A stretch of DNA of 43,394 nucleotides from Verrucomicrobiota bacterium (GTDB lineage: Bacteria > Verrucomicrobiota > Verrucomicrobiia > Limisphaerales > UBA9464), in contig CANGKZ010000042.1 of NCBI GenBank assembly GCA_947454705.1, positions 1 through 43,394 on the forward strand. Reading direction: 5' to 3'. Position numbers and translations under genes: made by a program. Below, piece after piece: positions 1-43,394 of the stretch. Each line of letters starts with the position of its first letter. Position 1 is the first letter of the stretch. The notes below the pieces were generated by a model. That model made no database searches and was not told the origin of the DNA. It worked only from the letters and a program-made list of their open reading frames with translations.

Positions 1-74
1 TGGAGGCGAGGGTCGGAATCGAACCGACGATGAGGCTTTTGCAGAGCCCTGCCTTACCACTTGGCTACCCCGCC
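1..74 (-). tRNA. tRNA-Cys (anticodon GCA)
   Basis: Read on the minus strand, the segment folds as a complete cloverleaf. The 7-bp acceptor stem GGCGGGG pairs with CCTCGCC (one G-U). The anticodon arm has stem GGGCT/AGCCT and loop CTGCAAA, placing GCA at the anticodon. The T arm has the usual GGTTCGATTCC core. U at the discriminator position is the known identity base of tRNA-Cys, and the CCA end is encoded in the DNA. The gene abuts the left window edge, so nothing can be said about what lies beyond its 3' end. Confidence 0.95.
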
Positions 75-313
75 CAGCTTGAAGACCACACCGCGTTTGC
101 AGTCGCAGTTGCCGTGCACGCCTTCGAAGTCCGATCAGCTTCGCGAGTTTGCAGCTTCGGGTCAAGCGTCCGAAAAAGATCCAAGGATCAGCCGGCTCCA
201 CCCATTCATTTTCCTCCGCGTTCCCACCTCCATTCCCATTCCCAACCCGCACGTTCCGCATCGACCGCCGATTCCTGACTTGCGTCCTCCCATGGCTTCG
301 CAAGGTTGATCGC

Positions 314-1021
314 ATGATGGATTCCAGCGCAATCCCCACGCAGTTCCCGTTGGTCATGTCACCCAGCACCACGACCAGCGCCGCCAGCGCCGGTACCGGC
401 GACAACGGGGACAACAATCGTCCTGCCATCGCGGATTCTCAGGGCTTGGATCGATGGTCTCAACGTCCCCAGGTTGCACTGGTAGCACTGGTTGCCGGCG
501 CGCTGGTGCTCTCGGGGTGCGCATCCACCAGCCCGGCTTCGAACCCGAGTTCGTCATCGTCCGCTGGAGTCACCACGTCGGGTGCCGCGAGGGTGAAGGC
601 TGAGTTCGTTCATCCCGAGAAATTCATGGATCTCCAGCTCGGGGGACAGACTCCGGAGGCAAGCCGGCCCCAGGTGTTGAGCCGGTTTCAGCGGCTGCTG
701 CAACGCGAAGCGGTGGGTCGGATTCCCGCAGGTTCCGTGCTTGAGGTGCGCTTTACCGAGGTAGACCAGGCGGGTTGGATTCCGCCGTTCAATCTGCATG
801 AGGTTCGCGTGATCACGGAGATCCGACCGGCGCGACTCGAATTGGAGTATCGCACGATTCCCGCCGCCAAATCCGGCGAGGTGAACGATCCGCCGTTCCG
901 AAAAGTGGTGTTGTCCAGCGCGGGTGAGTATCGCACCGCCGTTCACTCCTCCAGCGATCCGCTTGCGATCGAACTTCAGTTGCTTCGCGATTGGGTTCGC
1001 CGACTTGGGACCGGATCCTGA
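314..1021 (+). CDS. putative DUF3016-like lipoprotein
   Basis: A hydrophobic stretch runs into the lipobox LSGC and then a Ser-rich linker, as in lipoproteins processed by signal peptidase II. The C-terminal 130 residues follow the pattern I remember for DUF3016 (pattern FVHPEKFMD, then IPAGSVLEVRFTEVDQAG, then EVRV near RLELEY). The function of that family is unknown. The start is uncertain. ATG at 314 or 356 would leave about 50 low-complexity residues before the hydrophobic core. TTG at 446 would give a normal lipoprotein signal (MDRWSQRPQ before the core, Cys at position 25) and may be the true start. The gene stands alone, followed by about 1 kb without genes. Confidence 0.6.
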   Translation: MMDSSAIPTQFPLVMSPSTTTSAASAGTGDNGDNNRPAIADSQGLDRWSQRPQVALVALVAGALVLSGCASTSPASNPSSSSSAGVTTSGAARVKAEFVHPEKFMDLQLGGQTPEASRPQVLSRFQRLLQREAVGRIPAGSVLEVRFTEVDQAGWIPPFNLHEVRVITEIRPARLELEYRTIPAAKSGEVNDPPFRKVVLSSAGEYRTAVHSSSDPLAIELQLLRDWVRRLGTGS

Positions 1022-1078
1022 TGCGTAATCCCCGTCGGGACGAGGTGCTTTGACGTGGGGACGGCAGTTGAAGAGGGG

Positions 1079-1230
1079 TTCAACCACAGATGGACACGGA
1101 TGAACACAGATGGAACTGCTCGGAACGGCAGGATCCACGGATCCCCCCAGGAGGTGCAACGGTTCGCGCCCAATCGAATCACCCATCTCCTTCTCTATCT
1201 GTGTGAATCTGCGTCCATCTGTGGTTTCAA
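1079..1230. repeat. interrupted inverted repeat (CCACAGATGG family)
   Basis: The left arm, about 1079-1113, begins TTCAACCACAGATGGACAC. The right arm, about 1195-1230, is its reverse complement with a handful of mismatches and ends ATCTGTGGTTTCAA. The arms are about 35 bp, roughly 80% complementary by eye, and separated by about 80 bp. Similar CCACAGATG-type sequences are, from general knowledge, common intergenic repeats in Verrucomicrobiota and related phyla. No transposase is nearby, so this could be a non-autonomous element or a structured RNA. Confidence 0.7.
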
Positions 1231-1493
1231 CGGCCGTCTTTGGGTTTAGCCGCGCGGGGATGGGGACCAATTTGGAGAGCGTGAAAGCAGGAGGGGAATG
1301 GCCAGCACGCCGCGAGGGCTTTGAGCGCCTTCGTCTCCTCGCTGATTAATCCCATCAGATCCCTCGGGGGCGTTAACCCGCAACCTGGTTTTGGTGCAGT
1401 TCTGAATCGATCTCTTCAGTCCGTACTCCGGCTTTCACTGTCTCGATACCCTCCAAGTGAACCTTGCGGTCCGCGGTTCCCGCCGTTTCGGCG

Positions 1494-1513
1494 AAAAAAG
1501 TTTAAACTTTTTT
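1494..1513. promoter_or_regulatory. 20-bp perfect A/T palindrome
   Basis: The sequence AAAAAAGTTTAAACTTTTTT is perfectly self-complementary and carries one further T. It is a sharp AT island in GC-rich DNA. With no loop and a run of seven T it could act as a binding site or, less likely, a weak bidirectional terminator. It lies about 55 bp upstream of the paired operator-like element. Confidence 0.5.
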
Positions 1514-1566
1514 TGGCCCTCGATTGCGCCCGGTCAGGACCCGGTTTCGGTCCTTTTCTCCGGTCC

Positions 1567-1610
1567 AAACGCACAGTGTGCGCTGCTGATCATTTGCACA
1601 CTGTGCGTTT
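1567..1610. promoter_or_regulatory. paired operator-like inverted repeat (GCACA-N-TGTGC twice)
   Basis: A perfect 15-bp inverted repeat: AAACGCACAGTGTGC at 1567-1581 and GCACACTGTGCGTTT at 1596-1610, with a 14-bp spacer. Each arm is itself an almost perfect dyad, GCACA-N-TGTGC, with centres 25 bp apart. That pattern fits two adjacent binding sites for a dimeric regulator better than a terminator, because no T-run follows directly. The nearest downstream gene starts at 2076. Confidence 0.5.
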
Positions 1611-2075
1611 GTTGGTTTTGCCCCTGTTTCCGAGATTTTGCGTCTCCGGGTTGGAGGCGTTCGAACTTGGAATGAACCAACGTTTCATATCCTATATAAA
1701 ACAACTCTAAGACCGTGTTGTGGAGATATAAGAACGGCAACAAACGCTTGACGATGGTATCATGAATGAGGCACCTAACACCCATTCAACATTTGCTGAT
1801 TCAGACCGGCAAGTGAGAGCCAATCGATTCAAACCCTTACCAATCCGCACCCAGAGTTAGCACCCTTCCGATCGCTTTCCCCGTTGGTGAATTGATGCCG
1901 TAATGCGGTTGCCTGGATCCAGAATCCGAGGCTTCCGATGGGCGACCTTTTGTCCTCGGGGGACGCGTCCGGAAGGAGGGAGGCAGTTCAAAAAAGAAAT
2001 CCGATGAGCGATGGGACGACGTCCAGCCGCGTCAATGCCCGCGCACATCGAGGCGATTCGAGTTCAACCGTTCCT

Positions 2076-3467
2076 ATGAGCCTTCATTCAAAACAACTCG
2101 TTCCTGCGTTGAGTTCCATTTTCGTCCTGCTGGCCCTCGATCGTTCGATCGCAGAGGCCGGAACCGTGGCAGCAGTGGGCAGAAATGTGTTTGGACAGGC
2201 GAGTCCCCCGGCGTCGGTTACGGATGCGGTTTCGGTGGCCGCTGGACGGGATTTCAGCCTCGCACTGACCCAACGCGGAACGGTGGTGGGATGGGGCTGG
2301 AATGGAGAAGGGCGTTCCTCGCCTCCTTCCGACTTGGGAAATGCGGTGGCGCTGTCTGCCGGCATTTATCACGCACTCGCCTTGAAGGCCGATGGTTCGG
2401 TGAGTGCCTGGGGATTTGGCGGCAACGAGCTTCTGGTGCTGCCCCAGAGCGTGACCAATGTGCTGGCGGTGGCGGCGGGCGGATACCACAGCCTGGCCCT
2501 TCGACGCGATGGGACGGTGGTGGGTTGGGGGTTCCACGGAAACGGGCGCACCACACCTCCGGCGACATTGACAGATGTCATCGCCATCGATGCCGGACGC
2601 GATCACAGCGTGGCCTTGAAGGCGAATGGGACGGTGGTGGCCTGGGGATTGAATGACGAGGGGCAGACGAATGTGCCGGACGGCCTGAAGGAGGTCGTAG
2701 CGATCGCCGCCGGGGAAAGCCACACGTTGGCGTTGAAGCGGGATGGCACCGTGGTGGCCTGGGGGCACAACGGGCACGGTCAATCCAGTGTTCCGGCCGG
2801 CCTCAATTCGGTCACGGCCATCGCAGCGGGATCTGCCCACAGTCTGGCCTTGAAGGCGGACGGATCGGTGGCCGCCTGGGGCGACAACACCTACGGGCAG
2901 TTGAATCTGAGCGGCTCCGACATTCGAGCCATTGCCGCCCGTGGGGCTCACAGCCTGGCCATTCGTGGCACGGGACCGTCGATTGAATCCCAGCCATTGA
3001 GCCAGACGGTGCTCGCCGGAGATGCGGTGAGCTTCAGCGTCGGTGCGATCGGAAGCGGCCTTTCGTACCAATGGTTCTTCAATGGCATGCCACTCGATAG
3101 GGCGACCCACTCGACCCTCAACCTGTCCGAAGTGTCCAAGCAGCGGGCGGGTCTTTATTCCGTTCAGGTGGGGTCGGCATCCGGAGTCCAGCAAAGCGCC
3201 AGTGCGGTGCTGGTTGTTCGCGGTTTGCAGCAGATGGAGGCGCCGGAAGCGCTGCCCGGGGGAGGGTTGAGACTCACCTTTGGGGATCAGAACGGGGAGG
3301 CGATCAGCGCTCCCAATGCGACCCGCTACGCCGTCGAGTCCTCCACGGACCTGGTCCACTGGACTCCGATCGAGACCGCACCCGTTCTCATCGATGGTCG
3401 TCTCGTTCTCAGGGATCCAACCGCCTCCATTTCCGGGAATCAGTTCTTCCGGGTGATCGAGAAATGA
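2076..3467 (+). CDS. secreted RCC1-type beta-propeller protein with Ig-like and C-terminal sorting-type domains
   Basis: The ATG at 2076 is preferred because a signal peptide follows at once (MSLHSKQLVPALSSIFVLLA, then SIAEAG); the open frame reaches back to 1938. Seven RCC1-like repeats fill residues 30-297. Each has the pattern AG..HSLAL followed by DGTV..WG, and the first six occur at an exact 39-residue period, matching one blade per repeat. An Ig-like domain (about 302-382, with YQW..NG and AG.Y.V) follows. The last 70 residues hold the Verrucomicrobial YAVESSTDLVHW...FFRV domain, found at the ends of many exported proteins of this group. The probable role is surface binding or adhesion; no catalytic residues are visible. 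The next gene begins 39 bp downstream. Confidence 0.85.
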   Translation: MSLHSKQLVPALSSIFVLLALDRSIAEAGTVAAVGRNVFGQASPPASVTDAVSVAAGRDFSLALTQRGTVVGWGWNGEGRSSPPSDLGNAVALSAGIYHALALKADGSVSAWGFGGNELLVLPQSVTNVLAVAAGGYHSLALRRDGTVVGWGFHGNGRTTPPATLTDVIAIDAGRDHSVALKANGTVVAWGLNDEGQTNVPDGLKEVVAIAAGESHTLALKRDGTVVAWGHNGHGQSSVPAGLNSVTAIAAGSAHSLALKADGSVAAWGDNTYGQLNLSGSDIRAIAARGAHSLAIRGTGPSIESQPLSQTVLAGDAVSFSVGAIGSGLSYQWFFNGMPLDRATHSTLNLSEVSKQRAGLYSVQVGSASGVQQSASAVLVVRGLQQMEAPEALPGGGLRLTFGDQNGEAISAPNATRYAVESSTDLVHWTPIETAPVLIDGRLVLRDPTASISGNQFFRVIEK

Positions 3468-3506
3468 AGCTGCGAACTCCGAATCAAACCCAAAACCGCC
3501 TCTTCC

Positions 3507-6500
3507 ATGAACTCGACGCCTATTAAAACCAGTTTTGCCTCCCGTGCCGGCAGTTGGGCTGCTGTTGCCAGTATCGCCCTGGGGCTTGTCCATTCCGCAC
3601 GAGCCGGAACTCCGGGATTGGTGGACACCACGTTTGCCGATCCCGCGATCACTGCGACTTCCCCGAGTGGAACCACCGGTGTTTATTCTCTGGATATCGA
3701 TTCGAACGATAAGATTGTTGTTCTTGGGAATTTCAACCTCGCGGGCAGCACCTCCCAAACCTATGGGAATCTTGCGCGCTTCAATTCGAACGGAACCCTG
3801 GATACGACGTTTCAGAATCCGAACATCAATGCGGGCATCACCGCGGGAACGGTGCTGGTACTCCCGAGCGGCAAGATTCTGGCGGGGGGCAATTTTCAAA
3901 CCGTTGGATCCGGGAATCTGAGCTACTCCCAAATGGCGCGGTTCAATTCGGACGGAACGGTGGATACCTCCTTTTCGAACCCGCAGATTTCCACGCTGGT
4001 CCGCGCGATCGCGGTGGATTCGAATCAAAAGATCTACGCCGCCGGAACTTTCCTCAACGTCGGCGGCAACACCGCCTACGCCCGGCTGGCGCGGTTCAAC
4101 AGCGATGGAACGTTGGACACCAGTTTCACGCCTCCCTCGTTCTCGTCCACGCTCTTCAACGTGACGCCAGATGCATCGGGGAAGGTTTATGTGGGTGGCT
4201 CATTCACGACCTTGACCGATGGAGTCTCCGGCACGTTGACGCGGAAAGGTCTCGCTCGGTTGAACTCCAATGGGACCATTGATGCAACGTTCGACGATCC
4301 GAACCTGGTCGCCCCAGCGACGTTGCTCACCCGCTCGATCGTCTTTGATTCCAACGGCAAGATCATGGTGGCCGGTACGTTTACGACCGCAGGGGCCTCC
4401 AATGCCACCCGCCGTGGTATCGCCCGATTCAACACGGACGGAACCCTGGACACTTCGTTCGTGGATTCCGGATACGACCTGAGCACCACCCGGGGAATCG
4501 TGCTGCAGGCCAATGACAAGGTTTTGGTGGCGAGTGTCACCATCAACAACGCCATCACGCCTCCGTTTTACCAAGGGATGCTTTTGCTGAACTCCGACGG
4601 GAGCCTGGACACCTCGTTCGGCAATCCTCGAATCACCGGTTTGGCCATTGCCATGAAGCTCAATTCCGGAGGTGGCATTCTGGTGGGTGGCACCCTGAGT
4701 TCCCTGGATTCGCCCGCCGTGAATCGTTCCAAGCTGGCCCGCTTGTTTGGAAATCCGACGCCTCCGATTGTCTCAAGCGTGACTGGCCCCTCTGCCGGGT
4801 CCTATCGGGCAGGACAGGTCTTGAGCTTTACGGTCAACTTTACCCAGTCGGTGGTGGTCACCGGATCACCCCGGATTCCATTGACCATCGGGAGTTCCTC
4901 GGTCTTCGCCACGTACGCCTCTGGAAGCGGATCCACGGCACTGGTGTTTTCCTACACGGTGCAATCGGGGGACCTGGACAGCAACGGCATCGAAGCGACC
5001 TCCCCGATCTCGCTGAACTCCGGCTCGATCAATACCTCGGGCGGGACGAGCAGTGGTCTGGCATTCACGGCTCCCAACACATCGGCAGTGCTGGTGGATG
5101 CAATCCTTCCTTCTGCGGTCAGCGTCACCTCCAGCACCACCGACGGCATCTATGATGTCGGTGCCGTCATCCCGGTGGCGGTGAGCTTTACCGAGGCAGT
5201 GACGGTGGTGGGAACTCCGACCCTGACTCTCGAAACGGGAAGTGTGGATCGGGTTGTGAACTATACCAGCGGCTCCGGCACTTCCACGCTGACTTTCAAC
5301 TACACGGTGCAAAGCGGCGACACGAGTGCGGACCTCGACTACGTCAGCACCTCGGCCCTATCCGCGAACGGCGGCACGATCCGGGACGCCGCCGGAAATG
5401 ATGCGGTTCTCACCCTTTCAACCCCGGGAACCATTGGGTCGCTCGGGGCCTCCAAGGCAATCCGCATCAACACCTCGACCCCCACGGACATCACCCTGAG
5501 TGCGAACCGCGTGGTGGATCAGGCCTCGGTGGGAACCACGGTCGGAACGTTGACTGCGGTCGATGCGGATGCCGGGGACAGCTTCACCTACACACTGGTG
5601 AGCGGCACCGGAAGCACTGGCAACGCGCGATTTTCGATCTCGGGCTCGACCTTGCAGGTGCAGACAACGCCGGCGATCTCGGACTCGAGCTACAGCATCC
5701 GGGTCCGGGCGACCGATGCCGCCGGGCACTTCTACGAGAAGGCGTTCACCGTGCTGGTCATGGCGGTGAGGATCGATGCCGGAGACTACCTGATCGCGGA
5801 CCGAGGACCCTATCGCAACACCGGTACCATTCTGGTCGTGAACAAGACCGGCGCGGTCCAACGGGTGATTTCCACCCAGCTGAAGGATCCGTATGACATC
5901 ACCACTGACAGCTCCGGGAATCTAATCGTGGCGGACTACGACTATGATCCGACCGGATTTGGGGCGGGCCGCGGTTCGAGTATTTTCCGAATTCATCTGC
6001 AGACCGGAGTGGCGACGCGGCTGGTGTCCGGCCAGGCGTTTGTGACGCCCCTGGGAGTCAAGGTGGAGTCCGACGGGAAGCTTCTGGTGGCGGATCCCGA
6101 CTATGGGTTTGGACCGGGCGCAACCTCCGCCGGTGCGGTGTTCCGGATTGATCCCGGAGTGAGCACGAACCGGCTGAGCTCGTTGAACCAATTCTACTTC
6201 CTCCAGGGTCTGGCTCTGGCTCCCAACGGGGATATCTATGTCTCGGACTACGGCGATGGCGGAGGCCGTCCGAATCGGGTGATCAAGGTGGACAAGACCT
6301 CGGGCGCCCAAACGGTGATGACCACGGGAGGTCTTCTGCGACCGATCGGACTCGCGGTGGAAAGCGACGGATCAAGTTTGGTTGTCGTGGATTCGACCTC
6401 GAAAAAGCTGGTGCGGGTGACGCTTCCAGGTGGGGTGCAGTCGGACGTTTCCACGGATTCGCAATTCATCCAGCCCACACACGTGGCGATCGAGGCCGAC

Positions 6501-6647
6501 GGCAATTACATCGTGACCGACGGCAAGACGAGTGCGGTGGCCGGGGAGCGACGGGTGTACCGGGTGAATCGAAATACCGGCGCGGCAACGGTGCTCGTAT
6601 CGGACGGATTTTTCCAACAACCCCGCGGAGTCTCAATCGCCCGTTAA
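3507..6647 (+). CDS. secreted delta-60 repeat / cadherin-like / NHL propeller protein
   Basis: A signal peptide (about residues 1-33, ending HSARA-G) opens a 1046-residue protein. Residues 38-415 carry about seven delta-60-type repeats with the hallmark RFNSDGTLDTSF and a following K-I-x-x-x-GxF strand, which form a propeller. Two Ig-like domains of the SwmB kind (about 420-655, each with YTVQSGD) and a cadherin-like domain (about 660-755, with VDADAGD) form a stalk. The last 290 residues are an NHL/SMP-30-like propeller with repeated LxxPxGLAVESDGxxxVxD motifs. The protein is extracellular and likely a binding or structural protein. It lies 22 bp upstream of the small peptide gene and could share a transcript with it. 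Confidence 0.85.
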   Translation: MNSTPIKTSFASRAGSWAAVASIALGLVHSARAGTPGLVDTTFADPAITATSPSGTTGVYSLDIDSNDKIVVLGNFNLAGSTSQTYGNLARFNSNGTLDTTFQNPNINAGITAGTVLVLPSGKILAGGNFQTVGSGNLSYSQMARFNSDGTVDTSFSNPQISTLVRAIAVDSNQKIYAAGTFLNVGGNTAYARLARFNSDGTLDTSFTPPSFSSTLFNVTPDASGKVYVGGSFTTLTDGVSGTLTRKGLARLNSNGTIDATFDDPNLVAPATLLTRSIVFDSNGKIMVAGTFTTAGASNATRRGIARFNTDGTLDTSFVDSGYDLSTTRGIVLQANDKVLVASVTINNAITPPFYQGMLLLNSDGSLDTSFGNPRITGLAIAMKLNSGGGILVGGTLSSLDSPAVNRSKLARLFGNPTPPIVSSVTGPSAGSYRAGQVLSFTVNFTQSVVVTGSPRIPLTIGSSSVFATYASGSGSTALVFSYTVQSGDLDSNGIEATSPISLNSGSINTSGGTSSGLAFTAPNTSAVLVDAILPSAVSVTSSTTDGIYDVGAVIPVAVSFTEAVTVVGTPTLTLETGSVDRVVNYTSGSGTSTLTFNYTVQSGDTSADLDYVSTSALSANGGTIRDAAGNDAVLTLSTPGTIGSLGASKAIRINTSTPTDITLSANRVVDQASVGTTVGTLTAVDADAGDSFTYTLVSGTGSTGNARFSISGSTLQVQTTPAISDSSYSIRVRATDAAGHFYEKAFTVLVMAVRIDAGDYLIADRGPYRNTGTILVVNKTGAVQRVISTQLKDPYDITTDSSGNLIVADYDYDPTGFGAGRGSSIFRIHLQTGVATRLVSGQAFVTPLGVKVESDGKLLVADPDYGFGPGATSAGAVFRIDPGVSTNRLSSLNQFYFLQGLALAPNGDIYVSDYGDGGGRPNRVIKVDKTSGAQTVMTTGGLLRPIGLAVESDGSSLVVVDSTSKKLVRVTLPGGVQSDVSTDSQFIQPTHVAIEADGNYIVTDGKTSAVAGERRVYRVNRNTGAATVLVSDGFFQQPRGVSIAR

Positions 6648-6669
6648 TCAACCTTTTCCCCAACGCAAC

Positions 6670-6825
6670 ATGAAGAAACTCGACAAGTTGGATTTGAGGG
6701 GCCGGCGGGAGTTCCTGCGAAAGGCGGTCAAACGCACGGTCATCCCGGTGCTGGTCGCCCACTCGCTGAAGAACATGAAGGCCGATCCGCTCTACGGTGA
6801 ATCGCGTCAGGATGAAGTGCTTTGA
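6670..6825 (+). CDS. 51-residue peptide with an RREFLRKA motif; candidate substrate of the adjacent tailoring cassette
   Basis: Translation from ATG 6670 to TGA 6823 gives MKKLDKLDLRGRREFLRKAV, then KRTVIPVLVAHSLKNMK and ADPLYGESRQDEVL. It starts with a basic segment and a twin-arginine-like GRREFLRKA, followed by a short hydrophobic stretch (TVIPVLVAHSL) and an acidic/polar tail with YGES. Short proteins with RRxFLKKA plus a proline-containing hydrophobic stretch are, from memory, often found beside PqqD/HprK-like genes; their role is unknown. The gene lies 22 bp after a large secreted protein and 221 bp before the glycosyltransferase. It has no strong Shine-Dalgarno, and its size makes it easy to miss. 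I infer it could be a precursor peptide or a small Tat-targeted protein. It could also be a chance frame. Confidence 0.6.
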   Translation: MKKLDKLDLRGRREFLRKAVKRTVIPVLVAHSLKNMKADPLYGESRQDEVL

Positions 6826-7046
6826 GGTGACGGCCAGGTCCGACGCTTCCGGAAAAATCGGTGTCAGGTAAGGGAGCTGCACGCTATCGTCGGCAGTACC
6901 GAAATGAGTCTTGGTTCCCATGCCGTGTCGAACTCCCGACGACCGCTGACTTGGAGTTTATTGAAACTGCGCTCAGGGCGGCCGATTTCGATCGGAGCCC
7001 AATCCAGCGACGACCGAAGCACGAGCCACGGGAATCGTCGCGGCGA

Positions 7047-8183
7047 ATGAAAGCATCCCCCACCATCGCCGCCTGCCTGATGGTTCGCGATTGTGCGGAG
7101 CATCTGCGGCGATGCCTTGCCAGTTTGGAAGGGCAGGTGGATGCGATCTACATCACCGATACAGGCTCGGTGGATGCGACCGTGGAGGTGGCCCGTTCGT
7201 TTGGGGCGATCGTCCGTTTTTTCCCGTGGTGTGACGATTTTTCTGCCGCACGAAACGCGAGTCTCGAGGGCGTGACCGAAGACTGGCTCTTGGTCTTGGA
7301 TGCGGATGACGCCTTCGCCCCCGGTGGAGTGGCAACGATCCGACCGCTTCTCGCTCCCGGCGACTGTGCCGCCACGGTGCTTTACCGCATTACTCCCAGC
7401 CACACTCCACTCAGGGCCACCCGGTTGTTCCGCAACGGCCTGGGATGTCGATATGAGGGAATCATTCACGAGAGTCCGGGCGACTGGTTGCGGGCGCGGG
7501 TTCGCGACGGATGGGCGCGGGTGGATCTTCCGGTGACCTTGTCCCATTATGGGTACACTGCGGATCTTCTCCCCGGGAAGGCGGCCCGGAATCTTCCGCT
7601 GCTTCGACGTGAGTGGCAGCGATTGCAGTCCGGCGGTTCGGAGGCGTCGCGGTTTCACGCGGGAGCCGAGCTCGGAATGGCGCTGGCCAAGAGTGGCGCC
7701 ACGAAGGAATCCGAAACCTGGTTTGCCGACCTGTGGCAGCGGGTGGAATCGGCCGACGCAATCCCCGTCGCTTCGAGGATGAAGGTGCTGCTGTGCCGGC
7801 TTTGGATTTTGAAGGAGCAGGGTGCGTCTTGCGACGCGGTTCGATTGGCGCTGGTCCGAAGTGTAGAGGGTAGCTGCGGTGCCGTTCCGGCCTACCAATT
7901 GCAGCGCGGGTTGATCGAGCTGGAGTGCGCCAATCCAGAATCCGCGGTTCAATGGTTGGAGCGGTTTCACGGGAGCATTGGAGCGGCCGAGTTTGAAGTG
8001 GCGGTTCCACAGGAATACCTCGGCGTTCGCCTGTGGGTCATGCTCGGTCAGTGTCGGATGGCATTGAAACAGCATGGAGCGGCTGCGGAGTGCTTCAAAC
8101 GTTGCGTCGAAATGGCCCCCGGGGTGGACGAATATTCGCTTCGACTTCGAGTGGCTGAATCCCTTGAACTGGCCCACACATGA
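7047..8183 (+). CDS. family 2 glycosyltransferase with helical (TPR-like) C-terminal region
   Basis: The N-terminal 230 residues are a GT-A fold. It starts PTIAACLMVRD, has the nucleotide-sugar segment TDTGSVD, the FFPWCDDFSAARN segment typical of SunT-like GT2 enzymes, and the metal-binding LDADD at residues 84-88. The remaining 150 residues are helical with TPR-like spacing. The open frame extends upstream to 6861, but those 62 residues look non-coding and GT2 homology begins right at ATG 7047. GT2 enzymes of this kind can glycosylate peptides or polysaccharides; the substrate here is not known. The stop overlaps the next start (ATGA), showing translational coupling to the PqqD-like gene. 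Confidence 0.85.
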   Translation: MKASPTIAACLMVRDCAEHLRRCLASLEGQVDAIYITDTGSVDATVEVARSFGAIVRFFPWCDDFSAARNASLEGVTEDWLLVLDADDAFAPGGVATIRPLLAPGDCAATVLYRITPSHTPLRATRLFRNGLGCRYEGIIHESPGDWLRARVRDGWARVDLPVTLSHYGYTADLLPGKAARNLPLLRREWQRLQSGGSEASRFHAGAELGMALAKSGATKESETWFADLWQRVESADAIPVASRMKVLLCRLWILKEQGASCDAVRLALVRSVEGSCGAVPAYQLQRGLIELECANPESAVQWLERFHGSIGAAEFEVAVPQEYLGVRLWVMLGQCRMALKQHGAAAECFKRCVEMAPGVDEYSLRLRVAESLELAHT

Positions 8184-8461
8184 TTGACGAAGCGTGGTCG
8201 AAATCACGGCCGACCATCACCGACCGATTCTTCTGGGAGCCGCTCCCGGACGGCTGCCTGCTCTTCGAGGAGGCCACGGGCGAGCTCATCACGCTCAATG
8301 GTCCGGCGGAGCTGATCCTGTCGCACTGCGATGGCGAGCATTCCATCGGGGATCTCCGAAGGATGGTGGAGGCAGAACTGGAGGTTTCGCCCTCGGTCAC
8401 TGAGGAGTTGATCCGCCGGCTTCTCTCCGCCGGAGTGATTGCGAATGAGGCTGTGGAATGA
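8180..8461 (+). CDS. PqqD-like peptide-binding protein
   Basis: This 93-residue protein has the PqqD winged-helix pattern: a strand pair around GCLLFEEATGELITLN, then helices with ILSHCDGEHSIGDL, and a final helix VTEELIRRLLSAGVI. PqqD-type domains bind leader peptides and hand them to modifying enzymes in many RiPP pathways. The gene overlaps both neighbours by 4 bp (ATGA junctions at 8180 and 8458), so it is made together with the glycosyltransferase and the HPr-kinase-like protein. This strongly suggests that the cassette handles a peptide. It matches the PqqD-related members of HPr-rel-A type cassettes. Confidence 0.85.
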   Translation: MIDEAWSKSRPTITDRFFWEPLPDGCLLFEEATGELITLNGPAELILSHCDGEHSIGDLRRMVEAELEVSPSVTEELIRRLLSAGVIANEAVE

Positions 8462-9333
8462 GCCTGCTCCTGCGCTATCGCAAGCTCGGCATCGAGGCGC
8501 GCCTGCGGGTGGATGCACCGGAATTGGAACCGCTCGCCCTGGGACTCCAGTCCTCTGCGGTGACGGGAAGGGAATCCTGCGAGGAGACCGCCACTGCGGA
8601 ACTCGTCTGGCAGCGCCGATCCGGCGAGACCTGGCAGATCCGACTGAAGGGGGAACTCTGGCGCGAGGCCGCGCTGAGCCAGGAGGAGTTGTTTCTGCAG
8701 AGTGACAGCCTTTTGGATGATCTCATTCGTGAACAATTGGCGCTCGTGCCGATGCTTCACGCCGGGGGAGTGGTTCACCCCTCGGGTGGAGCGGTCGTGA
8801 TTTGCGGCTCCAGTGGTGCAGGAAAGACGTCTTTGGTCACCGAATGCATACTTCAAGGCTGGAACTGGCTGTCGGATGAGCGTCTGTGTTTTCGGCAGGA
8901 GAACCCTTTTCAGGCCGAGGGCTTCCGACGCAACTTCAACCTGAAGGAACGTTCGTTCGGCAATTTCCCGGAAATCGCATCGCTGCCCAGCACCCGGGAA
9001 CTGATTCGCCCCCACACCGGAAAACGGGTTCGATTCTTTGATCCCGAGGAGCTGGGACGGGGACGCTTTCAAGCGGAGGGGACCGTCCGGGCGGTGGTGG
9101 TGCCCAGATTTGATGCATCGGGTAACGGCACCGTTGTGACTCCACTGGGCGGTGTGGAATTGGTCAACCTGCTGGTCCCTGAATTGCGCACCACGGAAAT
9201 TCACACCGCGCGGTGGATCGCAGAATTCTCGCGGCAGGTGTCGGCATTCAGTCTCCGTTATTCCAATCCCCGCGGCCTGGCGGACGTGCTGGGATCGCTT
9301 TTGGAGTCGGGTGACCTCCTCTCACGACCATGA
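8458..9333 (+). CDS. HPr kinase-like P-loop protein (HprK-related kinase A type)
   Basis: The protein has 291 residues. Its central region reads like the HPr kinase core: LHAGGVV at 100-106, a Walker A GSSGAGKT at 117-124, then WNWLSDE where HPr kinases have their VADD motif. The N-terminal 80 residues are variable. In paeninodin-type lasso clusters, kinases of this family phosphorylate the C-terminal serine of the precursor peptide, and in HPr-rel-A cassettes the substrate is unknown. Coupling to a PqqD-like gene upstream and a nucleotidyltransferase downstream (4-bp overlaps on both sides) favours a peptide-modifying role over sugar regulation. True HprK is unlikely, since no HPr gene is nearby and the N-terminal HprK domain is absent. 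Confidence 0.85.
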   Translation: MSLLLRYRKLGIEARLRVDAPELEPLALGLQSSAVTGRESCEETATAELVWQRRSGETWQIRLKGELWREAALSQEELFLQSDSLLDDLIREQLALVPMLHAGGVVHPSGGAVVICGSSGAGKTSLVTECILQGWNWLSDERLCFRQENPFQAEGFRRNFNLKERSFGNFPEIASLPSTRELIRPHTGKRVRFFDPEELGRGRFQAEGTVRAVVVPRFDASGNGTVVTPLGGVELVNLLVPELRTTEIHTARWIAEFSRQVSAFSLRYSNPRGLADVLGSLLESGDLLSRP

Positions 9334-10466
9334 TCGCCGAAGCGGGCAGGGACCATCGAACTGCGCACGGTTGCCTTCCGACCGAGCGCCAGCGTCTTCT
9401 CCTGACCGCCTGCACCGCTCCGGCGGAATCCGCCGCGAAGGCGTGGCAAACCTGGCGGAGCGGAGGAGATCTTGCTTCCGTTGATCCGGCCTCGGAGCGG
9501 CTTCTGCTTTGGATTTTTCATCGACGCGATGAGCTCGGGCTTTCGGTCGAGGATCGGAACACGCTCGAAGCGTCCTACCGTCGGGTTTGGGTCCGCAACC
9601 AGGTGCTTCTCAATCGATGCGCCACTTTGATTGCAGCTCTCGAGGCGCGCGGTATTGAGCCGATCCTGCTGAAGGGAATTTCCCTGCTGAGCGAATTATA
9701 CGGAGACGAGGGAGGCCGCTACCTCGAGGATTTCGACCTGCTGGTCCGTCCCGACCAGCTGGAGGCTGCTGTGAAGACCTTGGAATCGGCGGGCTGGAGT
9801 CTTCCCCGTGGCGAATCGCTCCGGCCAGAAACGAAACATTCGCAGGGCTTTCTTAATGCAGAGGGGTTGAGCTGTGATCTTCATTGGAACCTTTTCCGTT
9901 TGTATCATGGGGTGCCGATGGATGCGTCCATCTGGAATGGTTGTCGAAAAATCGCGTTCCGCGGCGCGACGGCTGCCGTCCTTTCGATCGAGCACCAGCT
10001 GCTCCATCTTTGCGTTCACAGCATGGCCTGGGAACCCGTGGCTCCGATCCGGTGGGTGCTGGACATTCACCTGCTGCTCGAACGCCATCCGGTCCGATGG
10101 GATTTTATCGAACAGGAAGCCCTGCGGTGGGAGTTAACCCTGCCCCTGTCCGAGGCACTCAGCGTGTTGCGACAAATTGTCCCCGGTTCCGTTCCGGACG
10201 ACCTTTTGAAAAGGCTCGAGCAGGCGGCCGTCAGCGCGGATCAGAAACGGCTCTACACCCACTGGGTGACCATGCCCTCGCCAGTGGGAGTGCTCCGCGG
10301 TGTGTTTCAAGATTGGAACGAGGCGCGAATCGATGGAAAGCGTCCGGGATTAACGACGTTCCTGCGCCAGCGTTGGAAGGTTCACTCGTTCTGGGCGCTT
10401 CCCCGCCAGGCGATTCTTCGGCTCCGTCGACGGTGGATGAGCCTGCGGATCGGACGCCGCTCCTGA
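9330..10466 (+). CDS. nucleotidyltransferase family protein (NTP_transf_5, PF14907-like)
   Basis: This is a 378-residue protein. The diagnostic block lies at residues 113-148: LLKG, then LYGDEGGRYLEDFDLLVRP. The acidic pair D134-x-D136 sits in the place of the metal-binding aspartates of nucleotidyltransferase folds. Further on come SIEHQLLHLCVHSM and a helical C-terminus, as in PF14907 proteins. Relatives occur in lasso-peptide clusters alongside HPr-kinase-like enzymes, where additional phosphate transfer to the peptide has been proposed. The start overlaps the kinase gene (ATGA). It is the last gene of the cassette, and the next gene starts 64 bp later with an unrelated function. Confidence 0.85.
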   Translation: MIAEAGRDHRTAHGCLPTERQRLLLTACTAPAESAAKAWQTWRSGGDLASVDPASERLLLWIFHRRDELGLSVEDRNTLEASYRRVWVRNQVLLNRCATLIAALEARGIEPILLKGISLLSELYGDEGGRYLEDFDLLVRPDQLEAAVKTLESAGWSLPRGESLRPETKHSQGFLNAEGLSCDLHWNLFRLYHGVPMDASIWNGCRKIAFRGATAAVLSIEHQLLHLCVHSMAWEPVAPIRWVLDIHLLLERHPVRWDFIEQEALRWELTLPLSEALSVLRQIVPGSVPDDLLKRLEQAAVSADQKRLYTHWVTMPSPVGVLRGVFQDWNEARIDGKRPGLTTFLRQRWKVHSFWALPRQAILRLRRRWMSLRIGRRS

Positions 10467-10530
10467 CCACAGTGGAAACGATCGGCTTCTTGACAGGTCA
10501 GGGCGGGTTCGATGAGTTCATGTCTCTCTG

Positions 10531-12420
10531 ATGTTCCCTCCCATACTCCCGAACTCCGTTCCGTTGCGTCTTTGCCGGAGTCGTCTTGCCGTTGCGTTGT
10601 GGGTCACGCTGCTGGCGTTCCGTCTGGCAGCAGCAACCCCAGACTGGGTGTCCCAGATTCGATCGAACCCCGCGTCGCGCATCCTGGCGGCGGACGGCAA
10701 GGATGCGGTCGCAGTCAAACTCGAGCGAACCTGGCGGGGCGAGGTCTGCGAATTGCGGCTTCGCAACACGGGCACGGCGCCCGTTCGGGTGCATGAGGTG
10801 GTTGTGTTTGATCTCGCGCACGGAATGCGAGGCGACACGCCGGTGTACTCGGAGGGATTCCAGATGCTTTCCCAAACCGCCGGCACGCTGGCGGCGCCGC
10901 GCGATGTGGGCGGGTACACGGACCGCGGGCACTACCGACTGCCCGAGCCGGCCGGATATCGTACCGGATACGGCATGATGATGGTTTCGCCCGCTGGTGC
11001 CGACCGCGTGCTGGTTGGATTTACTTCGTGTCGCCGGTTCAGCGGGAAATTCCACTTCAACGGCGAGCGTATTCAGGCGGTGATCGACACGGAGGATCTT
11101 GAATTGCGACCTGGGCAATCCTGGCGGCTTGAAGACCTGGTGGTGACCGCCGGACCGGATCGCGATGCCTTGCTCGAACGCTTGGCCAAGGGGATCGGAC
11201 GCAACCATCCGCGGCTGCGTCATGATCCGGTCCCGACGGGCTGGTGCTCGTGGTATTGCTTCGGGCCCGGGGTGACGTCGAAGAACATCACCGACAACCT
11301 CGACTGGATCGCGCGGAACTTGCCCGCGCTGCGGTACATTCAAATCGATGACGGGTACCAACCCTGGATGGGAGACTGGCTGGAAACGGGCAAGGCGTTT
11401 GGCGGCGGCGTTCAGGGCGTGTTGAAGGAAATTCGCGGACGCGGATTCGAACCCGCGATCTGGGTGGCCCCGTTCATTGCCAGCGAGCAATCGCGTTTGT
11501 TCCAGGAACATCCGGATTGGTTTGTGAAGGACGATGCGGGCAAGCCGCTGCGATCGGACCGCGTGGGCTTTGGCGGTTGGAGACTTGGTCCTTGGTATTC
11601 GCTGGATGGCACGCATCCGGAGGCCCAGCGCTGGCTGGAGCAATTGTTCCGCACCATGCGGCGCGAGTGGGGCTGCACCTATTTCAAACTCGATGCGACC
11701 TATTGGGCGACGATTCCCGGCGGGCACCGATATGATTCAAACGCGACCCGCGTGGAGGCGTATCGACGCGGCATGGAAGCCATCGCCCGCGGAGCAGGGG
11801 ATGCCTTGATCATGGGGTGCAATCATCCCATCTGGCCTTCCCTCGGATTGGTGCACGCATCGAGAAGTTCGCTCGATATCGAACGTTCGTGGGCGAGCTT
11901 CACCGGGATCGGACGCGAGAACCTCCTCCGCGGATGGCAGAATGGCCGGCTGTGGTGGAATGATCCGGATTGCGTGGTGCTGCACGATGGGGCGTCGAAG
12001 GACATCATGGACGCCGGCGGCAAGTTCACCACCGCGGGCAAGGTTCCCGATGCGGAATATCAATTCCATGCCACGCTTATCTACGCCACCGGCGGCATGC
12101 TGCTGAGCGGCGACGACCTCACGCGGATCACGCCGCGTCGGGCGGAAATGCTTAAGAAACTCGTACCTCCCTCCGGCGTGTGCGCGCGGTTTTCCGACGA
12201 GACCTTCAGAATGGGCGTGACCGAGCTGAAGGGGCGGCGAATGGTGTCGGTCTTCAACTGGAGCGATGCCCCGGTGCAGCGGATTATTCCGCTGACCGGA
12301 AAATCGCGTCTCACCGACTACTGGACCGGTGAGGATCTGGGGGTGCACGTCGGAGGGTATACCCTGGAATCTCTTCCCCCACATTCTGCGCGACTCGTTG
12401 AGGTTAAACCGGTTCGCTGA
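10531..12420 (+). CDS. secreted GH36-type alpha-galactosidase (melibiase)
   Basis: The protein has 629 residues with a signal peptide (cleavage near residue 35), an N-terminal beta-sandwich and a central TIM barrel. Characteristic segments are GWCSWYCF at 237-244, IQIDDGYQPWMGDW at 270-283, and the catalytic nucleophile in YFKLDATYW (D388). The acid/base region CNHPIWPSLGLVHASRSSLD ends at D449, matching the C-x-x-P...R-x-S-x-D pattern of clan GH-D. Both catalytic aspartates are present, so activity on alpha-galactosides or related glycans is likely. A C-terminal beta-domain (about 540-629) completes the usual layout. Its role would be periplasmic or surface polysaccharide degradation. Related GH36 members act on other alpha-glycosides, so the exact substrate is uncertain. 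Confidence 0.88.
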   Translation: MFPPILPNSVPLRLCRSRLAVALWVTLLAFRLAAATPDWVSQIRSNPASRILAADGKDAVAVKLERTWRGEVCELRLRNTGTAPVRVHEVVVFDLAHGMRGDTPVYSEGFQMLSQTAGTLAAPRDVGGYTDRGHYRLPEPAGYRTGYGMMMVSPAGADRVLVGFTSCRRFSGKFHFNGERIQAVIDTEDLELRPGQSWRLEDLVVTAGPDRDALLERLAKGIGRNHPRLRHDPVPTGWCSWYCFGPGVTSKNITDNLDWIARNLPALRYIQIDDGYQPWMGDWLETGKAFGGGVQGVLKEIRGRGFEPAIWVAPFIASEQSRLFQEHPDWFVKDDAGKPLRSDRVGFGGWRLGPWYSLDGTHPEAQRWLEQLFRTMRREWGCTYFKLDATYWATIPGGHRYDSNATRVEAYRRGMEAIARGAGDALIMGCNHPIWPSLGLVHASRSSLDIERSWASFTGIGRENLLRGWQNGRLWWNDPDCVVLHDGASKDIMDAGGKFTTAGKVPDAEYQFHATLIYATGGMLLSGDDLTRITPRRAEMLKKLVPPSGVCARFSDETFRMGVTELKGRRMVSVFNWSDAPVQRIIPLTGKSRLTDYWTGEDLGVHVGGYTLESLPPHSARLVEVKPVR

Positions 12421-12438
12421 ATGGGGAGGTTTTAGCGA

Positions 12439-12467
12439 TTGGGGTGTACCAAAAATGGGTGTATAAG
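12439..12467 (+). promoter_or_regulatory. candidate sigma-70-type promoter
   Basis: TTGGGG at 12439-12444 and TATAAG at 12462-12467 are separated by 17 bp, in a locally AT-rich stretch between two genes. The spacing is ideal and both boxes are close to consensus. The start of transcription would fall near 12475, leaving a leader of about 110 bases before the ATG at 12588. Confidence 0.4.
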
Positions 12468-12587
12468 AAAATTTGTAGCAAGGGGCTGCCTGAGTGATTC
12501 CAGAGTGGACAGCAAGGCGAAATGGTGGTGTTTTTTAGTCCACTTCCGCCCAATCAAACTGCCCGCCTAGATAAAGGGACTCGCTTT

Positions 12588-15500
12588 ATGTTTGAGGCCA
12601 ACCAACCCCGCGAATCATCTGGCATTTCTCGGTCGTCACATTCATCTGTCCTTGGGGCGTTCGCGCTTTCCTTGGGCCTGATTTCACAGGTTCTACCCGT
12701 GAGCGGAGCGGGATCCATTACCGACATTGCCTGGGTTTCAAACGGCGGTTCGTTCGTCAACGACACCGTGGTTGATGCAAAAACTTCACCCCTGGCATTC
12801 ACGGCAACAAATGATCTCTCACAACCGTTTCTGAATGCGGCTGACTCGACCATCGCCCTCAATTACGGAACGTATTACGCGTTTTCATTTCGTGCGTTCG
12901 GAGCGCATGTCGGACCGGGAAAAGTCTCGTTTGTGCTGAATGGGGTTCCGTATTCCAAGGATGTCGTCTTCCCTGATCCCACCTCGGCCGGCGTGCCGTT
13001 TGCCAGCTTTGCGCTTCCGAATGGCGACACTGTCACGTGCTCGGCGACAGGATTGGCTGCGGATCGCATTCGAATCATTCCGGATGGTGGCGGATTGTCC
13101 GGGGATGGAACGCCGGATGCCTGTTATCTCTTCAGCTACACTCCGGCGGTCAATGCCGTGCCGTTGCCCGCCTTCGGTGCCGTGAGTGCCTCCCCGGGTT
13201 TTGCGCCGATTCGAGCCAACAATCCGTGGACCTTTACCGCAACCTATTCCACGCCGGCCGGGGTTGCGGACCTGAAGCTGCGAGTGCAATCCACCCTGAC
13301 TCCCGCAGTTGAAGGCAGTTGGGCTGACCTGCCTGGGAATCCCTACATGACGGCGGACGGAACGACGTGGACCACCAAAACGTCGGATGTTCCCACGGGG
13401 TATCGCCATTTCCGGGTGATCGCGTCCGCATCCAACCGTAAGGATGCCATCTCGACCGGTATTGGACCGTTCGTCGTGCTGCCCGCGATTTCTCCCGGTG
13501 AAGCCGATTGGAATCTTGCCCGTGACCTCAAAAAGGTTGAGCTCTCGGGAAGCCCCCAGGAATTGGCCAACCCCAATGCCGTGGTCTCGGAGTGGAGCTA
13601 TGGGTACCGCCCGATCGCCGACCTCGCGACGACGAAATACACGCCATTCAACACCACCGAGCACGAGAATGTCCTTTGGAACAGCACCGACTTCCAGGGC
13701 TGGTTGCATCGAGCCGATGATGGGCCGCTGATTGCGGCCAATACCGGCCAGAATCCGATCGTCGCGTCCGGTGGATTTGGCCCCATCAATCCTGGCGAGG
13801 CTGGAATCTGGCCGGGCCGAGGTGGCCCTGCTGCTGTCGCGCGATGGACCGCACCCCAGACGGCGCGATACCGGATCAACGCCTATTGGAAGAAGATCGA
13901 TTTTGGCAGCGACAATGGACTGGTCAGCGGCGTGGTGCTGGATGGGAAGGTCCTCTACAACCAGACGTGGTACAACGCCGACTCCCCCAGCTACGCCGGG
14001 ACCGTCGCGATTGCTGCGGGGTCGGTTCTCGACTTCGTGATGGGGCCGACCGGCAACTACCAGTATGGCGGGTCCAAGTTCAATGTGACCCTGACCATCC
14101 TCCTCGGCGATCTGCCCCCCGTGGCGTCGACGAGCGCGAGGGCCGAACGGGCACCCATCAAGTCCAGCACCCCCTGGACGTTCACCGCGACCTATCCCAC
14201 GCCGCCAGGGGTGACCGATCTGAAGCTCCGCGTGCAGTCGACGATCACGCCGGGGGTGGAGGGCAGCTGGACGGATCTTCCCGGCAATCCCTACATGACC
14301 CGCGACGGTGATGTCTGGACCCTCGCTGCGACCTCCATTCCGACCGGAAGTCGTTCCTTCCGCATCCTTGCCGCGTCGCCCAACTACGTCGATGGGCGCT
14401 CGGATCTGATGGGACCGTACGTGGTGCTGCCGGACGTCGCAGCGGGCGTGCCTGAGTGGAACGCGGCCCTCGATCTCAAGCGCAACGAATTGCTCGGGAG
14501 CCCGAGTGAATCGATGAATCCCAACCCCACGACGGGCGAGTGGAGCTACGGCTACCGGAAGGAAGCGGACCTGGCCAGCACCCAGCTGACCCGGTTCGCC
14601 TCGACGGAACACATTCGGACCGGGGGTGATTCACCGGATTTGCATGGATGGTATCATCCGGCCACGCAGGGTCCCTCGATTTTTGCCAATGTCAGCGAGC
14701 AGCCCGTGGTGGTGGCGTTTTGCTGCGGCCCCCTGATTCCCATTGATCCCAACGAAGTGGCGCTCTGGCCCGGCAATGATGGGTCGGCGGCCGTGGTGCG
14801 GTGGACCGCGCCGCTGACCGCCCAGTACAAGATCGCTGCCTACTGGCGGAAGACGGACACCCACGGCGGTGGGGGGTGTCAGAGCGCGGTGGTGGTGGAT
14901 GGGAAGGTGCTGTTCCAGCAGGCCTGGGGCAATGACGCCACCCCGGGCTACACCAACACGGTAGCAATCAACGCGGGCTCGGTGGTGGATTTCGTCATGG
15001 GGCCGAATGGCGATTTCAATTTCGACGGCTCCAAGTTCAACGCGACGATCGGCCTGCAGACGTTGGGCACGCTGCCGGCCTTCGGTGCTGTGAGCGCTTC
15101 GCCTGGCGTGGCTCCGGTTCGGTCCAGCAATCCGTGGAGTTTCCGGGCGACCTACTCCAGCCCGGTTCCCGATCTCAAGCTGCGGGTCCAGTCCACGGTC
15201 ACGCCCGACGACGAATCCAGCTGGAGCGACCTCCCGGGCGGTTCCGCCATGACGAAGGTTGGCGGCGACTGGGTCCTTGACACCACCGACGTGCCGACCG
15301 GAGTTCGTTCGTTCCGCGTCCTGGCATCCGCCCCGTTCTTCAGCGATCGGATCTCGACGTTGATCGGACCGTTTACTGTGCAGGAAGGCATCGGGCCGTT
15401 TGGTGCCTATGTCGTCAACACCCCGCCTCCGTTTAGGGCCGGGAGTTTTTGGTTTTTCGCGGTGGAACAGCCAAGCCAACTCCCCGGACTTCAGGTGCGA

Positions 15501-16901
15501 ATCCAGTCCGCTCCGGCCGGGTCAGGCGCGTGGACCGACCTGCCCGGCGGTGGTCACTTGACCCGGCAGGGCAACACGTGGTCGTTGACGAATTCAAGCA
15601 TTCCTGCCGGCACGTTGTCGTTCCGGGCGATTGCTTCGGCCCCGGGTTATACCGATCGAATCGGGCTGCTGCTGCAAGGGGTGGAGGTTCTGCCGGCTGT
15701 TCCCCAAAAGGTGGTGTCGATCAACGGTCCTGGGAGACATGTGCTGAGCTTCGATGATGTTCCAGCCAAGACTCCCGGCGAGGTTTACTTGGCGGCGGTC
15801 GATGCTGCCACGGAAGTGTTTATTGGCGCCCGTGATTTTGGCGCCGCCTCCGCCAAGTTCGCCGCCTTGATTGGGCTGGCGGCGATTGATTACGCCAAGG
15901 CGGAAATGCAGATTCTCGCCAATCAGTCGGTGCAGGCTCCTGGACTCATGGTTGGTCCCAATTCGACCCTGGTGTTGTCGGGGAAGGTGATCGGCGAATT
16001 GTCGCTGGATCCGGGACCGCTTCTGCCGAAGATCGGCGACGGCGTTGTCTCACAGGAAGGAGGCAAAGTGGTTTCACAGGGAGGGGGAAATCTGGCTCAC
16101 GATGCAAAGTCGGCGGAGCTTTTGACCTCCGACGGCGGGGGGCTGCTCAGCTCGGATGGCGCTGGACTGCTCAGCTCGGATGGGGCGGGTCTGCTTGATT
16201 CCAACGGCGTAGGACTCATTGGGCACGACGGTGCCTCATTCCGGCCGGTTGTTCCGTTCGGCGGCGGTAAAACAGTTCCGTCCGGTGGGAAAGCCCCTGC
16301 TGGCCTTAACCTGATCCAGCCCTCCTTCACGGGTCTGCTCACCGTGGACGGCAATTACACCCAGTTCGCCGGCACTCTGATGATCGCCATCGCCGGGACC
16401 AACACCCTGGCCGATGGGGCTCAGCAGTTTGATCAGCTGGTGGTCAGCGGCACTGCCACCTTGTCTGGCGGAAGCATCCGGGTGGGCCTTTTCAATCCGT
16501 TGGATCAGACGAACCGTCACGAGGTGTTCCTGCCGCCGCTCGGATCCACCTTTGACGTCATCGTCGCCAAGGAGATCCATGCCACCCGGGCGTTGAGCAT
16601 CCGGGGATCCTTCGTCTGGGGCGACGGCTTGTTCTTCAAGGGATCGGTGGTCACCCGTCCCGATGGCATGCAGGCCCTGCGCCTGACGGTTGCCTCGTTC
16701 CCGCCAATCCTTGGATTTGAGCGGACTGCCGACGGCGGCCTGAAGCTGGGCTATGCGCCAGGCTATGCCGATTATTCCGTCGATAGCGCGTCTGCCGTCA
16801 CACCTTCGCTGTGGACCCTGTTTTCCACCGGCACGAATGTCATTACGGTGAGCCCTAACGACGCCTCGCGATTCTTCCGTCTCAGCAAACCCAATCCCTG
16901 A
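12588..16901 (+). CDS. giant secreted repeat protein with autotransporter-like and C-terminal FFRL domains
   Basis: ATG 12588 is preferred over 12522 because AAAGGGA lies 8-9 bp upstream and a signal peptide follows (core VLGAFALSLGLISQVLP). The 1437-residue protein contains two full copies of a roughly 315-residue unit, plus two partial copies of its first third. The unit pairs a beta-domain (ASPG...NPWTF.ATY...LKLRVQS) with a lectin-like domain (EWSYGYR, RWTAP, VLDGKVL, DFVMGP). Around residue 1180 come five 8-residue repeats of the GLLSSDGA type. A region rich in G-x-L-x-V-x-G strands (LTVDGNYTQFAGTL) then resembles autotransporter passenger repeats. The final 65 residues form the Verrucomicrobial FFRL domain. 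Its likely role is a carbohydrate-binding or structural surface protein. No outer-membrane barrel is visible. Confidence 0.8.
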   Translation: MFEANQPRESSGISRSSHSSVLGAFALSLGLISQVLPVSGAGSITDIAWVSNGGSFVNDTVVDAKTSPLAFTATNDLSQPFLNAADSTIALNYGTYYAFSFRAFGAHVGPGKVSFVLNGVPYSKDVVFPDPTSAGVPFASFALPNGDTVTCSATGLAADRIRIIPDGGGLSGDGTPDACYLFSYTPAVNAVPLPAFGAVSASPGFAPIRANNPWTFTATYSTPAGVADLKLRVQSTLTPAVEGSWADLPGNPYMTADGTTWTTKTSDVPTGYRHFRVIASASNRKDAISTGIGPFVVLPAISPGEADWNLARDLKKVELSGSPQELANPNAVVSEWSYGYRPIADLATTKYTPFNTTEHENVLWNSTDFQGWLHRADDGPLIAANTGQNPIVASGGFGPINPGEAGIWPGRGGPAAVARWTAPQTARYRINAYWKKIDFGSDNGLVSGVVLDGKVLYNQTWYNADSPSYAGTVAIAAGSVLDFVMGPTGNYQYGGSKFNVTLTILLGDLPPVASTSARAERAPIKSSTPWTFTATYPTPPGVTDLKLRVQSTITPGVEGSWTDLPGNPYMTRDGDVWTLAATSIPTGSRSFRILAASPNYVDGRSDLMGPYVVLPDVAAGVPEWNAALDLKRNELLGSPSESMNPNPTTGEWSYGYRKEADLASTQLTRFASTEHIRTGGDSPDLHGWYHPATQGPSIFANVSEQPVVVAFCCGPLIPIDPNEVALWPGNDGSAAVVRWTAPLTAQYKIAAYWRKTDTHGGGGCQSAVVVDGKVLFQQAWGNDATPGYTNTVAINAGSVVDFVMGPNGDFNFDGSKFNATIGLQTLGTLPAFGAVSASPGVAPVRSSNPWSFRATYSSPVPDLKLRVQSTVTPDDESSWSDLPGGSAMTKVGGDWVLDTTDVPTGVRSFRVLASAPFFSDRISTLIGPFTVQEGIGPFGAYVVNTPPPFRAGSFWFFAVEQPSQLPGLQVRIQSAPAGSGAWTDLPGGGHLTRQGNTWSLTNSSIPAGTLSFRAIASAPGYTDRIGLLLQGVEVLPAVPQKVVSINGPGRHVLSFDDVPAKTPGEVYLAAVDAATEVFIGARDFGAASAKFAALIGLAAIDYAKAEMQILANQSVQAPGLMVGPNSTLVLSGKVIGELSLDPGPLLPKIGDGVVSQEGGKVVSQGGGNLAHDAKSAELLTSDGGGLLSSDGAGLLSSDGAGLLDSNGVGLIGHDGASFRPVVPFGGGKTVPSGGKAPAGLNLIQPSFTGLLTVDGNYTQFAGTLMIAIAGTNTLADGAQQFDQLVVSGTATLSGGSIRVGLFNPLDQTNRHEVFLPPLGSTFDVIVAKEIHATRALSIRGSFVWGDGLFFKGSVVTRPDGMQALRLTVASFPPILGFERTADGGLKLGYAPGYADYSVDSASAVTPSLWTLFSTGTNVITVSPNDASRFFRLSKPNP
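13165..15700 (+). repeat. intragenic tandem duplication (two full units of about 950 bp, two partial)
   Basis: Within the giant repeat protein, unit 1 (about 13165-14115) and unit 2 (about 14116-15067) encode the same domain pair. About 15073-15385 and 15386-15700 repeat only the first third of the unit. Matching landmarks include NNPWTFTATYSTP and SSNPWSFRATYSSP, EWSYGYR twice, and DFVMGP twice. The copies have diverged, so the duplication is not recent. Confidence 0.8.
16119..16238 (+). repeat. 24-bp tandem repeat, five units (GLLSSDGA octapeptide)
   Basis: Five in-frame 24-bp units lie at 16119, 16143, 16167, 16191 and 16215. The second and third are nearly identical (CTGCTCAGCTCGGATGG core). 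The encoded octapeptides read LLTSDGGG, LLSSDGAG, LLSSDGAG, LLDSNGVG and LIGHDGAS. Weaker copies (VVSQEGG, VVSQGGG) precede them. The pattern suggests a stacked beta-strand element in the secreted protein. Confidence 0.85.
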
Positions 16902-16948
16902 ACTCCGCGCTGCCGGGCTGGACTTGGGCCCGTGCATTCCCGCATCCT

Positions 16949-16969
16949 TTGTGGGACATGCTCCCACAA
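16949..16969 (+). promoter_or_regulatory. hairpin enclosing a start codon
   Basis: TTGTGGGA at 16949-16956 pairs perfectly with TCCCACAA at 16962-16969. The 5-nt loop CATGC contains the ATG (16958-16960) of the sugar dehydrogenase gene. Such a stem could limit ribosome access and make translation depend on opening of the helix. Confidence 0.45.
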
Positions 16970-18178
16970 CTCCGCTTTCTCACGCTCGCTGTTGCGTCGT
17001 TGACCCTTCTTTCCGCGGTGCGCGGGGAGGTGCATTTGCCGACGGGATTCAGCGTGGAGACGGTGGCCGGTCCGGAGTCGGTGAGTGAGCCGCTCGACCT
17101 GACCTTTGCGCCCGATGGCTCGGCCTGGGTGACCGGGCGCGCGGGTGACCTGTGGCGCGTCGATACCGCCACGCGGACCACTCACCGCGTCGGTGGGGTG
17201 AAAACCGATGTCAGCGGCGACCGCGGCCTGCATGGCGTTGCCCTGCATCCCGACTTTCCGAAGGTGCCGCAGGTGTTCCTGTCCTATCACGATCCGAAGC
17301 ATTCGCCCTCGCAGTACCTGGCCAAGGTTTCCCGGTTCAACGTCGTGGGCGAGGGGGCCAAGGCTGAACTGGATCCAGCCAGCGAGACGACGCTGATTGA
17401 ATGGGTGGGCGATCTGGCAGGACAGCACGTCGGAGGCGCGCTGCTGGCGCATCCGGTTGAACGGCTGCTCTACATCACCACCGGCGAGAACAATCAAAAC
17501 GCGCGGATCAAACAGTACTGCGACGACCCCGAGAACAAGGCGCAGTCGCTGCGGGATCTTCGCGGCAAGGTGTTGCGCATCGGATTCGATGGATCGATTC
17601 CCACCAACAACCCGCACTTCGCCACGCCCGATGCGCTCGGTGCCATCTTAACCCGCGGGCATCGCCAGCCGTGGACGCTCGATTTTGATCCGATCACCGG
17701 ATTCATCATCGAAGCTGAAAACGGCGGGGATCTCACCGATGACTATGATGAAGTGAACCGCATTGTGCCGGGTGCCAATTTTGGTTGGCCGCGGGTGTTT
17801 GGCGATGGCTGGTCCACTTCGACCCGCACCAATCGGATCGACGGCTTCGTCTCGCCCTGGTTCGCCTACAAGCGCAACACCGGCGCGTCCTGCACTGGCG
17901 CCACCATCTATCGCACGCCGGCGGCGGGCGGTGGTTTTCCTGCCAAGTACAACGGAACGCTCTTCTACGCGGACTTCTCGCGGAAATCGATCCGCACCGC
18001 GCCACTCGATGCGGCGACCGGCAAGCCTGGCGAGAGCGAACCCTTCATGCAGGGCGGATCCACCGGAGCGGTGGCGTTGCGCACGGGACCCGATGGGGCC
18101 TTGTACTTCATCACCCACGGCGGCGCGACCAAGGCCTCGACCAATGACGCCGTCGTGCGTGTGGTGTGGAAGCCGTGA
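16958..18178 (+). CDS. secreted PQQ-dependent sugar dehydrogenase-like protein (GSDH family)
   Basis: The start is ATG 16958; the open frame also includes a TTG at 16949 that I regard as leader. The 406-residue product has a signal peptide (MLPQLRFLTLAVASLTLL, cleavage near SAVRG). It then follows the six-bladed soluble aldose sugar dehydrogenase pattern: LPTGFSVETVAG, GDRGLHGVALHPDFP with the likely catalytic His, LLYITTGEN, LRGKVLRIGFDGS, HRQPWTLDFDP and NGGDLTDDYDEVN...NFGWP. Family members oxidise sugars in the periplasm with PQQ, or are catalytically inert Hedgehog-interacting-like propellers. No PQQ biosynthesis genes are in the window. The gene may be read with the upstream repeat protein, 56 bp away. 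Confidence 0.85.
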   Translation: MLPQLRFLTLAVASLTLLSAVRGEVHLPTGFSVETVAGPESVSEPLDLTFAPDGSAWVTGRAGDLWRVDTATRTTHRVGGVKTDVSGDRGLHGVALHPDFPKVPQVFLSYHDPKHSPSQYLAKVSRFNVVGEGAKAELDPASETTLIEWVGDLAGQHVGGALLAHPVERLLYITTGENNQNARIKQYCDDPENKAQSLRDLRGKVLRIGFDGSIPTNNPHFATPDALGAILTRGHRQPWTLDFDPITGFIIEAENGGDLTDDYDEVNRIVPGANFGWPRVFGDGWSTSTRTNRIDGFVSPWFAYKRNTGASCTGATIYRTPAAGGGFPAKYNGTLFYADFSRKSIRTAPLDAATGKPGESEPFMQGGSTGAVALRTGPDGALYFITHGGATKASTNDAVVRVVWKP

Positions 18179-18666
18179 GGCGAAAGCGGAAGTTGAAGGG
18201 TTGAAAAGTTGAAGCGTTGAAGGGGACAAATGGGAAGATGGCGGGCCGGGGTTGCCTTCGTCTCATGAAAATAGCCCAGTCCTTCAGGGCTGGGTTTGGA
18301 CCCGAACGCGAAGCGAGTCCCGGAGGGACGACAGAAACACCCTTCTGCCGTCCCTCCGGGACTCACCAAAACGAAACCCACGGAAACCCAGCCCTAAAGG
18401 ACTGGGCTATTCTCGGTTCCATCGTTTCGACTCAATTCGCGTTCGGTTCGTTCCTGGCCACGTTCAGTCGACTTCACCCATCGTCACTGAATCGTGCGGG
18501 CTCGGGGCTGGACGACAATCCGGGGCTCTGGGACGGTTTCGCGTCCGGGGTTCGATGTGACTTCGGTTGAACGATTCCCGGGGCGTTTGCGTCTGGGTTC
18601 GCCGACTGGCTCTTGCGACGTTCACCACTCACGATCCGGAGCCGTCGCAACTGTCGCTGTGTACCC
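18179..18666. other. intergenic region with palindromic repeat, no gene
   Basis: No convincing coding frame is seen. After short direct repeats of the GTTGAAG kind at about 18191-18222, a nested palindromic element occupies 18271-18410 (listed separately). The rest, to the ATG at 18667, has no recognisable signal, although the promoter for the long downstream gene run should lie here. Confidence 0.6.
18271..18410. repeat. nested palindromic element (REP/MITE-like)
   Basis: The outer arms are 18271-18296 and 18385-18410 (26 bp, one mismatch), with ATAGCCCAGTCC at the left end and GGACTGGGCTAT at the right. The inner arms are 18315-18330 and 18349-18364 (16 bp, perfect), GAGTCCCGGAGGGACG and its complement. 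The whole would fold into one long stem interrupted by an internal bulge. It looks like a mobile REP-type palindrome of the sort moved by tyrosine-type (RAYT) transposases, but no such gene is in the window. Confidence 0.8.
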
Positions 18667-20166
18667 ATGAATTTCGGAAGAAGCGCCATCGTGTGGGGCT
18701 CGCTCGCGGCCCTGATCGGAATGGTCGCCCTGCTGATGCTCAATCAGAGGCGTCCCTCCGCACCTCAGGCCACACGACCTCTCGTCGTGTATTGCGCCGC
18801 CGGCCTCAAGGGGCCGGTGGAAGCCACCGCCAAGGAGTACGAACAGGAATTCGGCATCCCGGTGCAGTTGCAGTACGGCGGATCCGGTACCTTGCTCAGC
18901 AATCTCAAGGTGGCCAAACGCGGCGACCTGTTCATCGCGGCAGACGGCAGTTTCATTGAGATGGGGCGAACCAATCGGCTGCTCGCTGAGGTACTCCCGC
19001 TGGCCCACCTCAAACCGGTCATGGCCGTGGCCCGTGGAAATCCGCGCGGACTTCGCGGGATCGACGACCTTCTGCGTTCCGACGTCCGGGTCTCCCTCGC
19101 CAATCCCGAGTCGGTCGCCATCGGCGCCGCCACGCGTCGCGCACTCACGCACGTGGGCAAATGGGCCCCGCTCGCCGCTCGTGCCACCGTGTTCAAACCC
19201 ACGGTGAATGACGTCGCCAACGATCTCAAACTGGGAAGCGTGGACGCCGCGGTGGTGTGGGATGTCACCGTTCGCCAGTACCCGGAGTTGGAAGCCATTG
19301 TGGTGCCCGAGTTCGAGGGATTCTCCTCCGACGCGGCGGTGGCGGTGCTCGCGTTCTGCGATCAACCCACCGAGGCGCTTCGATTTGCCCGGTTCCTCGC
19401 GGCCCGTGATCGCGGTCTCCGACATTTTGCCTCAGCGGGATTCCGAGTCGTCGAGGGCGACCGCTGGACCCCCAAGCCCGAGGTGATTCTGTACAGCGGC
19501 ACCGTCAATCGGGTGGCCATCGAAGACACCCTCCGCGAATTCGAAACGCGGCACGGCGTGCAGGTCACGCGGGTGTACAACGGCTGCGGCATTCTGACCG
19601 CGCAGATCAAGTCGGGCCGAAAACCCGACGCCTACTTCGCGTGCGACGTGTCGTTCATGAACACCGTCACCAACGACTTTCAAACGCCCGTGGAATTGGC
19701 CGAAACGTCGTTGCTGCTGCTGGTTCAAAAAGGAAACCCCAAGCAATTGCGCGGCCTCGCCGATCTCGCGAAACCGGGATTAAAGGTCGGCCTCGCCCAT
19801 GAACAGCAGAGTGCGCTCGGGGCGCTGACCGCCCGACTGCTGCGCATCGCCGGCAATTACGAGGCCGTGCTCGCCAATGCCAGCGTGCAGGCACCGACCG
19901 GAGATTTGCTCCTGAATCAACTCCGCTCCGGAGCCCTCGATGTGGCGTTGGTCTATGCCGCCAATGCGAGTCAGGTCCGCGGCGTGCTCGATGTCATTCC
20001 GCTGGAGGGCCCGGGCACCACGGCCACCCAGCCGTATGCGGTGGGACGCGGATCCGAGCACGGCCAGTTGATGACGCACCTTCTGGAAACCTTGGAAGCA
20101 CCGGTCTCGCGCTCCCGGTTTACCAATGCGGGTTTCCGATGGAAGGCGCCGGAGTCCAATCCTTGA
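18667..20166 (+). CDS. double-domain molybdate-type substrate-binding protein (tandem ModA-like)
   Basis: ATG 18667 opens a signal-anchor (SAIVWGSLAALIGMVALLML); an upstream in-frame ATG at 18613 precedes no signal sequence. The 499-residue product holds two complete type-2 periplasmic binding folds in a row. The first runs from about residue 39 (LVVYCAAGLKGPVEA, then YGGSGTLLSNL). The second runs from about 272 (VILYSGTVNRVAIED, then YNGCGILTAQI). Each shows the GNP..LRGL.DL segment typical of molybdate/tungstate or iron binding proteins. A permease and ATPase follow directly, so this is the capture subunit of an ABC importer. Two fused binding domains are unusual for this family, and the ligand (molybdate, tungstate or another oxyanion) cannot be fixed from sequence. 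Confidence 0.85.
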   Translation: MNFGRSAIVWGSLAALIGMVALLMLNQRRPSAPQATRPLVVYCAAGLKGPVEATAKEYEQEFGIPVQLQYGGSGTLLSNLKVAKRGDLFIAADGSFIEMGRTNRLLAEVLPLAHLKPVMAVARGNPRGLRGIDDLLRSDVRVSLANPESVAIGAATRRALTHVGKWAPLAARATVFKPTVNDVANDLKLGSVDAAVVWDVTVRQYPELEAIVVPEFEGFSSDAAVAVLAFCDQPTEALRFARFLAARDRGLRHFASAGFRVVEGDRWTPKPEVILYSGTVNRVAIEDTLREFETRHGVQVTRVYNGCGILTAQIKSGRKPDAYFACDVSFMNTVTNDFQTPVELAETSLLLLVQKGNPKQLRGLADLAKPGLKVGLAHEQQSALGALTARLLRIAGNYEAVLANASVQAPTGDLLLNQLRSGALDVALVYAANASQVRGVLDVIPLEGPGTTATQPYAVGRGSEHGQLMTHLLETLEAPVSRSRFTNAGFRWKAPESNP

Positions 20167-20168
20167 GC

Positions 20169-21017
20169 ATGGCGTCCGACCCGCAATCCGACGGCGCACC
20201 GATCCTGACCGCAGCGCAGCAGCGGCGGTCCGATCGTGTGTTCTTGCTGTGCCTCGCGATCCTTGGCGGGACGTACGTTCTCCTGCTGCTGGCGACGGTT
20301 CTGGCCGATGTCTTCTACACCACACCCGGGCATTTGTGGCGCGCGTTGCAGAGCCCGGAGATTCGACACGCCATCCGACTGAGCCTCCTGAGTTGTTCGC
20401 TGACGACCTTGCTGTCGCTTTGGGTTGCAGTGCCGATTGGCTATCTCATGACGCGGATTCGCTTCCGCGGTCAGTCCGTCGTGGATGCCGTCCTCGACAT
20501 CCCGATCGTGCTCCCGCCGCTGGTAATCGGTCTCAGCCTGTTGATTCTTTTTCAGACCGCACCGCTTCGCGCGCTGGAGCGCGTGTTTCCTGTCACCTAC
20601 GCCGTTCCCAGCATCATCCTTGCGCAGTTCATGGTGGCCTGCGCCTTCGCGGTTCGCACCATGCGGGCGACGTTTGAGCAGATCAGTCCCCGATGCGAAC
20701 AGGTGGCCCTGACGCTCGGTTGCACACGGTCGCAGGCCTTTTGGATGGTGGTGCTGCCCTCCGCACGCAAGGGCCTGCTCACCGCGGCCACGCTCGCCTG
20801 GGCCCGCGCGCTCGGAGAGTTTGGCCCAATTTTGGTATTCTCCGGAGCCACGCGCATGAAGACCGAGGTGCTTCCCACCACGGTGTATCTCGAACTCAGC
20901 ATTGGAAATCTGGAGGGCGCCGTCGCCGTGTCGCTGCTGATGGTCGCCGCCGCGGTGGTGGTGCTGGTGTTGATCCGAACCTGGGGCGTGGAGCAGCCCC
21001 TCAACCGCTCGCTGTGA
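20169..21017 (+). CDS. modB: molybdate-type ABC transporter permease
   Basis: This is a membrane protein of about 282 residues from ATG 20169; an in-frame ATG at 20139 would overlap the previous gene and is less likely. It has about six hydrophobic segments and the cytoplasmic EAA-type loop EQVALTLGCTRSQAFWMVVL followed by ARALGEFGP, which contacts the ATPase. The segment DIPIVLPPLVIGLSLL is typical of ModB/CysT permeases. The N-terminus carries an extra 20-30 polar residues. It works with the tandem binding protein upstream (2-bp gap) and the ATPase downstream (10-bp gap) in oxyanion import. Confidence 0.88.
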   Translation: MASDPQSDGAPILTAAQQRRSDRVFLLCLAILGGTYVLLLLATVLADVFYTTPGHLWRALQSPEIRHAIRLSLLSCSLTTLLSLWVAVPIGYLMTRIRFRGQSVVDAVLDIPIVLPPLVIGLSLLILFQTAPLRALERVFPVTYAVPSIILAQFMVACAFAVRTMRATFEQISPRCEQVALTLGCTRSQAFWMVVLPSARKGLLTAATLAWARALGEFGPILVFSGATRMKTEVLPTTVYLELSIGNLEGAVAVSLLMVAAAVVVLVLIRTWGVEQPLNRSL

Positions 21018-21027
21018 GGTTGCACCT

Positions 21028-21678
21028 GTGATCACACTCCAACAGGTCACGCTCCACGCCGGCACGTTCTCGTTGCGCGAGATCGATCTGCACGTTGCTG
21101 CCGGAAGCCACACCGTGCTCATGGGCCGCACCGGGGCGGGGAAGACGAGCCTGCTCGAAGCCGTCTGCGGCCTCCGCCGAATCTCCTCCGGGCGAATCCG
21201 GATCGGTGACCGCGATGTCACCGAGGAATCCCCCGCCGCCCGCGGGGTCGGATTGGTGCCGCAGGATGGTGCCTTGTTCCAACACCTCACGGTTCGCGAA
21301 CATCTTGCCTTTGCCTTGGTCGTTCGCCGATGGGAGCAATCCCGCGCGGAAGCCCGGGTGGTGGAACTGGCCGGATGGCTCGGATTGACGGGCATCCTCG
21401 ACCGACGCCCAGCCGGCCTCTCCGGTGGGGAAGCCCAACGCGTTGCCCTCGGACGCGCCCTCGCCAGTCACCCCAAGGTGCTGTGTCTCGACGAACCCCT
21501 CAGCGCGCTCGATGACGAAACTCGCACCGAAGTCTGCGACGTCCTCGCCGAGATCCGCCGTCGCACCGGCATCACCATTCTCCACATCACACACAATCGT
21601 AACGAGGCCGAGCGCCTCGGAGACCGCATCCTCCTTCTGCGAAATGGACGTATCGAAAATGATGCACCGTCGGCCTGA
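21028..21678 (+). CDS. modC: molybdate-type ABC transporter ATPase, short form
   Basis: The protein has 216 residues from a GTG start at 21028. Walker A is GRTGAGKTSL, the Q-loop lies in VPQDGALFQHLTV, the signature is LSGGEAQRVALGRAL and Walker B is LCLDEPLSALD, followed by the switch His in ILHITHN. The nucleotide-binding domain is complete, but the protein stops right after it. The C-terminal TOBE (Mop) domain that senses molybdate in classical ModC (about 350 residues) is absent. The end overlaps the MoeB-like gene. It energises the upstream permease. Confidence 0.88.
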   Translation: MITLQQVTLHAGTFSLREIDLHVAAGSHTVLMGRTGAGKTSLLEAVCGLRRISSGRIRIGDRDVTEESPAARGVGLVPQDGALFQHLTVREHLAFALVVRRWEQSRAEARVVELAGWLGLTGILDRRPAGLSGGEAQRVALGRALASHPKVLCLDEPLSALDDETRTEVCDVLAEIRRRTGITILHITHNRNEAERLGDRILLLRNGRIENDAPSA

Positions 21679-22429
21679 TGCCACGCTTCCCGAATTGACG
21701 GAGGAGGAGCGGGCTACGTACGCGTGGCAGTTCGATGTGGAAGGCTTTGGCGAACTGGGTCAACGGCGGCTCAAGGGCGCATCGGTATTGATTTCGCGAA
21801 TTGGCGGTCTGGGCGGAATGGTGGCCCTGGAGCTCGCGGCCGCGGGCGTGGGACGGTTGATCCTCGCGCACGGCGGCGACATCCGCCCGAGTGATCTCAA
21901 CCGGCAGGTGTTGATGACGCACGATCGCATCGGCACCTCCCGGATGGACTCGGCGATTGAACGACTCCGCGCGCTGAATCCCCGGCTCGAAATCGTGGCG
22001 GAACGCGCCAACGTGAGCGAAGCGAATGCGCATCGGCTGGTGGAGCAGGCCGATGTGGTGGTCGATTGCGCCCCGCTGTTTGTCGAACGCTACGCGCTGA
22101 ACCGGGCCGCGATGGCGCTGCGGCGTCCGATGGTGGAAGCCGCCGTGTACGATCTGGAATTCCATCTCACCACCTTTGTGCCGGGCGAGACCGGATGCCT
22201 GCGGTGCCTCTATCCGGAACCCAGCACCACGTGGCGACGGCAGTTTCCCGTGCTCGGTGCGGTGCCGGGCGTGGCGGGTTCGATGGCGGCGCTCGAAGTG
22301 ATCAAGTTGATCGCCCGTTTCGGCGATACCCTCGGCAACCGTTTGCTGGTGTATGATCTCCGATCGGTTCAAATGAACAAACTTCGGCTCCATCGGGTCG
22401 CTGGATGCCCGGATTGCGGCCACCTTTGA
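21662..22429 (+). CDS. MoeB/ThiF/HesA-family protein with altered adenylation site
   Basis: The protein has about 255 residues; possible starts are 21644, 21659 and 21662, all overlapping the ATPase gene. The fold is the E1-like Rossmann type: SVLISRIGGLGG, then AAAGVGRLIL, SDLNRQVL, DVVVDCA, PGETGCLRCLYPEP, and GCPDCG near the end. The two CxxC pairs would bind zinc as in MoeB. Compared with remembered E. coli MoeB, the first Gly of the GxGGLG loop is Arg, the Asp after strand 2 is His, the Lys before the crossover helix is Arg, and the catalytic metal-binding Asp in DCTDN is Pro. Ordinary ATP-dependent adenylation is therefore doubtful. Its place inside a molybdate-type operon points to molybdenum cofactor or metal handling. 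Confidence 0.8.
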   Translation: MHRRPDATLPELTEEERATYAWQFDVEGFGELGQRRLKGASVLISRIGGLGGMVALELAAAGVGRLILAHGGDIRPSDLNRQVLMTHDRIGTSRMDSAIERLRALNPRLEIVAERANVSEANAHRLVEQADVVVDCAPLFVERYALNRAAMALRRPMVEAAVYDLEFHLTTFVPGETGCLRCLYPEPSTTWRRQFPVLGAVPGVAGSMAALEVIKLIARFGDTLGNRLLVYDLRSVQMNKLRLHRVAGCPDCGHL

Positions 22430-22451
22430 ATTTGAACTTTTTCCCCTGAAC

Positions 22452-23606
22452 ATGCGCCGTCTTCTTTCCTGGATCGCCTGCCTCTGGGTGGCTTCGGCCA
22501 CGGTGGCGGTGGCGTGCCGCTACTCGGTTCGCGACACGGGCTTTGTGGATCTGGGGAATTCCCCCATGCGTCTGGAGTTTTCTCCCGATGCCTCATTTTT
22601 GGAACCCCAGCGCCAGGCCATCGCCCAGGCCGCTGCTGCGGTGTTGTTGGATTCCAACATCACGTTCAGCACTGTCGCCGAGCCGAGGGCAGGGGAACCC
22701 GCCTCGCTTCGTTTAGTGGATGCCACAGGGCGTTCCTTCACGCTCGCTTCCGGTTCGGAGATTCCCCGTACGGCGTCCGAAGCCATCCGCGTGATGGAAT
22801 CGCTGTCCACTTCGCCCATGCGCGATCGTCTCCAGCAGGAAGCCCTGCGTGCCTACGCCGTGGTGCTTCTGATCGAAGGATCCGATGAAGCCGCCAACGC
22901 GCGGGTTCGAGACGCTGCGACCACGGCGATCGCCAGCGTGACCCGCTTGATTCCAGGCATGCCCAAGCCTGTGGATGTCGGTCCCCAATTGCTCACGCTC
23001 TCGCGGAGCGCCCAAGGTGCAGAACGGATTCTGCTTTGGGGTCTTGGGTTCGAGCCCTCGGTTGGTTCGGATCCGCGGCTTGCCATCGTTTACGGACGTG
23101 GACGTCGTCTCGGCACTCCGCTCGAAGGCCCCCTGATCACGCAGACGGTCCTGCGCGAGCGCCTGGTGCTCATCGGGCAGGACTGCGAGTGCGACCTGGA
23201 TCGTTCGTGGTTGCGCGGCCCGTTGCTGCCCGGACGCTGGGATCGCGGCCGTCAGGAACTTGCGGCCAAGTCGTTGGGATTCGATCCGGAGAATCCGGTG
23301 GTGCGTGCGGAAGTCAGCCGCATCGTGGAACGCGGCCCGCAGCCCGGCCAGCGGCGCAAGACCGCGGGAACCGCGCAGGCGCTGGGGTACTCCGAGGATT
23401 CGGTCGATTCGATTCCGAGTCCGGCGGACCTTCAGGATGGCGATGAACCGGCGCCCGCCCCGGCGCAGGCCAAGACTCAAGCCAAGCCGGTTCCATCGCC
23501 CGCTGCTGCCGCCGCCCCGCGAAGGCTTTGGTGGCTGTTTGGGTCCTCGATGGCCGCCGCGGCGGCACTGGGAGCGTGGTTGGCGATTCGTTCGTTCCAA
23601 CGTTGA
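22452..23606 (+). CDS. envelope protein of unknown function with signal peptide and C-terminal membrane anchor
   Basis: I do not recognise a named family. The 384-residue product begins with a signal peptide (LLSWIACLWVASATVAVAC). The mature part opens CRYSVRDTGFVDLG, which could be a conserved start. It has an alpha/beta middle region with CECDLDRSWLRGPLLPGRWD, then a Pro/Ala/Lys-rich linker (about 335-355), and ends in a hydrophobic helix followed by Arg (about 358-384). Most of it would therefore lie outside the cytoplasmic membrane, anchored at the C-terminus. It sits 22 bp after the MoeB-like gene and 11 bp before the permease gene, so it probably works with the exporter. Confidence 0.75.
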   Translation: MRRLLSWIACLWVASATVAVACRYSVRDTGFVDLGNSPMRLEFSPDASFLEPQRQAIAQAAAAVLLDSNITFSTVAEPRAGEPASLRLVDATGRSFTLASGSEIPRTASEAIRVMESLSTSPMRDRLQQEALRAYAVVLLIEGSDEAANARVRDAATTAIASVTRLIPGMPKPVDVGPQLLTLSRSAQGAERILLWGLGFEPSVGSDPRLAIVYGRGRRLGTPLEGPLITQTVLRERLVLIGQDCECDLDRSWLRGPLLPGRWDRGRQELAAKSLGFDPENPVVRAEVSRIVERGPQPGQRRKTAGTAQALGYSEDSVDSIPSPADLQDGDEPAPAPAQAKTQAKPVPSPAAAAAPRRLWWLFGSSMAAAAALGAWLAIRSFQR

Positions 23607-23617
23607 GCCGTGCGCGA

Positions 23618-24769
23618 ATGAACCTGCTTTCCCTCATCCTGCGCGAGCTCTGGCACCGGCGCGTGAATGCGCTGCTGTTGCTCGTGGCCGTGGCGGGAAC
23701 AGTCACGCTGCTGGTCTCCGTGCGCTTGCTCGCGACTGCTGCGGAACGGGAAACCCGTCGCGTGATGCGCGATCTTGGATTCAATCTTCGCATTCTCCCG
23801 AAGGAAGTGGATCCGGACCGCTTCCTCGCCGAGGGGCGCTCGGATCAGACGCTTCCCGCCGATGCCGTCAAACGCCTCGCCGCCGCGGCGGGAACGTTCG
23901 TGAGTTTCAACCACCTGACCCCGAGCCTCGAACGGCGCATTCAGATTGCCGGACGCGACGCCATCCTCACCGGACTGGGTGCCTCGGTGATTGGTCCCGG
24001 CGAAAAGAAGCAGCCGATGGGATTCAACATCGCCGAAGGAAAAGCCTTTCTCGGAGCTCTGCTCGCGACCCGATTGCAAACGCGTCGCGGCGAAACCGTG
24101 GAAGTGATGGGCAAGAAACTCACCGTCGAACGCGTGCTGATGGAGTCGGGATCGGATGACGATGTCCGGATCTTCACCTCACTGTCCGATGCTCAATCGA
24201 TGCTCGGCCTGCCCGGTCGGATCAGCGAAATCAAAGCCATCGACTGCCTCTGCCTCACGGGCGACCAGGATGTCCTCGCTCAACTTCGCAAAGCCCTCGC
24301 GAAGGCGCTTCCGGAAGCGCAGGTGCTGCAACTCCGCGCGCTGGCCGACGCGCGGGCGCGGCAGCGTCAGACCGCAGAAAAATACTCCGCGCTCGCCGTG
24401 CCGTTCGTGCTGCTGGTCGGTGCCCTGTGGGTGGGGATTCTCTCCGCGCTCAACGTGCGCGAGCGGCGTCCCGAAATTGGTCTCTGGCGCGCCCTCGGGC
24501 AGGGATCGATGCGGATTGCCGCACTCATTTTGGGACGTTCCCTCGTGCTCGGTGTCCCGGCGGCCGTTCTTGGATACGTCGCAGGCACGTGGCTTGCCCT
24601 TCATTTTGGTCCGCAGGTTTACCCGATCACCGCCGGGGGATTTGCCGCGGATCACTCGCTGCTCGGCTGGGCCATGGGCCTGGCTCCCGCGTTTGCCGCG
24701 GTGGCGAGTTTTCTCCCCGCCATGCTGGCTGTGTCGCACGACCCGGCTGAAACCCTCCGCGCCGATTGA
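23618..24769 (+). CDS. FtsX/MacB-type ABC transporter permease
   Basis: ATG 23618 begins the membrane-entry sequence MNLLSLILRELWHRRVNALL; earlier in-frame residues overlap the previous gene. The 383-residue protein has one N-terminal transmembrane helix, a large extracytoplasmic domain (about 40-245) and three C-terminal helices. It carries the RRPEIGLWRALG motif and ends SHDPAETLRAD, the classic FtsX/MacB C-terminus. Such permeases use ATP for mechanical transmission, lipoprotein release or export, not ordinary solute transport. The partner ATPase gene overlaps or follows at once. Confidence 0.88.
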   Translation: MNLLSLILRELWHRRVNALLLLVAVAGTVTLLVSVRLLATAAERETRRVMRDLGFNLRILPKEVDPDRFLAEGRSDQTLPADAVKRLAAAAGTFVSFNHLTPSLERRIQIAGRDAILTGLGASVIGPGEKKQPMGFNIAEGKAFLGALLATRLQTRRGETVEVMGKKLTVERVLMESGSDDDVRIFTSLSDAQSMLGLPGRISEIKAIDCLCLTGDQDVLAQLRKALAKALPEAQVLQLRALADARARQRQTAEKYSALAVPFVLLVGALWVGILSALNVRERRPEIGLWRALGQGSMRIAALILGRSLVLGVPAAVLGYVAGTWLALHFGPQVYPITAGGFAADHSLLGWAMGLAPAFAAVASFLPAMLAVSHDPAETLRAD

Positions 24770-25503
24770 GCACGTCCATGGTTCACTGCACGCAGGTGGT
24801 CAAACGCTTCGCCGGCCGGGGAGGGCAGGTGGCGGGGCTCGACGACGTGTCGTTCGAGATCGCCCGCGGCGAGTTCGTCGCCATCCAGGGTCCCAGTGGC
24901 TCGGGGAAATCCACGCTGCTGCTTACGCTCGGCGGGATGCTCCGTCCAACTTCGGGGAGTGTCTCGATTTTGGGGCAGGATCTCTACGCCTTGTCGGGTT
25001 CCGCGCGGGCCCGGTTCCGTGCGGAGCGACTGGGATTCGTGTTTCAGCTCTTTCACCTGGTGCCGTATCTCGATGTCCGGTCGAACGTGCTGGCGGGTCT
25101 CCCGACCATCGATGCCGCCGCGCGCGAGCGGGTGGAGTCGCTGATTCACGGACTCGGACTCGCACCGCGCGCACGCGAATTACCTTCGACGCTCAGCGCC
25201 GGGGAGCGTCAGCGCGTGGCATTGGCCCGAGCTCTGGCCAAGCAACCTCCGCTGATTTTGGCGGATGAACCGACCGGGAATCTGGACCCGGAAAACGCGG
25301 CCCTCGTGTTCAACCGTCTCGCCGAATACCAGCGCGGCGGGGGAACAGTGCTCGTGGTGACGCACGGTTCCGATGCCGCGCCGCACGCCAATCGCGTTCT
25401 TCGCCTCGCCGCCGGGCGGGTCACCGACTCGGCCGCCGCGAGCCGTTCTTCCATTCCTCTTTCCGCTGATCTTCCGTCCACGCCTTTGAATCGTTCGTCA
25501 TGA
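24766..25503 (+). CDS. LolD/MacB-type ABC transporter ATPase
   Basis: The product has 245 residues with Walker A GPSGSGKSTL (about 42-51), the Q-loop in VFQLFHLVPYLDV, signature LSAGERQRVALARAL and Walker B LILADEPTGNLD, followed by VVTHG. The DEPTGNLD motif is typical of the LolD/MacB/FtsE group. The start is either TTG 24766, overlapping the permease stop, or ATG 24778. The stop overlaps the following ATG (25500). It powers the adjacent FtsX-type permease. About 30 residues beyond the ATPase core (AASRSSIPLSADLPSTPLN) look disordered. Confidence 0.88.
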   Translation: MSTSMVHCTQVVKRFAGRGGQVAGLDDVSFEIARGEFVAIQGPSGSGKSTLLLTLGGMLRPTSGSVSILGQDLYALSGSARARFRAERLGFVFQLFHLVPYLDVRSNVLAGLPTIDAAARERVESLIHGLGLAPRARELPSTLSAGERQRVALARALAKQPPLILADEPTGNLDPENAALVFNRLAEYQRGGGTVLVVTHGSDAAPHANRVLRLAAGRVTDSAAASRSSIPLSADLPSTPLNRSS

Positions 25504-26981
25504 AACGCTCCGCTTTTGCACTCGCCGCCCTCCTGATGGGATCGGGTCTGCTGCTGGCCACCGACTGGCCCACCTACCGGTCCGATTACTCGCGCAGTGG
25601 CGTATCGCCCGATCCGGTGCCTGCTTCCGTGGTCGAAGCGTGGAGCTGGCAATCCCCACAACCGCCGCGCCCCGCGTGGCAGGGCGAGGCCAAGTGGGAT
25701 GGATGGAACAAGGTGTTCGACATGAAGCCGCGACAGATCTTTGACCGCGCCTTTCATGTCGTGGTGTCCGGCGGGAAGGTTTACTTCGGATCCTCGGCCG
25801 ATGACCAGGTTCGCTGCCTGGATGCCGCGACCGGACGCGTTTTGTGGACCTTCCATTCCGAAGGTCCGGTTCGACTGGCACCGACGATCCGCGAGGGACG
25901 CCTCTATTTTGGTTCGGACGATGGATGCGTGTACTGCCTCAAGGCGGATTCCGGAGAACAGGTTTGGAAAGTTCGTGCCACGCCCAAGGACCGCCGCATT
26001 CCAGGCAATGGCCGGTTGATCTCGGTCTGGCCTGTTCGCACTTCGTTGGTGGTGCAGGACGGCAGCGTGTTCACCACGGCGGGGATGTTCCCCTCCGAAG
26101 GCGTGCACCTGATCGCTCTGGACGCGGCCACCGGGGCCGAGCGCTGGAGGCAGGTGCAGACCGATCTTCCCGCGCAGGGATACCTTCTGGCCTCGCGCAC
26201 GAGCCTCTACGTGCCCGCGGGACGCGACAATCCGGCAGTCTGCGATCTGAGCAGCGGAAAACGCGTTCGCGTGGTCGAAGGCGCGGGCGGGACGTATGCG
26301 CTGCTTACCGATGATCTGCTGGTCTTCGGCCCCGGTAAGACCGGTCAGCTCGGCGCGGTGGAAGAGGGGCAACGCGATCAGCTCGCCACGTTTCAGGGCA
26401 ATCACATGATCGTCACCGCGACCCGCTCGTTCCTGCATTCCGACCACGAGCTGACCGCCTTGGATCGGGCGCGTTTTCTCGAACTGGCCCGCGAACGCAA
26501 ACGTCTCGCGAAGGAGCAGGGGAATCTGGTTCGCAAGCTCAAGGCGCTGGAAAAGAAAGCCGGCACCGAGGCCGACCGCGAGGCGGTGAAACTTCAACTG
26601 GCCGACCTCGGCAAGCGAATCGACGAGGCCACCCAGGGCATGGACCACTGCCAAGTGTGGCGGGCTGATTCCATCTGGCCCAATTGTTTAATTCTCGGCG
26701 GCGACATGTTGGTGGCGGGTGGCCGCGATGAAGTCGCTGCTCTACGGGCCAAGGATGGAACGGTGGCCTGGAAGCATCCGGTCCATGGACGCGCCTACGG
26801 TCTCGCGACGGCCAATGGCATGGTGTTTGTGAGTACCGATGAAGGCACCATCCACTGCCTTCGTGCGGCACGAACCCAGGCGGAACTCTCACCGACACCG
26901 CCGGACCCGGATCAACCGACTCGAACGCCCCGTCTTGAAGCCGTCGGCACCGTGGTCGCCAATCTGGAGGGTTCCCGATGA
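25500..26981 (+). CDS. secreted PQQ-like beta-propeller protein with coiled-coil insertion
   Basis: A signal peptide (MKRSAFALAALLMGSGLLLA) is followed by DWPTYRSDYSRSGVSPDP, the usual opening of PQQ-like propellers in this group. Repeated blades show GxVYFGSSADDxVRCLDAATGRVLW-type motifs through residues 80-300. From about residue 320 to 380 a charged helical segment (ELARERKRLAKEQGNLVRKL onward) is inserted between blades and would form a coiled coil. Propeller repeats resume to about residue 455, then a Pro-rich tail ends the 493-residue protein. No alcohol-dehydrogenase active site is evident, so a BamB-like scaffolding or binding role is more likely than catalysis. It overlaps both neighbours by 4 bp. 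Confidence 0.85.
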   Translation: MKRSAFALAALLMGSGLLLATDWPTYRSDYSRSGVSPDPVPASVVEAWSWQSPQPPRPAWQGEAKWDGWNKVFDMKPRQIFDRAFHVVVSGGKVYFGSSADDQVRCLDAATGRVLWTFHSEGPVRLAPTIREGRLYFGSDDGCVYCLKADSGEQVWKVRATPKDRRIPGNGRLISVWPVRTSLVVQDGSVFTTAGMFPSEGVHLIALDAATGAERWRQVQTDLPAQGYLLASRTSLYVPAGRDNPAVCDLSSGKRVRVVEGAGGTYALLTDDLLVFGPGKTGQLGAVEEGQRDQLATFQGNHMIVTATRSFLHSDHELTALDRARFLELARERKRLAKEQGNLVRKLKALEKKAGTEADREAVKLQLADLGKRIDEATQGMDHCQVWRADSIWPNCLILGGDMLVAGGRDEVAALRAKDGTVAWKHPVHGRAYGLATANGMVFVSTDEGTIHCLRAARTQAELSPTPPDPDQPTRTPRLEAVGTVVANLEGSR

Positions 26982-29893
26982 ACGCTTATCTTAAAAACCT
27001 GCTGGCCGCCGTGTTCACGTTGGGCGCGTTGAGTGTGCATTCTCTTGTCGCGCAGGAAGCCGGTTTGATCGTGCACTGGGAACTTTCGCCGGATCTTTCC
27101 CAGAATTCCGGTCTCCGCGCCGTCGCAGGCGGAGTGGAGCTCTCCCTAGTGGGCGATCCAAAATTGGTACGCGATCCGGGGCCGCCTCGCGTGGAGCTTC
27201 CCGGACGGGACGAAAAGATTCTGGTGTCAGGCAAACTGGAGAAAGCTTTTCTGCCGGAACGCGACATCACCACCGAGGCCTGGGTGCGGGTGGATCGCGT
27301 GACGCAATGGGGCGGATTTGTGTCCCACCTGCAGGACAACGGGGATTACGAACGCGGATGGATCCTCGGGATGCAGAACGATCATTTCATGTTCGGTCTG
27401 GCCGGCGAAGGCCTCAAAAAGCTCACCTATCTGGCGGCACCGAAAAGCTTCGAAACGAACCGCTGGTATCACGTGGTGGGCACCTACGACGGGACGGTTC
27501 AGCGCGTGTATGTGAACGGCGAACTCGGCGCCGAGAGCCGCGAGCAGACCGGCGCCATTCTCTATCCGCCCAAGGCGCCGTTCGTCATTGGGTCGTATGA
27601 GGATGACGATGAGCGCTATCCACTGACCGGTGCGATCCACGAGGTGCGGTTGTATCGACGCGCGCTGTCGGCGGATGAAGTGCGCCGACACTACACGGCC
27701 CACAAGTCGTTGTTCCCCGAGCCCGCTCCGACACCGATTCTTTTCCGACCGGATTACGGTCCCTTCGTGGACTGGCGGGATCGCAACAGCGCCGTGGTGA
27801 CTTGGGAAACGGACACCGAGGTTCCCACGCGGATCAGCCTTCAGTTGCCGTCGGGAAAATTCCGCGAACTCGGAGATGGCGTTGCCCGGCGTAACCATTC
27901 GGTGGTGCTCGATAAATTGGAACGCGATCACGAATACTACTACCGCCTCGTGGCCCCGGAGCGTGAAGGACGTCCGGTGGTGAGTGGACGTTATCAGTTC
28001 GACACCTCGTTCTATTATCGCGTGGCGTCCATTCCCGGGGAGCGCACCACGAGTGCTTCTGCGACGGCGGACTCGAAGGCGACGGCGGCGCAGATTCTCG
28101 CGCAGACCGGAACGCGCGACGGCTACTGCCTCGTTTTGGGCGCTACCGATGGTCAGCTCGCGCTCGAACTGGTGCGGCAGAGCAATCTTCAGGTGGTGGT
28201 GATCGAGGACAATGCAGAGCGAATCCAGGCGGTTCGCAAACGATTCGACGAAGCCGGTGTCGCGGGCGTCCGGGCCTCGGTGCAGGAAGTGTCCGGGCCG
28301 GATCTGCCGTACGGCGACATGCTCGCGAACCTGATTGTGTCGGAAACTGCCCTGGCCACCGGGCAGGTTCCGAAGGTTCCTGCCGCCGAGGTTCACCGTC
28401 TGCTGCGTCCGGTGGGTGGATCGCTCTTCCTTGGGAGCTCCCATGCCAATGCGGCGGCGTGGAAGAAGTGGATCGCTGGATCGCCGTTGGAATCCGCCAG
28501 CGTGGGGACCGATTCTGGGGCGTGGGTGAGTTTCCGTCGGGCCAAGCTCGTTGGCGCAGGCGAATGGGGACACCAGTACGGCGGTCCCGACAATTCCTCG
28601 TGCAGCCAGGATGAACTGGTGCGCGGGGATCTTCAGGTGGCGTGGTGGGGCGATCCCGGGCCGCGGCCGATGCCCGATCGCGGCAATCGAAATCCTGCGC
28701 CGCTCAGTGTCAGCGGACGCCTCTTCGTTCAGGGCAACCGCATTCTGTTCGGCATCGATGCCTACAACGGCACGATTCTCTGGAACGTGTCCGCGCCGGA
28801 AGTGCGCCGGGCCAATGTCACCCGCGATTGCAGCAACATGGCGGCGAGTGGTGACACGCTGTACGTCGCCCACGGCCGGCATTGTCTCGCCTTTGACGGT
28901 CAGACGGGTGCGCGTCGTCAACGCTTCGCCGTGCCGGTGAACGAAGCCGACGGCCCGCGGGACTGGAGCTACGTCGCGGCCGGCGAATCGATCCTCATCG
29001 GCAGCCGGGTGAAACGGGAGGCGACGTACCTCGGCGACGACGGCGAGTGGTATGAGGAATACGCGCCCGACCAGGTGAGCCGAGTGACGAGCGACATGCT
29101 CTTTGCCCTCGACCCTCGCGATGGCAAGCCGGTCTGGCAGTATCGCGGCGGGGCAATTCTCAATTCCACGCTCACCATTGGCGATGGACAGATCTTCTTC
29201 CTCGAGAGCCGCAATCCGGCTGCGATCAAAGCCCCGGGCAGTCGCCTCACGAATGAGGAACTGACCGACCAGGTGCTCGTGGCGTTGGATCTTAAAACCG
29301 GAAAGAAGCTCTGGGAAAAGGCGCATGACTTCAGCCAGCTGCAGTTCATGACGTATCTGGTGTACGGCAAGAACACCGTGGTGGTGACCGGCACCGACAA
29401 GGGGAAGAACTACCACACCTTTGCCTTCAATGCCCCGCCCACGACCCGGCCTCCGGGCGGCGGAGATGATTTGGAATCGGGTCTCGGCGGGCGTGTGCTG
29501 TGGGCGGATGTTCACCACGAGGACAAGGGACACCACAGCGGACACCTTCAGCATCCGGTGGTGATCGACAACGTGTTCTACTCGGACCAGCGCTCGTTCA
29601 ATCTGACCAACGGCGTGACGTTGCGGAAGGATCTGCCCGAACGACGCGGATGCGGGGTGATGTCTGCCGGACGGAACGCGATTTTCTTCCGTCATCATTT
29701 CCAATCCATGTGGGATTTGGAGACCAACAAACGGAACCAGTTCGAAGGCATCCGGAGCGGCTGCTGGCTCGGGTTGATCCCGGCTGGCGGATACCTCCTC
29801 GCTCCGGAGACCAGTGCCGGATGCTCCTGCACCCACGCGATCCAAACCTCGGTTGGCTACATTCCCAAGGCCCTGGCCAAGCAGGGACTTTGA
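26978..29893 (+). CDS. secreted LamG / methyltransferase-like / PQQ-propeller protein
   Basis: The protein has 971 residues with a signal peptide (core LLAAVFTLGALSVHSLVAQ). A LamG/concanavalin-like domain (about 28-244) carries TTEAWVRVDRVTQWGGF and VYVNGELGAE. A fibronectin-like domain (about 250-345) resembles the N-terminal domain of PhoD-type enzymes (AVVTWETDTEVPTRISL). Residues 375-500 look like a class I methyltransferase core: LVLGATDGQLALEL (G388 and G392), VVVIEDN with E410 at the ribose position, then a strand and a late FLGSS strand. A PQQ-type propeller fills 520-960, ending GCWLGLIPAGGYLLAPE...GCSC. Having a methyltransferase-like fold outside the cytoplasm is odd. It is probably a scaffold or binding module. 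Confidence 0.82.
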   Translation: MNAYLKNLLAAVFTLGALSVHSLVAQEAGLIVHWELSPDLSQNSGLRAVAGGVELSLVGDPKLVRDPGPPRVELPGRDEKILVSGKLEKAFLPERDITTEAWVRVDRVTQWGGFVSHLQDNGDYERGWILGMQNDHFMFGLAGEGLKKLTYLAAPKSFETNRWYHVVGTYDGTVQRVYVNGELGAESREQTGAILYPPKAPFVIGSYEDDDERYPLTGAIHEVRLYRRALSADEVRRHYTAHKSLFPEPAPTPILFRPDYGPFVDWRDRNSAVVTWETDTEVPTRISLQLPSGKFRELGDGVARRNHSVVLDKLERDHEYYYRLVAPEREGRPVVSGRYQFDTSFYYRVASIPGERTTSASATADSKATAAQILAQTGTRDGYCLVLGATDGQLALELVRQSNLQVVVIEDNAERIQAVRKRFDEAGVAGVRASVQEVSGPDLPYGDMLANLIVSETALATGQVPKVPAAEVHRLLRPVGGSLFLGSSHANAAAWKKWIAGSPLESASVGTDSGAWVSFRRAKLVGAGEWGHQYGGPDNSSCSQDELVRGDLQVAWWGDPGPRPMPDRGNRNPAPLSVSGRLFVQGNRILFGIDAYNGTILWNVSAPEVRRANVTRDCSNMAASGDTLYVAHGRHCLAFDGQTGARRQRFAVPVNEADGPRDWSYVAAGESILIGSRVKREATYLGDDGEWYEEYAPDQVSRVTSDMLFALDPRDGKPVWQYRGGAILNSTLTIGDGQIFFLESRNPAAIKAPGSRLTNEELTDQVLVALDLKTGKKLWEKAHDFSQLQFMTYLVYGKNTVVVTGTDKGKNYHTFAFNAPPTTRPPGGGDDLESGLGGRVLWADVHHEDKGHHSGHLQHPVVIDNVFYSDQRSFNLTNGVTLRKDLPERRGCGVMSAGRNAIFFRHHFQSMWDLETNKRNQFEGIRSGCWLGLIPAGGYLLAPETSAGCSCTHAIQTSVGYIPKALAKQGL

Positions 29894-29922
29894 ATTCAGG
29901 CGACCGGCGCAGGGGCTCTCCT

Positions 29923-30663
29923 TTATCGGTCGAGGGAGAGCTCAAGGACTTCGAGTCGGAGCAGTCCTCCACTCAAGATCAAGTGGCCCTTCGCGGTCAC
30001 GATTCGGGCCGCCCATTCGGGGTCGACTTTTAGAGGCTGGTTGTTGGATCCCGTCAGCGGAACGGCCATCGCGCCGCCGTCGTGATCGCGGACCAGGATG
30101 CCGGGTGGGATCCCTCCGCTCAGGCAACGAACGGCGCACGCGCGATGCACCTTGCCGGTGGCGGGCCGCATCACGCCGAAGTAGCACTTGGTGTCCACGA
30201 GTTCCCCGGTGAGCACAACATCGGTGATCCGTTCCTGTTTTTGGGTCAATTCGACCTCGGTCGCGGGTCCAAGCACTTTGAAGGATTCCGGGGCGTTGAG
30301 TTCCACCATGACGGAACCGCCTTTTTGAATGAGCGAGCCGTCGAACCGAACGAGCTTCCCTGTGTTTCCGCGCGCAAATGCCGGGAGGCCGTACTTGCCC
30401 GAGCCTACCAGGAGATAGTGAGTCACCGCGCCATTCGTTGAGACCGATCGGAGCAGGGGCAGTGGACTCTCCAGGATGACGCCAGTGAACGTGCGCCGTA
30501 CCCCGAATTCAAAGTCTCCCGGTTCCACCGGAGTCTGCCGGGCTGCGAGCAGGGCGGTGAGCCCGATCACGATCACCGCCAGCAACAGCACGATTCCCTG
30601 GGTGTGACGCGCGAGCGTGGGCGGATTCTTGTCGAGATAACCGATGTAAAAGGGATCGTTCAT
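29923..30663 (-). CDS. membrane-anchored protein with Cys/His motif, partner of Rieske/ferric-reductase protein
   Basis: The 246-residue protein has one N-terminal transmembrane helix (about 22-40, GIVLLLAVIVIGLTALLAA) and an extracytoplasmic remainder. The notable motif is LVDTKCYFGVMRPATGKVHR followed by ACAVRCLSGGIPPG, with C160, H173, C176 and C180, which could bind a metal or cofactor. I do not know a family name. It is the last gene of the minus-strand operon, one base after the Rieske-type gene, and converges with the long plus-strand run 29 bp away. Association with the Rieske gene suggests a role in electron transfer or metal handling at the membrane. Confidence 0.75.
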   Translation of the reverse strand: MNDPFYIGYLDKNPPTLARHTQGIVLLLAVIVIGLTALLAARQTPVEPGDFEFGVRRTFTGVILESPLPLLRSVSTNGAVTHYLLVGSGKYGLPAFARGNTGKLVRFDGSLIQKGGSVMVELNAPESFKVLGPATEVELTQKQERITDVVLTGELVDTKCYFGVMRPATGKVHRACAVRCLSGGIPPGILVRDHDGGAMAVPLTGSNNQPLKVDPEWAARIVTAKGHLILSGGLLRLEVLELSLDR

Positions 30664-30664
30664 C

Positions 30665-31729
30665 TCAGGATCTCGAAATGGAGCTTCCGTCGCATCGACT
30701 CCCCAACGCGTTGGTCGCGATGGCGACCCAAATTTGATTCCCCACGATCCGGGTCTTGTAGGTGCTGATGACTTCCTTGAAGGGCGGGGGACTGCAGCCG
30801 TCCTCGGGCTGGTAGTTCCAACCGTGCCAGGGGCAGGTGATGCAGCCGTTCACGATTCGGCCTTCGCCAATCGGCCCGCCCTGATGCCTGCACACGTTGG
30901 AGGTCGCGTAGATGCGGTCTTGATGCCGAAACAGGGCGATACGCTGGCCTCCCACGAAAACCACTTTGCCGTGGCCGTCTGCGATTTCATCGATGGAACA
31001 CGTGGCGACAAATCCGTCCCGCTCCGCACTCCGCGAGTTCCGGTCCAAGAGAAATTCCTTCCGTGCCGCTGCCAAATGAAGTCCCGACACGACGAAGAAT
31101 CCTGCGATCAGCAAGGCTGGATACACTGCGCTTCGTTCGGATTGCAGGATTCCAAATGCGACATGAGCCAGCACGCATCCGTAGGCCAAATAGACTCCGA
31201 GATGCATGGCCTTCCAGAACGGGGCACCGAGGTTGCGTAGCCAGAAATCGTGACTGGTGGCGGCCATCACGAAAAAGATCAGCAGAGCCAGTGCACCGAA
31301 GGGCTCGAACGGAAAATGCGCGGGATTGAACACCCCGTCCGCGAAGACCCGGTAATCGCGCCGGTACGCCGTGAAAACACTCACCAGCGGATTCTCATCC
31401 CCGAGCGCATGAAATTGGAACGTGGCGAGCGCCGCGTGCACGAGCGCGAGCAGGAACAAGGTCACCCCCAGATGGCGTCGATTGTAGAGCAGCGGCAGGA
31501 ATCGGGAGTCGAGCCGCGCCAGCGGACCGATGCATAAAATCAGGTGCAGAAGCAGGAGTCCGGAAATCGAGCTGCCGCGTAGGATCAGCGTTTCCGCCGT
31601 TGCATTGGGTGAACGCAGAAGAGAGACGCCGATGAACGTGCCAAGTCCGAGCAGCAAGAGTCCGACGAGAATGCCGTCATAGAGCCGTTTCTGGCGGTTC
31701 CAATCGATGGCTCGGTAGGATTCGGACAT
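30665..31729 (-). CDS. ferric-reductase-like membrane protein fused to a Rieske [2Fe-2S] domain
   Basis: In this 354-residue protein, residues 20-225 carry about six transmembrane helices with histidines suited to haem binding (for example H62, H98, H177 and H189), as in ferric reductase-like or MsrQ-like proteins. Residues 240-335 are a Rieske domain with C280-x-H282 and C299-x-x-H302 (CRHQGG and CPWHGWNY). The fusion would pass electrons between the [2Fe-2S] centre and membrane haems. It follows the small membrane protein gene by 27 bp in the same operon. The substrate is unknown. Confidence 0.85.
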   Translation of the reverse strand: MSESYRAIDWNRQKRLYDGILVGLLLLGLGTFIGVSLLRSPNATAETLILRGSSISGLLLLHLILCIGPLARLDSRFLPLLYNRRHLGVTLFLLALVHAALATFQFHALGDENPLVSVFTAYRRDYRVFADGVFNPAHFPFEPFGALALLIFFVMAATSHDFWLRNLGAPFWKAMHLGVYLAYGCVLAHVAFGILQSERSAVYPALLIAGFFVVSGLHLAAARKEFLLDRNSRSAERDGFVATCSIDEIADGHGKVVFVGGQRIALFRHQDRIYATSNVCRHQGGPIGEGRIVNGCITCPWHGWNYQPEDGCSPPPFKEVISTYKTRIVGNQIWVAIATNALGSRCDGSSISRS

Positions 31730-31756
31730 GGGGAAGGAATGATCAAAACTGAGCCG

Positions 31757-32173
31757 TCAACGCGCGGGAATGCCTTTGGATGGGCTTTTCCATTCACTTT
31801 GGGCGGCATCCAGTTTTGACCCTGCGACAGCCTTGGGCCGCCACCAGAGTGCGGTCGCCACCACCACCGGAACCGCGACCGCCAGGGTTCGCCAGGCAAT
31901 ACGGTGCCAAATGCGAAGGCGCTCTGGACGGATCAGCGGTGGAGCGTTGTGCGGCATGGCTTCCGCAAAATGGGCGTTCCGCCACTGCCACGCGAGGTAG
32001 GGCCAGAGAGCGATGACTCCGGGTGTGATCATCAGGCGAAACCCGAGGCCGGCACCCCGGGTTGCTGAATCGATCTTGTGCAAGCCTCGCCAGTGAAAGG
32101 CCGCGGCGAAAAGCGAGCCCAAGGCCGCGTAGAGGGCGAGTGCCCCCAGGCCGATGCGGATGAATTCGGTCAC
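31757..32173 (-). CDS. small membrane protein of unknown function
   Basis: The protein has 138 residues from a GTG start that overlaps the stop of the YHS gene (GTGA). Two clear hydrophobic segments flank the middle (about 5-25, IGLGALALYAALGSLFAAAF, and about 93-110, LAVAVPVVVATALWW), and a weaker one lies around 48-62 (MITPGVIALWPYLAW). The R-P-x-R-x-x-x-W-H-R segment before the last helix is basic. I do not recognise a family. Tight packing between a YHS-domain gene and a Rieske-type gene suggests an accessory subunit of the redox membrane protein. Confidence 0.75.
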   Translation of the reverse strand: MTEFIRIGLGALALYAALGSLFAAAFHWRGLHKIDSATRGAGLGFRLMITPGVIALWPYLAWQWRNAHFAEAMPHNAPPLIRPERLRIWHRIAWRTLAVAVPVVVATALWWRPKAVAGSKLDAAQSEWKSPSKGIPAR

Positions 32174-32628
32174 TTGCCCTTCTTTTCGAGGAGTTTGGGC
32201 CAGTTGCCGTCGGCCTTTTTCAAGTTTCCGGCGACATCCTTGTTGAACTCGTCCCGAACGCCCTTGCTGTACTGAAGCAGCAGCTTTCCATCGACCACTT
32301 GGAACGCCTCGATGTCGATTTCCACGAGCTTGTTTTTGGAGACCCCGTAGGCGCAGTAGCCTCCGAACTGGGGTTCGTATTTTGCCGGATCGGCGTCAAA
32401 GGCCTGTTTGTCTTTGGCGGAATGGAATTGGTACTTCGCACCGTGGTAGGTGCTGGTGAACTCCGGCTTTCCTTTGAGCGGGGCCTTCACGGTGAAAAAG
32501 GCAACGGGGTCGTAGCCCTGGATGGCGGTTCCATCCTTGTCGAGATTGACGAGTGTTTTGTCGGCGGCGAACGCGGAGGTGGCGATCAGGCCGGCGAGTA
32601 GCGAAGCAGTGAACAGGATTCGTTTCAT
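32170..32628 (-). CDS. secreted YHS-domain protein
   Basis: A signal peptide (MKRILFTASLLAGLIATSAFA-A) precedes a YHS-type domain. Characteristic segments are GTAIQGYDPVAFFT, a G-K-P-E-F strand, YHGAKYQFHSAKDKQAFDAD, and P-A-K-Y-E-P-Q-F-G-G-Y-C-A-Y-G. YHS domains occur in copper- and metal-linked proteins, and a secreted form fits a metal-handling role beside the Rieske/ferric-reductase gene. The mature protein has about 130 residues, usual for the family. It is the second gene of the minus-strand operon, 78 bp after the DUF1223 gene. Confidence 0.88.
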   Translation of the reverse strand: MKRILFTASLLAGLIATSAFAADKTLVNLDKDGTAIQGYDPVAFFTVKAPLKGKPEFTSTYHGAKYQFHSAKDKQAFDADPAKYEPQFGGYCAYGVSKNKLVEIDIEAFQVVDGKLLLQYSKGVRDEFNKDVAGNLKKADGNWPKLLEKKGK

Positions 32629-32706
32629 ATGCGGTTGAGTCGGGTGAGGGATGGATTCCTTACAAATTGATTTTGGTTTCGGTGTGATTCGTCAGGAGCG
32701 CGTCAG

Positions 32707-33465
32707 CTATTTGCTCGGAAACCACCCTCCGACCGCCTGAACCGGAGCCTGTTGACCGCGGGAGCCGACCCAGGCCACCACCGAAAGATGTTTCGAGTCG
32801 CGTTCGATCGGAGCGGGAAGGGGAATCGATGCGGATAGAACCCCGTTGGTGGCGTGCAGTGGGGCGGATGCCGTTCGCAGCACCACGAAGTTGTGACGCA
32901 GCTTTCTGCCCGCGTTCTCCCCGCGGCGAACGTCGCTTTCCAGGTCGTTGCCGAGCCAGGCCACCGTCACGTCGAAGGCTCCGGTGGAAGCCTTGGGGGG
33001 TGTGTATCGAAGGGTGAACGTTGCCTTCGCGCTTTGAGTCAGTTCGAGGACACCGGCATCGGATTTGGCGGATTTCGCGAAATCGAGCGGCCGATTCCAG
33101 TCCCGCCATTCCATTCCATTCAGAACGAATCCCGGCGTGTAGATGCTCTGACTCTGCCACGCGGCGGCGTAGCGTTCCTGCCGACGGGTGTTCGTCTTGA
33201 ACGCAAAGCGATCGACCCAGCCGAGGCTGTCCCAATAATCCACGTGCCAAACTACCGGAATCACGTCCCGCCAGAGTTCCCGTCGCTGTTCGAATCCGGA
33301 GAGCCACTTCTCGGCCGGCGGACAACTGCTGCATCCCTCGCTGGTGAAGAGTTCCAGCAACGCGGTCTGCGCGGGGCCGCTTCGTACCGAGAAGGGTTCG
33401 GCTTCCGAGCCCCAAGCAGGGAGGCTCAGGGCAAGCGCTACCGGGAGAAGCGAGAATCGGATCAT
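32707..33465 (-). CDS. secreted DUF1223 (thioredoxin-like) protein
   Basis: The protein has 252 residues, with a signal peptide (MIRFSLLPVALALSLPAWG) followed by the DUF1223 pattern. That pattern is LLELFTSEGCSSCPPAEKWL with C45 and C48, then VVWHVDYWDSLGWVD, and YAAAWQSQSIYTPGFVLNG. The CSSC-type pair in a thioredoxin-like fold suggests a periplasmic thiol function; the family's role is not established. It is the first gene of the minus-strand operon and is divergent from the propeller gene starting at 33625, so the 159 bp between them should hold both promoters. Confidence 0.88.
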   Translation of the reverse strand: MIRFSLLPVALALSLPAWGSEAEPFSVRSGPAQTALLELFTSEGCSSCPPAEKWLSGFEQRRELWRDVIPVVWHVDYWDSLGWVDRFAFKTNTRRQERYAAAWQSQSIYTPGFVLNGMEWRDWNRPLDFAKSAKSDAGVLELTQSAKATFTLRYTPPKASTGAFDVTVAWLGNDLESDVRRGENAGRKLRHNFVVLRTASAPLHATNGVLSASIPLPAPIERDSKHLSVVAWVGSRGQQAPVQAVGGWFPSK

Positions 33466-33624
33466 GAGGGTTGAGTCGGCGTGGTCGGCAAATCCTTACA
33501 ACTCCGGCTGTTTTCCGTCCGACGCGGCGTGGAAACCCAGTTCTGGATTATCCTAACCAACCCTCCAAAACTCCAAGCAACGGCCGGCTTTGGATGGGAT
33601 TGTTCTGCCGTGCCAGTGAGACCC

Positions 33625-35409
33625 ATGCGAGCCCGCCCCCTGACCCAGTTGCCCTTGATCCGCGTTTTTCAGCTTTTGACATGGCTGACGATCAGCAGCG
33701 CATTCACGGCGCTCGCCGATCCTTTGAACTATTCCGTTTCCTGGGTCGGCAATTCCTTCTCCGGGGCCAGCAACAAATGGGTGCAGAATTTTTTCATCCA
33801 CACCCACGTGCAGCCCGACGGTACGGTGAACACTTGGAGCCACTGGGACGAGGGCGGGAAGAAGTTCGGCGTGTACAAGGATGGCGACGTGATCGGGAAC
33901 ACCAACGTGAATCCCAACAGCCTCGAAACGCGCGATGCCGCAGGTCGGCACTGGAAGCTGGAAGTCGAATACACCGATCCGAAGCACCAGGAATGGGAAT
34001 TCAAGGCCCGGGGAATCACCTGTGACGGCGCGCGGATCTCGTTTCCAGGATTGGAACAGCCCACCGCGCTCGCCCTGGCGAATGACGGTTCCCTGATGAT
34101 TGCGGATTCCGGCACCGGACCTCGCCAGCAGGTGCTGTTTTTCGACGTGACCGATGCGAAGCAGCCCAGACTGCTGAAAACGTTTGGCGAACTTGGGGGC
34201 ATCGCGTCCGGCAAACCGGGTGAGATCACGCCGACCAAGTTCTGGGGAATCCGTGGGATCGGAATGGATGCCGCCGGAAACCTCTACGTCGCACAAAGTG
34301 AAATGGGCACGGTGCTGAGGTCATTCACTCCGGAAGGGAAACTGCGCTGGGAATTGCACGGTGAGTTTTTCTGCGACCTCGCAGTCGCCGATCCTTCCGA
34401 CGATGCCGCGACCGTCTGGGGAATTCAGGAGCGCTACACCATGGATTGGTCCAAATCGCCGGGGTGGGAATCCAAGTGGACCGGCTACACGCTCAATCGC
34501 CAAAAGTACCCCAACGACCCACGAGGTCTGATGCACGTGAAGCAGCAGGGCGAGCACGGACTGACCTCGCCCCAGATGGTTTATCTGAACGGGCGTCGAT
34601 TCCTGTTCGTGGGCGGCATGTTCGCGAGCAATTTTATCAACATTTTCCGTTTCGACGGAGAAGTCGCGGTGCCATCGGGATTGATCCTTCAATGGGGAAA
34701 CAATCTCTATAACACCGATCTCCGTTGGCCGCCGAACAAGCCTTCCGGCACCTCGATTTGGAGGGACACCAATGGCGATGGCGAATACCAGGCCTCGGAG
34801 TTTGCGCCGAATACGGAGCAGGTGAAGCCCGGGCCCTTCTGGGTGGATCGGAAGGGCAATCTTTGGATGGCCTACGGATTCTTCCGCTACGATTTCCAGG
34901 GCCTCGATGCGCGGGGCAATCCGATTTATTCCGCCGACAAAATCACGATCCTCGACAAACCCAAGGGCGTGAACCAGGTCGCGCGCGTGTGCTATCTCGA
35001 CGAAAGCGACACCCTGATTGTGGCCGAGGAGGGCGTGGATGAACAAAACCGTCCCAGCATGCGGCACATTCGTCGCGTGCTCATTTGCAAGGGCTACCTC
35101 GCTGGAAATCGGGAGACGGTGGCCTTCGTTCCGGGAGCGGGCAGGGAAGCGGGCTGTGTGACGGCGGCGGGCGACTACGTGTTTACGGGCGGATGGAAGG
35201 GGCGCGGGAGAGTCTGGGTGAACCGATTGAGCGACGGCGCGGAAATGGGAGTGTTTACCCCAGGCCCAACGGTGGGTGGCGTGGAGAACACCGGTTGGAT
35301 TGACCTTCTCACCGGCATCAACGCCTTCAAGCGCCGCAACGGCGAATACCTCGTGTTCGTGGAAGAGAACTACAAAGCCAAGTCGCTGATCTACCGATGG
35401 AAACCATGA
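33625..35409 (+). CDS. secreted beta-propeller (NHL/SMP-30-like) protein
   Basis: ATG 33625 is preferred because a signal peptide follows (core LIRVFQLLTWLTISSAFTAL, then ADP); the open frame begins at 33481. The 594-residue product opens NYSVSWVGNSFSGASNKWVQ and continues with blades containing PTALALANDGSLMIADSG, GIRGIGMDAAGNLYVAQSEM and LWMAYGFFRYD. W/G-rich segments such as DTNGDGEYQASEF look like a calcium-type loop. Such proteins are common in Verrucomicrobiota and Planctomycetes. The function is unknown and binding is likely. The stop overlaps the NIPSNAP start (ATGA at 35406). Confidence 0.78.
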   Translation: MRARPLTQLPLIRVFQLLTWLTISSAFTALADPLNYSVSWVGNSFSGASNKWVQNFFIHTHVQPDGTVNTWSHWDEGGKKFGVYKDGDVIGNTNVNPNSLETRDAAGRHWKLEVEYTDPKHQEWEFKARGITCDGARISFPGLEQPTALALANDGSLMIADSGTGPRQQVLFFDVTDAKQPRLLKTFGELGGIASGKPGEITPTKFWGIRGIGMDAAGNLYVAQSEMGTVLRSFTPEGKLRWELHGEFFCDLAVADPSDDAATVWGIQERYTMDWSKSPGWESKWTGYTLNRQKYPNDPRGLMHVKQQGEHGLTSPQMVYLNGRRFLFVGGMFASNFINIFRFDGEVAVPSGLILQWGNNLYNTDLRWPPNKPSGTSIWRDTNGDGEYQASEFAPNTEQVKPGPFWVDRKGNLWMAYGFFRYDFQGLDARGNPIYSADKITILDKPKGVNQVARVCYLDESDTLIVAEEGVDEQNRPSMRHIRRVLICKGYLAGNRETVAFVPGAGREAGCVTAAGDYVFTGGWKGRGRVWVNRLSDGAEMGVFTPGPTVGGVENTGWIDLLTGINAFKRRNGEYLVFVEENYKAKSLIYRWKP

Positions 35410-36164
35410 ACCTCATTCGAACCTTCCAATGCCTCGTGCTCCTCGCGACCTGCTGGATGAGCACCGCCCAGGGTGCGGAGCGCGACTACTACGAACTCCG
35501 CGTGTACACCGTGACATCGAACAAGCTGGACGGCGTATTGGAGCGATTCCGTGAAACGGTTGAACCGGTGCGGCGTAAACACGGGATCCAAACCCTTGGC
35601 TACTGGAACGCTCCGGGGACCACCAACGGCGGCACGTTTGCGTATCTGATGACGGCGCCAAGCAAGGCCGAGCTCGAGCGACAGGAGAAGCAATTCGGCG
35701 CCGACCCGGAGTTCCAAAAAGGATACACGGCCTCGAGCGCCAAGCACGGCAAGACGGTGGATCGAATTGTTGTGATTCCGCTCGAAGGGGATTCGGCACC
35801 CAAACTCGATCTTGAGTCGAAGCGCCAAAACCGGGCCTTCGATCTTCGAATTTATTCCGTTCTCCCGGGAAAACTATCGGCCTTTCGCGACCGGTGGCGG
35901 GACTTCGCGGTGCCAATCTACGCGCGTCACGGGTTGCAAAGCATCGGTTGGTGGGTGTCGGGACAAAAGGATGCCGACGGCAACGATCAGTTTATCTGCC
36001 TTTTGGCGGGTGAGAGCCTCGCATCCATTCAGAATTCGATCCGGGAATTCCACCAGGATGCCGATTGGATTCGAGCCGAGCGCGAAACCGAATCCGGCGG
36101 AAAACTGCGCTCCGGAGTTGTCGCCTATAAACTTACTCCGGCAGATTTCTCAAAGCTAAGATAG
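35406..36164 (+). CDS. secreted NIPSNAP-family protein (tandem domains)
   Basis: The product has 252 residues from ATG 35406, which gives a 4-bp overlap with the preceding gene and a clean signal peptide (core LVLLATCWMSTAQGA); ATG 35397 is the alternative. Two NIPSNAP-like ferredoxin-fold domains follow. The first is DYYELRVYTV...KLDGVLERFRETVEPV...HGIQTLGYW, and the second is FDLRIYSVLPGKLSAFRDRW...YARHGLQSIGWW. The family role is unclear. In this phylum exported NIPSNAP proteins often sit next to propellers or dehydrogenases. No catalytic residue can be named. Confidence 0.85.
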   Translation: MNLIRTFQCLVLLATCWMSTAQGAERDYYELRVYTVTSNKLDGVLERFRETVEPVRRKHGIQTLGYWNAPGTTNGGTFAYLMTAPSKAELERQEKQFGADPEFQKGYTASSAKHGKTVDRIVVIPLEGDSAPKLDLESKRQNRAFDLRIYSVLPGKLSAFRDRWRDFAVPIYARHGLQSIGWWVSGQKDADGNDQFICLLAGESLASIQNSIREFHQDADWIRAERETESGGKLRSGVVAYKLTPADFSKLR

Positions 36165-36950
36165 GACGAAGCGGAAACCTGAGGGGGTAGCGATCGATAT
36201 TGGCCTCGCGCCTCCAGACAATTTCGTAGCCGCCGCCGGGAGAAGGCGGATCACCCCAAGTCTCGGAGTGGTCGATGCTCCATTGGACGAGATTCACGTG
36301 GTAGAACGAATGCCACGCTCAGATCACCAAGGGACTTGATCGCGCACGTCCGGTCCAATGGAACTCCGGGGCAACTTCTGAAACCCGTCTGATCCGCCTC
36401 ATCCCCTCGGCGGCTACAGATGCAAGGAAGCTCTGAAAAAGACGAGTCTCAGCCGCCTCCGCGGTTCGACGTTGGACTTCGTCGCGTCCCTCGCTTTTGA
36501 ACGTGGCCGTGGCCCATGGAGTGCGGTGGCAGAGCGCAGCGTCGACACCGCTCTCGGGTCCGAATGCGATGCAACGCCGACCGGCACCCTCGCCAGCAAA
36601 CGATAGGCTGAACCCACACGCCAACTCCATGATTCCGGCGGCGACCAGAGCGGCCTGGCACTCCGCTTCTCGATCCACTCCCCGGGGCCATGCCGCTAAA
36701 CGATCGTCCCCGTCGTAATATCGGCGTTGCCTCCGTTTAGTGCGCATTTCCCGGACACAAGACCGCGCGGACCTGTGCGTACGAAGCACATTGTTGGTTG
36801 ATAAAAAAGTGAGGTAAAGGAGAGGGCAGTCCATTGCGTGCGGTGAGATCTCCTCGACCGAAGATCGGTCCCTGGGAGCGCAGTGCCGGATCCAAGGCTC
36901 CCGGCTCGGCCCTCCGAGAGTTCTCCCTCCATCAATGGGCTTGAACGCCC
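36165..36950. other. intergenic region with broken minus-strand ORF and structured leader
   Basis: About 790 bp between the NIPSNAP gene and the giant gene. On the minus strand a frame runs from 36834 to 36319, meets an in-frame TGA, and continues in the same frame to about 36142 (WRREANIDRYPLRFPLRPIL near the end). I recognise no family in it, and it may be a gene remnant or a repeat-derived frame. The last 100 bp contain four consecutive hairpins, listed separately. Confidence 0.5.
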
Positions 36951-36952
36951 AT
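36856..36952 (+). promoter_or_regulatory. structured 5' leader with four consecutive hairpins
   Basis: The four stems are GACCG/CGGTC (36856-36870, 5-nt loop), CTGGGAGC/GCTCCCGG (36872-36904, one G-U, 17-nt loop), CTCGG/CCGAG (36905-36918, loop CCCT) and ATGGGC/GCCCAT (36935-36952, 6-nt loop). The last one includes the first two bases of the start codon at 36951. Close packing directly before a 5.7-kb gene suggests a regulatory RNA leader. It matches no riboswitch class known to me. Confidence 0.45.
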
Positions 36953-39900
36953 GAAATTCAGTCCGATTCTTACCTGCATTCTCCTGCTTAGCTCGTTCAT
37001 CGCAACCGAGCCCCGCGCGCAAACGCCCGTGACCGATGCCGCCACCCTTGCCGATGCCGCAAAGGTTCAGGTTCAAGTCCAACTCCCGCCCAAAGGCCTG
37101 AACCACCGCCTCACGCCCGTGGTGACCATCAGCACCAACGAGCTGGGCCAAATCACCCAAAGCACCAACAGCTACTGGCACCTCGAAACGGGCATCCACT
37201 ACCAGGACGACCAAGGCGAGCTCCAACCCTCCGTCGCCGCCTTCGAAGTCAAAGCATCGAAAGTCACTGCCGAAACGCTGCAACACAAAGTCCGACTCGA
37301 CGCCAACATCAACACCAAGGGTTCCGTCGCCGTGGTGCTGCCCGATGGAACGAAGCTGCGCAGCCACGTCAGCGGGTTGCGTTACTCGGATCCCACCACG
37401 GGCAAGGCCGTGGTGATCTCCGAAGTGAAGGACTCGCAAGCCTACCTCGTGAGCAGCAACCAGGTGGTGTACTTCGATGCCTTCAAGGACGTCTCGGCCG
37501 ATGTCCGCTACACCGTCACCCTCGCGGGACTCGAACAAGACATCCTCCTCCACGAAGCCCCGCCCGCGCCCGAGAGCTATGGCATAAGCTCGGCCACGAG
37601 CCGGTTGGAAGTCCTCACCGAATTCGTCAATCCCCCCAGCGCCAAGAAACTCGCCAAACGCGGACAACGCCTCCCGGAAGGATTGGATCGTCCCCTGGAG
37701 ACCCGGACCCGGACCGAACAGGAGGATGTGGCCGTGGACTTCGGAGCCATGCGCATCGGCGAAGGCCGCGCCTTCCGTTCCGACACCCAGAAGGACAGCC
37801 CCATCGGCGTCGGCAAAAGCTGGCTCGTGGCCGACAAGCGGGAGTTCCTCGTGGAAGCCGTGGAACTGCAAATCGCCGCCCCCATGCTCCAAGGACTTCC
37901 CGTGCGCAAGCAGGGAGCGGGCCTGCGAACCAAGGACCAGTCCCCACCCGGCACTTCCCCAAAACTCCAAGCCTCCCATCAAGCCATCCCTTCGAGTCGC
38001 GGGGAGACCGGCAGTCAAATGACCGCCCAAAAAGGCTGGCCTGCCGACAGGCCCAAACCCCAATCCACGGAAGCCCGGTCGCCCGAACTGGTGCTGGACT
38101 ATGTGTCGATGCTCACCCCGACCGGAGTAAAGCAGGCCCTGCCTGATTTTACCTTCCAGGGCGACCAAACCTACTACATCAAGGGAAACTACTTTCTCTA
38201 CGGCACCACCACCCTTGAAGGCGGGGCCGTGTTGAAGTTCGCGAAGTACGATCGAACGAACGACATCAGCCTGTGGATCGGTGGAAACCTGGTCTGCAAC
38301 ACGTCGCCCTATCGTCCCGCGGTTTTCACGGCCTGCGACGACAACACAGTCGGCGTGACGCTTCCATCGACCTTGAGCACCGGCACTGTGGATCCCGGGG
38401 CCATTTATGGGGTTCGCGGATTGGGCTGCTGGTACGGAGCTCCCGCGTGGGATGTCCACGACATCCGGTTTATCGGCCAAGGCTACGCCCTGTACCTCGG
38501 CAATCAGGCCAACAACAAGATCCACAACGTTCAGATCGCCAGCCGCGGATGGGCCTGGACCGTGGGCATTCACATCGCCGGAAATCCCGCCTCGACCACC
38601 CCGTACACCAACTACGTGGGCAACGTCCTGTTCTCCAGCCTGGGTGCGGCCATCGGCTACGAGACGCCGGTGGGACAAACGGTCACCCTGGACTTCGAAA
38701 ACATCACCTCCGACAACAACTACCTGTTTTGTCCCCCGTCGACGGAATCAAAGTTCAGGGAAGTCCGAATTAAGAACAGTCTGCTCGGGCCCCTCTGGAA
38801 TACGGTCCTGAACGATGCTCAGTACTTCCCGGGAACGCAGTTCACCGACCTCGGAGGAAACCAGGTCATCCGGGACCGCACCGCCTGGGCCTCCACCTTC
38901 ACCACGGCCCTTGCAGGAAAGTTCTACCTTGCGGATGCCTCCCCGCTTCACGGCACCGGCACCCAAAAGGGCAATGCGATCCTCTACACCGACCTCGCCA
39001 CTGCCAGCACCTACGCCCCGCAAACCCTCACCGCCGCCCTGACCGATGGCACCACCCTCCCGCCACGCGTGGCCCGCGACGTCAACGTGGCCGATCCCGG
39101 TTATCACTACCCGGCGCTCGACTACCTGGTCCGCAACCTCCCGTTGAATGCCAGTGCCAACGTGTCGCTCGTTAAAGGCGTCAGCGTGGGATGGTCGGGG
39201 CCGTATGCCTTCACCCTGCAGAACGGCAGCTCCTTCAGCTCACGCGGACTGCCGGACGCGATGAACCACCTCGTCCACCACAGCCTGGTTCAGGAAGCCC
39301 CGCCGACGGTCGGAGCCATCTCCACCTTTGCCATTTCCCCCGCGAATACCACGCCGCCGAAGCTGAGCCTGCGCTTCACGGAAATCGCCAGCCTCGGAGG
39401 ACGCGGCGATCTCATCCTACCTCCCAGCAGAAGCGCGGGCGATCCGGTCATCACGCCCCTGATCCTCGCCGATTCCCTGTTCGGCGGCATGCAGTTCCAA
39501 TACGTTCCCGCTCCGGGCTACTACCCCATGGTGACCGTGGCCAACAACGTGTTTGACCGCGGCTATTTCGGCCTTCACGCCGGCCTCAACGGCAACGCCT
39601 ACCTGACCGCCGCCATCTTCAACAACACCTTCTACCGCCTCCTTTCCGAAACCGGTGCCGGCCGATTCGTCCTCAATGGCGTGGCCAACCAACCCGCATG
39701 GCAGGTGGTTGACAACGTCTTCGACCGCACCCCCGTGCAGATCCTCGGCACATGGACCGGCACCTTCGACTACAACGCCTTTCCCAACGGCACCATCTAT
39801 CTGGGATCCCACGTGATCACGGGAACGCTGAGCTACACCAACGGTCCGCTGGGCCGGTGGTATCAAGTGGGCACAGGATTTCAGGACACAGGAAGCCGCG

Positions 39901-42611
39901 CCGCAGTGTTTGCGGGGTTGTCCCTGCACACCACCCGGACCGATCAATCGATCGAAGGCATCTCGCCCGTCGATCCGGGCTTCCACTACATCGCGACCAA
40001 AGAAACTGGTTCCACCACGCCCCGTGACCTCGATGACGATAAGATCCCGGACTATCTCGAAGACTCCGATGGCGACAGTGTGGTCGATCCTGTTGAGAAC
40101 AGCCAGGGAACCAACCCTTACGATCCCTACGATCCGATTCCCCGACGCCTCGCCCACTGGCAGTTCAACAAGGCCGATCTCACGACCGAAGACGGCGGTT
40201 CGCCGACCATCAGGAGCGCTCCGCTCGTTGAATCCTACGATGGCACCGCCGCCAGCTTCACCTCGCCCACGCACCAGCTCGTCCATCCGGTCACGTGGAA
40301 GAACGGCACCACCACCATGACGAACATCAATTTCTGGAATGGCAGCCTTCGGTTTACCTACGTTCCGAGCTGGTTCTCGAAAGATGGGGATCGTCCGAAT
40401 GCGGAATGCCGATTGATCGAGTGCGGCAACTGGCGACTGTTTGTCACTGCCGACGGAAGGAGCATTGTCTTCCAGACCCCCACCACCAATGGAACCATCC
40501 GCACCAACCTGGTGGCCGGATTCCCCTCCAGGGCGAACGTCCCGCCCGGACGCATCGGCGTGGAGATTGAGCTGAACTATTCTCCCGCACGCTCGTGGAT
40601 TGTCACTCGAACCCGGCGACAGGACCGGTACCTCGTGGTTTCCGAGACCGGGGTTCAGGCCGATCTCCCTGCATCGGTCAAGGCCGGTGGACTTCGGATC
40701 GGTTCCGGCAGCGGAGGCGTCTATCCAGCCCAGGGATTCATCGACGAATTGGAAACGTTCAATGCCACCACCAGCGCCTTCGAAAACAAATCCATCACCA
40801 ATGAATTCGCTTCCATCTTTGGGAGAAACACCAGCCTCGTTGATCGGAAGAATCACGTCATGTCGGCCACCGATACGGATGCTGGAATTCTTCTGTCATG
40901 GATTCGGGTCTGGGAAGGCGATTGGCTGACCAACCGGGCCAACTACCGAATCCAACGCCGCGATGCCGGCACGACCACCTGGTCCACCGTTGCCCCGGAA
41001 GTTCGGGCGAGCTCTTGGATGGATACAAGTGTAGCCTCCGGAGCCTACTACGAGTACCGGGTTGCACCGGATTTGGATGCAGCCAACGACGATGGAGAGT
41101 ATCCGACCATCGCTGCAGCCCACCGGGGCGCGGCCATCGACTCGCGCGGAACCGCCATCCTGCTCATTGATCGCACAATCGCCGCCTCCATCGCGGCGGA
41201 ACTGGAAAGCTACAAACGCGATCTCATTGCAGACGGCTGGGCTGTGGTCGCTACGAACGTTCCACGGCATATCGACCTTGCGTATCCTACCCCAGATGGT
41301 CCCTCGTACATCAGCAAGGCGGTCGGTACAAACGCGGCCAATGCCGCGGGAATCAAGAACTACATTTCAAACCTCTACGCCCTGAATCCCGGAGGCACCA
41401 ACGTGGTGTTCCTGATCGGCCATGTGGCCATTCCATACTCCGGGTTTGATACCGGCATCGACGGGCACACCGAACGCAATGGGGCGCTTCCAACCGACGC
41501 ATGGTATGGAGACATGACTGGCACGTGGACCGACACAAAATCCGTCCAAGCCAACAACCCCATCAACAGCAACCTGGTGAACGATGGCCGATGGGATCAG
41601 GACACACTCCCGCTGGAGGCCGATGGATCACCTGGAAAATTGGAGATCGCGGTGGGAAGGATCGATTTTGCTGTCCTGAAACCGTATCGAGTACAAGAGG
41701 AAGATCTTAAAATCACGGAGATACGTGTGCTCAAAAAATATCTCGATAAGTCTGCCCGCTTCAGAAGAAGTCTCATTCCATTTAAAAGCGATTCAATCAG
41801 CTGGCTCGCCGACTACCGCTTCCAAAATCTTATCCCGACCGTTCAACGCCTTCAGACGAGGCTTTGGAATAACGAGATTCGTCCTCAATATCTTTACGAT
41901 GAAGATCCGTATCGAGCTGCCATGAACCACCTTTGGGGAATCCATGGCGACACCGGGGGATTCGAAGCGATTGGGAATAATCAAAGCCAAGGAAGACAGC
42001 ATACGTCAGCCGACGTCGCGTTGGAAAAGCCTGAGAATAGTCCTAAGGGCGTTTTTCAGCTCCATTTTGGATCGAACATAAACGAATGGTTTCACTGGGA
42101 TGCCGACCCGTTGCGAGTGGCGTTGGGTGTTTCCAACGCAGTTCTATCGACAACATGGTTGAATATTTGGCAGGGAACCTACTGGAAGGCGGATCGAATG
42201 CACAGTGGCGGGCACCTGGGGTTCGCCCTTCAGGACACGTTCGCTGAAGGCTCCCGCGTGTCGTGCCGCACGACCGCCCTTCTTGGCGATCCATTCCTCC
42301 GTGAGTTTCCGCTCCCTCCTGTTGCTTCACTTTCTTCGATCAAGAGTGGCGTGAATATCTCTCTCTCTTGGACGCCAAATTTGGCCGCAACCAGTGGTTA
42401 TCGAATCTACCGTGCCAGTTCGGCAGATCCGACCTCGTGGACGTGGAAGGCCGATGTCGCAGCGGGATCTTCGGGTTGGACCAATGTCAGCCTGGGCCCT
42501 GGAAAGTACTCCTACCTCATTAAGTCAATGGCCCTGCAGTCCAATGCTTCAGGATCCTTCACCAACTTGAGTATCGGAACCCAGACGATCCTCGAAAGTT
42601 CAATACCCTAG
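36951..42611 (+). CDS. giant secreted protein with beta-helix, LamG-like, fibronectin-like and gingipain-like (C25) domains
   Basis: The protein has 1886 residues with a signal peptide of about 23 residues. Residues 30-280 are a beta-rich N-domain. The stretch 285-385 is a low-complexity linker, and 400-1000 is a beta-helix-like region. Calcium-type repeats (DLDDDKIPDYLEDSDGDSVV, about 1026) lead to a LamG-like domain (1063-1280) and a fibronectin-like domain (1305-1370). Residues 1399-1780 follow a C25 peptidase scaffold: GTAILLIDRT, FLIGHVAIP (H1491), LPTDAWYGD (1513-1521), EIAVGRI (1565) and LLGDPFLREF. Where C25 enzymes have GHG and S-C, this protein has HFGS (H1705) and STTW, so it seems inactive. 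A final fibronectin-like domain ends the protein. Base composition near 41690-42600 is more AT-rich. Confidence 0.78.
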   Translation: MKFSPILTCILLLSSFIATEPRAQTPVTDAATLADAAKVQVQVQLPPKGLNHRLTPVVTISTNELGQITQSTNSYWHLETGIHYQDDQGELQPSVAAFEVKASKVTAETLQHKVRLDANINTKGSVAVVLPDGTKLRSHVSGLRYSDPTTGKAVVISEVKDSQAYLVSSNQVVYFDAFKDVSADVRYTVTLAGLEQDILLHEAPPAPESYGISSATSRLEVLTEFVNPPSAKKLAKRGQRLPEGLDRPLETRTRTEQEDVAVDFGAMRIGEGRAFRSDTQKDSPIGVGKSWLVADKREFLVEAVELQIAAPMLQGLPVRKQGAGLRTKDQSPPGTSPKLQASHQAIPSSRGETGSQMTAQKGWPADRPKPQSTEARSPELVLDYVSMLTPTGVKQALPDFTFQGDQTYYIKGNYFLYGTTTLEGGAVLKFAKYDRTNDISLWIGGNLVCNTSPYRPAVFTACDDNTVGVTLPSTLSTGTVDPGAIYGVRGLGCWYGAPAWDVHDIRFIGQGYALYLGNQANNKIHNVQIASRGWAWTVGIHIAGNPASTTPYTNYVGNVLFSSLGAAIGYETPVGQTVTLDFENITSDNNYLFCPPSTESKFREVRIKNSLLGPLWNTVLNDAQYFPGTQFTDLGGNQVIRDRTAWASTFTTALAGKFYLADASPLHGTGTQKGNAILYTDLATASTYAPQTLTAALTDGTTLPPRVARDVNVADPGYHYPALDYLVRNLPLNASANVSLVKGVSVGWSGPYAFTLQNGSSFSSRGLPDAMNHLVHHSLVQEAPPTVGAISTFAISPANTTPPKLSLRFTEIASLGGRGDLILPPSRSAGDPVITPLILADSLFGGMQFQYVPAPGYYPMVTVANNVFDRGYFGLHAGLNGNAYLTAAIFNNTFYRLLSETGAGRFVLNGVANQPAWQVVDNVFDRTPVQILGTWTGTFDYNAFPNGTIYLGSHVITGTLSYTNGPLGRWYQVGTGFQDTGSRAAVFAGLSLHTTRTDQSIEGISPVDPGFHYIATKETGSTTPRDLDDDKIPDYLEDSDGDSVVDPVENSQGTNPYDPYDPIPRRLAHWQFNKADLTTEDGGSPTIRSAPLVESYDGTAASFTSPTHQLVHPVTWKNGTTTMTNINFWNGSLRFTYVPSWFSKDGDRPNAECRLIECGNWRLFVTADGRSIVFQTPTTNGTIRTNLVAGFPSRANVPPGRIGVEIELNYSPARSWIVTRTRRQDRYLVVSETGVQADLPASVKAGGLRIGSGSGGVYPAQGFIDELETFNATTSAFENKSITNEFASIFGRNTSLVDRKNHVMSATDTDAGILLSWIRVWEGDWLTNRANYRIQRRDAGTTTWSTVAPEVRASSWMDTSVASGAYYEYRVAPDLDAANDDGEYPTIAAAHRGAAIDSRGTAILLIDRTIAASIAAELESYKRDLIADGWAVVATNVPRHIDLAYPTPDGPSYISKAVGTNAANAAGIKNYISNLYALNPGGTNVVFLIGHVAIPYSGFDTGIDGHTERNGALPTDAWYGDMTGTWTDTKSVQANNPINSNLVNDGRWDQDTLPLEADGSPGKLEIAVGRIDFAVLKPYRVQEEDLKITEIRVLKKYLDKSARFRRSLIPFKSDSISWLADYRFQNLIPTVQRLQTRLWNNEIRPQYLYDEDPYRAAMNHLWGIHGDTGGFEAIGNNQSQGRQHTSADVALEKPENSPKGVFQLHFGSNINEWFHWDADPLRVALGVSNAVLSTTWLNIWQGTYWKADRMHSGGHLGFALQDTFAEGSRVSCRTTALLGDPFLREFPLPPVASLSSIKSGVNISLSWTPNLAATSGYRIYRASSADPTSWTWKADVAAGSSGWTNVSLGPGKYSYLIKSMALQSNASGSFTNLSIGTQTILESSIP

Positions 42612-42616
42612 ACATC

Positions 42617-43297
42617 ATGAAAACTACTCTGACTTCCATTTTTTTAACGACGCTGCCTGTTCTTGCTGGCGACTTTATCAATCTCGGGTTCGACGAGCCG
42701 GACCTCAGTGGGCGATTGGTCCCATTGGCCGCAGGAGGACCTTATCTTGGCTTGACCGCACAGATCCTGCCAGGGTGGAAAGTTACAGCTGATGGCAAAG
42801 CAGTAACAGAAGGAACCTACTCCAAAGCGAACCAAGGATCTGGCGTAACTGCTCTGACGCTTCGAGAAGGGGAGCCGGGCTCCCAATGGGGTTACTATCT
42901 TGTTCTCGCCGCGAATGACTACAATGATGGAAAACCTGGTCCGGATATTTGGCTGAGCCAAACCGGTATTGTGCCAAAGGACGCGGTTGGGTTGTGGGTA
43001 TTTGGAGATCCTCCGATCGAAGCGTTCATGGACGGAGTGAAAATTGGATTTATTGATCCAAACCTTGGTCGAACAGTCTGGAACGTGGAAGCGTTTCAGG
43101 GCAAGACCGTGAATCTCCAAATTCATAGCGGATCAGGCCATATCAACCGGATTGACATCATGGGTTTCACAACGATTCCAGAGCCCTCCGAGTACGCGAT
43201 GTTCGGCCTGGGTCTTGGTTTGCTGGCCTGGCAGTGTTGGAAACGTCGGGGGTATAGTGCGATTAGCAGGACTCAACGAACCAAGGAGACTTCATGA
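42617..43297 (+). CDS. PEP-CTERM sorted exported protein
   Basis: A signal peptide (MKTTLTSIFLTTLPVLA-G) is followed by DFINLGFDEPDL and a single beta-rich domain of about 150 residues. At residues 187-211 comes the PEP-CTERM signal: IPEPSEYAMF, a hydrophobic helix GLGLGLLAW, then the basic WKRR. Such signals are recognised by exosortase, which removes the helix. The protein continues 15 residues past the basic cluster, longer than usual. No exosortase gene is in this window. The stop overlaps the next ATG, which begins a paralogue. The function is unknown and a surface or matrix role is likely. Confidence 0.85.
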   Translation: MKTTLTSIFLTTLPVLAGDFINLGFDEPDLSGRLVPLAAGGPYLGLTAQILPGWKVTADGKAVTEGTYSKANQGSGVTALTLREGEPGSQWGYYLVLAANDYNDGKPGPDIWLSQTGIVPKDAVGLWVFGDPPIEAFMDGVKIGFIDPNLGRTVWNVEAFQGKTVNLQIHSGSGHINRIDIMGFTTIPEPSEYAMFGLGLGLLAWQCWKRRGYSAISRTQRTKETS

Positions 43298-43394
43298 AAC
43301 GCCTGAAGGTTACGTTCGCTTGGCTCCTCACATTCACACCGCCCCTTCTTGCCGGCGAGTTCATCAATCTTGGATTCAACGAGCCTGATCTCAA
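43294..43394 (+). CDS. paralogue of the preceding PEP-CTERM protein, truncated by window end
   Basis: This gene starts with ATG 43294, overlapping the previous TGA, and has a strong AAGGAG at 43283-43288. Its 33 visible residues are a signal peptide (MKRLKVTFAWLLTFTPPLLA) and then GEFINLGFNEPDL, nearly the same as GDFINLGFDEPDL at the start of the mature upstream protein. It is thus a tandem duplicate. The rest lies outside the window. Confidence 0.8.
   Translation, partial: MKRLKVTFAWLLTFTPPLLAGEFINLGFNEPDL

Follow-up and report, generated by a model that had tools for sequence, protein, structure and literature searches.

Seven consecutive genes in the window, the 43,394-nucleotide stretch of DNA analyzed here, may together form a RiPP-like, non-lasso system that decorates a peptide and is linked to a pair of secreted propeller proteins, a reading to which we give about even weight. 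On the forward strand, and in this order, they encode an RCC1-type protein, an NHL-type protein, a 51-residue peptide, a GT2 glycosyltransferase, a PqqD-family protein, an HprK-like protein, and a PF14907 nucleotidyltransferase (NTase). Three genomes have a close homolog of the kinase, and order and direction are identical in all of them: the window's own, Chthoniobacter flavus Ellin428, and G195 (RFSE01000171.1). The initial annotation described the last five genes as a unit: all five are present, but the conserved block is larger, taking in the RCC1 and NHL genes upstream.

Gene content and distribution of the block

The peptide (6670-6825), PqqD (8180-8461), HprK-like (8458-9333), and NTase (9330-10466) genes lie where they were originally placed, and the reported overlaps at the GT2/PqqD, PqqD/HprK, and HprK/NTase junctions are each 4 bp. 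The proposal that the peptide gene travels with the four enzyme genes also held: it occupies the same place, between the NHL and GT2 genes, in all three full blocks. As is typical of RiPP loci, a gene-encoded candidate precursor, putatively the substrate, thus adjoins modifying-type enzymes in every full-block genome. Genes for a protease or a transporter were not seen in the block.

The block opens with a gene (1938-3467) for a secreted RCC1-repeat protein with a C-terminal Ig-like domain (PF13540, 199 bits), whose translation probably begins further downstream, at a Met ahead of a stretch that, by eye, resembles a signal peptide; the gene sits in the same place in G195, C. flavus, a second copy of the locus in the window's own genome (C33), and the draft genome G088. 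The large secreted NHL protein that follows (3507-6647; PF17164, 157 bits; PF01436, 41 bits) has a variable N-terminal part (DUF5122 plus a cadherin-like domain in the window) and a conserved C-terminal NHL propeller: identity over the C-terminal 330 aa is 73% in C33, 67% in G195, 55% in C. flavus, and 43% in G088. Both propeller proteins carry Sec-like signals, as judged by eye.

The gene set is rare in bacteria. Among 245 genomes of the order, four contain NHL loci, five in total, and the peptide accompanies four of these five; at the fifth and more distant NHL locus (G002, 239 bits), the peptide is absent downstream and the upstream side ends at a contig edge. In two genomes with weak peptide matches (G101 and G293), no block of this type was seen by eye. 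The C33 copy runs RCC1-NHL-peptide-PqqD without adjoining GT2, kinase, or NTase genes; here, in a single instance, PqqD remained beside the peptide while those enzymes were missing from the locus. The G088 locus comprises RCC1-NHL-peptide, and neither PqqD nor kinase was found in the drafts of G088 (93% complete) and G112 (76% complete), in a search confined to these two proteins. Because PqqD is the only enzyme-side gene of C33 and G088 yielded neither PqqD nor kinase, the propeller pair and the peptide look like the core of the system, with the enzymes apparently an optional addition. A related locus in G460 contains, in one run, a Tat-like 172-aa protein, a PF14907 NTase, PqqD, a kinase, and a fucose pyrophosphorylase/GHMP kinase, the last of which hints at a sugar nucleotide.

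Base composition gives no sign of recent import (GC 60.9 in the cassette versus 61.2 in the window), and a plasmid search with the kinase (tblastn, E 1e-3) returned no match. PADLOC matched none of the peptide, GT2, PqqD, kinase, and NTase proteins, and an anti-phage defense role was set aside. A promoter and terminator scan gave one promoter and eight terminators, versus 1.8 and 9.5 in shuffles.

A conserved peptide with an export-signal-like start

The 51-residue peptide combines a Tat-like RRxFL motif, a short hydrophobic stretch of only about 11 residues, and the tail DPLYGESRQDEVL, which reads PPLFGQSSAGRQEPI in C. flavus Ellin428. Its length at the same place in the three genomes is 51, 51, and 52 aa, and homologs occur at five places besides the window, those in G195 and C. 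flavus included, one of the five (G112) being truncated by a contig end. Pairwise dN/dS values (NG86; 0.20/2.28, 0.29/1.18, and 0.29/1.47, ratios of about 0.09-0.25) indicate that the peptide is under purifying selection; this conservation, with dN/dS well below 1, rules out a chance open reading frame. The window contains 143 ORFs of 40-120 aa that begin with ATG, and the peptide alone among them has RRxFL within the first 30 residues. The motif is kept in all six peptides, giving them the look of a Tat-type export signal. Of 24 weak matches to the peptide profile, seven map to the beginning of ORFs 440-504 aa long that carry RRxFLR, and the other 17 do not; a 13-bit match in L025, on the strand opposite to the L025 triad, was taken as chance.

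In the tail, a Ser or Thr is the sixth residue of a PLYGES-like motif, P[LA][YF]xx[ST], in six of six peptides. The RQ(D/E) tail is found in all four peptides whose own locus includes PqqD and in neither of the two from genomes where PqqD and kinase were not found, a correlation across six peptides of which two come from one genus and two from one genome. The VPxxVxYS stretch and RRxFL are also retained in the G088 and G112 peptides and therefore need not be PqqD's reading site. Since C33 has PqqD as its sole enzyme-side gene and the peptide persists in G088, where neither kinase nor PqqD was found, the peptide is probably more than a precursor for these enzymes and probably functions undecorated as well.

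Putative enzymes and their candidate targets

The PqqD-family protein (PF05402, 27.8 bits against a cutoff of 23.4) is a probable RiPP recognition element, and the PqqD-type recognition protein characteristic of lasso clusters is in this respect present; sequence comparison with the PDB gave only weak matches, the best to TfuB1 (E 0.2). The GT2 enzyme, with a C-terminal TPR region, was correctly recognized at first (PF00535, 51.4 bits; cutoff 23.3), but its start probably was not: both orthologous frames begin at the position equivalent to ATG 7047, so the gene most likely spans 7047-8183 rather than starting at GTG 6861, which would add 62 residues present in neither ortholog. Its nearest solved structures in a PDB sequence search are GmaR (E 3.4e-26) and SunS (E 7.5e-21), with similarity over about 190-210 residues. 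The SunS model TIGR04195 gives 50.2 bits for the window protein and 50.6 and 55.3 for the orthologs, below its cutoff of 350.

GmaR modifies a protein, and its likeness to the GT2 here is consistent with a different target: the enzymes may decorate the secreted RCC1 or NHL protein, in which case the peptide would be exported with their complex as its anchor or a small subunit. The propeller genes occur in C33 as well as in all three full blocks, and RCC1-NHL-peptide is the constant part, G088 included. However, the peptide's RQ(D/E) tail tracks the presence of PqqD, the Sec-like signals of the propellers mean that modification would have to precede export, and PqqD-like proteins are described as leader-peptide binders (PMC7470986). 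We consider this alternative unlikely.

The HprK-like protein was initially credited with an HPr kinase core. The P-loop and key residues are indeed there (H101, Walker A at 117-124 with K123, and D140-E141, kept in 3/3), but family scores lie under every curated cutoff: PF07475 gives 15.7 bits versus a gathering cutoff of 33.3, and TIGR04352, the best NCBIfam match, gives 36.4 versus 200 (46.9 and 54.4 in the orthologs). A PDB match to HprK (E 0.005) and these residues make it a probable kinase; its AlphaFold2 model (pLDDT 45.8) was too poor for fold comparison. The lasso kinases are reported to have an H-K-D-D motif (PMC9266682); H101, K123, and D140 correspond to its first three positions, while the second Asp is Glu141 in all three proteins. 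Among eight aligned distant relatives, the motif ends in DD in five and DE in three.

Assignment of the last enzyme to the PF14907 nucleotidyltransferases was borne out by profile (140.5 bits; cutoff 31.2) and by a predicted AlphaFold2 model, built from three sequences (pLDDT 74), that has the NTase fold. A PDB sequence search gave no match at E 1. The model resembles MenT1, LnuA, and ANT(2'') (Z 14-15 over 150-179 residues, rmsd 3.0-3.6) and also FKRP (Z 9-10), all of which are fold neighbors only, in a list that need not be complete. FKRP is a phosphosugar transferase, and this resemblance, together with the fucose pyrophosphorylase/GHMP kinase gene adjoining the related G460 triad, would suit an alternative in which a sugar or a glycan of the cell surface is the target of kinase, NTase, and GT2, PqqD serves as an adaptor, and the peptide is incidental. 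We find this improbable: the peptide is fixed in the NHL-GT2 interval in 3/3 full blocks, and inspection of the block by eye showed neither a flippase nor a polymerase nor any other glycan gene. Least probable is that the peptide works unmodified, as a signal or membrane peptide exported by Tat or Sec, while the enzymes serve another cell target, which fits the RRxFL motif, the hydrophobic stretch, and the peptides of G088 and G112 but is at odds with the operon-like layout of enzyme genes overlapping by 4 bp and with a tail difference that tracks PqqD.

If the block is instead a peptide decoration system, PqqD would bind the peptide and deliver it to the enzymes, the kinase would phosphorylate the tail Ser (S45), the NTase would place a sugar or nucleotide on the S45 phosphate, by analogy with PsmN in pseudomycoidin, and the GT2 would add or extend a sugar. 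The product would leave via Tat or Sec through its own signal-like N-terminal part and function on the cell surface together with the RCC1 and NHL proteins, possibly serving as their ligand or anchor. This reading draws on the kept seven-gene order, the retention of PqqD with the peptide in C33, the PqqD-linked RQ(D/E) tail, the invariant Ser/Thr and RRxFL (each 6/6), the low dN/dS, the GmaR- and SunS-like GT2, the G460 run, and H, K, D, and acidic residues like those given for lasso kinases (PMC9266682). Against it stand the internal position of Ser45, the Glu in the kinase motif, the sub-cutoff HprK scores and poor model, the lack of a visible protease or transporter in the block, the G002 NHL gene with no peptide after it, and the small sample (n = 6) behind the tail correlation. 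The peptide and propellers of G088, a draft genome that yielded neither PqqD nor kinase, count against it too, and the peptide is therefore probably not merely an enzyme substrate.

More tentatively, the block could represent a new peptide class, in which a Tat-type signal serves as leader, a phospho-glycan is built on the tail of a peptide of ~50 residues, and the exported product is held by the propellers, with a decoration layer that comes and goes while the core stays; we regard this as possible but doubtful. If the peptide is indeed decorated, HprK-like kinases and PF14907 NTases, known from lasso tailoring, would also act on linear, export-signal-like peptides, and the block would offer a cyclase-free system for learning what PF14907 nucleotidyltransferases really add. 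It would also link peptide decoration to secreted propeller proteins, testable in a named strain, C. flavus Ellin428.

Comparison with known systems

Likeness to the HPr-rel-A cassettes, as proposed at first, was not upheld: TIGR04352 and TIGR04353 give 36.4 and 21.4 bits against curated cutoffs of 200 and 35. What is shared is a PqqD-like protein adjoining an HprK-related kinase, the HPr-rel-A content being taken here largely from model names, because no paper using that name was found in the literature searched. Nor did searches find anything uniting RiPP, twin-arginine, leader peptide, and PqqD, or pairing the term Verrucomicrobi with RCC1 and NHL repeat. Judged by title and start of abstract, the matches listed included no lasso peptides of Chthoniobacter, and those for Verrucomicrobi, RiPP, PqqD, and precursor peptide included no description of the gene set. 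The GT2 is similar in sequence to SunS and GmaR; SunS-type S-glycosylation is impossible for the peptides of the window, C33, G195, and C. flavus, because all four lack Cys.

The closest parallels are lasso peptide clusters. In line with the initial annotation, a Pfam scan of 27 window ORFs showed no B2 protease or asparagine-synthetase-like cyclase, and inspection by eye of the loci in G195 and C. flavus showed none either; a lasso peptide reading was dropped on the window result. The annotation's statement that HPr kinases and such NTases occur in lasso clusters agrees with Butyrivibrio fibrisolvens, where NTase, HPr kinase, and GT2 genes are reported together (PMC7533575). In pseudomycoidin, the C-terminal Ser is the residue on which PsmK and PsmN are reported to act, and whether PsmN is itself the sugar transferase is left undecided in that review (PMC9266682). 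Like the paeninodin and pseudomycoidin systems (PadeK/PsmK, PsmN) and the B. fibrisolvens clusters, the block places such tailoring enzymes beside a short peptide and includes a PqqD-family protein comparable to the B1 recognition protein (PMC9266682, PMC7533575). Unlike in those clusters, the peptide begins with a Tat-like segment and lacks a C-terminal Ser, Ser45 being internal, and the block includes two secreted propeller proteins. A precedent for joining a RiPP recognition element to a precursor with an export signal comes from DUF2063 proteins, which are reported to pair with Sec-signal DUF2282 precursors (PMC12710340); the block described here differs in its free PqqD protein, its Tat-like motif, and its other enzymes.

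The seven-gene block and its relatives

The five genes of the initial annotation exist in the window, and the 4-bp overlaps it claimed were borne out for GT2/PqqD, PqqD/HprK and HprK/NTase. The block comprises seven genes, not five, all on the forward strand: RCC1 (1938-3467), NHL (3507-6647), the 51-aa peptide (6670-6825), GT2 (probably 7047-8183), PqqD (8180-8461), an HprK-like protein (8458-9333) and a nucleotidyltransferase (NTase; 9330-10466). GT2 (with a C-terminal TPR), PqqD and the NTase family PF14907 lie above the Pfam cutoff, while the HprK assignment falls under cutoff in both Pfam and NCBIfam; in alignment, this kinase-like protein retains H101, the P-loop GSSGAGKT and D140-E141. 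The peptide had no Pfam or NCBIfam match at the limits used.

All seven genes, peptide included (51 and 52 aa), recur on one strand and in the same order in two loci, RFSE01000171.1 and Chthoniobacter flavus Ellin428 NZ_ABVL01000008.1, found by a genome_contigs scan that relies on two short peptide patterns and therefore detects close relatives only. The fetched RFSE01000171.1 stretch is the exact reverse complement of part of a contig of G195, another genome of the window's order; the record is titled Proteobacteria and is thus probably mislabelled. Identities to the window in G195 and C. flavus, respectively, are 61% and 53% for RCC1, 56% and 52% for NHL (C-terminal frame only in C. flavus), 59% and 39% for the peptide, 53% and 45% for GT2, 48% and 45% for PqqD, 56% and 54% for the kinase, and 54% and 39% for the NTase. 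Flanking genes appear by eye to differ between loci within each locus's reach, the C. flavus locus starting at the RCC1 gene.

Kinase protein searches found homologous sequence in 8 of 245 genomes sampled from the order (E 0.001; strong only in the window's genome and G195) and 5 of 387 of the phylum (1e-6; the window's genome the sole strong one), and a profile search matched 3 of 384 of the class (1e-8; again strong only in the window's genome), counts that are not additive because the samples overlap. In the genus of the window, the remaining four genomes gave no kinase, peptide or NHL match at the limits used. The seven-gene set is real, rare and patchy, and comparison at the sequence level establishes its linkage, conservation and family identity.

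The peptide with and without the enzymes

Peptide dN/dS (NG86) was 0.20/2.28 between the window and C33 (a contig of the same genome with a second block copy), 0.29/1.18 between the window and G195, and 0.29/1.47 between C33 and G195; judged on these three pairs, the 51-aa peptide is real. Its profile passed E 0.01 in 17 of 245 genomes of the order, strongly in four (the window's own, G195, G088 and G112) and weakly in the other 13 (18-23 bits); 7 of 337 passed in the phylum, the window's genome alone strongly, and 6 of 137 in the order of C. flavus, where C. flavus itself was the single strong one. Of the 24 weak loci from the three profile searches, seven align with the very beginning (offset 0-2) of 440-504-aa ORFs with a Tat-signal-like RRxFLR; for 13 the match falls elsewhere or in no corresponding frame, and the remaining four yielded no ORF line.

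The second peptide copy, located with the profile (G000:C33:44762-44914), sits in a minus-strand row of RCC1, NHL, peptide and PqqD (8393-14226 of G000:C33:36000-54000). GT2, kinase and NTase do not adjoin it, the next downstream ORF being on the opposite strand; the whole genome has one kinase match, two PqqD matches and, for PF14907, one weak hit under cutoff besides the window NTase. A tree of RCC1 and the NHL C-terminus (738 columns, five loci) makes the window and C33 copies sisters (bootstrap 100), with support of just 52 for the placement of C. flavus and G088. The simplest reading of these sequences is that the block was duplicated in the window's lineage and that C33 lost GT2, kinase and NTase.

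The NHL C-terminus is conserved in the window, the C33 copy, C. flavus and L059 (Pfam) and in L011 (by eye), and the N-terminal parts vary greatly in length and make-up (DUF5122, cadherin, Big_13, SWM repeat). The C. flavus NHL gene is broken, at about 7035-7222 of its locus, into two overlapping frames, one spanning 1628-7222 and the other 7035-8366, through a frameshift or sequencing error. Elsewhere in the window, a 1886-aa protein (36951-42611) weakly matches peptidase C25, a gingipain-type family (25.1 bits versus a cutoff of 23).

In G088, RCC1, NHL (2509 aa) and the peptide are followed by other genes, and the G112 peptide lies at a contig end with its N-terminus cut off. A search of both genomes for kinase and PqqD found no homologue of these two (best E 0.02 and 0.19, respectively). 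The co-occurrence of peptide and enzymes that the initial annotation proposed to check holds for both other full blocks, which carry the peptide; the draft genomes G088 and G112 carry it with no kinase or PqqD found.

RRxFL and P[LA][YF]xx[ST] occur in 6/6 peptides. An RQ(D/E) tail marks 4/4 peptides whose locus also has PqqD and 0/2 of the others, a tally in which these other two represent one genus and two of the four one genome; this apparent association is a lead, not proof. Since the N-terminal MKKL also differs in G088, PqqD could read either peptide end. Phe takes the place of Tyr42 in C33, C. flavus, G088 and G112, which leaves the Ser/Thr, and not Tyr, as the conserved candidate acceptor.

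Enzyme clues and distant kinase loci

The nearest solved relatives of GT2 are GmaR (E 3.4e-26) and SunS (E 7.5e-21). The predicted NTase model (pLDDT 74, built from three sequences) is nearest in fold to MenT1, LnuA and ANT(2'') (Z 14-15, 150-179 residues), with FKRP at Z 9-10; the kinase model is poor (pLDDT 45.8).

Nine of 11 distinct distant loci have a kinase match (eight were aligned; L015, the weakest, was omitted), seven of these with an NTase homologue within the fetched stretch (absent from L026 and L015), and PqqD matches occur in L022, L025 and, weakly, L026. L022 (G460:C59, 4674-10547, minus strand) encodes side by side a 172-aa Tat-like protein, NTase (PF14907), PqqD, HprK-like protein and fucose pyrophosphorylase/GHMP kinase, a related system whose substrate may be a different one. 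No lasso gene was found among nine proteins of L022 and L025 (Pfam) or in the other distant loci read by eye, so kinase-NTase pairs lacking a visible lasso gene also exist elsewhere in the phylum, with other partners.

Comparison with known systems

We infer that PqqD would bind and present the peptide and that kinase, NTase and GT2 might decorate its tail Ser before export, perhaps with a tie to the propeller proteins. The content of HPr-rel-A cassettes is presumed here from the initial annotation and NCBIfam names, the literature search having found no paper bearing that name; nor did the papers found report the substrate type, the missing cyclase or propeller partners. Leader binding by PqqD-like proteins is described in PMC7470986, and PMC12710340 pairs one RRE group with Sec-signal precursors. 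According to PMC9266682, PadeK, ThcoK and SyanK are lasso kinases phosphorylating a C-terminal Ser, and PsmK phosphorylates pseudomycoidin, where hexose addition to that phosphate needs PsmN, whose exact chemistry is left open. NTase, HPr kinase and GT2 are present in Butyrivibrio fibrisolvens lasso clusters (PMC7533575). Lasso clusters have enzyme kinds in common with the window block; the block differs from them in that no cyclase appeared among the 27 window ORFs scanned.
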